Source: Terebella lapidaria (lineage: Eukaryota > Annelida > Polychaeta > Terebellida > Terebellidae). Taken from it: DNA of 64,000 nucleotides. Below are positions 1 to 64,000 of this stretch, in pieces. Each line of letters starts with the position of its first letter. The first letter of the stretch is position 1. The notes below the pieces were generated by a model. That model ran no database searches. It had not been told where the DNA came from and saw nothing but the letters and a program-made list of their open reading frames with translations. Location of the stretch: the NCBI GenBank assembly GCA_949152475.1, contig OX424562.1, positions 4,464,001 to 4,528,000 on the forward strand. The letters are read 5' to 3'. The position numbers and the translations under genes were made by a program.

Positions 1-15
1 AAATAAAGGCAAACA

Positions 16-234
16 CTAAAGTTTGATAAAAACAAAGAAAACGAAATATACAGCCATGTTCTCAAAAAAGAAGACACGGCTAGAACCCGTCACGTTGTCC
101 TCCCAGAACCATACATGTACCACACTGTTATCCAGTGTACATGTAACATGGGTATAGGTCCAGGCCTTGGACAGTGATCCAAGAGTGTTTGTTTCCGATT
201 TCGGAACAGTTCCGCCGTATCCCCACCAGGACAC
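16..234 (-). CDS. Possible terminal exon of an unrecognised gene
   Basis: The minus strand is open for about 72 codons and ends in a stop. A possible splice acceptor (cacacacatag) lies just upstream, so this could be a last exon. The peptide has a plausible composition: a Trp/Tyr-rich start (WWGYGGT), Ser/Thr stretches and a hydrophobic aromatic end (AVYFVFFVF). I do not recognise the family. The window edge and the lack of other exons prevent a check, so this may equally be a chance reading frame. Confidence 0.2.
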   Translation of the reverse strand: MSWWGYGGTVPKSETNTLGSLSKAWTYTHVTCTLDNSVVHVWFWEDNVTGSSRVFFFENMAVYFVFFVFIKL

Positions 235-240
235 TAAAGG

Positions 241-1241
241 GCTATGTGTGTGCAGTCAATTACACCAATTACTCCCGGGGAAAGCAATGTTGTAAAAGCT
301 TTATTGAACATTCGGGATTTCATTGCCATCGGCCATGGCAATGATATTGCCTCACAAAGCAGCTAGAGTGCTTGACATCTGCAAAAAGCTTTGGTATATC
401 CAACAATTTTGCAATGATCCGATTATATCAATAAGAGCATACATGATAATAGTATGTTTATTGTATCTTATCATTATTGTATCAGTATATTATGTATAAA
501 AATATCTACACATACACGTAGCTATAGATTGATATAAATGTTTCACATTTACCACTGTTCACATTATTTCTATATATGGACAATATCAACATTGTATACA
601 TAACTATGGATTTCACCAAATCAATCAATTAATCACTCAATCAATAAATTAGACTGAATTTTTCGGAAATCGGAAACGTCAATGAAAATCCAACTCCATG
701 TACTCAAATGGGTTTTGCCTGTCACATAGAATCCGTCCCGGGTGAAGTAGTATCCCCTTATTAGTAGTATTCCCTCGTCGAATTGATCACTGACCAACTA
801 TATAACTTATTATCATGAGAGTGGACGTTTAGAACCCTATACCTCCCTGAGTTTTCACTTAAAATCTGGGCTTCGAAATGGCTACTTTCTCAGATAGTAA
901 GTCGTCAGCAGCAGAAATGTGGTAAACTGATGTCAGTAGTGTTGCACTAGCTGATCTCAGGAATCTGTGAAAATTTGAACATCTGGTCATGTTTTTATTT
1001 CTTTTAATTTCATGTCATAGAAAATTCCACATTCCAGTGTATTCTATACATCACAAAACTACAAATCAATGTATTGACGAACTAATGTTTATATGTACAT
1101 GACTTAATGGAATGGAATTTCTGTAATAATTTTTTTCAAACCATGGAACTTTTCAGACCAATAATGATCACAATCACTTTCTCACAGAAATAGATACTTC
1201 TCACATGGAATAAACATCTATTTTAAAATGTCCAGAAATAG
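241..1241. other. AT-rich non-coding sequence, no feature seen
   Basis: About 1 kb without a long reading frame, strong repeat or recognisable element. There are short A/T-rich tracts and a run of tandem caatcaat-like words near 620-650. It is intergenic or intronic; the sequence does not decide which. Confidence 0.5.
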
Positions 1242-2320
1242 ACACATACAACACCCACGTTTCCAGTGGATGTGACTTGAAGAAGTGATGTCTTGCCACC
1301 ATCAGTCTGTCAGTGACATTGTGAGACCGACGGACGAGCCGAGACAACACTACCCTCTCACGATCAGAGACGATGTGCTTTTGGCATTTACTGCTCCAGG
1401 TAATGGGCTGAGCAGTGGTAGACGGGATGAATCACTGGCAAGTGACATTGTACTCGAAACACACAGGACAATAAGCCGTAATGGTGAAGTTATCAGATAT
1501 AAGAGGGAGGATGGTAGCTTGTGGGACATTCTATGCGTGTACTAGCCCAAACTTGAAGGATTTATCCTTTACAATTAGCATTCAATATTAATTGTAAAAG
1601 ATAATTCATTCAACGCCCCACCTACAACAATATCCATGTCTTCATTTCCCAATGTAGATTACTGAAATGATTTTGTCCTCAAAGAAATGTACATGAAGAA
1701 AAGACATCATCCAATAGGAATCAGTATTACCCATACAGTAGTTCCACGAAATCGACTAGTTCGTATTGAACCTTACTGCTCAAGCCTTATGACAATGTCA
1801 GTATTCATCAATACATGGAAATAGGAACACACAATCATGCAATATATAAGGTTATTTCCCTTTATTCATTCAAAGATATGGGTGATTTATGCATATCATT
1901 AGTGTCCAATCATAACCATCAACACTGAACACTTCATTGTTTGTCAATGGACACTATCCAATCATGTTGTCCACATGTTGTCTCCGAAATCCTAACAGCT
2001 AACAACACCGGGCTGGTAAGTGACGTGCCATAGTTGTATGATTCTAATGGCAAACAAAGATACATCTTTTGGATAATGCGAGTAGAACCCAATAAAAACC
2101 CAAATTATTCAGGCGTGTCTTGTCACCAGAATCACACCCTAATTTCGCTTGACTTACTAGCCCTATTTCTCGATAATGAAATATTTGAGTGTTTCAACCA
2201 ATGTGTTGCTTGCCTGTATCACGAGCAGTGCAAATCATGAACATCTCAAGTGTGAATTACTTCTGTGTACGTTGCTATTGTATGCATATACAAAGACAAG
2301 GGCCACTGGCCTCAAAGGAA
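1242..2320 (+). repeat. Degenerate dispersed repeat R, copy 1 (uninterrupted at the FB-A site)
   Basis: This stretch matches three separated pieces further right. Positions 1,242-1,296 match 6,415-6,466, 1,297-1,680 match 15,869-16,257, about 1,895-1,955 match about 36,150-36,215, and 2,205-2,305 match about 37,080-37,185. It is therefore the unsplit paralogue of a copy broken by two insertions. Both copies keep an open frame over the best-conserved part, with SGRRDESLASDI in common (copy 1 from 1,285). Most differences between the copies change amino acids, and the frame in copy 2 stops after 84 codons, so this looks like a decayed element rather than a gene. Family unknown. Confidence 0.7.
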
Positions 2321-2660
2321 GAGCTTCGAAAATGTTTGCACAGAACTATTTAAAAACCCTCGAATACTGTATTTGATTTGGTACATATATGTTGTGGCCA
2401 TATTGTAACTCTACTGGGCAGAACCTATACCTTGTTGGGCCAATAAATTTGTCATGTAACTTTTTTTTGGTCATGTTTCTTGTCATGTAACTATTTTTAT
2501 TGTAGTCAATAATAGACTGCCCCGAGTTTGGGTACCTGTCGACTCGTCTGGGCCCCAGAACCTTTACATTGTTGACTGTTGAGCCCAATAATAAATGTTT
2601 CTTGTCATAACTATTTTTATTGTGGCCAATAAGACTTAATCAATAAAACTAATGTTACTT
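2321..2660. repeat. Small repeat remnants, including one end of a hAT-like MITE
   Basis: At 2,518-2,554 the sequence resembles the reverse complement of the left end of the MITE at 58,597-58,885; both contain tcgactcgtctgggccc. It is a single truncated end. Around it, about 2,480-2,520 and 2,600-2,640 form an imperfect direct repeat containing ctatttttattgt, roughly 118 bp apart. No coding potential. Confidence 0.5.
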
Positions 2661-5340
2661 ATTCCGTTACAGCCATGAAATCTCTACAAGTCAGAAGCTT
2701 AACCTTGTTGAACACGTTTAAAAATTACCCGACTATTATTTGGACCAATGTGTAAGATTTTCAAGGTTCTGAATATGTTTTTCTGATTTAGGAGACACAA
2801 TGTTTTTTGAGCTTTAGTAAATCTTAGAATAAAATTTGTTTATCGATTTTTTTTTCAGTGTTTTGGTTTGTACTGCAGAGACACTTCAGTAACTTGTCTG
2901 CATCTCCAATAATTTATGACATGCATGAAAGCTTTTTCATCAATGCGATCATGTTTCTTCTTGCCCAAATGTTGATTTGAAGATCAGCGTACGAGTACAT
3001 GTGTCAGTGTGTGTCAGCTGTCAAATACTGAAGTAGCCTACCCCAAATCGCCGCTCGTGTGACTGCTATCAAAATCAGCACTGACAATTCTCGTCGGCAA
3101 TATAAAACTATCATAAACATGATAAAAGTGCTAAATCTAGTATCCATTTGTTTCTGCTTATTTCAGGAGGAAACTAAGTAAACCTTTTTCCCGTGTAAAC
3201 GCTCGGCAAATCTGCCAAGTTTGTTTGTTTGTTTCCGAATGTTCTTTTTAGTCAAGTCTCGTTGAAATCTCGCTACACTTCAGTGGCATTTCTGATTAAA
3301 TTCCCCCATAAACAAGCTTTCGGTGGTCATATTTTTATGAAGTATTACCAGTGAAGTAGGAAAGAGTCATAGAAAATATCATTTATTTGGGCCGTCAAAA
3401 GTATTTCCACAAATACCGCACTCAGTTGGACGATCTCTTGGCGGCCGGCATTTTGACCTTGACCCTGCAGCAAAAATTTTTCGCTAATTGGCGGGACTTG
3501 CTCACGTGATAATTTTCATATCATTATATCCACGTGTAGTTCATCAACATGTGGGTGTGTCCGCCAAGACAGCTTCCCGATTGGACAATTCGCTGACTAT
3601 CTGGCTGGCTGACTGGCTCAGGGGCCACAGCCACCACTAACACATAATTATTATGTTGCCATATCAGCTTGTTTTTCGTTTTTGCAATAGCATACTGTAT
3701 CTATATATTATGCAGAATGTATATCCAAAACTTTGAGTGCATATGATTGCAAGAAAGCACTGTTTCAGTGAAGATAAAAACGGGAGTGGTGATGCGTAAG
3801 AAACGGTGACATAAAAAAAAAACGGTTGGAACACAAGTCTCCTGGGATTATTATCGCTAATAACTTATTACATTAACCATGATTAGGTACACGGGCGTCA
3901 TTTTCCTCCCAACGGGCCCCGGGCCCTCCCAATTAGCCACAGTTGAATGGCCTGTTGTGGTTCTAAGTGGCACTTTCAAGAATTTGAACAAAAACAATAT
4001 TCCACTATCATAACGATTTCATATGGAAAGGTTCATGAAGATTATCACAAATATTTCTTGTGAGTTAAAAAAACTAGTTATCACATTGTGAACTCGGTAT
4101 AATGGAACCTGCTGTTAGTACACTGCAGTCATTGAATTCTGGCGAAATATGATTGCCATTATTTCACTATTACTGTTTCATTCATGTCATGTTCGGCATC
4201 ATTCTGGAAATAATAGTGAATAATGGGACAACCATTTCTCATCAACCGGCCATTTCGCCAAGAACAGATATCTGGCTGACATTCATCAATTCACAAACTG
4301 TGTAATGACGTTGTGCCGATTTACCAGAGTTTTACAATGGTGAAATACAAATGAACGGCTGTGCGTGGGTTACAAATTACATTGTAGTGGCGGATTGAAT
4401 GTTTTTCTCAACTCGCATGTTCTTCCTCACAACAACACTCAGGGCTTGGAGGGATGAAATAAGTCAGTGCCAAGATACTCACCAAGTAATATGTTCTACA
4501 TTTCCTCGGGATTCAAATTTGCATACGTTAGCACAATACTGACATTTTAGTGAACTAAATTCTTGATTTCAATAATCGATTGTGATTGTTTTGTACGGGT
4601 TCTGTTTATATTCCGATTTTTGAAAAAAAATCTTTTAATTACCTATTGTTTTCACTCCTCAGCATAATCTAATTGCATTGGTGAGATGTTGTTATATAAT
4701 TGTTGTTTGTGTTCAACATCACATTTGCAATATATGCCTAGAATGAAATACTTTCAAAATATAATTGAAAGACATGTCTTCAATGAAAGCACTGAATGAA
4801 ATGAGCTAACTCCACACTGCATATCTATCACATTATCCCGAACCCAGAGGCGATGTTGAAATAACAGTGTGTGTTTGACACTCCTACTTGGGCGAACACT
4901 TCTGCTGTGCAGTCTCAAGTGTAAGATTCAGCGAAAAATTCTCAGCGTCCGAATTCTGCATGTGGCCTTGGATTCTTTGCAGGAAAAATCTTTCCATTTT
5001 GACAGGTAATTTTAACAAATCCAGTCGAAAGCCACATACTAGTGTGTTCTGACTCATTTCACATCTATAAAGTCAATAAAAGGACACATCGTGATCAGAC
5101 TGAAATATGAACGTCTCGTTGGGTTTCGATATTGAGTCTGGCACTTGACAGAAAGGTGCAGGTCGTGAATATAACAAAAAAAATACAAACGAAAAGCATG
5201 TTCCATTTCATATGTACTTGACTTTCATCCATGGATTTGAAAAATCCAATAATAATCGTACTTACTTTTTCACCAAAACAATATATACTAGTATTTTCAT
5301 ATGTGTCAAAATTTAAAAGTTATATCTTGAATATTATCTC
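2661..5340. other. Non-coding sequence with scattered motifs
   Basis: No convincing exon or element was found over 2.7 kb. At 3,420-3,540 there is a short GC-richer patch containing ttggcgggac and two CACGTG words, which could be regulatory, but no gene could be linked to it. The rest is AT-rich with homopolymer runs. Confidence 0.45.
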
Positions 5341-5615
5341 TTCAAAATAACATATTTTATAGAGTAACTGATCAGCATTATAATACTGAAAAGAAAATAG
5401 GGGGTCACCGTGCTTGATTCTTCGACATGTCATATTCGATCAAAAATCACAAACATTTACTAAAATGACTTTATTTATGGTATTTTTACACATTTTCTTT
5501 TGTCCATATTCACATCTTGCATCTTGTTTTCCAAGATAACGGGTACGGTGACCCCCTATTTTCTTTTCAGTTTTAGGATGCTGATTAGTTACTCTATAAA
5601 ATATGTCATTTTGAA
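5341..5615. mobile_element. Hairpin-type miniature element with ~71-bp inverted arms
   Basis: The left arm (5,341-5,411) and the right arm (5,545-5,615) are near-perfect reverse complements, with outer words ttcaaaataacatatttt / aaaatatgtcattttgaa and inner words agggggtcaccgt / acggtgacccccta. About 130 bp of AT-rich spacer separates them. It has the shape of a MITE or long hairpin with no coding capacity. Clear target duplications were not found, and the arms may extend further with lower similarity. Confidence 0.6.
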
Positions 5616-5710
5616 GCTCTAGATTTTGTTAATACAGTCATTTATTTTGAAAAACTCTTTGACCCCCTCCCCACACTGTTTGGAGCGGACTACCTTAAAG
5701 ACCTAGTAGC

Positions 5711-6258
5711 ATGCCGATGAGAGTGCTTCTAATTTAGTTTATTATGAATAGTTTTCAATGATTTCGAACAAAGTTTACAAATACAATCAATGGGTTTCGT
5801 GATATTGAATTAAATAGGCACTCCTTCCGTAAATTGCCGAAGATTTTGATCACGATGTCAGTGTGGGTCACGTGGTGTGTGACGTCAGTTGAGGCAGACC
5901 TGAAAGTACATGTAGCCAGCAAGGTAAACTGCATGTCGCATATTCATTCCCCTGTTGTATTTTTGACAATTCAAGTGAATGGGTGAGATGGCGGGAATAA
6001 GGCATTTCTTGTCTTGATTTTTGAAATCAGTACTAGTTCTTCACGCAGAACGGAGGTTTGTTGAACTGCAAGAGGTCCAGTATTTGCTGGTTTTAGCGTG
6101 TTTTCTTTTGAATCTCATGCATTTTTTAGTGGTTTTCCATCTTTGAGCTGACCGCCCAAATTACGTATTTTACGTTTTTGGCCAGCCATCAAAGCACATT
6201 CTGCCTCAACTGACGTCACGATTACGGAAACTGCCGAAGCTATTTTTTTCATCGGCAT
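5711..6258. repeat. Inverted-repeat unit with TGACGTCA-containing arms
   Basis: Short perfect inverted repeats are nested here. ATGCCGATGA (5,711-5,720) pairs with TCATCGGCAT (6,249-6,258), and the 19-bp TGACGTCAGTTGAGGCAGA (5,880-5,898) pairs with its complement at 6,200-6,218. TGACGTCA is the consensus CRE/ATF site. The layout fits a decayed 550-bp MITE; no target duplication is evident. No reading frame of interest. Confidence 0.4.
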
Positions 6259-6414
6259 GAAAAGGCGAATGTAATACTGGCTCAAAATACTCGATTATAT
6301 GTCGCTGTTATTTACTACCAATTAACGCCAACATCTTTTTTATCACCAAATGTCCACAATGCCTTCAACTGAACAGGAATAATGGTACAATGGTACCTTG
6401 CTACTATGACTTTA

Positions 6415-6466
6415 AACACATACAAGACAAACAATTCCCGTGTGTGTGACTCGAAGAAGCGACGTC
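6415..6466 (+). repeat. Repeat R, copy 2, left piece with the FB-A target site
   Basis: The sequence matches 1,242-1,296 up to GACGTC (6,461-6,466), then breaks where FB-A begins. The matching unsplit site in copy 1 reads GATGTC followed directly by ttgccacc. Confidence 0.65.
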
Positions 6467-6743
6467 TGTTGAACCCACAAATGTTAAAACGCCCACAAAT
6501 GTGAAAACCCACAAATGTGAAAACAAATTTTGTAAATCACCCACAAATGTAAAAAAAATCAACCACAAATGTGAAAACGTTTTTTGTCAACTACCCACAA
6601 ATGTGAAAATCTTCACCCACAAATGTGAAAAAAACTTCACCCACAAATGTGAAAAAAAAAATCAACCACAAATGTGAAAACGATTTTTGTCAATTGCCCA
6701 CAAATGTGAAAATCTGACACAACATTAGCTTCAACATGAGGGA
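6467..6743 (+). repeat. FB-A left arm: cccacaaatgtgaaaa minisatellite
   Basis: About ten units share the core CACAAATGTG, itself a small dyad (CACA-AA-TGTG), separated by variable A-rich spacers. The arm reads as the reverse complement of 15,637-15,862, including the unique inner edge (ctgacacaacattagctt against aacctaatgctgtgtttg). Subterminal repeats of this type are typical of foldback elements and may be transposase-binding sites; that role is inferred. Confidence 0.8.
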
Positions 6744-6793
6744 TGTGTTTAGGTTACCGACCTTTGTTCTGAAAACCTATTGCACAATTAATA

Positions 6794-7281
6794 CTTTCCC
6801 CTATTATCATCATTTTTCCATAAAAACCTTCATATCTCAGTAAATATTGATCGTAGAGCAAAAAGGACGTTATTTTCGGACCCGTAGGACAAATTGGCCA
6901 TATACTGGTGTGGTTTAGTATAAGATTACACCTGTGATGTCAAATTACACCAAACCGGAAGTAGAAATATTTTTCAAGGAAATGGGCTCAGGATGCCCAA
7001 GGATCAGTTATTAGGCCGTTTTTGGTGTGTTTGAAGGCCAAAAATTTACACTTTCCCCTATTATCACCCACTTTTCCATAAAAACCTTCATATCTCAGTA
7101 AAGATTGATCGTAGAGCAAAAAGGACATTATTTTCGAACCCATAGGGCTAATTGGCAATATACTAGGCGTGGTTTGGTATCAAATTACACCTGTGGTGTC
7201 AAATTACACCAAACCGGAAGTAGAATTATTTTTCAAGGAAATGGGCTCAGGATGCCCAAGGATCAGTTATTAGGCCGTTTT
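6794..7281 (+). repeat. Tandem duplication of a ~230-bp segment (offset 257 bp)
   Basis: Unit 1 (6,794-7,023) and unit 2 (7,051-7,281) share long identical words such as ttgatcgtagagcaaaaagg and caaggaaatgggctcagg. They have diverged by scattered substitutions. An open frame across unit 2 (7,105-7,371) is not conserved in unit 1 and is not treated as a gene. Confidence 0.75.
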
Positions 7282-7733
7282 AGTGTCCACACATGGGCAA
7301 GCTCCTCGCCAGTGGTACCATGGGGTCGAAATTACACTAACAGACACAGTACGGCTAACGCCGCACAATAATCAGTGATATACAGCGATGAGCGTGGGAT
7401 TGTCAGTCCATTATGTACGTTAAGGCTTTTTGATGGATAGAGTTCCTGCATTTATGCCTGAGCCGTAGTGTTCAAATGAGCAAAATTTCCCAAAGGACTG
7501 GTTGTGGTCATATTATTTGATATGAGTACGTTTCATTCAGTTAGTTTCACATGTTTAATATGAAATATAGATTTCCAAAACATATTGCAAAACATGTATA
7601 CTTGGAGTAGAAAATTAACTTGACAGGTTTCACAGACAGCAGATGGAGACGAAACGAACTATTTTGTACTTTGACCTTGAAAACGAGGTCAAAAGTCAAA
7701 TTCAAGGTCACGAAAATATTCAACACATAATAT

Positions 7734-8130
7734 GTTATTATGCAGAGCATAGAGACGCAGCGAGTGGAAATGCAGATTTCTTTTATATCTCTATACACGT
7801 ATTATAGTCGTATTAATTATTATCATGTTAATGCGCATATGTGTGCCGGAGTATTACTGTATCTACCTGTATATGATATAAATACACTGCAATGATGCTG
7901 ATAGATCTAGGCCTAGAAGATTGCCAAAAAATATTGACTAATACTTGCAAGCGGTTGAATAAAAAAAACTGTCTGAATCAGGCTCATGGACAGTCAGTGG
8001 GCCTAGATCTATGTGTGTAACAATAAAACTAAAAAAAAAACTTTCATCATAACCAATTGTTGTTATTGTATCTACATATTCAGAAGGTTCCTTTTCCACT
8101 CGCTGCGTCCCTATGGTCTGCATAATAACA
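7734..8130. mobile_element. ~400-bp hairpin-ended MITE with possible TA duplication
   Basis: Arms of about 38 bp (7,734-7,770 and 8,093-8,130) are inverted, with TGTTATTATGCAG at the tips and cgcagcgagtgg inside. TA flanks both ends (7,732-7,733 and 8,131-8,132), as expected for a Tc1/mariner-type insertion, although a 2-bp match is weak evidence. Just upstream (about 7,665-7,725) is a ccttgaaaacgaggtca / caaggtcac fragment resembling the FX family. No coding capacity. Confidence 0.5.
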
Positions 8131-8638
8131 TATTAATATGAAGGTGTGTTAAATGCTTTGAACATCCCAGAATGTAGACGAATTTAGGACACATGGCTCG
8201 CATGCAGAATTGCAGATAATCAACTCACTGATTCAGCAGCACTGTAACCTCAATTAAGACGCGGTGAGAACGAACGGGTTGATAGCTGTAACCTCAAGAT
8301 GCAACAGTTACTATAGGAGATTAAATGGGAGTCAAATTACTCAAGACTTCTGACATGAGGTTTGATAGGTAAGAAAGGTAACCCATTATGGGAGATATTT
8401 GTCCCTCTAGATAATCAATATAATGATTGAGTTTATGAGTAACACAAATTCATAAATGCAGAAATTTCATCATGACCACTGTTATTTCTGAACCTGACAA
8501 CTCACTATAAGGAACTACCTGGGAATAGATATTGCCCAAGACTAACTGTATGAGATTCAATGGATATTATGTAACTAGAATTTCATGAGCGAAATACACT
8601 TAAAACGGTAATTACAGCTGTATCACATAATGAAGTTC
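8131..8638. other. Non-coding interior of FB-A
   Basis: AT-rich sequence between the small MITE and the first solo LTR. No reading frame, repeat or structural motif stood out. Confidence 0.4.
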
Positions 8639-8642
8639 TTTA

Positions 8643-9381
8643 TGTGGCGATTTTGCCCTAAGCACGCGGCAGGTGATTGTAAACATAAATGCCATTTATG
8701 TGGCCTTTTCGTACTTGGCCTTGTTTTGACACGCTCCGTTCGAGCGTGCGTTGCCACGGCGACGCATTGTAATTTACGTTATTCCAGTAAACTATAACAA
8801 TGGTTTGATTACACCTCGCGTGCGTCCTACAGCTTGTGGTGTATTATATATACACTGGAAGCGACTCGATCGAGGAGATTGTCCGAGAGAGAGTGAACAG
8901 GACGCACGCAAGGCTCGCCATGAGCTTTGCGTTCCCTGGTCAGGAGTAGTGGGCTCGTAGAGCCCTGGGGACGATTTCCATGGGGAGGCCCGGGCTGGGA
9001 GAGACAAGTTGCTGACTCGGGGGCGTAAGCCCTGTGGATCGCCAGTTCTCTCCCTTCCCGGGACGTGTGACAGAGGCTCTGGCCAGCATGTCGGACTGTA
9101 CGGGGTTCCGTCCCCGAGGCAGACCGCGGCTCGCCAGGCCCCGCCAGTTAACACCGTAGGGATGAACTAGTTTCTGAACGGTGTCCGTAGGCCTGGGAGT
9201 GTCGGGTGGGCTGTTACCTGGTTACCGTTAATGCTGAAGTAGTTACCGTGTCCGCAGCGACCTCCGGTGAGCGGCCCTGCCGCAAGGATCCGGAATAGCG
9301 GATGCGCGTCCGCAAGGACTCGGATGAGAGAGGACTATCCTCGAGGATCCCGAAGAGCGGACGGTAGTCAATAACTTTACA
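8643..9381 (+). mobile_element. Solo LTR, family L1, copy A (739 bp)
   Basis: It begins TGTGGCGATT and ends AACTTTACA (TG...CA ends), and is flanked by the exact 4-bp duplication TTTA (8,639-8,642 and 9,382-9,385). The body is much GC-richer than its surroundings and contains a TATA-like attatatatac near 8,842. It is closely similar to the split copy at 9,898-12,664 and more distantly related to 14,747-15,341. No primer-binding site or coding region follows, so it is a solo LTR left by recombination between the two LTRs of a full element. Frames of up to 120 codons inside it are by-products of its GC content. Confidence 0.8.
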
Positions 9382-9385
9382 TTTA

Positions 9386-9893
9386 GTTGATTTTAAAAAA
9401 AAATAAAATTTTCATAACCGTTTTTATAGGAAACTAACTTCTGTGAACTGTGATAATCAACGATAGGAATATATCAGTAACACAAAGTGATGAAGGCAGA
9501 TACAGACAACCCCATACTTGTTGTGTTGTGAATAAACTTTCCAACAAAAAACTTTCTTTCATAACCAATTGTCATATTTATATCCAACCACTAACTATAG
9601 AGGAATAACTGAGATCAAAATTGCCCTGGAGATTCATCTGATGACCTGCCTATTCAAGACAACAGATCAAGAGAATAGATCTATTCGAGTCAACAATATG
9701 CCTATGTAGTGTCAAGCACCACATACCCACACAGGAAAATTAAGAACGAATGAAATTATGAGCAATGGCAGTGCTGCGGATCACACCAAACAGTGATTTT
9801 ACTGCACAATATTGTGGAAACAACGCCTACTGGATGACTATTCAATTTGAAGGTGTGAAAGTGTGGGTCACACTGAACATACCTCTGCATAAC
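9386..9893. other. Non-coding spacer between two solo LTRs
   Basis: About 500 bp of AT-rich sequence. Each neighbouring LTR has its own target duplication, so this is pre-existing sequence rather than the internal region of one element flanked by both LTRs. Confidence 0.5.
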
Positions 9894-9897
9894 ATTC

Positions 9898-10148
9898 TGT
9901 GGCGATTTTGCCCTAAGCACGCGGCAGGTGATTGTAAACATAAATGCCATTTATGTGGCCTTTTCGTACTTGGCCTTGTTTTGACACGCTCCGTTCGAGC
10001 GTGCGTTGCCACGGCGACGCATTGTACTTTACGCTCCAGTAAACTATAACAATGGATCGATTAGACCTCGCGTGCGCCCTACAGCTTGTGGTGTATTATA
10101 TATACACTGGAAGCGACTCGATCGAGGAGATTGTCCGAGAGATCGAGA
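9898..10148 (+). mobile_element. Solo LTR, family L1, copy B, 5' part (split)
   Basis: It starts TGTGGCGATT and is nearly identical to copy A over the first 250 bp, then is interrupted at CTAG by an LTR retrotransposon. It resumes at 12,184. The flanking duplication is ATTC (9,894-9,897) against ATTG (12,665-12,668), one mismatch in four. Copy A shows the uninterrupted sequence at the junction (gtgaacaggacgcac). Confidence 0.75.
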
Positions 10149-10152
10149 CTAG

Positions 10153-10598
10153 TGTAAGATCCACATTACAGTAATTAAATCAGTTCAAAATGTTCGTTAA
10201 TTATTATCAGAAAATGTAATCTGGATGGGCCATCTGCCCTTGCATGTCATGTACACATGAAGCTAGGTGTTTCATTAAGTGACTCCAACCCCTGCTGTTC
10301 CGGATACTGATTAAGATGCCAAGTCCCGCCAGGGGACTGTAATCACAGCTAGTCTGTGTTTATTCAATGTACATGTACAGGGGAGGAGTCAGGATCCAAT
10401 TAATGTGCTCTACCTTGTTCATATATGCCGGCAAGGCTTTCAATAAAGTCAGTTTTTGGATTTGACTTCAAACTATACACATCGTTGTTGTCTCTCTATA
10501 AACACAGAACCCAGGCTGGCTGGCTTTGGCCAGTCCGGCCTGGACAGAAATACAGACTTGTGAAATTTGTGAATATGGAGAAAATCGCAAATTTTACA
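10153..10598 (+). repeat. 5' LTR of the nested retrotransposon
   Basis: 446 bp, TG...CA. It contains a poly(A)-signal-like caataaag near 10,440, a likely R/U5 landmark. It is identical or nearly so to the 3' LTR for roughly the first 400 bp, then differs at several sites in the last 35 bp. Confidence 0.85.
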
Positions 10599-11733
10599 TT
10601 GGCGTCGCGTTTGGCCAGGACTGAATATTTCGAATTGGATTCTTCTGGATTAAACGCAGGCAGGTCAGAAGTTTCTCACGCCCAACAGAAATCCAGAGAT
10701 GTACGTGTTCCTCTGGTTGGCGAGCGATGAATGATTACAGAATGTGAACAAACAGAACACTGACAGGCGACATCGGCATTGGGTATCTCCAGCATCACAG
10801 CTTTTCTGCGACACTTCCAGGCATGACTGGATATGGCGGGGTGAATTAATATACCCGCGAAATTCTGCGTTGGCACAACTGATTTTGCGTGTCACCGCAT
10901 CTACAGAAACTACAGGAACCGAGTTACAGATGAAGGCGCATCTGATGTCTACAGAGGGACATCACTGCGTTTATGGCGAAATCCGACCAACTAAACCGAT
11001 ACAGTACCGAGCGAGACGGCGCAACTGATGTTCAATGACGGGGGGACATCACTGCGCACACCGAATCAACATGGTTCGACCTATATGACCACAGAGAGCA
11101 CGGAGACGCCACAGAGCTCCGACAAAACTGTGGTTTTCGCAGGACATAGATGTGGAGATGGACGCTGCCTGATGTCGTCTGCCAGTCCAGAAATATCAGG
11201 TTAATAAAGACAACTGTTTTCACTGATTGATACAGTCCGATTGTACATCATCGCGATTGAGATATTACCCATCGACGTTAAGCACTGACAGACGCACGCA
11301 GGGATTGCCGGGGTCATGACTCACAACATGTGATGGATTTGTGCCGAAAACTTGACGGTTGCAGTGGTGCAGCCGAGACGTTATTCAAACACTTTGTACT
11401 GTCTATTATATGCGTAACTTTTTATGTTCAATTATATTAATTTTGTTGAATGGTGACATCAGAAACCTACCAATTTCTTTGTGAAAAAATATACTGTTTA
11501 TATTTTCGACGATTCCGAGAATTATTTTGTATGGTTTCTGCTATTTTGTCCAATTTCCATTGCTGAAATGTAATGAGATTTATTGTCTCTTCACTGTCAT
11601 TGAGTAATGCCATATACATGATATGGTCCTACATAGATATTGTGATAATCCACATATAACTGAGTAATGTGTATCTTATATCTTTTTAATGTTTGAGTAA
11701 AAATATAATTTTTACTTATTGAGAGAGGGCGTG

Positions 11734-12179
11734 TGTAAGATCCACATTACAGTAATTAAATCAGTTCAAAATGTTCGTTAATTATTATCAGAAAATGTAA
11801 TCTGGATGGGCCATCTGCCCTTGCATGTCATGTACACATGAAGCTAGGTGTTTCATTAAGTGACTCCAACCCCTGCTGTTCCGGATACTGATTAAGATGC
11901 CAAGTCCCGCCAGGGGACTGTAATCACAGCTAGTCTGTGTTTATTCAATGTACATGTACAGGGGAGGAGTCAGGATCCAATTAATGTGCTCTACCTTGTT
12001 CATATATGCCGGCAAGGCTTTCAATAAAGTCAGTTTTTGGATTTGACTTCAAACTATACACATCGTTGTTGTCTCTCTATAAACACAGAACCCAGGCTGG
12101 CTGGCTTTGGCCAGTCCGGCCTGGACAGAAATACAGACTTGTGAAGTTTGTGTAAACAGAAAAAAGCACAAATTTTACA
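11734..12179 (+). repeat. 3' LTR of the nested retrotransposon
   Basis: 446 bp, same ends as the 5' LTR. Preceded by the purine tract gagagaggg and followed by the CTAG duplication. Confidence 0.85.
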
Positions 12180-12183
12180 CTAG

Positions 12184-12664
12184 GACGCACACGAGGCTCG
12201 CCATTAGCTTTGTGTTCCCTGGGTCTGAGTAGAGGGCTCCTAGAGCCCTGGGGACGATTTCCATGGGGAGGCCCGGGCTGGGAGAGACAAGTTGCTGACT
12301 CGGGGGCGTACGCCCTGTGGATCGCCAGTTCTCTCCCTTCCCGGGACGTGTGACAGAGGCTCTGGCCAGCATGTCGGACTGTACGGGGTTCCGTCCCCGA
12401 GGCAGACCGCGGCTCGCCAGGCCCCGCCAGTTAACACCGTAGGGATGAACTAGTTTCTGAACGGTGTCCGTAGGCCTGGGAGTGTCGGGTGGGCTGTTAC
12501 CTGGTTACCGTTAATGCTGAAGTAGTTACCGTGTCCGCAGCGACCTCCGGTGAGCGGCCCTGCCGCAAGGATCCGGAATAGCGGATGCGCGTCCGCAAGG
12601 ACTCGGATGAGAGAGGACTATCCTCGAGGATCCCGAGGAGCGGACGGTAGTCAATAACTTTACA
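12184..12664 (+). mobile_element. Solo LTR, family L1, copy B, 3' part
   Basis: Continues copy B after the nested retrotransposon. It is nearly identical to copy A from the gacgcac word onward and ends AACTTTACA. It is followed by ATTG, the partner of ATTC at 9,894-9,897. Confidence 0.75.
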
Positions 12665-12791
12665 ATTGAATCTGTAAAATCGTGGTTATAACATATTATT
12701 ATTTCATTAATATCATGTATACAATGGACAAATTTTATCGTCATTATTATTTGTTACTATTACATATTGCATGTATCAAACAGAATAATTT

Positions 12792-12830
12792 CACTCTGAT
12801 ATATTCATCACTCGTCAATATATCAGAGTG
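12792..12830. other. Perfect 14-bp-stem hairpin
   Basis: CACTCTGATATATT (12,792-12,805) and AATATATCAGAGTG (12,817-12,830) are exact reverse complements around an 11-base loop. It lies alone in AT-rich sequence. No U-run follows immediately and no gene is near, so no function is assigned. Confidence 0.6.
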
Positions 12831-13852
12831 GTTGAATCATGTGTAGAGATACAAAATTATGTCAGTAAAATTTTGACAGCGCATATCTTTCTGTTGTTAT
12901 CCATGTTATCGGTCTGGCTTCCTATTGTGACAATAAAATTGAGTGAAATACTGACCGGAGTCTTTTTTATTTGATCAACAAAGAACACGGTTTCGTGTAC
13001 AATAACCTATACTGAACAAAATAATATAAACGAAAAAATAAGCCTATTTGACATGGGGAGGTTATATTTTGTCCAGCATGTTCACTGTACAACTCGGCAT
13101 GAATGGAATTACTTATAATGTAATGGGTGTTTAATTTTCTTCCCTATACTAGAATAACTGTGTGTATGTCAGGCTCCAGTCTTTTGTGGATATCAAAAAG
13201 TTTCTGATGCATTCAAATAAATCTGTTAACATATGGAAAATACCTATAGCCGTGGTAAGGAAAAAATATGTATATGTTCTTGTATAAATGTTCAACAAGT
13301 GAATTCATTAATAAGCAAAGATATGTCATTGTACCAGTTCAATATTTGGAAGAAAATAATGTTGGGCAATATTAAATTTTTTTTTGTGCTTGCAAGCATT
13401 AATTTGAACGAAAATTGCATAATTTGAACTATTCACCATCCAGCATCAGGCATTCAAAAGTCCTTTGCGTTTTGGAACATAAGGCGCCAAAGTTCTAGAA
13501 TATACGCACGAATACGGCATAACTCACTATCATATACTCGTATACAGTAGTGAGCATACTGATTCATGTATGCATGTTCGCGTGACGCTATACAGAAATC
13601 TACTTTTTTCTAGAGTATCCTGCTTGCGTGAAATTACGGTACCGGGCGGCCGTTGTCATGGAGTCGCGTTGTGATGTCTCGCAGTTCCAGTCTCGTTGTT
13701 TGTCCACGACACAAAAAAGTCATCTAGCTGCCGTATTCATGTTATATACTCGAATAAAAAATGCAATAACCGATTGAGGAACGCTCGTGAAACCATATTG
13801 CGAAACGATGCTTCGCAAAAAAAAAAAATCACTGAGCGGTGAAATTCGCTCC
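12831..13852. other. Non-coding interior of FB-A
   Basis: About 1 kb of mostly AT-rich sequence with a short GC-richer patch at 13,630-13,720 (taccgggcggccgttgtc). Open frames here are short and of unlikely composition. Confidence 0.4.
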
Positions 13853-14056
13853 CAGATCGCTTCCGGTCAAAATTCGCAGAGATGAAAATTGTGATCATAG
13901 TAGCTGGGACTATCTTTAGTTTTTGCTGCTTTCAGTGCTTTGGTGTTATTTTCCCAGATCGCTTCCGGTCAAAATTCGCAGAGATGAAAATTGTGATCAT
14001 AGTAGCTGGGACTATCTTTAGTTTTTGCTGCTTTCAGTGCTTTGGTGTTTTTTTCT
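13853..14056 (+). repeat. 102-bp tandem duplication with an in-frame hydrophobic reading frame
   Basis: Two essentially identical 102-bp units follow each other (cagatcgcttccggtc begins near 13,853 and 13,955). Since 102 is 34 codons, the plus-strand frame from 13,882 to 14,076 repeats a hydrophobic stretch (IVIIVAGTIF...FCCFQCFG) twice. It resembles a signal peptide or membrane helix. With no upstream gene context it is treated as a repeat rather than a gene. Confidence 0.6.
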
Positions 14057-14094
14057 CGGACATGCAATACCATTAGACGCGCCTCGCTGCGTTA

Positions 14095-15450
14095 TCACTT
14101 TATAAATGTCCACAATTGATTGCTAAGCTGTAAAGTAGATAATGAGGGAGATATTAGCCTTTTTGTTCTGTAACCTTGAAAATTAGGTCAAAGATCAATT
14201 CAAGGTCACGAGAATATTCAGCACATATCATTTCCTATATGTTCACAATTGATTCCTATGCTGTAAAGTCGATAATAAGCGAGATATTGGCCATTTTGTC
14301 CTGTGACCTTGAAAATTAGGTCGAAGGTCAAATTCAAGGTCATGACAATAATCAGTATATATCATTTCCTATATGTCCACAATTGATTCCTAATCTCTAA
14401 TCTCAATAGTAAGCGAGATATTTGGAAAAATGTGCCCCATTATAAAGCATAGGAGAATTGTACATGCGAAAGTCCCATTTGGGCCGAGTTTGGGCCCAAA
14501 ATGGCCCACTTCGAGCGATTTAAGGGCAACGAAACTTATACACGTCACAGGGGTGGTAAATATGAGGAGTGTTATGCATCAATAAGAAAAAAAGTCACTG
14601 AACAGTTCTTGAGAAAATGGCCGCCAAAGTAAAAAAATTGGTTGTTTTTTGTCAAAAATGGCCGCCATTTTGAAAAAAAAATGTGAAAATCCAAAAACTA
14701 AAAAATACCTCGCTCTCAAAATATTTTTAGGCATTTTTGTGCAAAATGTGGCGATTATTTGGTAACCGTAGTTTGCGACAGGTGTTCTGGCAACGCCACT
14801 GTAATATTGATCGGTCTGAGTAGAGGCCGGTGGACGTTGCTAGGGATTAGAACGTCAGGCGCTAGTGATTCTCCTCTCTACGTTATAACAATTGTGTATA
14901 CGCTGTGCACTTGCAGCCTGGGCAATATAGTCAACAGCTTGCCCAGATTCTTGGCAGTCTGTTCCCTGACGCCTTGGGGGTAACTGCAGAGCGGCGCACA
15001 GCTCATGTCCCGTCTGTAATAAGTGGGCTGCGGCCCCGGGACCAAATATATATGGAGGCCCCGGTCATGGATCATGACCGGGGATCTTGTGCGTACAGGC
15101 TCTGGTAGACTGTCGGACTGTCCGGAGTTCCATCTCCGTGTCAGGACCGTCAGCAAGGCCGGACGAACAACAAGCCCACGCTGTTGGCTCCGGGCACCCA
15201 AGTTATGGTGTACTCGGGCCTCCGGCAACGGCGACATTACTATAACTATTCATTATATGATGTGTGATGTGATGTTTGTCTACTAACCATGCTATGACGG
15301 TACTAACCTGGTTGCTACTTAACGAAGTCACATTCGTTACAAAAATTTAAAGATAAAATTGTTTACGGACGACGGACGACGGATGGACGGACGACGGACG
15401 CAACGCGATGCCAATATGTTATCGGACCAAAGGTCCGGTAGCCCAAAAAA
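14095..15450. mobile_element. FX-family element, truncated copy, interrupted by a solo LTR
   Basis: 14,095-14,420 contains three imperfect ~125-bp units, each with tgtccacaattgattcc, an agcgagatatt-like word and ccttgaaaattaggtc / caaggtcat. 14,430-14,746 carries the family words aaaatggccgccattttg. At 14,746 it is split by a solo LTR and resumes at 15,342 with taaagataaaattgttt. It ends in gacggacgac repeats and a hairpin terminus (atcggaccaaaggtccggta, 15,421-15,440). A second, separate tail of the same kind lies at 15,480-15,617. The full-size relative is 46,216-49,355. Non-coding. Confidence 0.6.
14747..15341 (+). mobile_element. Solo LTR, family L1, divergent copy C (595 bp)
   Basis: It begins TGTGGCGATT like copies A and B and ends CGTTACA. 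It is flanked by AAAA (14,743-14,746 and 15,342-15,345). Removing it restores the FX sequence tgcaaaattt, which is intact in the relative near 49,230. Internally it shares words with copy A such as tgtcggactgt and a TATA-like aaatatatatgg near 15,045, but is clearly older or from a sub-family. Open frames of about 90-120 codons inside are by-products. Confidence 0.75.
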
Positions 15451-15636
15451 TCTTTCAGAAAAGTGCTTCCCTGTATTCTTAGGCATTTTAGCGCAAATTT
15501 CGAAAAGATTCGACCGTAAATTCGAGATAAAAATAAAAATGTACGACGTATGACGGACGACGACGGATGAAGGACGCAATGCCATGCAATGGGTTATCAG
15601 ATCAAGGTTCCGTAAAAAGACATAACAATAAAAGAC

Positions 15637-15862
15637 ATTCCTCATGTGGAACCTAATGCTGTGTTTGATTTTCACATTTGTGGGCAAATGACAAAAACCG
15701 TTTTCACATTTGTGGTTAAATTTTTTTTTCACATTTGTGGGTGGATTTTTTTTCACATTTGTGGGTAATGATATTTTCACATTTGTGGGTGATTTACAAA
15801 ATTTGTTTTCACATTTGTGGGTTTTCACATTTGTGGGCGTTTTAACATTTGTGGGTTCAACA
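15637..15862 (-). repeat. FB-A right arm: inverted copy of the CACAAATGTG minisatellite
   Basis: About nine ttttcacatttgtggg units, the reverse complement of 6,467-6,743. The order of spacers (for example gatttacaaaatttg beside the outer units) matches the left arm, so the arms were once one sequence and its inverse. A 163-codon frame on the minus strand at 15,337-15,828 is simply this minisatellite read through. Confidence 0.8.
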
Positions 15863-15868
15863 GACGCC

Positions 15869-16257
15869 TTACCACCACCTGTCTGTCAGTGACATTGTGA
15901 AAACGACGGACGAACCGAGACAACAATACTCTTTCACGATCAGAGACAACGTGCTACTGACATTTATTGCTAGAAGTAATACGCTGAGCACTGGTAGACG
16001 GGATGAATCACTGGCAAGTGACATTCTACTCGAAACAAACAGGATAATGGAAATTGAGCGGCTTGACGAAGTTATCAGATATCAAAGGGCGTGTGATAGC
16101 TGAGGAGATATACCATCACAGGCTTCAAACGACTCATACTCTACAGTGACAACTAGCACTCAATAGATAATCATCAAATCATATCACTTTTCCTCGCATG
16201 TAGACAACAATATCCACGTCTTAATTGCCTGGAGTAGATTTAGTTCATTGTTTAGAC
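15869..16257 (+). repeat. Repeat R, copy 2, middle piece
   Basis: Matches copy 1 from 1,297 to about 1,680. The best part is 15,884-16,060 (ctgtctgtcagtgacattgt, and the SGRRDESLASDI-coding stretch). It lies between the FB-A and FB-B insertions and stops at the CTATCG target site of FB-B. Confidence 0.65.
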
Positions 16258-16309
16258 CTATCGTACGGAGCCTCTGAGAGGACATGGAAGAAATATTTTT
16301 AGCACATTG

Positions 16310-16522
16310 TTATTGCGTTCCCTCGCAATATTATCGCGTTCCCTCGCAATAATATTGCGTTCCCTCGCAATATTATCGCGTTCCCTCGCATTCCGGATCG
16401 CGTTCCCTCGCGATCTTATTGCGTTCCCTCGCAATCCGGATCGCGTTCCCTCGCAATCCAGATCGCGTTCCCTCGCGATATTACCGCGTTCCCTTGCGAT
16501 ATTATCGCGTTCCCTCGCGATC
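16310..16522 (+). repeat. FB-B left arm minisatellite (10 units)
   Basis: Ten 21-22-bp units with a constant GCGTTCCCTCGC core and variable edges. Most units can fold on themselves (for example ATTGCG-TTCCCT-CGCAAT and GATCGCG-TTCCCT-CGCGATC), with TTCCCT in the loop. Two more units of this arm lie beyond the array at 34,189-34,227. Confidence 0.85.
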
Positions 16523-16525
16523 TTA

Positions 16526-16995
16526 AGGGCAGTGTTCAGTAATTCGCTCAGCCAATCAGCGAGCGTTCACCTCACTTAGGCAATTTAAAGGGAAACTGTT
16601 GTTAAACATCGCCTCATATATTTTTTTAGGCCCGACTTCTGGACGAGTGTATATTCACCTGAAAGAACGCAGTGCTGGGAAATAATGACCCGGTTTTCAA
16701 GGCAGTATCTTGTTGGCGTTCTTCTCAGGTGCTGGGGAATCAAAGGGGTTTTGCATGGGCATCAGTACCCATAATTTGGGGTATTTTCACCCCGGGTCCA
16801 TTCAAGGCAGAATAGCGAAAAATCCCATGTGTCGTCAAATATATTCATGCTTACCACGCAATGCCCAATACGTTGAGGGATAAAACTAGCATAGTGGTTA
16901 GGCTGGGATTTTTTTTTAGGAAGGTGTTATGGACCGTCAAAGTAAGATCATTTAACATTGAGTTGAATGGCCAATATAATTAATATACTGTAGCC
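16526..16995 (+). mobile_element. Segment E (first copy): possible 470-bp MITE with TTA flanks
   Basis: E is flanked by TTA on both sides in every monomer. Its ends are weakly inverted: TAAGGGCAGTGTTCAGTAATT at the left against the complement TAAGGCTACAGTATATTAATT at the right, sharing TAAGG and about 14 of 21 positions. A 3-bp TTA duplication and a GGG-type end fit PIF/Harbinger-like MITEs. The terminal match is poor, so this is a hypothesis. It contains a CCAAT word (cagccaatcagcgagcg). Confidence 0.4.
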
Positions 16996-16998
16996 TTA

Positions 16999-17845
16999 AC
17001 TGGTTACACAATTTTCACTCTGCGTGGCCTGGGAGCGCAAAAAATGTCATAATTTGTTTGACTAGGTAACAGTTGAAGGTTCCCGACCTAATTCAATGTT
17101 CATTTGCCGTGTTTTGTGTGGTTAAGGAGGAAATTGTGGAATACACATAAATCACATGGTCGGTCGGCATACAAAAAATGTTCTAACTATCCTCAGCAGC
17201 TAAATTATGACTTGAATTTCAATTTGTGTGCACAATATTAACGATACTGATCCATTTCAATAGCTTAGCCTTCTACAGGTGTCAGGGACTAGGAAATTTT
17301 CACCACCGGTCCAGATCACAAGAAGTGAGGTCGGCCCTATGCCGAGCGCACGCTTATCATAAGCAGCCCCCCTGACCCTCACATCATTCTAGAGACACAA
17401 GGTTGCATGCAATTAATAACCCCTTGATATTCTTGACTCTCTAAATAAATTATTAGTGGTTTGTTACGTTTCACATGGGTTCTATAGATAATTTTCCGTT
17501 TTTAGTGTGATAAATTCACGGTTTTCTTTAATCTTACTTTACTAAATAATCCAAACTGCCATTGAATTATACCAACGATTGGGTCTTGGTGCTAATTGCA
17601 CTTATATTCTATACTTATTTTGAAATTTTCAAGGCTTTTGCATGAAAACTCAATGAGTTTTCAACAATTTCAATTCTAAGAATTTGGCAGACTGGCAAAT
17701 CCCAGCACATGTAGCATATGTATTAAATGGGCTGAAACAGAGAATTGAACCGGGATATCAGGTTTATATTTCGTTTCACAATTGCATACATATAAGACTA
17801 CCTACTGACAAAATATAATTCATATATCTCAGAAACGCCTATATA
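16999..17845 (+). repeat. Segment S (first copy) of the satellite monomer
   Basis: 847-bp segment between E copies (844 bp where aag is missing). On the minus strand it contains an imperfect Pol III B-box-like word (GGTTCAATTC, 17,742-17,751) and an A-box-like word (gtcagtaggtagtc, about 17,797-17,810) roughly 55-60 bases upstream. No protein-coding frame. Origin unknown. Confidence 0.5.
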
Positions 17846-20800
17846 TTAAGGGCAGTGTTCAGTAATTCGCTCAGCCAATCAGCGAGCGTTCACCTCACTT
17901 AGGCAATTTAAAGGGAAACTGCTGTTAAACATCGCCTCATATATTTTTTTAGGCCCGACTTCTGGACGAGTGTATATTCACCTGAAAGAACGCAGTGCTG
18001 GGAAATAATGACCCGGTTTTCAAGGCAGTATCTTGTTGGCGTTCTTCTCAGGTGCTGGGGAATCAAAGGGGTTTTGCATGGGCATCAGTACCCATAATTT
18101 GGGGTATTTTCACCCCGGGTCCATTCAAGGCAGAATAGCGAAAAATCCCATGTGTCGTCAAATATATTCATGCTTACCACGCAATGCCCAATACGTTGAG
18201 GGATAAAACTAGCATAGTGGTTAGGCTGGGATTTTTTTTTAGGAAGGTGTTATGGACCGTCAAAGTAAGATCATTTAACATTGAGTTGAATGGCCAATAT
18301 AATTAATATACTGTAGCCTTAACTGGTTACACAATTTTCACTCTGCGTGGCCTGGGAGCGCAAAAAATGTCATAATTTGTTTGACTAGGTAACAGTTGAA
18401 GGTTCCCGACCTAATTCAATGTTCATTTGCCGTGTTTTGTGTGGTTAAGGAGGAAATTGTGGAATACACATAAATCACATGGTCGGTCGGCATACAAAAA
18501 ATGTTCTAACTATCCTCAGCAGCTAAATTATGACTTGAATTTCAATTTGTGTGCACAATATTAACGATACTGATCCATTTCAATAGCTTAGCCTTCTACA
18601 GGTGTCAGGGACTAGGAAATTTTCACCACCGGTCCAGATCACAAGTGAGGTCGGCCCTATGCCGAGCGCACGCTTATCATAAGCAGCCCCCCTGACCCTC
18701 ACATCATTCTAGAGACACAAGGTTGCATGCAATTAATAACCCCTTGATATTCTTGACTCTCTAAATAAATTATTAGTGGTTTGTTACGTTTCACATGGGT
18801 TCTATAGATAATTTTCCGTTTTTAGTGTGATAAATTCACGGTTTTCTTTAATCTTACTTTACTAAATAATCCAAACTGCCATTGAATTATACCAACGATT
18901 GGGTCTTGGTGCTAATTGCACTTATATTCTATACTTATTTTGAAATTTTCAAGGCTTTTGCATGAAAACTCAATGAGTTTTCAACAATTTCAATTCTAAG
19001 AATTTGGCAGACTGGCAAATCCCAGCACATGTAGCATATGTATTAAATGGGCTGAAACAGAGAATTGAACCGGGATATCAGGTTTATATTTCGTTTCACA
19101 ATTGCATACATATAAGACTACCTACTGACAAAATATAATTCATATATCTCAGAAACGCCTATATATTAAGGGCAGTGTTCAGTAATTCGCTCAGCCAATC
19201 AGCGAGCGTTCACCTCACTTAGGCAATTTAAAGGGAAACTGTTGTTAAACATCGCCTCATATATTTTTTTAGGCCCGACTTCTGGACGAGTGTATATTCA
19301 CCTGAAAGAACGCAGTGCTGGGAAATAATGACCCGGTTTTCAAGGCAGTATCTTGTTGGCGTTCTTCTCAGGTGCTGGGGAATCAAAGGGGTTTTGCATG
19401 GGCATCAGTACCCATAATTTGGGGTATTTTCACCCCGGGTCCATTCAAGGCAGAATAGCGAAAAATCCCATGTGTCGTCAAATATATTCATGCTTACCAC
19501 GCAATGCCCAATACGTTGAGGGATAAAACTAGCATAGTGGTTAGGCTGGGATTTTTTTTTAGGAAGGTGTTATGGACCGTCAAAGTAAGATCATTTAACA
19601 TTGAGTTGAATGGCCAATATAATTAATATACTGTAGCCTTAACTGGTTACACAATTTTCACTCTGCGTGGCCTGGGAGCGCAAAAAATGTCATAATTTGT
19701 TTGACTAGGTAACAGTTGAAGGTTCCCGACCTAATTCAATGTTCATTTGCCGTGTTTTGTGTGGTTAAGGAGGAAATTGTGGAATACACATAAATCACAT
19801 GGTCGGTCGGCATACAAAAAATGTTCTAACTATCCTCAGCAGCTAAATTATGACTTGAATTTCAATTTGTGTGCACAATATTAACGATACTGATCCATTT
19901 CAATAGCTTAGCCTTCTACAGGTGTCAGGGACTAGGAAATTTTCACCACCGGTCCAGATCACAAGAAGTGAGGTCGGCCCTATGCCGAGCGCACGCTTAT
20001 CATAAGCAGCCCCCCTGACCCTCACATCATTCTAGAGACACAAGGTTGCATGCAATTAATAACCCCTTGATATTCTTGACTCTCTAAATAAATTATTAGT
20101 GGTTTGTTACGTTTCACATGGGTTCTATAGATAATTTTCCGTTTTTAGTGTGATAAATTCACGGTTTTCTTTAATCTTACTTTACTAAATAATCCAAACT
20201 GCCATTGAATTATACCAACGATTGGGTCTTGGTGCTAATTGCACTTATATTCTATACTTATTTTGAAATTTTCAAGGCTTTTGCATGAAAACTCAATGAG
20301 TTTTCAACAATTTCAATTCTAAGAATTTGGCAGACTGGCAAATCCCAGCACATGTAGCATATGTATTAAATGGGCTGAAACAGAGAATTGAACCGGGATA
20401 TCAGGTTTATATTTCGTTTCACAATTGCATACATATAAGACTACCTACTGACAAAATATAATTCATATATCTCAGAAACGCCTATATATTAAGGGCAGTG
20501 TTCAGTAATTCGCTCAGCCAATCAGCGAGCGTTCACCTCACTTAGGCAATTTAAAGGGAAACTGCTGTTAAACATCGCCTCATATATTTTTTTAGGCCCG
20601 ACTTCTGGACGAGTGTATATTCACCTGAAAGAACGCAGTGCTGGGAAATAATGACCCGGTTTTCAAGGCAGTATCTTGTTGGCGTTCTTCTCAGGTGCTG
20701 GGGAATCAAAGGGGTTTTGCATGGGCATCAGTACCCATAATTTGGGGTATTTTCACCCCGGGTCCATTCAAGGCAGAATAGCGAAAAATCCCATGTGTCG

Positions 20801-23800
20801 TCAAATATATTCATGCTTACCACGCAATGCCCAATACGTTGAGGGATAAAACTAGCATAGTGGTTAGGCTGGGATTTTTTTTTAGGAAGGTGTTATGGAC
20901 CGTCAAAGTAAGATCATTTAACATTGAGTTGAATGGCCAATATAATTAATATACTGTAGCCTTAACTGGTTACACAATTTTCACTCTGCGTGGCCTGGGA
21001 GCGCAAAAAATGTCATAATTTGTTTGACTAGGTAACAGTTGAAGGTTCCCGACCTAATTCAATGTTCATTTGCCGTGTTTTGTGTGGTTAAGGAGGAAAT
21101 TGTGGAATACACATAAATCACATGGTCGGTCGGCATACAAAAAATGTTCTAACTATCCTCAGCAGCTAAATTATGACTTGAATTTCAATTTGTGTGCACA
21201 ATATTAACGATACTGATCCATTTCAATAGCTTAGCCTTCTACAGGTGTCAGGGACTAGGAAATTTTCACCACCGGTCCAGATCACAAGTGAGGTCGGCCC
21301 TATGCCGAGCGCACGCTTATCATAAGCAGCCCCCCTGACCCTCACATCATTCTAGAGACACAAGGTTGCATGCAATTAATAACCCCTTGATATTCTTGAC
21401 TCTCTAAATAAATTATTAGTGGTTTGTTACGTTTCACATGGGTTCTATAGATAATTTTCCGTTTTTAGTGTGATAAATTCACGGTTTTCTTTAATCTTAC
21501 TTTACTAAATAATCCAAACTGCCATTGAATTATACCAACGATTGGGTCTTGGTGCTAATTGCACTTATATTCTATACTTATTTTGAAATTTTCAAGGCTT
21601 TTGCATGAAAACTCAATGAGTTTTCAACAATTTCAATTCTAAGAATTTGGCAGACTGGCAAATCCCAGCACATGTAGCATATGTATTAAATGGGCTGAAA
21701 CAGAGAATTGAACCGGGATATCAGGTTTATATTTCGTTTCACAATTGCATACATATAAGACTACCTACTGACAAAATATAATTCATATATCTCAGAAACG
21801 CCTATATATTAAGGGCAGTGTTCAGTAATTCGCTCAGCCAATCAGCGAGCGTTCACCTCACTTAGGCAATTTAAAGGGAAACTGTTGTTAAACATCGCCT
21901 CATATATTTTTTTAGGCCCGACTTCTGGACGAGTGTATATTCACCTGAAAGAACGCAGTGCTGGGAAATAATGACCCGGTTTTCAAGGCAGTATCTTGTT
22001 GGCGTTCTTCTCAGGTGCTGGGGAATCAAAGGGGTTTTGCATGGGCATCAGTACCCATAATTTGGGGTATTTTCACCCCGGGTCCATTCAAGGCAGAATA
22101 GCGAAAAATCCCATGTGTCGTCAAATATATTCATGCTTACCACGCAATGCCCAATACGTTGAGGGATAAAACTAGCATAGTGGTTAGGCTGGGATTTTTT
22201 TTTAGGAAGGTGTTATGGACCGTCAAAGTAAGATCATTTAACATTGAGTTGAATGGCCAATATAATTAATATACTGTAGCCTTAACTGGTTACACAATTT
22301 TCACTCTGCGTGGCCTGGGAGCGCAAAAAATGTCATAATTTGTTTGACTAGGTAACAGTTGAAGGTTCCCGACCTAATTCAATGTTCATTTGCCGTGTTT
22401 TGTGTGGTTAAGGAGGAAATTGTGGAATACACATAAATCACATGGTCGGTCGGCATACAAAAAATGTTCTAACTATCCTCAGCAGCTAAATTATGACTTG
22501 AATTTCAATTTGTGTGCACAATATTAACGATACTGATCCATTTCAATAGCTTAGCCTTCTACAGGTGTCAGGGACTAGGAAATTTTCACCACCGGTCCAG
22601 ATCACAAGAAGTGAGGTCGGCCCTATGCCGAGCGCACGCTTATCATAAGCAGCCCCCCTGACCCTCACATCATTCTAGAGACACAAGGTTGCATGCAATT
22701 AATAACCCCTTGATATTCTTGACTCTCTAAATAAATTATTAGTGGTTTGTTACGTTTCACATGGGTTCTATAGATAATTTTCCGTTTTTAGTGTGATAAA
22801 TTCACGGTTTTCTTTAATCTTACTTTACTAAATAATCCAAACTGCCATTGAATTATACCAACGATTGGGTCTTGGTGCTAATTGCACTTATATTCTATAC
22901 TTATTTTGAAATTTTCAAGGCTTTTGCATGAAAACTCAATGAGTTTTCAACAATTTCAATTCTAAGAATTTGGCAGACTGGCAAATCCCAGCACATGTAG
23001 CATATGTATTAAATGGGCTGAAACAGAGAATTGAACCGGGATATCAGGTTTATATTTCGTTTCACAATTGCATACATATAAGACTACCTACTGACAAAAT
23101 ATAATTCATATATCTCAGAAACGCCTATATATTAAGGGCAGTGTTCAGTAATTCGCTCAGCCAATCAGCGAGCGTTCACCTCACTTAGGCAATTTAAAGG
23201 GAAACTGTTGTTAAACATCGCCTCATATATTTTTTTAGGCCCGACTTCTGGACGAGTGTATATTCACCTGAAAGAACGCAGTGCTGGGAAATAATGACCC
23301 GGTTTTCAAGGCAGTATCTTGTTGGCGTTCTTCTCAGGTGCTGGGGAATCAAAGGGGTTTTGCATGGGCATCAGTACCCATAATTTGGGGTATTTTCACC
23401 CCGGGTCCATTCAAGGCAGAATAGCGAAAAATCCCATGTGTCGTCAAATATATTCATGCTTACCACGCAATGCCCAATACGTTGAGGGATAAAACTAGCA
23501 TAGTGGTTAGGCTGGGATTTTTTTTTAGGAAGGTGTTATGGACCGTCAAAGTAAGATCATTTAACATTGAGTTGAATGGCCAATATAATTAATATACTGT
23601 AGCCTTAACTGGTTACACAATTTTCACTCTGCGTGGCCTGGGAGCGCAAAAAATGTCATAATTTGTTTGACTAGGTAACAGTTGAAGGTTCCCGACCTAA
23701 TTCAATGTTCATTTGCCGTGTTTTGTGTGGTTAAGGAGGAAATTGTGGAATACACATAAATCACATGGTCGGTCGGCATACAAAAAATGTTCTAACTATC

Positions 23801-26800
23801 CTCAGCAGCTAAATTATGACTTGAATTTCAATTTGTGTGCACAATATTAACGATACTGATCCATTTCAATAGCTTAGCCTTCTACAGGTGTCAGGGACTA
23901 GGAAATTTTCACCACCGGTCCAGATCACAAGAAGTGAGGTCGGCCCTATGCCGAGCGCACGCTTATCATAAGCAGCCCCCCTGACCCTCACATCATTCTA
24001 GAGACACAAGGTTGCATGCAATTAATAACCCCTTGATATTCTTGACTCTCTAAATAAATTATTAGTGGTTTGTTACGTTTCATATGGGTTCTATAGATAA
24101 TTTTCCGTTTTTAGTGTGATAAATTCACGGTTTTCTTTAATCTTACTTTACTAAATAATCCAAACTGCCATTGAATTATACCAACGATTGGGTCTTGGTG
24201 CTAATTGCACTTATATTCTATACTTATTTTGAAATTTTCAAGGCTTTTGCATGAAAACTCAATGAGTTTTCAACAATTTCAATTCTAAGAATTTGGCAGA
24301 CTGGCAAATCCCAGCACATGTAGCATATGTATTAAATGGGCTGAAACAGAGAATTGAACCGGGATATCAGGTTTATATTTCGTTTCACAATTGCATACAT
24401 ATAAGACTACCTACTGACAAAATATAATTCATATATCTCAGAAACGCCTATATATTAAGGGCAGTGTTCAGTAATTCGCTCAGCCAATCAGCGAGCGTTC
24501 ACCTCACTTAGGCAATTTAAAGGGAAACTGCTGTTAAACATCGCCTCATATATTTTTTTAGGCCCGACTTCTGGACGAGTGTATATTCACCTGAAAGAAC
24601 GCAGTGCTGGGAAATAATGACCCGGTTTTCAAGGCAGTATCTTGTTGGCGTTCTTCTCAGGTGCTGGGGAATCAAAGGGGTTTTGCATGGGCATCAGTAC
24701 CCATAATTTGGGGTATTTTCACCCCGGGTCCATTCAAGGCAGAATAGCGAAAAATCCCATGTGTCGTCAAATATATTCATGCTTACCACGCAATGCCCAA
24801 TACGTTGAGGGATAAAACTAGCATAGTGGTTAGGCTGGGATTTTTTTTTAGGAAGGTGTTATGGACCGTCAAAGTAAGATCATTTAACATTGAGTTGAAT
24901 GGCCAATATAATTAATATACTGTAGCCTTAACTGGTTACACAATTTTCACTCTGCGTGGCCTGGGAGCGCAAAAAATGTCATAATTTGTTTGACTAGGTA
25001 ACAGTTGAAGGTTCCCGACCTAATTCAATGTTCATTTGCCGTGTTTTGTGTGGTTAAGGAGGAAATTGTGGAATACACATAAATCACATGGTCGGTCGGC
25101 ATACAAAAAATGTTCTAACTATCCTCAGCAGCTAAATTATGACTTGAATTTCAATTTGTGTGCACAATATTAACGATACTGATCCATTTCAATAGCTTAG
25201 CCTTCTACAGGTGTCAGGGACTAGGAAATTTTCACCACCGGTCCAGATCACAAGTGAGGTCGGCCCTATGCCGAGCGCACGCTTATCATAAGCAGCCCCC
25301 CTGACCCTCACATCATTCTAGAGACACAAGGTTGCATGCAATTAATAACCCCTTGATATTCTTGACTCTCTAAATAAATTATTAGTGGTTTGTTACGTTT
25401 CACATGGGTTCTATAGATAATTTTCCGTTTTTAGTGTGATAAATTCACGGTTTTCTTTAATCTTACTTTACTAAATAATCCAAACTGCCATTGAATTATA
25501 CCAACGATTGGGTCTTGGTGCTAATTGCACTTATATTCTATACTTATTTTGAAATTTTCAAGGCTTTTGCATGAAAACTCAATGAGTTTTCAACAATTTC
25601 AATTCTAAGAATTTGGCAGACTGGCAAATCCCAGCACATGTAGCATATGTATTAAATGGGCTGAAACAGAGAATTGAACCGGGATATCAGGTTTATATTT
25701 CGTTTCACAATTGCATACATATAAGACTACCTACTGACAAAATATAATTCATATATCTCAGAAACGCCTATATATTAAGGGCAGTGTTCAGTAATTCGCT
25801 CAGCCAATCAGCGAGCGTTCACCTCACTTAGGCAATTTAAAGGGAAACTGTTGTTAAACATCGCCTCATATATTTTTTTAGGCCCGACTTCTGGACGAGT
25901 GTATATTCACCTGAAAGAACGCAGTGCTGGGAAATAATGACCCGGTTTTCAAGGCAGTATCTTGTTGGCGTTCTTCTCAGGTGCTGGGGAATCAAAGGGG
26001 TTTTGCATGGGCATCAGTACCCATAATTTGGGGTATTTTCACCCCGGGTCCATTCAAGGCAGAATAGCGAAAAATCCCATGTGTCGTCAAATATATTCAT
26101 GCTTACCACGCAATGCCCAATACGTTGAGGGATAAAACTAGCATAGTGGTTAGGCTGGGATTTTTTTTTAGGAAGGTGTTATGGACCGTCAAAGTAAGAT
26201 CATTTAACATTGAGTTGAATGGCCAATATAATTAATATACTGTAGCCTTAACTGGTTACACAATTTTCACTCTGCGTGGCCTGGGAGCGCAAAAAATGTC
26301 ATAATTTGTTTGACTAGGTAACAGTTGAAGGTTCCCGACCTAATTCAATGTTCATTTGCCGTGTTTTGTGTGGTTAAGGAGGAAATTGTGGAATACACAT
26401 AAATCACATGGTCGGTCGGCATACAAAAAATGTTCTAACTATCCTCAGCAGCTAAATTATGACTTGAATTTCAATTTGTGTGCACAATATTAACGATACT
26501 GATCCATTTCAATAGCTTAGCCTTCTACAGGTGTCAGGGACTAGGAAATTTTCACCACCGGTCCAGATCACAAGAAGTGAGGTCGGCCCTATGCCGAGCG
26601 CACGCTTATCATAAGCAGCCCCCCTGACCCTCACATCATTCTAGAGACACAAGGTTGCATGCAATTAATAACCCCTTGATATTCTTGACTCTCTAAATAA
26701 ATTATTAGTGGTTTGTTACGTTTCACATGGGTTCTATAGATAATTTTCCGTTTTTAGTGTGATAAATTCACGGTTTTCTTTAATCTTACTTTACTAAATA

Positions 26801-29800
26801 ATCCAAACTGCCATTGAATTATACCAACGATTGGGTCTTGGTGCTAATTGCACTTATATTCTATACTTATTTTGAAATTTTCAAGGCTTTTGCATGAAAA
26901 CTCAATGAGTTTTCAACAATTTCAATTCTAAGAATTTGGCAGACTGGCAAATCCCAGCACATGTAGCATATGTATTAAATGGGCTGAAACAGAGAATTGA
27001 ACCGGGATATCAGGTTTATATTTCGTTTCACAATTGCATACATATAAGACTACCTACTGACAAAATATAATTCATATATCTCAGAAACGCCTATATATTA
27101 AGGGCAGTGTTCAGTAATTCGCTCAGCCAATCAGCGAGCGTTCACCTCACTTAGGCAATTTAAAGGGAAACTGTTGTTAAACATCGCCTCATATATTTTT
27201 TTAGGCCCGACTTCTGGACGAGTGTATATTCACCTGAAAGAACGCAGTGCTGGGAAATAATGACCCGGTTTTCAAGGCAGTATCTTGTTGGCGTTCTTCT
27301 CAGGTGCTGGGGAATCAAAGGGGTTTTGCATGGGCATCAGTACCCATAATTTGGGGTATTTTCACCCCGGGTCCATTCAAGGCAGAATAGCGAAAAATCC
27401 CATGTGTCGTCAAATATATTCATGCTTACCACGCAATGCCCAATACGTTGAGGGATAAAACTAGCATAGTGGTTAGGCTGGGATTTTTTTTTAGGAAGGT
27501 GTTATGGACCGTCAAAGTAAGATCATTTAACATTGAGTTGAATGGCCAATATAATTAATATACTGTAGCCTTAACTGGTTACACAATTTTCACTCTGCGT
27601 GGCCTGGGAGCGCAAAAAATGTCATAATTTGTTTGACTAGGTAACAGTTGAAGGTTCCCGACCTAATTCAATGTTCATTTGCCGTGTTTTGTGTGGTTAA
27701 GGAGGAAATTGTGGAATACACATAAATCACATGGTCGGTCGGCATACAAAAAATGTTCTAACTATCCTCAGCAGCTAAATTATGACTTGAATTTCAATTT
27801 GTGTGCACAATATTAACGATACTGATCCATTTCAATAGCTTAGCCTTCTACAGGTGTCAGGGACTAGGAAATTTTCACCACCGGTCCAGATCACAAGAAG
27901 TGAGGTCGGCCCTATGCCGAGCGCACGCTTATCATAAGCAGCCCCCCTGACCCTCACATCATTCTAGAGACACAAGGTTGCATGCAATTAATAACCCCTT
28001 GATATTCTTGACTCTCTAAATAAATTATTAGTGGTTTGTTACGTTTCACATGGGTTCTATAGATAATTTTCCGTTTTTAGTGTGATAAATTCACGGTTTT
28101 CTTTAATCTTACTTTACTAAATAATCCAAACTGCCATTGAATTATACCAACGATTGGGTCTTGGTGCTAATTGCACTTATATTCTATACTTATTTTGAAA
28201 TTTTCAAGGCTTTTGCATGAAAACTCAATGAGTTTTCAACAATTTCAATTCTAAGAATTTGGCAGACTGGCAAATCCCAGCACATGTAGCATATGTATTA
28301 AATGGGCTGAAACAGAGAATTGAACCGGGATATCAGGTTTATATTTCGTTTCACAATTGCATACATATAAGACTACCTACTGACAAAATATAATTCATAT
28401 ATCTCAGAAACGCCTATATATTAAGGGCAGTGTTCAGTAATTCGCTCAGCCAATCAGCGAGCGTTCACCTCACTTAGGCAATTTAAAGGGAAACTGTTGT
28501 TAAACATCGCCTCATATATTTTTTTAGGCCCGACTTCTGGACGAGTGTATATTCACCTGAAAGAACGCAGTGCTGGGAAATAATGACCCGGTTTTCAAGG
28601 CAGTATCTTGTTGGCGTTCTTCTCAGGTGCTGGGGAATCAAAGGGGTTTTGCATGGGCATCAGTACCCATAATTTGGGGTATTTTCACCCCGGGTCCATT
28701 CAAGGCAGAATAGCGAAAAATCCCATGTGTCGTCAAATATATTCATGCTTACCACGCAATGCCCAATACGTTGAGGGATAAAACTAGCATAGTGGTTAGG
28801 CTGGGATTTTTTTTTAGGAAGGTGTTATGGACCGTCAAAGTAAGATCATTTAACATTGAGTTGAATGGCCAATATAATTAATATACTGTAGCCTTAACTG
28901 GTTACACAATTTTCACTCTGCGTGGCCTGGGAGCGCAAAAAATGTCATAATTTGTTTGACTAGGTAACAGTTGAAGGTTCCCGACCTAATTCAATGTTCA
29001 TTTGCCGTGTTTTGTGTGGTTAAGGAGGAAATTGTGGAATACACATAAATCACATGGTCGGTCGGCATACAAAAAATGTTCTAACTATCCTCAGCAGCTA
29101 AATTATGACTTGAATTTCAATTTGTGTGCACAATATTAACGATACTGATCCATTTCAATAGCTTAGCCTTCTACAGGTGTCAGGGACTAGGAAATTTTCA
29201 CCACCGGTCCAGATCACAAGAAGTGAGGTCGGCCCTATGCCGAGCGCACGCTTATCATAAGCAGCCCCCCTGACCCTCACATCATTCTAGAGACACAAGG
29301 TTGCATGCAATTAATAACCCCTTGATATTCTTGACTCTCTAAATAAATTATTAGTGGTTTGTTACGTTTCACATGGGTTCTATAGATAATTTTCCGTTTT
29401 TAGTGTGATAAATTCACGGTTTTCTTTAATCTTACTTTACTAAATAATCCAAACTGCCATTGAATTATACCAACGATTGGGTCTTGGTGCTAATTGCACT
29501 TATATTCTATACTTATTTTGAAATTTTCAAGGCTTTTGCATGAAAACTCAATGAGTTTTCAACAATTTCAATTCTAAGAATTTGGCAGACTGGCAAATCC
29601 CAGCACATGTAGCATATGTATTAAATGGGCTGAAACAGAGAATTGAACCGGGATATCAGGTTTATATTTCGTTTCACAATTGCATACATATAAGACTACC
29701 TACTGACAAAATATAATTCATATATCTCAGAAACGCCTATATATTAAGGGCAGTGTTCAGTAATTCGCTCAGCCAATCAGCGAGCGTTCACCTCACTTAG

Positions 29801-32800
29801 GCAATTTAAAGGGAAACTGTTGTTAAACATCGCCTCATATATTTTTTTAGGCCCGACTTCTGGACGAGTGTATATTCACCTGAAAGAACGCAGTGCTGGG
29901 AAATAATGACCCGGTTTTCAAGGCAGTATCTTGTTGGCGTTCTTCTCAGGTGCTGGGGAATCAAAGGGGTTTTGCATGGGCATCAGTACCCATAATTTGG
30001 GGTATTTTCACCCCGGGTCCATTCAAGGCAGAATAGCGAAAAATCCCATGTGTCGTCAAATATATTCATGCTTACCACGCAATGCCCAATACGTTGAGGG
30101 ATAAAACTAGCATAGTGGTTAGGCTGGGATTTTTTTTTAGGAAGGTGTTATGGACCGTCAAAGTAAGATCATTTAACATTGAGTTGAATGGCCAATATAA
30201 TTAATATACTGTAGCCTTAACTGGTTACACAATTTTCACTCTGCGTGGCCTGGGAGCGCAAAAAATGTCATAATTTGTTTGACTAGGTAACAGTTGAAGG
30301 TTCCCGACCTAATTCAATGTTCATTTGCCGTGTTTTGTGTGGTTAAGGAGGAAATTGTGGAATACACATAAATCACATGGTCGGTCGGCATACAAAAAAT
30401 GTTCTAACTATCCTCAGCAGCTAAATTATGACTTGAATTTCAATTTGTGTGCACAATATTAACGATACTGATCCATTTCAATAGCTTAGCCTTCTACAGG
30501 TGTCAGGGACTAGGAAATTTTCACCACCGGTCCAGATCACAAGAAGTGAGGTCGGCCCTATGCCGAGCGCACGCTTATCATAAGCAGCCCCCCTGACCCT
30601 CACATCATTCTAGAGACACAAGGTTGCATGCAATTAATAACCCCTTGATATTCTTGACTCTCTAAATAAATTATTAGTGGTTTGTTACGTTTCACATGGG
30701 TTCTATAGATAATTTTCCGTTTTTAGTGTGATAAATTCACGGTTTTCTTTAATCTTACTTTACTAAATAATCCAAACTGCCATTGAATTATACCAACGAT
30801 TGGGTCTTGGTGCTAATTGCACTTATATTCTATACTTATTTTGAAATTTTCAAGGCTTTTGCATGAAAACTCAATGAGTTTTCAACAATTTCAATTCTAA
30901 GAATTTGGCAGACTGGCAAATCCCAGCACATGTAGCATATGTATTAAATGGGCTGAAACAGAGAATTGAACCGGGATATCAGGTTTATATTTCGTTTCAC
31001 AATTGCATACATATAAGACTACCTACTGACAAAATATAATTCATATATCTCAGAAACGCCTATATATTAAGGGCAGTGTTCAGTAATTCGCTCAGCCAAT
31101 CAGCGAGCGTTCACCTCACTTAGGCAATTTAAAGGGAAACTGCTGTTAAACATCGCCTCATATATTTTTTTAGGCCCGACTTCTGGACGAGTGTATATTC
31201 ACCTGAAAGAACGCAGTGCTGGGAAATAATGACCCGGTTTTCAAGGCAGTATCTTGTTGGCGTTCTTCTCAGGTGCTGGGGAATCAAAGGGGTTTTGCAT
31301 GGGCATCAGTACCCATAATTTGGGGTATTTTCACCCCGGGTCCATTCAAGGCAGAATAGCGAAAAATCCCATGTGTCGTCAAATATATTCATGCTTACCA
31401 CGCAATGCCCAATACGTTGAGGGATAAAACTAGCATAGTGGTTAGGCTGGGATTTTTTTTTAGGAAGGTGTTATGGACCGTCAAAGTAAGATCATTTAAC
31501 ATTGAGTTGAATGGCCAATATAATTAATATACTGTAGCCTTAACTGGTTACACAATTTTCACTCTGCGTGGCCTGGGAGCGCAAAAAATGTCATAATTTG
31601 TTTGACTAGGTAACAGTTGAAGGTTCCCGACCTAATTCAATGTTCATTTGCCGTGTTTTGTGTGGTTAAGGAGGAAATTGTGGAATACACATAAATCACA
31701 TGGTCGGTCGGCATACAAAAAATGTTCTAACTATCCTCAGCAGCTAAATTATGACTTGAATTTCAATTTGTGTGCACAATATTAACGATACTGATCCATT
31801 TCAATAGCTTAGCCTTCTACAGGTGTCAGGGACTAGGAAATTTTCACCACCGGTCCAGATCACAAGAAGTGAGGTCGGCCCTATGCCGAGCGCACGCTTA
31901 TCATAAGCAGCCCCCCTGACCCTCACATCATTCTAGAGACACAAGGTTGCATGCAATTAATAACCCCTTGATATTCTTGACTCTCTAAATAAATTATTAG
32001 TGGTTTGTTACGTTTCACATGGGTTCTATAGATAATTTTCCGTTTTTAGTGTGATAAATTCACGGTTTTCTTTAATCTTACTTTACTAAATAATCCAAAC
32101 TGCCATTGAATTATACCAACGATTGGGTCTTGGTGCTAATTGCACTTATATTCTATACTTATTTTGAAATTTTCAAGGCTTTTGCATGAAAACTCAATGA
32201 GTTTTCAACAATTTCAATTCTAAGAATTTGGCAGACTGGCAAATCCCAGCACATGTAGCATATGTATTAAATGGGCTGAAACAGAGAATTGAACCGGGAT
32301 ATCAGGTTTATATTTCGTTTCACAATTGCATACATATAAGACTACCTACTGACAAAATATAATTCATATATCTCAGAAACGCCTATATATTAAGGGCAGT
32401 GTTCAGTAATTCGCTCAGCCAATCAGCGAGCGTTCACCTCACTTAGGCAATTTAAAGGGAAACTGTTGTTAAACATCGCCTCATATATTTTTTTAGGCCC
32501 GACTTCTGGACGAGTGTATATTCACCTGAAAGAACGCAGTGCTGGGAAATAATGACCCGGTTTTCAAGGCAGTATCTTGTTGGCGTTCTTCTCAGGTGCT
32601 GAGGAATCAAAGGGGTTTTGCATGGGCATCAGTACCCATAATTTGGGGTATTTTCACCCCGGGTCCATTCAAGGCAGAATAGCGAAAAATCCCATGTGTC
32701 GTCAAATATATTCATGCTTACCACGCAATGCCCAATACGTTGAGGGATAAAACTAGCATAGTGGTTAGGCTTGGATTTTTTTTTAGGAAGGTGTTATGGA

Positions 32801-34188
32801 CCGTCAAAGTAAGATCATTTAACATTGAGTTGAATGGCCAATATAATTAATATACTGTAGCCTTAACTGGTTACACAATTTTCACTCTGCGTGGCCTGGG
32901 AGCGCAAAAAATGTCATAATTTGTTTGACTAGGTAACAGTTGAAGGTTCCCGACCTAATTCAATGTTCATTTGCCGTGTTTTGTGTGGTTAAGGAGGAAA
33001 TTGTGGAATACACATAAATCACATGGTCGGTCGGCATACAAAAAATGTTCTAACTATCCTCAGCAGCTAAATTATGACTTGAATTTCAATTTGTGTGCAC
33101 AATATTAACGATACTGATCCATTTCAATAGCTTAGCCTTCTACAGGTGTCAGGGACTAGGAAATTTTCACCACCGGTCCAGATCACAAGAAGTGAGGTCG
33201 GCCCTATGCCGAGCGCACGCTTATCATAAGCAGCCCCCCTGACCCTCACATCATTCTAGAGACACAAGGTTGCATGCAATTAATAACCCCTTGATATTCT
33301 TGACTCTCTAAATAAATTATTAGTGGTTTGTTACGTTTCACATGGGTTCTATAGATAATTTTCCGTTTTTAGTGGGATAAATTCACGGTTTTCTTTAATC
33401 TTACTTTACTAAATAATCCAAACTGCCATTGAATTATACCAACGATTGGGTCTTGGTGCTAATTGCACTTATATTCTATACTTATTTTGAAATTTTCAAG
33501 GCTTTTGCATGAAAACTCAATGAGTTTTCAACAATTTCAATTCTAAGAATTTGGCAGACTGGCAAATCCCAGCACATGTAGCATATGTATTAAATGGGCT
33601 GAAACAGAGAATTGAACCGGGATATCAGGTTTATATTTCGTTTCACAATTGCATACATATAAGACTACCTACTGACAAAATATAATTCATATATCTCAGA
33701 AACGCCTATATATTAAGGGCAGTGTTCAGTAATTCGCTCAGCCAATCAGCGAGCGTTCACCTCACTTAGGCAATTTAAAGGGAAACTGTTGTTAAACATC
33801 GCCTCATATATTTTTTTAGGCCCGACTTCTGGACGAGTGTATATTCACCTGAAAGAACGCAGTGCTGGGAAATAATGACCCGGTTTTCAAGGCAGTATCT
33901 TGTTGGCGTTCTTCTCAGGTGCTGGGGAATCAAAGGGGTTTTGCATGGGCATCAGTACCCATAATTTGGGGTATTTTCACCCCGGGTCCATTCAAGGCAG
34001 AATAGCGAAAAATCCCATGTGTCGTCAAATATATTCATGCTTACCACGCAATGCCCAATACGTTGAGGGATAAAACTAGCATAGTGGTTAGGCTGGGATT
34101 TTTTTTTAGGAAGGTGTTATGGACCGTCAAAGTAAGATCATTTAACATTGAGTTGAATGGCCAATATAATTAATATACTGTAGCCTTA

Positions 34189-34543
34189 TTGCGTTCCCTC
34201 GCATTCTGGATCGCGTTCCCTCGCATTGTGCTGACGCCAATGACTTCTGAGAAGGTTATTCTACAAGATCGCGAGGGAACGCGATCCGGAATGCGAGGGA
34301 ACGCGATTTTATCGCGAGGGAACGCGATAATATCGCGAGGGAACGCGATCTGGATTGCGAGGGAACGCAATAAGATCGCGAGGGAACGCGATCCGGATTG
34401 CGAGGGAACGCAATAAGATCGCGAGGGAACGCGATCCGGATTGCGAGGGAACGCGATAAGATCGCGAGGGAACGCGATCCGGATTGCGAGGGAACGCGAT
34501 AATATTGCGAGGGAACGCAATATTATTGCGAGGGAACGCAATA
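34189..34543 (-). repeat. FB-B inner left-arm units, loop and right arm
   Basis: 34,189-34,227 holds two units in the left-arm direction. 34,228-34,265 is the unique loop (gtgctgacgccaatgacttc...). 34,266-34,543 holds 13 units in inverse orientation, core GCGAGGGAACGC. This shows that the array interrupts the left arm instead of lying in the loop. A 133-codon minus-strand frame over this stretch is minisatellite translated into RSLAI/AFPR repeats. Confidence 0.85.
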
Positions 34544-34597
34544 ACCGTATGTCAAAAAATATTTCTTCCATGTCCTTTCAGCGGCTCCGTACTATCG

Positions 34598-37190
34598 TGA
34601 GTTTCTACCAATGATTTTTGTTGAGGTCACTGCTAATTTCAAAATTCCGACATGTCATTCCATGCAACGGCTTTCACACTTTTATGCCATCACGTTCGTA
34701 TCAACAAGAGTCGTGTATGAAATTTGCAAATGAACACAAGCCTACAGTAATTATCAGGCTCTGAAGACAAGTCAGGTGATATCACTATCAGTTCTTCCAT
34801 CAAAGAGCAGTTTATCTCCGAAGTCAATGGACGCTATTGAATTTACATACACAGACAATAGTCTGCTTCATGGACGGAATGAACTTGTTGCACACATGAA
34901 ACTATAAAGTGGGTTCTTTTTAGCAAACATTGTTTCTACAAGGTGGACATTTTCTAAGTAGCAGACATCTATTCCATAGTTACCTATTTGCTTTGTGTAT
35001 AATACATAAATGTGCTTGGCTTTGTAAACATTCACATCAGAGAACAACTTATTCACTTTGTCTTTATCAACCATTCTCCACCATAAGCAAACTATAACTT
35101 CGTTATTTGTGTCATTGTAAAGGAACTATAATAAATGTGGCAGAAGTAAGTCACCATCATTTTAGTTATATTTCCAGTGAGAAGTATCCATGTCTCTGCG
35201 AGATGCATCGAAATGCAGGAGGTAATGAATAAACTTTGCCCCACAAAAAGTGGCTAGTCCCACGCATCTCGAGTTTCATTGATTGAAGAAATAAAATCTG
35301 CAATTAATTGCCTGGACACTGTCTCTTCCACTTGAACCAGTCAAGTTGCAATGACCTTAATCGCATGTGACATTTTTTCATCAGGCATTATTGTTCATTC
35401 TGTCTTGTAGGTGGATTCAGAAAGAACGCCTACACCATTGTACACAGGTAAGACAAACCAAGGTCCAAACGGATTTCATTAGGGTCAGAAGCTCTGGCTG
35501 TTAGTCGGCGTGATTGTATGGTGGATGATCTGAGCAGAAGATAATCGAGCAGTCCTGTGATTGTTAGAGAGCCGAGAGCGATACGAGGGAGGTCCATGTG
35601 AACCGTGTATCACCAGCTGCATACACGTCGATGATGGGAGGGTCCCTCCCACAAAACTGTCACAAAACACCTGGTTTTTCTCAGGCATTGCTTCCAGAAT
35701 GACAGACGTCTGCGACAGAGATACTGTGAAGAGATGGACAACCAGTTGAACGTGGTACCAGATGTGACATCTGCCTAATCACAAGGTGAAAAGCCATGCA
35801 GGGTATTCGATTGCTCAGCGAACACGAACCGACTTGAACAACCAGATCCTACTGAAAACATGTTTTACATTCAATATGCGACATTGCAACAAGATGACAT
35901 CGAAGTCACGTTGCCGAGGAAGAACCGACAGGAATTTAGCAATCCAAACTGCAGAACACGAAATGATTATGTCCTAAAAGTCAAGCACCCGAAGAGTAGA
36001 CACCATCCAAATAACACACAACTGGCTCTAATTGATTTCTAGCGATCAAGTCATACGATAATATTGCACAAAAACAGAAATAATACCCAAAAAAAAAAAC
36101 TCCACCGCTATGTATGTTCAATTTCCTCCATTGATCTATTAATGTGGATGTAATAATGGAACATATTAGTGTTCAACAATACCCATCAGCACTAAACCCG
36201 TCATTGTTGTCTCTATACAATCATACCCTATACATACTAGTGATAGAGGACTCATAATCATACCCTAGGCCTACTAATAGCGGACTGTATTGAATAACAC
36301 GCATGAATAGGTTATCTCTGGATTCTTGCCATCCAGTATTAATGAGCAACATTGTTTGAGTATGACACCTTTGAATGTCTACAAACGATTGGCTTGTTGT
36401 AGTGTGGTTGCAATAAAATACAGGTGCCTCCGAATATCATCTCATCATTACCTTGTAATTGCTTCCAGCATACGTCGGACAATATAATTAGTCTGAAAGA
36501 ACAAAGCGATACTCAATATCGAATAATATGTGGAATGCCCTACTATTTTTTGCTCAAACTAAAGATTTTCTGTACAAAATAAGACGATCACATTATGCAC
36601 ACATTACGGCTGAAGGATATGTTTACGGTGAATGGTTATCATATTGATATAGCACATCATAACATGGCAAATAGTGTTCGCTAGTTGTTGGTATGTGAAC
36701 AATTATACATTATATATCATGGATATATCACAGATCAAAATTACATAAACATACTAATTGACATATAAACCTAAAGTAATGCATATAACAAAGCACTTGT
36801 CACTGATATATCTGTATGAATATATTACAGATCAAAATTGCATCAACATATTGAGTTGAAATATAAATCTAAACTGATGCATACAACAAAACACCTATTA
36901 CTGATGTATTTAAGATGTACTTAACTTCAAACAATGATGTGCACCATAATGAATATACCCGACTGTAACATGTAATCCATGAAACTATCACAACGGATAT
37001 CATAACCCTTTTAGCCATACAAAACACACTGGAAATTTCGTGAAAGGAACAAGTGACTGGAATAAAAGCTTGGTGTGTTCCTTATCACTTGGATCATGCG
37101 CAGTGCAAATCATGAACGTCTCAAATGTGATTTACTTTTGTGTACGAGAACTTTGTTATTGTTGTTAAAGTATGCATATACAAAGGTCAA
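34598..37190 (+). repeat. Repeat R, copy 2, right piece (with extra sequence)
   Basis: Two segments clearly match copy 1: about 36,150-36,215 (tattagtgttcaacaatacc...) and about 37,080-37,185 (agtgcaaatcatgaacgtct). The intervening 34,600-36,110 has no counterpart in copy 1, so it is either an extra insertion or sequence lost from copy 1. It contains short frames (34,868-35,074 minus; 35,860-36,042 plus) that are not recognisable as genes. The rest is AT-rich. Confidence 0.5.
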
Positions 37191-40025
37191 AAGATGGGAA
37201 GTAGATAGATAAAAAAAAAAAAACATCTCATAAATGGACACAATACTGGTGATGATTCGAGTTCTCTCAACGTATTAATGTAGTCTTTGGTTGAAATAAA
37301 ATCTTCAAACCAATGTCTGGTTTGAATTTTGTGGTTCAAAAGTTTCATTTGTGACTTCTATTATAATCAGTTAGCCTGCCTTTGTGTTCCTCCATAAAGA
37401 ATATAATGTTATTTTAAACCAGCAGGTCATCTCTCCAACATATAATATTTCAATTCATTTATTTATTTACCCCCACATTTTCCCTGATCATGTGCGATAT
37501 TCAGGTGAATTTGACACCAACATACCTTTGGAACTTCAGGCTATAGCCTGTTCATGTATTAAGTAGTTATTGCAGGCTATGGTCTAATTGGTACCCCCTA
37601 TCCCTTCCACACTCTTGAATACACCCCTGCTACTGGCCTCTCATGAATGCCACACTAAATCCAATTATCCTGTTTTTGAACATATTTAAACATTGTTTTT
37701 CAGTGGATGTACCAATCTACCTGTGATAGTGCGTCTGGCCACCTTGTTCTGATAAATTCACTAGACTGCGGATAGAATGGATCTAGAACTAGCCGTGACC
37801 TCACAGTCACGTGACATATTCCACGGCCCTTGATTGGTTGGTGTGTGAGGGTCAAGGATGTGATTTGATAACTTTGTTTTGAGAGCGAGGTCGAATATTC
37901 ATCAGTTGTGATGTGTGCTGTACATTGTACATTCACAGTACATTGTTACAGAATAATGATTGAAAAAGAACTACAAATATAAGTGTTATTGGTGTTCCCC
38001 TCTTTGTGCTATCTCCAAACATGTTATGAACATAAATGCAGCTATATCGTCTTATAATGTCTTAGGTGACATATGAGCCTATCTAAAGTTTGCGAGTAAC
38101 TTTGGTTGAAACTTCATGCATCAAATCAATTAAAAATGGAAATGATATTTGTATAAAGACATTACATTAGTCGAAAGAGACGCCACACAAACAAACTGAA
38201 CAGTAAAATCTTGGGAGTTTTGTGATGTCTATGTCGATTGTTTCTGATGTAGTGAGGTCGATATAAAAGATCATGTGCAGACGCGTTCGCAGACACACAT
38301 CAGACTGGGATGGGATTCATGTGAAATTGCGATGGATATGACAATGATCTGGCTTTAGTGTAATTGGACAAGTCCTTGTCAACATGTATTAATTGACAAA
38401 ATTCATTTCAACATAAAAACAATTGATTCGTCTGGCTTGAAACACAAGTCGCACGTTAATGTTCGCCATGTAGGCCTGTGCTACAATTTGGAAGTCGACA
38501 CCGATCCACTTGGAAGCATTCCATTGCTCGAAGCAATACAACAAATATGTCTGCTTCGTAGTAAAAAGGTGTATGTAGTGACATCTACCTTGTACATATG
38601 CAGTATATCTATAGCTTCAGAAAAGAATAATCATGGGTCACTGGATCAAATGATACATACATGTAACTGATAAGACTCAGACAATGTAACATTATACTTT
38701 CATATTATTATATATTTCCTACAGTCGAGCAGTTTGGCCCATGCCTTTCACGTGGGTCAAGATAAAAAAAACTGAATGTTCCAAGGTGAAAAAGGCAAAA
38801 CTAAGATGCCGGTTAATCAGGCTTTTGTCCAGAGCTCCACTGCCAAAAAAGGCATTGTTTTCTCGACAAGTACGAACGCCTACGCCATGTCATCAAAGAC
38901 ACCTTCAGCTGGTGTCCTTGACAAGATTTCCGTGTCAAAAACTGGAACGAAATGAAAAGCATATTCTCGGATAGACACAAACAACCAGAAGACAAAGGCC
39001 GGGTTCAGGGACGGAGTTCATGGCAGACGTTGTTTATACCCGTTGGTAATTGAGTCTAAACCAGAAAACAGCGGATGGGTTGGGCGGAGGTGGGGGAAGG
39101 GATAGAGTGACTAATGATCGCGGCGCAAGTAAGATACAAAATATGATACTTTAAAGATCACACCTTCTGGTTTAAAATTGCATCATGTTTTTTGTGAAGG
39201 TGACGCGGGTGCGCGAGCCACGTGTTAACATACCCGACAACACTCAGAGGTCAGTAATAACATGAGACAGCTCATCAAGTGGCACAGATCACCAATCTGA
39301 TTATCTCAACTTTGTTTCCCTTGGATTTGTTCTCCAGCATTCAACACATGCATCGGATTGTAGTTTTCTATCCAACTGAAAATTCGCAAATTTGATACAA
39401 CATTCATATGAGCAAAATAAGTGCAAATCGGTGGATTTATAAATTGTGTTTGTTTGTGCTTATTTTTGCTTTCATAATTAAACGAAATGTTCTCCCAATG
39501 ATAACTGAAGTGTCTTTTGACCTTTACACCTTGGCATGTTTTCATTCTACATATACAGTGTGTGGGCGGTTATCCGATAATAACACTATATCAAACCTTC
39601 TCAGTGTGAAACTATGAATCATCAAACCCAATCGTGTAGATGATGTAACAACTAGCCACAGTCGGCAACGAACATGTATTGATCATGTTATCAATTGTTG
39701 CATGATAGCTGACTTTAGTACGAGAGAGAGATTCTGGTCAGATAACACCAACCGAAGAGCCTGACACCAACGCTCTGTCACACAATTGAAGGAACGCACT
39801 CTGATTACTAACGCAGCCACACCATATATGCTATATTACGTACATATTGTTATGTTGTATCACACTTTTCCAAACGGGTAGTTTACGAAAGGTGATACAC
39901 ACATGATGATTATGAAGTATTACAGTTGAGCAGTTTGTATCATGTTCACATTGATTTGATTGTGAACAGTAACTGGTAAACCTGAATGTGCGAAGGCAAC
40001 AAAACGTGATACTGATAATAAAATC
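37191..40025. other. Intergenic sequence, no recognised gene
   Basis: 2.8 kb with no repeat family shared with the rest of the window. Only one short candidate frame is listed (38,776-38,955). CACGTG occurs near 38,748. No promoter could be tied to a gene. Confidence 0.4.
38776..38955 (+). CDS. Possible 59-codon small ORF
   Basis: ATG to TGA, 59 residues, preceded by an in-frame TGA. The product is basic at the N-terminus (MFQGEKGKTK) and then Ser/Thr/Lys-rich (STAKKGIVFSTSTNAYAMSS), a protein-like composition. No family was recognised and no splice context supports it. It may be a small gene, an exon remnant or chance. Confidence 0.15.
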   Translation: MFQGEKGKTKMPVNQAFVQSSTAKKGIVFSTSTNAYAMSSKTPSAGVLDKISVSKTGTK

Positions 40026-40028
40026 CAG

Positions 40029-41034
40029 GGGCCTAGTGCGCCAAACCGTCGGTGAAGCGTCGGTGACAACGTCCGTCGTAAAAACACCAACGTCCGTCGT
40101 GAATTTTGCGTCGGTCAGAAAGTTGGTTTGCACCAAGCTGTCCGTCGTTGAAAACTAACGTCCACAGGACGTAAAGTCTGCGACTCCTACTGAGCAGTCG
40201 TAGATGGGTCGTACAACTTTTGAAATCGTGTACCATTCAATATAAGTTGAGTAAAATATTTCTTATCTGCGCGATATCTTCACATAACACTCTGATAGCG
40301 TTGGGTGCAGCTGTTATTAAACTTTTAATGATTGCAGAGTATCAGTATAATTATGCAACACATGCGCTGTTATGATGGTTGCGTTGAGCGCGGAGAATCA
40401 AATCATGAAACTGTATTATATCATTTGTTTTATATATTATTTCCAAATACTTCGATATATTGATTCACAAACACAATGTACACGACAGATTATATTACGA
40501 TAAGGGAAGATAATACTGCTCATTATGCATCAATAGGCATGTTATGGTTGGTCTGTTGCAATTATTTACCTTAGGACTTAGGTGTTACCCATTGCTGAAG
40601 TACAATACATGTGTGAAATATTGGAATCGCACGAAGTAAAATATACATTCATTGTCTACAGATTTATTTTAGGCTTCAATAGGTTTATGCTTGCTGCTAC
40701 AGTGCATACAGGAGTTGTTACAGTGATTGTTTGTATAATTTGATGTCAACACCATACCTTTCCAGAATCATACTGTACGTGTATTTCCTACACCAGCCAT
40801 CCATATACTATGCATTTCGACTGTTAAAACTGATAATCTTGATAACCAAGACTCGAATAAGTATGCCCCGATCCGTCGGTAGGCACGCCGACGCGTCGGA
40901 CCTACGACCAATTTGCGACTTTTTGGTACACACCACACGGGCGGTGATTTCACGACGGACGTTTCTACGACGGACGTAGGTTCCACCGACACTCAACCGA
41001 CGCTTGTTTTACGACGGTTTGTTGCACTAGGCCC
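40029..41034. mobile_element. 1.0-kb TIR element with subterminal GTCCGTCGT repeats
   Basis: The ends are inverted (GGGCCTAGTGC at 40,029; GCACTAGGCCC ending at 41,034) and flanked by CAG (40,026-40,028 and 41,035-41,037). Inside each end are several inverted copies of acgtccgtcgt/acgacggacg-type words (about 40,040-40,165 and 40,875-41,020). The middle is plain AT-rich sequence without a transposase. A 3-bp duplication and GGGCC ends would suit a PIF/Harbinger-like non-autonomous element; the class is inferred. Frames overlapping the ends are repeat-derived. Confidence 0.75.
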
Positions 41035-41037
41035 CAG

Positions 41038-41800
41038 ACCTTCGCCCAAAGATTGAAAAGCTCTTGTTTCAAGCATCTCATTGCATCTACACTCTAAAAC
41101 TAAACTCATCACAGTGATTTGAAATGACTCATCAAATGCGGTTCAGTAAAGGCGCAGGGCAGGGATTTTGCGCAAATATCCCTGTACGGTAGTAACACCA
41201 CTAACATGTTTGTATTGATGTCTTTATGGCATATGCTGGTTTCGACAAGCAAATAAAATCAATGTTGGTTTCATGTAAAGAACGCTAAATTATTTCATTT
41301 AGATTCCTGGTTCTGCGGAGGACGGTGTGAAGTGAAGGGTATACATAGAAATATCACCTGTATATGTTTTATTTTTTATAACTTTAGGCGATATGATACT
41401 CATGGTGATGAGATTTTGATCTGATTAAACGAGTCACTCGGTGATATAAAAAATCTCATACTCCGTGTTTATGATGAGGTTGATGAGTTTACAGTATCCC
41501 TTTATGTACTTTTCAAGAATGAAGAAAGTCAAACCACTATGATGAGTTTTTGTTTAGAGTGTATATGTTCGTATAGATGTTTCGATAAGTTTATTTCGAG
41601 ATAATGTATAACATTTCAAAACCTATGCTCACATTCTTGACATATCTGTTTGTTAATAATGTCCGACAAGTGGACATTATTAAAACAAGTGAACGCTGGG
41701 CAAATCAAATACAAAACATGATACGTTGAAGATTACTTGTAAGTTCGGAACTACATCATGGTATTTTTGGGCGAAGATCCGAGAGGCTACCCACTTGCAT
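41038..41800. other. AT-rich intergenic sequence
   Basis: No exon, repeat or structured element was recognised between the TIR element and the tandem duplication. Confidence 0.4.
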
Positions 41801-43543
41801 AATGCATATACAACTAAAATATCGAAGTCATGAATAAGTTGCACGTGTCTATGAGGCATTGTTTGTTACAATTCTGCTCAGAAAAAAAGATGAATATCGT
41901 GCGTTTTTCAACAAGATAATGTCAATAGTTTTTCAACAAGATGATGTTATATATTGGTTATATTATTCGTGAAAGTACCCAATAATGATAAAGTTACCAG
42001 AGCCAGTCAGTACACCAGTATAGTTAGTGTCACATGCACTGACTGTTACATATATATGTTATAAGAGTCTAGATATATAGAGTCTAGAAATTTATTTATC
42101 AAAACACGTGCCCGCCCCTGATAATCTGATAATAGATGGTACTAGACAGGGGATTGGTAGTTTTCCTGCGTGCTAATACACCCTCCAGGCATAAAATAAA
42201 CACACTACAGATTTGTTGTGAATGTCTGCCCCTCGTGCTTATTTCCTCATTTGATCCCAGGGCTTGCCACCAATATTGAACTTTCATACGCTCAAATCAG
42301 ATACCTTGCATCAAGGCACAGAATTACAGAGACGGCAAAATACTGACATGCTCTGAACACAATTGAGATACGCAGTCCGAAAAAAATTGAGATTATGTCG
42401 CCCTGTGAAGATGAGACTTTTGCTCGTTATACAGTTATTTCACACAGATGTCAAGATTGTGTTTCGTACCATTATCCACATCGGATATTTGGAAAAAAAC
42501 GAATGTATGCCATCGAGTGTCGCACATCCGTTATTTGTGACATCATACTTGTACATGTATCAACAAAATGTCAACTCATCAGTTATCTGATAGATTAGAC
42601 AATTGTTATGCCCAGTACATTGTAAGCTGTTGAAAAAATATCATATGATGGTCAACCTCATTAGCCCACGTGTGTTTATCTCATTACAATATTTTTTTTT
42701 ATTCACTTGAAAATTACAAAAGCGAGAGAAAATTATGAGGCTATAAAAAATGACATCGTTTGACACAAGCGTACATCTAATTGGCACGTAATCCCAGTAA
42801 TGTAATATCTTCATCACCGGGGCAATATGAATATCAAGTCATTAAATGGCCACTCCCAAATATCATATGTTAACGTGATAAACATGTTAATAACTCAGTG
42901 GACCACATCTACAGAAGTATTGGAATACAAATAAGGCAACCAGTTCAACTTTTGTTCCATATATGCTAGAATATTTTACGTGTAACCATGGTCTGAAGCA
43001 GCTCGAGAAATCACACTTTAGCCCCGCACATGACAGTCTTCCTGCGTCCTTACAGACCCTAACAAAGACTAACGTAGATTTGGAAGGAACTACTTTTTTG
43101 GCGGAAGTTATGTTTCGGCCGGGGTCAGAGATAAGTGCGCCTGGGATGACACTAAAAGCAATCTTTTGTTAGCAAGCATTCATCAAAGATGTAATATAGA
43201 AGCGATAAGATCCTCCAGTATTGGCATATCCGCAAATGTGTTTGGGGTTTTGGTAAATTTTAATAAACAATATATATTATCCGACGTTTAAATCCCAGTC
43301 GCGGAAAGATTTGAATCAACTCTCCATTTTAATCATCCAAGCGATAGCGTTAAGCCTATGGAACTGTTAATACATGTATAAAGTATAGCGATCGGTACCC
43401 GTAATATGTCATATGATATTACATGCGTTGAAAGTCATGATTTATCACAGTCATTGGTCTGTTATTGGAGGTATCTCGACACCCAGCTGAACACTAAACA
43501 CACAAATAATTGTTCACTCGATATGGACTGAGCCGCACTTTGG
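41801..43543 (+). repeat. Tandem segmental duplication, copy 1
   Basis: Collinear with 44,317-46,215, sharing words such as cgcccctgataatctgataa, gtgctaatacaccctccagg and cttgccaccaatattgaact. It has diverged by many substitutions and short indels. Frames that appear in one copy (42,363-42,590; 45,234-45,425) are not conserved in the other, so it is non-coding. In both copies the duplicated block runs straight into FX sequence. Confidence 0.8.
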
Positions 43544-43559
43544 ACATGATGAGACGGCC

Positions 43560-44280
43560 ATTTCTGTGAAATTGCTTGGGGTTTATTATCATTAAGAAAT
43601 GCATAGGAATCTAGATATGTACCATTGTGGCGTATAGTTTTTGTTGCCATTAAATTGTTATTCTGCGCGTAGTGGTCATTTTGGTTCTTCGATCGACCAG
43701 TTGGAGAAAGAAGTTCTGATCCAAAATCAAGTTACTATATTAAAATAATGTAGAGTGAATTAAAATAAATATGATTTCCCATTTGAGTGTGCCAATACGT
43801 AGGCTCTATCTTGAAGTGTTCTGTGAGTTTAATCCGCACAGCTCCCATCATGAATTAAAAATTGGGTGAAATTTTTCAAAGTCCAACCAATTTTTCAATG
43901 GTTTGCTGGAAATGGCTCAAAACGAATAGTGACTCGATTTGGGACATACAATTTTTTCGTTGACCCGTCAAAACTAAAAAAAATGGCCGCCACACGCAGA
44001 CCGGCGATTCAAGGGCAACGGAACTTATATACGTCATAGAGGAACATGAGGGGAATGTTTTGAAACAAAATTCTCAAAACTGATCAGACAGTTTTTGAGA
44101 AAATGGCCACCAAAGTCCAAAGTTGACCATTTTTCGTCAAAAATGGCTGGCAAATCAGGCAAAAAAAATTCAATGAAAAAAATTTCAAAAAACGTCTTTA
44201 GATATTGGCCCAAAGTATGTTCTGACAAATATATGGGGAAATTCATCATGTCAAATAAATGACGGACGAAAAACTACGAC
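43560..44280. mobile_element. FX-family element, internally deleted derivative
   Basis: 43,590-43,740 matches 47,540-47,700 (gcataggaatctagatatgt, ttcttcgatcgacc), and 43,790-44,230 matches about 48,820-49,200 (caaaatggccgcc-type words, aactgatcagacagtttttg). It therefore joins two parts of the full FX element and lacks its left half and its right hairpin terminus. Confidence 0.65.
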
Positions 44281-44288
44281 AATACGAC

Positions 44289-44340
44289 GATATTTTACTC
44301 GCATATATGCACAATAGTGCATATATACGAGTAAAATATC
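44289..44340. other. Near-perfect palindrome: 24-bp arms, 4-base loop
   Basis: The arm at 44,289-44,312 (gatattttactcgcatata...) and its complement at 44,317-44,340 differ at one position around the loop aata. The right arm is also the first sequence of duplication copy 2; copy 1 has the matching gcatatacaactaaaatatc near 41,801. The palindrome thus lies exactly on the junction between the two duplicated blocks. Confidence 0.8.
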
Positions 44341-46215
44341 GAAGTCATGAACAGGTTGCACGTGTCTACGAGGCATTATTACAATTCTGCTGAGAAAAAA
44401 ATGATTATTAACATGCAAACTTTTTCTAAACAAGACAATGAAGGTATTGGTCAGATTTTTCGTGAAAGTACCCAATAATGACAACAAAATGTGTACCAAG
44501 ATCACCAAACCCAGTCAGTACACCAGTGTAAATAGTGTCACATGCACTGAATGTTACACACAAGTGTTGTAAGAGTCTAGAATGTAACGATGTGTTATGT
44601 ATTACAATACTAGTATGTCCAAATATTACCACATTGTGTTGATGTGGAGTTATCATGATATTTCACATGTAGTTTTGTACTGTTAACCTAAGTGACATAC
44701 CCAAGAACATATCTATAAATTTCCTTATCAAAACACGTGACCGCCCCTGATAATCTGATAATAGACGGCACTAGACGGGAGATTGGTAGTTTTCCTGCGT
44801 GCTAATACACCCTCCAGGCATTGAATAAACACACTACAGATTTGTTGTGAATGTCTGCCACTCGTGCTTATTTCCTCGTTTGATCCCAGGGCTTGCCACC
44901 AATATTGAACTTTCCTACGCTCAAATCAGATAGCCTGAATCAATTAATGTACTCTAGGAAGCAAAACCGTGCAATAATGACCAAACTGGCACAGAATTAC
45001 AGAGACGGCAAAATACTGACATGTTCTGAACACAATTGAGATGAGCAGTCCGAAAAAAATTGCGATTATGTCGCTCGATTATGTTTTGCTCGTTATACAG
45101 CTCATTTCATACAGATGTCAAGATTGTGTATCGTACGATTATCCACATACAATGAAAGTGGAAAAATGAGTACGACATGGATGCTATAGTATCGCACATC
45201 TGTTATTTGTGACATGATACATATATAAAAAAAATGTCAATTAATCAGTTATCTGATAGATCAAACAATTGCTGTGTCCAGTACATTGTAAGCTGTTCTG
45301 AAAACCATATGCTGGTCAATCTCGTTCGCCCACGGGTGTTTATCTCATTACACTATTTTTTTTATTCACTTGAAATTAAAAAGGCGAGAAATAATTATGA
45401 GGCTATGAGAAATAACATCTTTTGACACAAGCGTACATCTAATTGCCAAGTAATCCCAGTAATGTAATATTTTCATCACCGGGGCAATATGGATATCAAG
45501 TCATTAACTGTGTGGCCACTCCCCAATATGAACGTGATGAACATGTTAATAACTCAGTGGACCACATCTACAGAAGTATTGAAATACAAATAAGGCAACC
45601 AGTTCAACTTTTGGTCGCAAAGCGAAACTCCATATTTGCTAGGATATTTCAATAGACAACCATGGTCTGAAGCAGCTCGAGAAATCACACTTTAGCCCCG
45701 CACATGACAGTCTTCCCGCGTCCTTACAGACCCTAACAAAGACTAACGTAGATTTGGAAGTAACTACTTTTTGGGCGGAAGTTGTGTCTCGGCCTGGGTC
45801 AGAGATAAGTGCGCCTAGGATGACACTAAAAGCAATTCTTTGTAAACAAGCGTTCATCAAAGATGTAATATAGAAGCGATAAGATCTTCCAGTATTGGCA
45901 TATCCACAAATGTGTTTGGGGTTTTGATAAATTTTAACAAACAACATATATCATCCGACGTATAAATCCCAGTCACGGAAAGATTTATATCTCAACCCTC
46001 TATTTTAATCATCCAAGTCTATGGAACTGTTGTAACTGTTGAACATGTATAAAGTATAGCGATCCGTGCCCGTAATATGTCATTTGATATTACATGCGTT
46101 TGAAGTCATTATTTATCATAGTCATTGGACCATTATTGGAGGTATCTCGACACCCAGCTGAACACTGAACACACAAATGATTGTTCACTCGATATGGATT
46201 TAGCCGTTCGTTTGG
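44317..46215 (+). repeat. Tandem segmental duplication, copy 2
   Basis: Collinear with 41,801-43,543 with scattered insertions, for example an extra 50-60 bp near 44,580-44,700. It ends at tttgg (46,211-46,215), where the full FX element starts. Confidence 0.8.
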
Positions 46216-49200
46216 GTTTTTAGCTTACCGACCCATATGGGCCGATAAGCTATTGTCGTGGTTTTTCGTCCGTCGTCTGTCGTCCATCTGTCCGTCATCG
46301 GTCCGTCAAATAACTTTTCTTTGCCTTGATGAATTTTTCTGAAAATTTACTAGAACATTCCTTGGGCTAATACCCTGAAACGTTTTTTTTTTTCATTCAA
46401 TCGTTTTTGCCGATTTGGCGGCCATTTTTGATGAAAAATTGCTAATTTTGGACTTTGATGGCCTTTTTCTCAAAAACTATCTGATCAGTTTTGAGATGTT
46501 TGTTTCAACATTCCTCTCACGTACCTCTATTACCGGTATAAGTTTGTTTTCTTTTTGTCCCAAATCGAGCCACTATTCGTTTTGAGCCATTTCCAGCAAA
46601 AAAGTTTATTTTTCATTTTTGGCCATTGAAAGATTTTGGGGACTTCATAATGGGAGCTGTGCGGAGTAAACTCATAGAACACTTCAAGATAGATCCTAAA
46701 TATTGGCATATCCAAATGAGAAATCATATATTGCGGTTTGAGTGGTGATCTTGAATTTGACCTTAAATGACCTTGGGAGGTCAAAACGACCTTTTTTGTC
46801 GAAAAAACGATGGATGTTGTCTTTGGTGGCCATTTTCTTAATATCTATTCAGACAGTTTTCCTCAAAATCATGAATAAGATTCTACTTATGTACCTTTGT
46901 GATGTATAAAAGTTTTGTTGCCTTTGAAATGACGGTCTGCGTGGGGCGGCCATTTTGATTTTTTGACTGGTAGGCGAAAAAAAGTTTTTTTTTTGGTGCG
47001 AAATCAAGTCATTATTCGTTTTGAGCCATTTCCAGATAAAAAAAAAATTTTCAAAACGGAGCCTATAAGTATTGGCACATGCAAATGGGAAAACATATAT
47101 CGCGGTTGAATGGTGACCTTGAATTTGACCTCGAATGACCTTGGAAGGTCAAAACCACCTTATTTTGTCGAAAGAAACGATGATTTTTACTTTGGCGGCC
47201 ATTTTCTCAAAAATTATTCCGACAATTTCCCTCAAAATGCATAAAATTCTCCCTATGTACCTTTGTGATGTGTATAAGTTTTGTTGCCTTTGAATCGACG
47301 GTCTGCGAATATATGTCATTAACAAAAAAAAACCTTTCAAGATGTTACTTGATTTCGTATTATGTATATTCCATACAGGAAATGTGTGTTCGGCAACATT
47401 TACGAACATGATTTGACAATAGGGTTGAAGATTAGTGTAACAATTTGTATTTTGGAAGATCAATACTGTGCAATTCTAATGATCTGCCGGTAAGCTACAA
47501 CACCCTTGTAGCTATGTTTTATTATTGGATAATGCATAGGAATCTAGATATGTACGCTTGTTACGTATACGTTTTGTTGTCATTGAATTGTTATTCTGCG
47601 CATATAGTGGTCATTTTGGTTCTTCGATCGACCGGTTGGCGAAAAAAAGTTGCGATCCAAAATCAAGTTACTACAATAAATTAATGTAGAGTAAATTTGA
47701 TCTACCTTTACAATTGTTTCCTTTTCAATAAGAAAAAAAAGTTTTTATCCACTTTTCCATAATGAGATCTGTATGGAGTCAAATCTAGCAAACTTGAAAA
47801 GAAGGCCTAAATATTGGCATATCTAAATAATTAGTCATTGTGATTTCAGTAGTGACTTTGACTTTGGCCTTCAGTGACCTTGAAAGGTCCAATCGGCAGC
47901 CAGTTTTGTCACTCAACACACTCATTTTCCCGGTAATACTTCTTAGCCCTTTGGCTTAATTTGTATTGGACGAACAGTTTTATAGTCTCCTCATTCATGA
48001 CCTATTAGCGGCAGCGTGAAACATATGTAAGCAGGTCCTTAAACAAGTCAGAGAATATATTACATGAATAAATGTCATCAAACAATAACATTTCACCTTG
48101 TGTTAATTACAGCTGAACAATACGGACCAAATTTGCCGGGAAATCGATCGATATCTGTGTATGTGGAGCAAATTTTTATTATTGGTCTGACTTCAGCTGC
48201 TGGCCAAAGTTCTTTTCATTTTTTCTTTACTAGCCTGCGACGTAGTTATCCATTCACTGTAGGCCTCACGGTACATGTATGTAGGACATTCAACCAGTCA
48301 GAAGTAAAAAGAAAAATTAGCCCAAAGGCTGGGACAGGTTACAGGACAATGTTGGTTTGGCCATGGCAGCATTGGCAGGTAACAGACCTTGAGATTTACC
48401 AATCAAGGTTCGCAGTGTGAACATATGACCTTGAGATTTACCAATCAAGGTCATCCGTGTGAACTTTGATGTCACCATTACATGTATGTGTGCGGCATTT
48501 GATATTCTATATGTTCACAATGCAAAAATATATCTGGATGGTATCGTTAAGGCCGCTCAGGTCAATTTACACATTCCGAGTCAGACATTTGGCACTCAAG
48601 GTCATCTGACGTCAAGTTCAAGGTCATCATTAGTTGTGACATATATGTCTTCCTATATGTTCATAATGCAAATATGAGCTCTATCTGCAAGCATTTCATC
48701 TATAGAGGCAAATTTGGGCATTTTTTGACCCCAAAATGGCTGTTCTGACCTTTCAAGGTCATCGAAGGTCAAATTCAAGGTCACCACACAAATCGCCATA
48801 TATGACTTCCCATTTGAAAGTGCCAATATCTAAGCTCTATCTTCAAGCGTTCTATTAGTACAGTCCTGACAGCTCCCATTATGAAGGAAAAAAGTGCCGA
48901 AAATTTTTGTCAAAGGGTGAAGGGCAAAATGGATAGCAACGCGATTTGGGGCAAAAAAAAATTTTTTCGCCGACCCGTCAAAAATTAAAATTGGCCGCCA
49001 CACAGAGACCGGCGATTCAAGGGCAACAAAACTTATACACATCATAAAGGTACATAAGGGGAATCTTTTGAAACAAAAATCTCAAAACTGATCAGACAGT
49101 TTTTGGGAAAACGGCCGCCAAAATCCAAAATTGGCCATTTTTCGTCAAAAATGGCCGCCATTTTGAGAAAAATGCGAAAATAAAAAAAACTAAAAAAGAA

Positions 49201-49355
49201 CCCCCTCTTGAAATATTTTTAGGCAGCTTTGTGCAAAATTTCAGGAAAATCCGCCTGTAAACTTTAAAGATAAAAATGTGGACGGACGACGAACGGACGA
49301 CTGACGCAACGCGACGGCAATAGGTTATCGGACCATAGGTCCGGTAACCTAAAAA
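46216..49355. mobile_element. FX element, full-size copy (3.1 kb) with hairpin termini
   Basis: The ends are inverted (ttagcttaccgaccc... at 46,216; ...ggtccggtaacctaaaaa ending at 49,355), and each terminus is itself a hairpin (ggttatcggacc / ggtccggtaacc). Next come inverted gtccgtcgt/gacggacgac stretches, then several ~400-bp internal units carrying ggcggccatttt, gttttgagccatttccag and gaccttgaatttgacc. No transposase frame was found. Flanking sequence matches duplication copy 1 as tttgg-acatgatgag, so the insertion point is clear, but no target duplication is obvious. 48,387-48,472 contains a ~44-bp tandem repeat (gaccttgagatttaccaatc). Confidence 0.7.
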
Positions 49356-49524
49356 ACGATGAATAGATAGGATGAAAGTCCAGTGCTTATCTAATACATG
49401 TACCAATGGATCTTCGAATTACAAGTCAATTTATCACTTATATAACCGTACATATGTTAACATAACCGTGGTTAAATGCTTAATGGCGAATTTCTTGTGC
49501 TGGTATATGTGTGGTTTCATAATC
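49356..49524 (+). promoter_or_regulatory. Short upstream region of the SEC14-like gene
   Basis: Only about 170 bp separate the FX terminus from the start codon, so the 5' UTR and proximal promoter lie here or within FX, unless an upstream non-coding exon exists. No TATA box or initiator is convincing. Confidence 0.3.
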
Positions 49525-52500
49525 ATGGATTCATTGACTGCTTCTGAAAGGGAAACAATAGGAAAGGTAGATCTAATTTACTCTACAATAATTTAATATC
49601 GGGTTGATACGAGATTATATATATGCTAACAAAACCATAATCTGATTTCATTTTCATAATCTGCTATTGAGGCACTCGATAAACATATCGGAAGTTCAAT
49701 ATGATTATAGAAGTGTTAATTTATCATTCACTCAACTTGAAATGTTCCACGAACTGTCGTGTTCATTATCACAGGCACTTTGTCATGTTCAATATCATTA
49801 CAAGTTGTCATGCCATGAAATTATGTAACTAAAAGCCGTGTGACTATGAAAATTATCACAACAATGCATTTTACCTTGGCCATCCCAGGACTAGAATGTC
49901 TAAGTATATTCACAAAGTGCCATCGATCTAGCTTTTCTTGTGGGACTATATATAGTAAGCCTATCCAAGCCTTCATTACACGGGGCGTCTTCTCACACCA
50001 ACTGACCCGTTGTACTGAGTAATTAACCCTACATCTCACACTATGTTCATTTGTCCAGTTTACTGACAATTTGACAAATGACAACTTGGATATAAAGAAG
50101 CCCAAAAATTTCGATTTCCCACCAAAAGAATATGTAAATATTTTATCATCAGTTAGAGCTAATCAGTTATCATAGCATAACACATCATAACATAACACAT
50201 TAAGCACACACATTGGAGTTTCATTGGAAAGTAGCAATTCATTTGCTTTCGCACATATACAGTGTAATTTACGGATCGTACTGGTCGCCGTACCAAAGGT
50301 AGCGCAAGTAAGTGCTTGACAAAAACCATAACAATGCACGATATTTAACCAGTTCCGGGAAGAAATCAAAGATGTACTTCGGAAGGACCATGATGACTAC
50401 AGCTTGTACAAGTGGCTTAAAGGTAACTTAATTGTCTTTCTAAATTATCACTACATGTGTTATTATTATCACTAACATATACGTTTATTTTGGAACTTTG
50501 CATGAGAATTTCCTCTATAAGGTCTTCAATATGTTCTCTATTCCATTGGTAGCCCGGAGTTTTAACTTGAAGAAAGCTGAAGCCATGTACAGAAAGGCAA
50601 GTATATATACATTGGAGTGAAATGACACACCATAGCAACAACCTCCAGGATCGCCCCCTCATACCCGTCTGCATGGTTACAGAGCATGGCGTGGCGGGCG
50701 GAGGCGGGCGCGGACACCATACTGCAAACGTACACCGTTCCCATGGTGATGACGAAGTACTACCCTGGGGGCCTGTGTGGGCGGGATAGGGAGGGGCGAC
50801 CGCTCTGGATTGACCCCCTGGGGGCAGCCGACCTAAGGGGTCAGTATGAAAAGTAGTTATCGTATTTTTTAAAAGTATGCATAATTCAGTATCGTCTACA
50901 AATTTTTTTAAAATGTATTCTGAGTGGGGTGTTTTTTTCCGACTTGATAGAGTGTTTATATATACTTACATCTACATGTATAAAACAAAGCCAGAGCGAT
51001 TTATTTTCGACAGGTATAATGTATTCAGTGAAAAAGACGGACATACTGAAGACCATGGTTTATAGGATGGAGGAGCTGTACGAGGTTTTCCGACAGTACA
51101 CGAAGGAACAGCGAAAACAAATAGATCAATGTGTCCATATTATAGACATGAAGGGTTTTGGATCAAATCTCATGTGGAAACCAGCCTTAGATCTGTACAT
51201 AGAAATTCTACAACTTCTCGAAAACAACTACCCTGAGACTCTGAAAAGCACCTACTTTGTCAACGGTACAGTACACAGTTCACTAAATAATACATTTGTG
51301 AACCCGACAAGCAGAATTGCTTGACATTATGAATACACTACATTATTTGCGGTGTTTTTGTTCCGTAGCTCCTAAAATATTTCAAATTGGGTACAACGTG
51401 TTGAAGAAATTCATCGACAAGGACACAGCGAAAAAGTTCCAGTTTCTCGACAGTAAGTTCCTCAGGAACCAACTCGTGTACACATGGTAAGTTCTAACCG
51501 GGTGTGATACTTCACTCTCAATGAGTTGACGTTAATCATAGGTAACTGGAAGGCGACTTTAGCCACAGTTATGGATGTGGACACGATACCTGAACACTAT
51601 GGGGGCCAACTCCGCGACGAAAACGGCGACCCTAAGTGCTCAACACAGGTGTGTGCCACACCTAGGAATTACTCACTTTATCATAGTTCATGTTATGATT
51701 CATAAAAATAATTATTAATGATCAGAATGATAGATAGTAGGATGTTGCAAGTAGTGTTGCCATGATCCAGGTTTGCTACGGAGGTGAGGTCCCCAAAGAA
51801 CATTACCGCAAGAAAGAGGAGTTTTTCCCGTCCACCAAAGAAACTGTGACCCTTGGCCGAGCAGGAACCATGATCCTAGCCTACCACATCCCCAACAAAC
51901 AACACTTCCTTAGGTAAACACTTTACTGTAAACCGTGATCTTACCATTATGATAGACCACCACAACGCTACAAGCTGACGAAACTAATATCGTGGTCATC
52001 CTATTACACTGATGGGAAACATATTCGCCCTAGGTATGTGTTCACTGTCGACTCTGCTGACGTGGAGTTCAGTGCATACCTCGACCCTGACGCAGACGTA
52101 ACCGTGGTCACAGCGGGATCACAGGCACTCAAGGGGCGACTTGATGACGTCAGCAAGATGTCCGTTGTCCAGGCAACCAACAAGTACGAGTGCCACAGAG
52201 TCCCTGAGGATGGGATGCTTTTCTTCCCTGGGCCAGGTGTTTGTACGTAGGAATTTTGTGCATTATTTTCCCCTTGGAAGTCAACTCAACCATTCAACCA
52301 CTTCCATCCAATGTAGTGAAAACTTGAAATTTATCAGACTTTTGACGAGTTTGGTGTTACTTTTATTCTTTCTTGTTTGCCCCAAACTTGCAATTATTCT
52401 GGCATTTTTCAGAACATGTACGAGACATTATTTGCTCATCACTTTAACCAGGTTACCTACAGTTTCGGAATCCCTCACGTCTTTGGAGACGGACACTTGA

Positions 52501-52600
52501 ATATGTCATAGAAATCGGCCACGTGGACGAAAATGACCGGATTCAGGCCGTCACTAATCCGGAAAGTATGTCGTTGGTAACGGAAGACACAAGCCTCTAG
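49525..52600 (+). CDS. SEC14L2-like: SEC14-like lipid-binding protein (CRAL-TRIO + GOLD), complete, 10 exons
   Basis: Exons 49525-49566, 50353-50422, 50553-50596, 50683-50839, 51014-51265, 51369-51452, 51542-51648, 51771-51913, 52034-52236 and 52452-52600 join in one frame to 416 residues, close to the ~403 of vertebrate SEC14L2. Start chosen: MDSLTASERETIGK, followed by the CRAL-TRIO N-terminal helices (FREEIKDVL...DDYSLYKWLKAR). The CRAL-TRIO pocket follows (PGGLCG, GRPLWIDPLGAADL about 80-103; KGFGSNLMWKPA; ENNYPETLKSTYFVNAPKIF; PEHYGGQL about 230). A C-terminal GOLD domain starts near 275 (YVFTVDSADVEFSAYLD; HRVPEDGMLFFPGPGYL...RNPS). Family members bind and exchange hydrophobic ligands such as tocopherol, squalene or phosphoinositides in the cytosol and at Golgi/endosomal membranes; the ligand here is unknown. 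All introns are GT-AG except the third (50,597-50,682), which is GC-AG. Confidence 0.93.
50597..50682 (+). other. GC-AG intron of the SEC14-like gene
   Basis: The exon ends AGAAAG and the intron starts gcaagt, otherwise an ideal donor match, as usual for GC donors. The acceptor is ggttacag. Reading is uninterrupted across it (AMYRK-SMAWR). No GT donor nearby keeps the frame and the conserved sequence. Confidence 0.8.
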
Positions 52601-52669
52601 TGAGGGAGCTCATATAGAACTCAGATACCGATGAGATTGTATTTCTATTGCATCACACAGCGGTGAAAA

Positions 52670-52675
52670 AATAAA
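52670..52675 (+). terminator. Candidate poly(A) signal AATAAA of the SEC14-like gene
   Basis: AATAAA lies 70 bp after the stop codon. It would give a very short 3' UTR ending near 52,690. Confidence 0.6.
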
Positions 52676-52713
52676 TATGTATACATACCGTACTCAAGTT
52701 TGAGTTTTCAATG

Positions 52714-52719
52714 TTTATT
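52714..52719 (-). terminator. Candidate poly(A) signal AATAAA of UBAP1
   Basis: TTTATT on the plus strand (AATAAA on the minus strand). It would give UBAP1 a ~1.7-kb 3' UTR ending just before the SEC14-like gene's own 3' end. Other signals could be used; this is inference from position. Confidence 0.35.
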
Positions 52720-54419
52720 GAGTCATTTGATAACAAATACATTTATATACAAAACAAAATATGCATAATGGCAACAAAATATACTCACAGAACATAGCAC
52801 AACCACTCATCTGATCTCATTTTAACACAAATGAACCATCAATATTCTTCAATGTTAAATGCCCCGATTTGCTCAAATTATCAGAATCATACATTAAATC
52901 TGCAAGATTTCATGGATATATGCATAAGACGTCTGCTTCATGTACACTGAGCGTTACTGGAAATGTGTATGAAATACATTAATCGATAAATATAACTCAG
53001 AATTTTTATGGACAGATATTACTCTGGATATTGTTCCTCCAATTGTTCCTCCAAAATACTTCTGATTGATAATGGCAAAGTACAACAAAACAATCTCGAA
53101 ACACACTATCAGACTTCCTCAAAGTAAACCATAATACATGTACAAGGGTGATGAGAAATGTCCGTAACCGAGAAAACAATTTATGGAAATGCTTTATGTG
53201 TCATAATGTTTCACCAGAAGAAAAATGTATTGTCATAATGGCCACGAAAATTCTTATTCAGACCAATCTAAGGCTTACTTGCATTGGTGATAGTGTGCCA
53301 AATTTTCAGGAAATGAGAATTAACAAAGACATTTAGGATGATAATGTAAAATTGACTTCATTTTTCAATGAAACAAAACGAGTTAATTATATGACATAGC
53401 ATTTGTCTTTTTGTGCAATTTAAATTTGAAAATACCTGCTGGGATAAACCAAGAATGTATGAAAAAAGATATTTCTGAGATATTGTGAATATACTGGCCC
53501 AGAGTACAAGCACGCTATCATCCAGCAGTATGTATATTGTTTCACACATACATGAACACCATATATTTCCTAACACGACCATATAAGCCTTGCATACAAT
53601 AGTTGGTGGTTATACATGTAAATCTGATCATGTGCACAAATTGAAATAAGTCTTTGAAATGCAATATTCTTCATTCTGTCATATACATGATATATAGCTA
53701 AGCACATTAGGCTCAAAACAATGCAATTACCCAAAACAAACTCCAGAACGACAGGATATGGTTGCACATGGACAAAGTAGCAGTTACGTGTGTAATTCAA
53801 GCTCTAACTTAGACTGCTGAATACTGTAGACACATATTTGAAGACAAGCTTATCTATACAGCCTCCGAATCCCACTACATATATCGTAGACTGGTAGGTT
53901 CATTGACGTACAAGAGATGGACTGGCAACTTGTGATCAGTAACCACTATTTTCTGTCTGAAGCGAGAGGGGCATGAGATTTCAGGCTCGACATTCCCATG
54001 TAAAAGTAATTTGTTAAAATGTGTCAAATATCATAAGTGACGTTATCAAATGGAGGTCATCAAATTTGAACAATGAACATTGACAACGGAAGAAATTTCA
54101 TTGCCTCAACATCAATGACTTACACAGAGTAAGATATCAGAGTTGGTAGTCCATTTCTTTTTGTCTATGATAGGTGCTAAGTTACACATAAACTTGGGAT
54201 ATATATATACTTTTTGTTGATAATATAATGGTATGTTGTTTCCATACAGTGCCAAACAGTATATATTCAGATATATGTGTCTTTTTTCAATTATTTCATT
54301 GGATAATATTTGAAATCTTGTGTTACTGGATGCAGTGACTTTCAAGAAGTAATACTTTGTGACACAACCAGTTCACTCACAACATTGCATGATTACACAT
54401 TCACAAATCATAGCTTTCT
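52720..54419 (-). other. Probable UBAP1 3' UTR / AT-rich intergenic sequence
   Basis: 1.7 kb of AT-rich sequence without repeats or convincing exons between two convergent genes. Short frames on both strands have no recognisable content. A long 3' UTR of UBAP1 is the simplest reading. Confidence 0.4.
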
Positions 54420-57400
54420 TCACGAATTGCCTGTGAGAATGTCTATGGCTTTATTCTCGTCCAGTTGGCTCTTGACTAACGCAGCTTGTATCTTGTCCTT
54501 GTTGAAACCCAGCTCCCTCAGACGTGATGCTAGTTTTAGGTGCTTGTCCGCCTGAAAATTGGTTAATCAATCAATAAAACAATCACAATATTGATGCAAG
54601 ATACATACAAATGTCATATCGAAACACAAGATCCATCACACAAGAATTAGTCAACAGTTTGTCACAGACTTGATATATAACGTTCATTGGTTCATGTTGA
54701 TTGTAGTAACATTTCATGAATGTTTACCTTTTCGTGTTTATTTTCGTAGAGCTGAAGCGCCACTTCTGCGTCATCCACAGAGTGGCCGTTCTCCGTCAGT
54801 TTGGTCACAAGGCACAGAAAGTCAACCACCTAAGCAACAACAAATAACGGTGGCATCACTTTGTACCAGCTTAACACTAGCGGGCTTGGTACAACAATCC
54901 AAGACCTTCGTTATCCTATACAAATAATGCACACATCACTCATATTTGTGGTCAACAATGATAATTTGAAAAGGTTCTTGATGTAGTTCAACAAAACTTT
55001 ATTCCATTCAAGATCTTCCACTGTTATTCCATACCTGTTTATCGTCAGCACCGAGTTTCTGCACTGCGCGCGCCACACAAGCACGAGGGAAGCCCATAGC
55101 TGTGATGTTATTGACGAGCGACCGTGCCTCATCTGACAGTTCCGTGTATGGATCCGGCAAGGAGCTGGTCTTCTTCGGGAGAGCCACAGTGGCGGCCACA
55201 GGGTGACCATTGTAACGATGGCTGGTTACCATAGCAACAGGGGCGGTGGTCGTCGTGGTCGGTGTTGTGGTTTTACTCGGGTAACTTCCCCAAGGATTGG
55301 TATCGGAGAAAAGCGGCTGACTGGGTCGACGCTCAGGACCAGGACTTTTCTGCAAGTCAAATTGAAGTAGTCAAGAGTTGAAGCTACTGAGCAGCACTCT
55401 TCTGGCTCCAGGTCTTCCCTTTGCAAATCAAACACTCTTACAAGCAGACTGAAGTGTATAAATTATCTGTCATTATCAGCATAGTAACTGGAATGGCCAG
55501 ACAAATATCTACTTGGATACAGTAAAGTTTTTCAATCGTGAATGCTCTATGTCTATGAGCATATCCAGCGAGAAGTTCAGCTTTCATCGACTTACCGTCT
55601 GCTCCCTGAGATACTGCCGCTGAGCCTGGATGTTTGGCGGAGGTGTACGAGACGTTTTCAAGTGCACCGGCGTGTTGTCAGCCAGCGAGCTGATATCCGG
55701 TGTGCTCCGACATGAGCGAAGTCTCTGGCTTGTGTCGGAGCCTGCGCTGTGTGGAACACCCGAACCGTGAGAGAGGAACCCAAACGACTGCACACTCGAT
55801 GTTGGAATATGTGCTTGTTGTTGTATCTGCATGTCGTCTGAAGGTTTCACCAAATGAGCAGCATCTGTTTGTTTATTGTAAGTTACTGCATGGTTCACAA
55901 ACGGGTTGGTCGATTGTTTCATGGAGTACGGATTGTTTGGCACGAAGGGGTTGGACGTATGCACCATTCCGCTGAAGGGATTGTTTGGGTTTGCACTGAC
56001 ATTGAAAGAAGTGACCTGTGGTTGGTAAGAACTTACATGTGGTGCAATGTCACCTTTTTGTGGGTAGGCGTTAGGGGGTTTGTAAGGTAGGGCAGTTGAC
56101 TGGTTTGTAATCCCATGACTTCCACCTGTATACACACTGTTTGTTATGGAATAATCACTTTTCATACTTTCCAAAGAATCAAGTTCAGGATACTCGATAT
56201 CCTTGACGGACTTTGGCTGACTAGAATGTACAGGTGCAACATGTGGCCCTCTCAAGTTCAAGTTATCCTGCATAGCAGTTTGCACACGGGTGACACCATT
56301 CAACAGGTTTGCGTTTTGTGCACTGACGGTGGCGGTCTGCGCTGTGGTAGCTTGGACAGTCACCGCCACGCTTTGACTGCTGACCGATCCCCTCGAGTCA
56401 CTAGCAGCAGTGCACTGCGCCTTGCTGACCGCTCCCCTCGAGTCACTAGCAGCGGTGCACTGCGCCTTCTGTAGCACCTTGTTTAGCTCCTCAAGGTCAT
56501 TCATCACGCGAAGCTCGGCGTTGTCAAATGGGTCCTGTTCACGTTCAAAGTCCGCGAGGTCGAATGAATCTTTCTTGTTGCCATTCACGCCACCACTCGT
56601 CTCAGCAGCTTTGTATGGGACCTGTGTCGGCACTAAGATCCCAGTCCCGAGAGTGAATAGGTTCGGAGCTTGAGGACTGATATCTTGTGCTATCTTCGTT
56701 TGCTCCACAGGGGGCCCCACCTGTGGAACGTCCGATGACGACTCAGCAGTTTCTCCAGGTGAGTTTCCTGGGGAGAGATCATCTTGGGAGCCTGGTTCTT
56801 GTGGGGGATTTTCAGTGGCGTAGCCTAAAGACAGGCCATTGGCATCACTGATGTCAGACTCGGCTTCTTCCAGTCGTTTCTGGGAATCGCGGTAAGCTTC
56901 ACTCCACTTGATAACCTGCTCCTCGAGGTCAAAGTTGTACTAGTGCAAAGAAAATTAATAATGCTTTATTCATTTGAAAAACTGAAAATGTGAGTTCACA
57001 ATTATCTGAGCATAGTATTATTAGGTTGTGAATATTAGTCTTTTTCAAACTAACCTCCATGAATAAAACCTCAGATGGATTCTGGTTCTGAAAACTTGTC
57101 TCCAACTTCAATGGTAGTGTCACCTTCAAATCACAGAGAATCAGATATTCACGCATTTGTACAAGTATGCATAAGACAAACACATCTATGATGTGTATAT
57201 GGAACTATCAGATGTCAGGCATTTGGTATTCATTCAATCTGCTTCGGTCAGTGGTAATTTACCTTCTTCGGTGGCAAATATTCCTCAGCGATCTTCACTG
57301 GAACCCCTGAGATGCTGCTGAGGTCATGGACTGGTGTCAAAGAGGGAAAATTGTGCAAAATTTATTTTTACAGTATAATAATACCATGATAATCAAAAGG

Positions 57401-57691
57401 AATCAAAATTTAATATGATGAACAAAGATTCTCAAGATCATGTAAATGATTTTAATTCGATATGGATCCACATAGCAGGCTTCTTCGGATGTCATATGGT
57501 GTTTTAGACAGTGATGTCTTGGCCATAAGTAAGAAAATATGTTACAAATGTAATTTACATTGTAAACAATTTATATTCAATGTGAATTTCCTTGGTCAAA
57601 AAGAAGAATGGCCAACGTCGCCCCTTTAAGACGGCCACTGGCAGCTGTACTCACATGAACTGGAAGATGTCACAGATGATTTGTACGCCAT
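54420..57691 (-). CDS. UBAP1: UBAP1, ESCRT-I subunit, complete coding region, 7 exons
   Basis: Exons (minus) 57691-57655, 57330-57263, 57123-57055, 56939-55596, 55349-55035, 54829-54728 and 54551-54420 join in frame to 688 residues. The N-terminal UMA region (VPVKIAEEYLPPKK, VTLPLKLE, about 21-43) is the part that binds ESCRT-I partners. A helical segment (NFDLEEQVIKW) and the central FEREQDPFDN motif (about 190-199) follow, both seen in vertebrate UBAP1. The C-terminus is the overlapping UBA (SOUBA) unit: ITAMGFPRACVARAVQKLGA, then ENGHSVDDAEVALQLYE, then LRELGFNKDKIQAALVKSQL. It recognises ubiquitinated cargo at endosomes for sorting into multivesicular bodies. The protein is longer than the ~500-residue human one because of a Ser/Thr/Asn-rich, probably disordered linker with a 15-residue tandem duplication. 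The start follows an acceptor (ttttttcag), so a 5' non-coding exon is expected. Confidence 0.95.
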
Positions 57692-57712
57692 CTTGCCTGA
57701 TTTGTAGTTGAT

Positions 57713-58596
57713 CTGAAAAAAGTGTATCACTATATTTTCAAAATACAGTGCTCAACAGTTACAACACAAGAAACAGTAATTTTCAGTGTGTTCGGGGCAC
57801 CTAAAATTATGGACCATATACAGTGTGCAGTCTTATTCCAGCCCGATAAACCGTGAATAGTGCTAGATCTAGTGCAGTCTAGTGACAAAACACTGAAAAG
57901 TGAGATCTAGATGTCGACAATTGTACTCAATTTCCCCAATTTGAACAGTGCACCTTCAAACTGACATGATCCCTCAATTCCGAACCCCTACCCCCCCCCC
58001 CCCCTCTCCTGCTCCCCGCCACCTCCCCCAAATCGGCCCCGGGCAACTCATCCAATGATCAACTGCATTGCATTTGCACTGCACTGATGAAGAGTGGTCC
58101 AGTGCTGGTCCATTGGGTGCACTCGCATTCAATTTGATTTTATACAGCATACACCATTACGTTTTCCATCAGTAAGATGGAGTACCTTAATCCCAGTGTG
58201 TGACTGCCAATTCTAGCGGCTATTTACAATTTGTTTATTTTGCAGAGAACACATTCATGATCATTTGCTTGTTTTCTTTCTGGGGCATGACGTCACGATT
58301 ACTTCCGTTTCCTGCAAAATGTCATAATTTATGGAACGCCAAAGTTGACACCAACATTATTCCTCATAACGTATCAAAATCTAAGGAACTTAAAAGGCAT
58401 GCGGTATATGATAAATATAGAAACCCATGATGAACTCCTGAACACTAACATCCTCAGAAACACAAACAATTCCCAACAGTTTCAAAATTAAGAACACCCC
58501 TGGCCAATATTGATTGAGGTATTATTCAACCATACCATTCCCAGAGATAAAGAATATATACAGATGCATATAAATGAAAACCTCTTTCTTGCAGAG
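57713..58596. promoter_or_regulatory. Region upstream of UBAP1 with CRE and ETS-like sites
   Basis: TGACGTCA (58,288-58,295) and ACTTCCG (58,301-58,307) lie 13 bp apart, the kind of pair common in housekeeping promoters; they may mark the UBAP1 promoter and an upstream non-coding exon. A poly(C) tract lies near 57,990-58,005. No exon was recognised. Promoter assignment is inference. Confidence 0.35.
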
Positions 58597-58885
58597 TAGG
58601 GCCCAGACGAGTCGACGGGTACCCGAATTCGGAGCGGGTCAAACAATTACCCGGGTCAGAATTTCATTACCCGTACCCGAGAACAAATAATGATATAGTT
58701 TTAGTCTTGAAAATTTGCGATAACGCTAGTAAAATCACGAGAATGACAAGAAATTCCTCGGGAGAACTTTGAAAGTAGTTTTATGAGATCATGTGATCTC
58801 TTTCAAACTCGAAAATAAACACGGACGAAACAAATTCAGAAACAGGTCGAAACAGGTCAGAAATTTTCGACTCGTCCAGGCCCTA
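58597..58885. mobile_element. hAT-type MITE, 289 bp
   Basis: The terminal inverted repeats TAGGGCCCAGACGAGTCGA (left) and TCGACTCGTCCAGGCCCTA (right) are flanked by an exact 8-bp duplication, TTGCAGAG (58,589-58,596 and 58,886-58,893), which is the hAT hallmark. Inside are gggtacccg / cccgggt words. It has no coding capacity. A truncated relative lies at 2,518-2,554. Confidence 0.9.
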
Positions 58886-58968
58886 TTGCAGAGTATACAT
58901 GGAAAGCTTTGGATCTTCAGTAAGCACCCGTACCCCTTTCTCGGCGAATGGCGAGTATGATAATTCCG

Positions 58969-59800
58969 GTATACCATATTGGCCCCAATAGCAGTACGGC
59001 GAGCCAAAGCAAGACTTCCTGCAGCAGCGCGCACAAAAATGAGGTCAAATTTAAGAAAATCATTGAACTAAATTTATTCGGCAGCAGACAGCAGTATTTC
59101 AATTTTGAAGTCACTACTTGTAATGTGATCAGAAAACTGTTTTTTTTTCACACGTGATATAGCCTGTTGGTTATAGGAGTTTATTACAATATTGTATGTA
59201 CGTTGGAGACACTAGTGTTCACGTGAATAGTCTATTTACTTGTTTATTCCACTTTGCAAGTTCGTTTAGGCGAGGGTTGTGGGAAGTGATGTATCTTGTA
59301 CCAACTGAGCGGTATGACCTCTACTGAGTTCTACTGGTGACACTGTTGCTGTTTCCACGGAGTCGAAAACGCCCACAAGCATGGCCATGTGAGGCTGAGA
59401 GCAGCGTCCTAGTCTACCTTCTTGTCTTCGTCTGGTCGGATTCGTCACAAGCTTCATCACCCTCATCGTCTTCGTCGTCTGTTGTCATCATCGTATCACC
59501 ACGGCGTGTGTTGGAACTCTGTCATAATGCTATCATAGTCGCCATCGCATGGAACGTCACTAAGAACTGTGCTCTGAACCCTGGGGATGGGTTATGTTTG
59601 GGTTTTGTGTGTGTAATGTGTAATCTATGTTTGGTTTGATATGTTTGGTGATAAACAATGTTGAAAATTATCTTTGTTATTTGTGTTTGTCTGAGACTCG
59701 CAGCCACTCAATTTTTTTAAATTTCACCTCATTTCTGTGCATGCTGCTGCAGGAGGTTTTGGAGGCTCACTGTATTGCTATTGGGACCAATATGGTATAC
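58969..59800. repeat. Inverted repeat, ~85-bp arms around ~650 bp
   Basis: Arms 58,969-59,060 and 59,709-59,800 are reverse complements with moderate divergence (gtataccatattgg / ccaatatggtatac; cctgcagcagc / gctgctgcagg). The interior contains a minus-strand acidic stretch (DDEDDEGDE, about 59,470) that ends at a stop and cannot be tied to a gene. Either an old TIR element or an inverted duplication; no target duplication was found. Confidence 0.5.
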
Positions 59801-59806
59801 TTGTAT

Positions 59807-60576
59807 TGCATGCAGATAGGTTTTCAAGTGATGAACAAATTTTTTTCTAGGCGATAGGCCTACTTAAAAAAATTATGAACAGATTTATTCCATCAAGGTG
59901 GGGTTGATTAAATCACTTTACTATGATTCAAATAACATGAATATGTGGATTGGAACACTTCAAGAATTTAATAGAAAAATATGAAGTGAGTGAAAAGGTT
60001 ACAAAAATGGAACATTTTGGGGGGAAATAGGAGATCAATTAGTTTGCTAATGTGTGAGAAATGGAGATATATTTTAAAGTTCGGCAACCCCACGATGAAG
60101 CGGTATACACATTATTGGATTGTCACTAAGTGTCTTATAAATTTACCAGCACATGCCCACCATAACCGTGGTGTTACTACTCGTGTAGCCCATCACGCAC
60201 AACGCTACTGTGCTTTCGTTTCCGAGGTTAGTTGTAATCCCACTGTTCACCCACATAACCCTGGTCAAGTTTAGCATCCATTTGGGTTTTTGAAACGTTA
60301 TGATATTGCACACGGTTGGAAAGCCGCGAGATTTGATTATGTGAATAATAGCGTTCCATACGAGAGCAAGTGCCCGCTACCCAGGATTCATTGCGCTCTG
60401 GTACGTTGAGGAGAGTGCGCGCCAGAATTCAAGCCGGCAGAGAAAGAGTTTACAAAAATGAGGATATACACCTGAAAAATCTTCGGATCAGAGGATTACA
60501 ATCCACCACATAGGAATACAAGCACCATATCACCCAGGATATCGCGTTTTTCAATACGTCATAGAATATTTAGACA
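59807..60576. other. Region upstream of the IQGAP start codon
   Basis: AT-rich to 60,100, then more balanced composition (60,130-60,420). The IQGAP 5' UTR probably lies in the last part, with an in-frame TAG at 60,571. No clear core-promoter motif was seen. Confidence 0.35.
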
Positions 60577-63095
60577 ATGAGCACCAGTGATAACTTGGCA
60601 GATGACGACAGCCCCAAGGCCCACTATGGCAGTAAGTATATTGGCCCATGACATGTGTACTGTGAATGTGACAGCTGTCCAATGACTCAATATACCTTTC
60701 TTCCCTACTCCCCAGACCACACAATATCACAACCGACCTATCATTACTATGTAATCGTACGAAATAATAATGTCAAACTGTATATAACAAAATTATAATA
60801 CAAATATTGTTATTGCCAGTGTAATAATAATTGCCTCCAGTTATTGTCAATTTATTCATCTATTCTGTTTCTTGGGCCATTCTTTTGAGTGTAGTGTGCT
60901 TGATATATTCACCAATTGTTTTTAAATGTATATGATATTCAATTCAAATGATATATGAACATCTTTGACAATGATGAGAACTAAGATGACTTTTGATTAC
61001 TCCATTTGCAGAAGTGGCAGACACTCGGTTATCGGCCGAGGAAATGGATTCACGGCGGAAGGAAAACATCGCCTATGAATATCTCTGCCATTTAGAAGAA
61101 GCAAAAGTGTAAGGGAATAATTATTATTAATCAAACTCACAGGCATATGTAATATTTTTGAGAAATATATATAAATGCTTGATGGGTGTAACTGACATGG
61201 ATATTATGAGTTTAAATGGTTGACTACTATTTTTGCATGATATGATCTACAGTACTTCCTTAATTATCTAAGGTTATTAGATATCTTGTAGGCCATGCGT
61301 GTACTTCCTTCATAACATGTCAAAAAGTTACATGTAGAAACTACTTCCCGTTCTACTGACAAGGTTATTGCGCAGGGGTCTAGATCGTGTTGTGCAAATA
61401 TTTAGTTTAGCATTCCAGCAGTCGAAGAAAGCTTTGCACGTTATCAAGTTAATGTAAACTGAACAGAACATAAGCCACATCTAATCCCGTTTTCCTGTCT
61501 GACTTATTCTTACTTTCCGTTCAGTACTCATGTCCGTTTTGTCACCAGACACTGACTAATATGAGTTCCTGACACTGAATTTATATGCAACCATGTACTC
61601 CCACCCCTGTTTGCATGTGATAACTGCTTTTAGAAACTGCTTTTATTTTTTCATAAAATTTTTAAAAAAAATATTTCGAACGATTTAATGAAAGTTCTCG
61701 CATGCATTTTCATTCTAAGGAGTCTTCCAGATGATTTAAAACCTGGTTACTGTATGATGTGTTGTGACATGATGTGCACATTCTCTGCTACCAGTTTTAT
61801 TGACTTGACTGTGACCCAGAACGAGAAACAACATCTGTTCTCACTATCTGCGGTCCCATCTCCCGCGCGCATGTCATCCTATGCTTTAATATCTTTGTCA
61901 CATTGGGCCCTTCCACCTTGTGCTTCATCTATCATCAATATTATCGCTGTACTGCTTACTTCATATGCTAATTTTGGAATGTCAGATGGGTTATTGAAGG
62001 TAAATTATTGATGTGAACAATAGGAAAATCTACTGGGTATGCTTTCAATGGGGGCACATAGATGTATAATATCACTTTTATGATGCTTAACAATTGTTCT
62101 AGATGGGGGTAGAATTGCCCATTGACATCAAAGAAATTGATTTTTCAGATCTCCTGTTTTATGTGCAGTATCATTTTAAGCAGTTGCATCATTTTATGGC
62201 CCAGCTGGTTGTTTGAATCAATACATGCATATTTATGTTTTGAGGTGTGAGCAAGGTTATTGAGTAGGGGAAGGGTTGGGGGCACTGGGGGGGTGTATAC
62301 CAGTGTATGAATGTAGTGTATGGGGGTGGGAGGCATCATGATGTAGGGAAGGTAACAGATGTCCATATTATGTAAGTGTATGATATCAAGATTGTATTTC
62401 GTTTAAATGAAATACTAATATCTGTCCTTACTGTTAATGATACTATTGATCACAATGTTCACAAGGCTGGTGTGTTTTTCATACTTTTCTATGTCTTTCT
62501 GTCATAAATTTTCTTTTAATTGAAATAATCTTTTTTTGGACCACACCCCCACACCCCCCCACCCCACCCCCACCCCAGGTGGATAGAGGCATGTATAGAA
62601 GAGAGTTTGCCCGTAACCACGGAGATCGAGGAAGGGCTCCGGAATGGTGTCTACCTCGCAAAACTCGGCCACTTCATGGCTCCAGAGATTGTGGCCGTGA
62701 AAAAAATCTACGACCGTGACCAGTCCAGATACAAGGTTAGCAGTTAGATAGCTACACATGTGGCAAGTATTTTTGGCAGTCAAATTGACCCATGTGAAAG
62801 CAGGGGAAAAACACCAGCACTCATTGAATATCGGAAATCAATAGTTTAGTGTTGTTCCTTGTCACACAGAATGATTAATGTTCTGCAAGCGCTGTTCTGT
62901 GACTAAATTCTGTGTAAAATAATTTCATTTTTGCTTGTTTATGTGTGTTTCCATTCAGATTTTATTGACAATTTTTTCTACCCTTTCCCCCATTTTCCCG
63001 ACCTTTTTCCGCCCCAGGCCCGTGGTCTACATTTCCGACACACTGACAACATCAACCACTGGCTGCGTGGTTTAGAAAACGTCGGCTTGCCAAAG
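60577..63095 (+). CDS. IQGAP1-like: IQGAP-family scaffold protein, first four coding exons (partial)
   Basis: Exons 60577-60631, 61012-61108, 62579-62735 and 63018-63095 join in frame to the first 129 residues. The start (MSTSDNLADDD) has an in-frame stop two codons upstream. Diagnostic stretches are LSAEEMDSRRKENIAYEYLC (about 23-42), IEEGLRNGVYLAKLGHFMAP, VKKIYDRDQSRYK and GLHFRHTDNINHWLRGLENV, matching the N-terminus and first part of the calponin-homology domain of animal IQGAP1/2/3. That domain binds F-actin; the rest of the family protein (IQ motifs, GAP-related domain binding Cdc42/Rac1) lies beyond the window. All visible introns are GT-AG. The third exon's acceptor has a C-only polypyrimidine tract. 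Which paralogue it is cannot be told from this part. Confidence 0.93.
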
Positions 63096-64000
63096 GTAAA
63101 AACATTGCCGGTCGACTCAATAAATCTCAAATTAACCCTTTCATTTGTTTGTTGTTGGTGCACTGCGACAAGTCACAGGGTTAGAAATTTGTGGTATTTT
63201 AACCCTTGATTACACTGAAAAAAGTGAAGTTTAATTCCGAAGGTATTACTTGATGCAAATGAAGTCACCACAAATGATGCTTCTGAAAACTAGAATGATT
63301 CATCCATGTAAAAACTTGTCTTCTGACCCACCATGTTCATCACTTAACTTTACCTATAGAGGTTCATCTGCTCTGTGCGTAGAGTATGGAACACCGGAAG
63401 GTGACAAGTTTCTTGAGTATAATTGACAGGTTGTCGGCAGATAAAGCAAAGTGTAATTAATGTTTCCACCCAATGTGACAAGCCTTCTCTTACATAAATG
63501 CCCCAAACTCTTGTATCGTCATTTAGGAAGGGATTGGGAGGGTTGTAAACAGGTGTTCTCATAGATAATTTCTGGTCTCGCCCAATATGTGTTGTACTAG
63601 TAGTAGTCTAAATAACGTCAAAATCCGTTATCTGAGAAAAGCGAAAATGGAGAACATAAGATTCTGATCTCTTATGCAATTCTACTTTAACTTTAAGAAA
63701 AGAATGATCATTGCAAGAATCTTTATAGAATGACTTGTAGGATTAACAAATTCCTCAAGCGAAATTCCACAAAATCACCAGTGACAAAAAGTCACACCCT
63801 ATTCAACATGTTTACTTTGGACAAAGTATATATTTCACAAGCCGAATTGAATAGAAGTGTAGTCTGACCATGAACTAGTCTCGCGTTACAGATCTAAGAC
63901 GCTCAGATAGGGGGTGAAGCAATCTACATACAAACTTGAAATACCAACGGTGAATCATTTCAATGGGGCATACTCGGTGGCCAATTGCACCATGCTTCGC
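63096..64000 (+). other. Intron of the IQGAP-family gene, running off the window
   Basis: No further exon of the calponin-homology domain was recognised up to the window end. The next expected exon would continue from GLPK. Confidence 0.7.

Follow-up and report, generated by a model that had tools for sequence, protein, structure and literature searches.

The satellite array that lies inside a foldback transposon of Terebella lapidaria is probably explained by the nesting of two unrelated, non-coding transposons, of which the inner one carries the satellite. The foldback spans 16264-34591 of the window (the whole 64,000-nucleotide stretch of DNA that was analysed), and its 17.66 kb array both starts and finishes with the same 469-bp element (A), which alternates within the array with a satellite unit (B). 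In the window, in an A-B-A unit on contig 2 and in a long array on contig 11, the array edges are the ends of A, and it is therefore A, and not the foldback, that let the satellite in. More tentatively, and at somewhat less than even chances, the sequences suggest that the satellite arrays of this genome, up to about 100 kb long, may be composite transposons, in which the presence of A in every unit would give functional outer ends, so that A-(B-A)n could be cut out, inserted with 4-bp duplications and then expanded, even inside other transposons such as the foldback.

The foldback is flanked on both sides by exact copies of CTATCG (16258-16263 and 34592-34597). A 6-bp match at fixed ends has a P of ~3e-4, and exact 6-bp duplications flank 18 of 20 sister foldbacks fetched from the same genome (the other 2 are without any), so the duplication is not a chance match; its intact state dates the foldback's own insertion only. 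The terminal inverted repeats are located at 16264-16307 (forward strand; 44 bp at 98-100% in the 20 sisters) and 34548-34591 (reverse strand, matching the left end). These are identical between the ends at 35 of 37 bp, and inverted similarity extends through the minisatellite arms (16260-16521 versus 34311-34595, 83%), which makes the length of ~65 bp given in an earlier sequence-only reading roughly right, the clean part being shorter.

The arms consist of minisatellite units of 21/22 bp, and the arms, the exact CTATCG duplication and the array length agree with that reading. The left arm contains 12 units, 10 of them before the array (16312-16522, forward strand), built around GCGTTCCCTCGC, and 2 after it, still in left-arm orientation (34190-34226, forward strand). 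The 13 inverted units of the right arm (34265-34544, reverse strand) follow a 38-bp spacer (34227-34264, forward strand). As in the foldback class, inverted arms of tandem repeats fill most of the element and leave a short middle. The element measures 665 bp without the insert and one target copy, and the proposed almost 28-fold growth of a ~660-bp element thus holds.

The 20 sisters are 516-708 bp long, all retain the arms and the spacer, and the number of arm repeats varies from copy to copy (11-13 units on the left, 7-15 on the right), again as in foldback elements. A, B or the array is found in none of these 20 fetched copies. Assignment to a Mutator-type foldback such as Tetris was rejected, the duplication being 6 bp here against the 8-10 bp reported for Tetris (PMC4079207).

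The array, (A-B)13-A, occupies 16527-34185 (forward strand) and interrupts the left arm. It is composed of 13 units of 1323 or 1320 bp followed by ~470 bp that is A alone, a length and unit number taken from the assembly. The first A copy (16527-16995, forward strand) reads GGGCAG...GTAGCC and is followed by the first B copy with its TTAA junctions (16996-17849, forward strand; repeated 13 times), and the last A copy (33717-34185, forward strand) forms the right edge. The insert is flanked by TTAA on the left (16523-16526) and TTAT on the right (34186-34189), which match at three of four bases (TTA shared), so that a 4-bp target duplication requires one later change. TTAT is uninterrupted at the array site in 20/20 sisters, and removal of the insert puts the minisatellite back in register and makes the alignment to the sisters exact again. 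The array is a separate insertion and not the foldback's own repeat. The proposal that the foldback grew by hosting the array is structurally right and its host family is real, but the array is a foreign insert in the left arm; this interruption, the second short duplication (TTA, 3/4 bases) and the A copies at both array ends were absent from the sequence-only reading. Within the window the array units are 99.6-100% alike, with distinct variants tagging units 2, 4, 6, 7, 12 and 13. Exact repeats within the array reach 4568 bp, and the 4039-bp dimer-shift repeat is consistent with array growth through unequal exchange.

Element A resembles a miniature inverted-repeat transposon in being dispersed, short and non-coding (the longest reading frame in the A-B compound unit is 64 aa), with an apparent duplication of constant length, 4 bp (3/4 bases at the window site), and terminal inverted repeats that are weak (19-21 of 32 bp, with P between 2e-5 and 1.6e-4 when compared with random places). 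Five solo copies of A, 466-469 bp long, were found on contigs 1 and 17, the A loci being not a fair sample (40 of 1644 first-look candidates were scored). Four of the five lie between exact 4-bp duplications, which are ATAA in three cases and TACA in one, whilst the fifth (contig 17, 17.205 Mb) has the unlike flanks ATAA and TTAA. A search for further A copies elsewhere in the window gave a best match of only E 0.14. Duplications of 2 bp (TA, suggested by the register of the terminal repeats) or 3 bp (TTA) were rejected on the evidence of the solo copies, which show 4 bp, a length that preserves the register of the terminal repeats. A Helitron or Helentron with a satellite core was likewise rejected, given the 4-bp duplications and the lack of a terminal hairpin at the right end (fold z -0.32). 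Hairpins as targets were also considered; only one of nine A sites examined is strongly palindromic (contig 11), arguing against a general hairpin preference.

B is a satellite unit of ~850 bp. Where two B units join without A between them, the sequence is ...TATATATTAACTGA..., which corresponds exactly to the unoccupied insertion site of A with a single TTAA. Both A-B and B behave as satellite DNA, being arranged head-to-tail, present in several places (the window and contigs 3 and 11, plus array starts on contigs 2, 7 and 14) and homogenised within arrays. The B copies of the window diverge by 2.9-3.8% from 25 B copies elsewhere, which, set against the near-identity of the window units, indicates local homogenisation.

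Both edges were read for the arrays in the window and on contig 11 and for the A-B-A unit on contig 2, and the left edge only for those on contigs 2 (57.40 Mb, starting at 57402835), 7 (starting at 23804243) and 14 (starting at 12359288). The A-B-A unit, near 53.017 Mb, has TAAA at both sides. The right edge of the contig 11 array reads GCC followed directly by ATAATG, from which a left edge of ATAA followed by GGGCAG was predicted; a search of the genome for this pattern gave 10 places, one of them exactly upstream on contig 11, at 41263460. The array so delimited is 100,466 bp long, with ATAA on both sides and edges at the ends of A. When the array and one ATAA are taken out, the joined flanks again form a perfect 18-bp palindrome with a 5-base loop, a strength reached at 0.1% of 3000 random places. 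Its interior, of which about 25 kb was read, contains rearranged units and one A split by a 1.4-kb insert. The three arrays read at the left edge only begin at A's left end in unrelated flanks. One of 10 left ends (contig 1, 38.76 Mb) is disrupted and unclassified. A further copy on contig 1, at 96.38 Mb, has its right edge at A's end and its left edge in mid-B without a duplication; this left edge is unexplained and counts against the A-end rule.

In bacterial composite transposons and paired-end (macro)transposition, two element copies bracket a cargo, and the target duplication is found at the outside ends only. The arrays on contigs 2 and 11 have this layout, with A copies outermost and duplications (TAAA and ATAA respectively) at the outer edges only, as does the window array with an outer duplication of 3/4 bases. 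They differ from the bacterial case in that the cargo is a satellite and inner A copies lie in every unit. The satellite seems, then, to travel by a transposon-linked route as the sequence-only reading had supposed, but the transposon is apparently A; the foldback's supposed role as mover or seeder finds no support in the sisters, in the position of the array edges or in the bracketing of arrays by A in unrelated flanks.

The proposed course of events begins with the insertion of a ~665-bp foldback and the duplication of CTATCG, a step that the sequence shows directly. An element with A's ends would then have entered a TTAT of the left arm, as the evidence strongly indicates. At an earlier time, A had inserted at TTAA into one B unit to give the compound A-B, an insertion that the empty sites document for the genome rather than for the window. 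Every compound unit is bordered by A, so that a run A-(B-A)n is closed on its outer sides by A's two ends, and we infer that such a run either moved as a composite transposon or entered a solo A through homologous recombination. The run would subsequently have grown and homogenised locally, as its homogeneity suggests, to 13 units here and to some 100 kb on contig 11. A short A-B-A that moved as a composite and then grew locally is modestly favoured over recombination into a solo A.

The latter course is possible, if on the doubtful side. Here a solo A, inserted in the foldback arm with a 4-bp duplication, would have been the landing pad for recombination through A homology with either an extrachromosomal circle or an A-B array located far away, and A-(B-A)n would be left between A's own flanks without composite transposition. 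Solo A copies with duplications do exist as potential pads, and edges at A's ends with retained duplications would be expected; more speculatively, one flank is TTAA, the B junction, at each of the two sites with unlike flanks (the window, and ATAA/TTAA on contig 17), a pattern to be expected of a conversion tract derived from an A-B array. This course nevertheless requires two separate events per array site, and the A copies at the edges of the contig 11 array are identical (0.0% difference) to one in its interior, though homogenisation could mask a mosaic. The A-B-A unit with its own TAAA duplication is equally simple under composite movement.

That the array was instead copied from an A-B circle into a break in the arm, by a rolling-circle or microhomology process in which the TTA at both joins is fortuitous homology, is improbable. 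The three bases common to each join and the homogeneous units that a circular template would yield are in its favour, but it leaves unexplained the A-end edges with matching 4-bp flanks on contigs 11 and 2 and the solo A copies with duplications, and the right end has no helitron-like hairpin (z -0.32). The foldback itself is very unlikely to be what carries the satellite and spreads it; the array does lie wholly within the foldback, whose ends are intact and whose 6-bp duplication is exact, but the array possesses edges and a target duplication of its own, the fetched sisters are free of it, and no foldback termini were matched in the flanks of the other arrays within the stretches examined. 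An assembly artefact, with wrong joins or a wrong unit number, might be suspected from the near-identical units and the long exact repeats, and is given equally little credence: both joins hit A's true ends, which were found independently elsewhere, the sister alignment is exact once the insert is removed, and variants distinguish six of the units, with the number of units still uncertain.

Parts of this arrangement have counterparts in known systems. Tetris of Drosophila virilis is a foldback whose arms contain tandem repeats and which holds a large satellite-like array (PMC4079207). That array arose by expansion of 220-bp repeats belonging to the arm itself, and the target duplications of Tetris measure 8-10 bp (PMC4079207), whereas the present array is foreign to the arm and has a second element at its borders, and the duplication made by the foldback is 6 bp long. 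The Tc1/mariner-like miniature element miDNA4 of Xenopus, with a satellite inside in single or many repeat copies (PMC9659126, PMC12628747), similarly has an array between miniature DNA transposon ends; its repeat lies within one element, whilst here each satellite unit is foreign and lies between whole copies of A, the first and last of which form the edges. In Drosophila, a Bari1 cluster in the Stalker retrotransposon, in which the unit is Bari1 itself and which is explained by a rolling-circle event (PMC9659126), is comparable in that a long series of tandem DNA transposon copies lies inside another transposable element. It differs from the present array, where the unit is element plus satellite and where the edges fall at the ends of the element and at target duplications. 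Transposon dimers have been proposed as satellite seeds, with hobo expanded to 16 copies (McGurk and Barbash 2018, as described in PMC12628747), and there too two element copies at one site give homology for unequal exchange; what separates the copies here is a satellite unit that existed beforehand, and the layout is common to several arrays. Among the listings obtained from a library of open-licence PMC papers, none showed an array edged by copies of an element that is also present in each of its units, and literature matches to the sequence motifs were unrelated by title, among the matches listed.

The route by which satellite DNA reaches new sites on the chromosomes has long been debated. 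Most of the mechanisms proposed, such as circles, rolling-circle elements and ectopic exchange, leave no clear mark behind. The arrays described here have edges that are readable to the base and coincide with the ends of a small transposon, with short direct repeats flanking them where both ends were seen, and the bracketing by A suggests a seeding of satellite DNA at new places. If so, array arrival and array growth would be separable and datable within a single genome, and populations could be searched for empty, solo, A-B-A and long-array alleles at any one site. An array within a transposon need not have been brought by that transposon.

The Rfam search of the window at gathering scores gave no RNA-gene match, two Pfam searches yielded sub-threshold matches only, and the search for the foldback termini in viral contigs gave 0 matches, which carries no weight either way. 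In the search for a paralogous empty site, the foldback's outer flanks were found to resemble window 1292-1660, with the similarity fading before the junction.

The foldback transposon that hosts the array (16264-34591) is present as the sequence-only reading described it, with CTATCG at both ends, terminal repeats matching at 35/37 bp and arms built from 21/22-bp units, 12 on the left and 13 on the right. The array, arranged as (A-B)13-A, occupies 16527-34185, where A is a 469-bp element with weak terminal inverted repeats and B is a satellite unit of ~850 bp. The array interrupts the left arm, since two further units in left-arm orientation follow it (34190-34226). When it is taken out together with one copy of the shared bases, the minisatellite units fall back into register and 665 bp remain. 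The arm units (16312-16522, 34190-34226 and 34265-34544) are short hairpins with a 6-bp stem and a 6-base loop; the stem is perfect in 16/25 units, and its third position covaries (T-A 8, C-G 10, C-A 7, T-G 0), with a Fisher P of 0.008 that is only a guide because the units are related.

In the genome from which the window comes (438 contigs totalling 761.6 Mb, with the window at 4464001-4528000 of contig 8), a search with the left arm gave 116 matches, with the best 40 of 1124 first-look candidates scored. The comparison of copies with and without the array, suggested from the sequence alone, was made on 20 of the other foldback copies, and all were array-free. These sister copies are 516-708 bp long and all retain both terminal repeats, the 38-bp spacer and an unbroken TTAT at the array position; 18/20 have exact 6-bp duplications and two have none. 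Neither A, B nor the array occurs in any of the 20 sampled, and the window copy is thus the only array-bearing form among the 21 foldback copies seen.

Thirteen units, each 1323 or 1320 bp long, make up the array together with a partial unit of 470 bp. A search with the unit's first 470 bp (A) scored the best 40 of 1644 candidates: the window accounts for 14 and a large array at 14.431-14.481 Mb of contig 3 for 23, and contigs 17, 11 and 1 contribute one each. A is solitary on contig 17; A and B alternate on contig 3, where B also directly follows B at 3/14 loci, as it does on contig 11. Where two B units abut, the sequence is exactly A's empty site, which identifies A as a mobile element that has entered the satellite B. 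Solo copies of A (n=5) are 466-469 bp long with ends GGGCAG...GTAGCC, and four are flanked by exact 4-bp duplications (TACA once, ATAA three times), the fifth having unlike flanks, ATAA and TTAA. The terminal inverted repeats of A match at 19-21 of 32 positions; random pairs reach this level with a frequency of 2e-5 to 1.6e-4. The nested insert in the window is flanked by TTAA and TTAT, equal at 3/4 bases.

On contig 11, the right edge of the array is the end of A followed by ATAATG. Bracketing of arrays by A, with a target duplication, predicts an upstream left end directly after ATA. A genome-wide search for ATA joined to A's left end gave 10 exact matches, one of which lies at contig 11:41263460 on the correct strand, giving 100,466 bp between both edges. 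About 25 kb of this array, sampled in five pieces, is all A and B, except for a 1.4-kb insert inside one A. Once the array and a single ATAA are taken out, the joined flanks form a perfect 18-bp palindrome around a 5-base loop; a palindrome of this strength occurs at 0.1% of 3000 random places. It links the two flanks without recourse to the duplication, and the array (ends at 41.2635 and 41.3639 Mb) is inserted in its loop side. The remaining matches are three solo A copies flanked left and right by ATAA, a solo A whose flanks differ, one disrupted copy, three array starts with unrelated flanks, seen as left ends only (contig 2 at 57.40 Mb, contig 7 and contig 14), and the inner copy of an A-B-A unit on contig 2 near 53.017 Mb, with outer flanks TAAA and TAAA. 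At this last locus the A-B-A unit seems to be repeated in tandem along with roughly 1 kb of flanking DNA, the left flank and A recurring 2787 bp on.

The array is nested in the foldback, A has empty sites and duplications of its own, and at two other loci, among A loci that are best-scoring or pattern-matched rather than a random sample, arrays are edged by A on both sides with like flanks. We infer that satellite movement or loading passes through A, and entry via A, by composite movement of A-B...A or by recombination into a solo A, is taken as a whole the probable account. Composite transposition, in which A-B...A would have moved as one unit in a single kind of event, is matched by the A-B-A unit, since this has a duplication of its own; we hold it tentatively, at somewhat under even chances. 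Recombination into a solo A, which would load the array there, is a close rival and would account for TTAA on one side at both unlike-flank sites. Bracketing by A fits less neatly at the contig 1 copy (96.38 Mb), where the right edge is at A, the left edge is mid-B and there is no duplication, and at the window array, where the duplication is imperfect.

Divergence between window B and 25 B copies from elsewhere is 2.9-3.8%, against 0-2.4% among those 25, and window A copies differ by 1.3-3.2% from other A; since units within the array are 99.6-100% alike, it forms a separate, locally homogenised lineage. Variants in its left part follow a repeated two-unit pattern, including an exact 4039-bp repeat at a two-unit shift, as expected from unequal exchange; a two-unit circle would give the same.

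An array bounded by copies of an element also within every unit was not found in the open-licence PMC literature searched. The nearest foldback case is Tetris, in which the arm's own repeats are expanded and the duplications are 8-10 bp, and the nearest array cases are miniature elements with inner satellites, Bari1 arrays in Stalker and hobo tandems (PMC9659126, PMC12628747); oyster satellites in helitrons (PMC8268682) differ in element type.

Elsewhere in the window, a 92-bp inverted repeat pair (58969-59060 and 59711-59800; 84% alike, 0.65 kb apart), with no clear target duplication, is perhaps another miniature element. Another foldback-like element, 9.4 kb long (6465-15864), lies 400 bp from the first; its terminal inverted repeat is perfect over 88 bp, its minisatellite arms are built around CCACAAATGTGAAAA, and its arm-unit core CACAAATGTG is a short palindrome too. 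A diverged repeat copy near 1239-1420 is its empty site, with a 2-bp duplication, CG. At 8640-12667, inside the 9.4-kb element, three blocks are each present twice and joined differently, at 96-98% identity: 8640-8890 with 9895-10142, 8899-9384 with 12182-12667, and 10152-10598 with 11733-12179.
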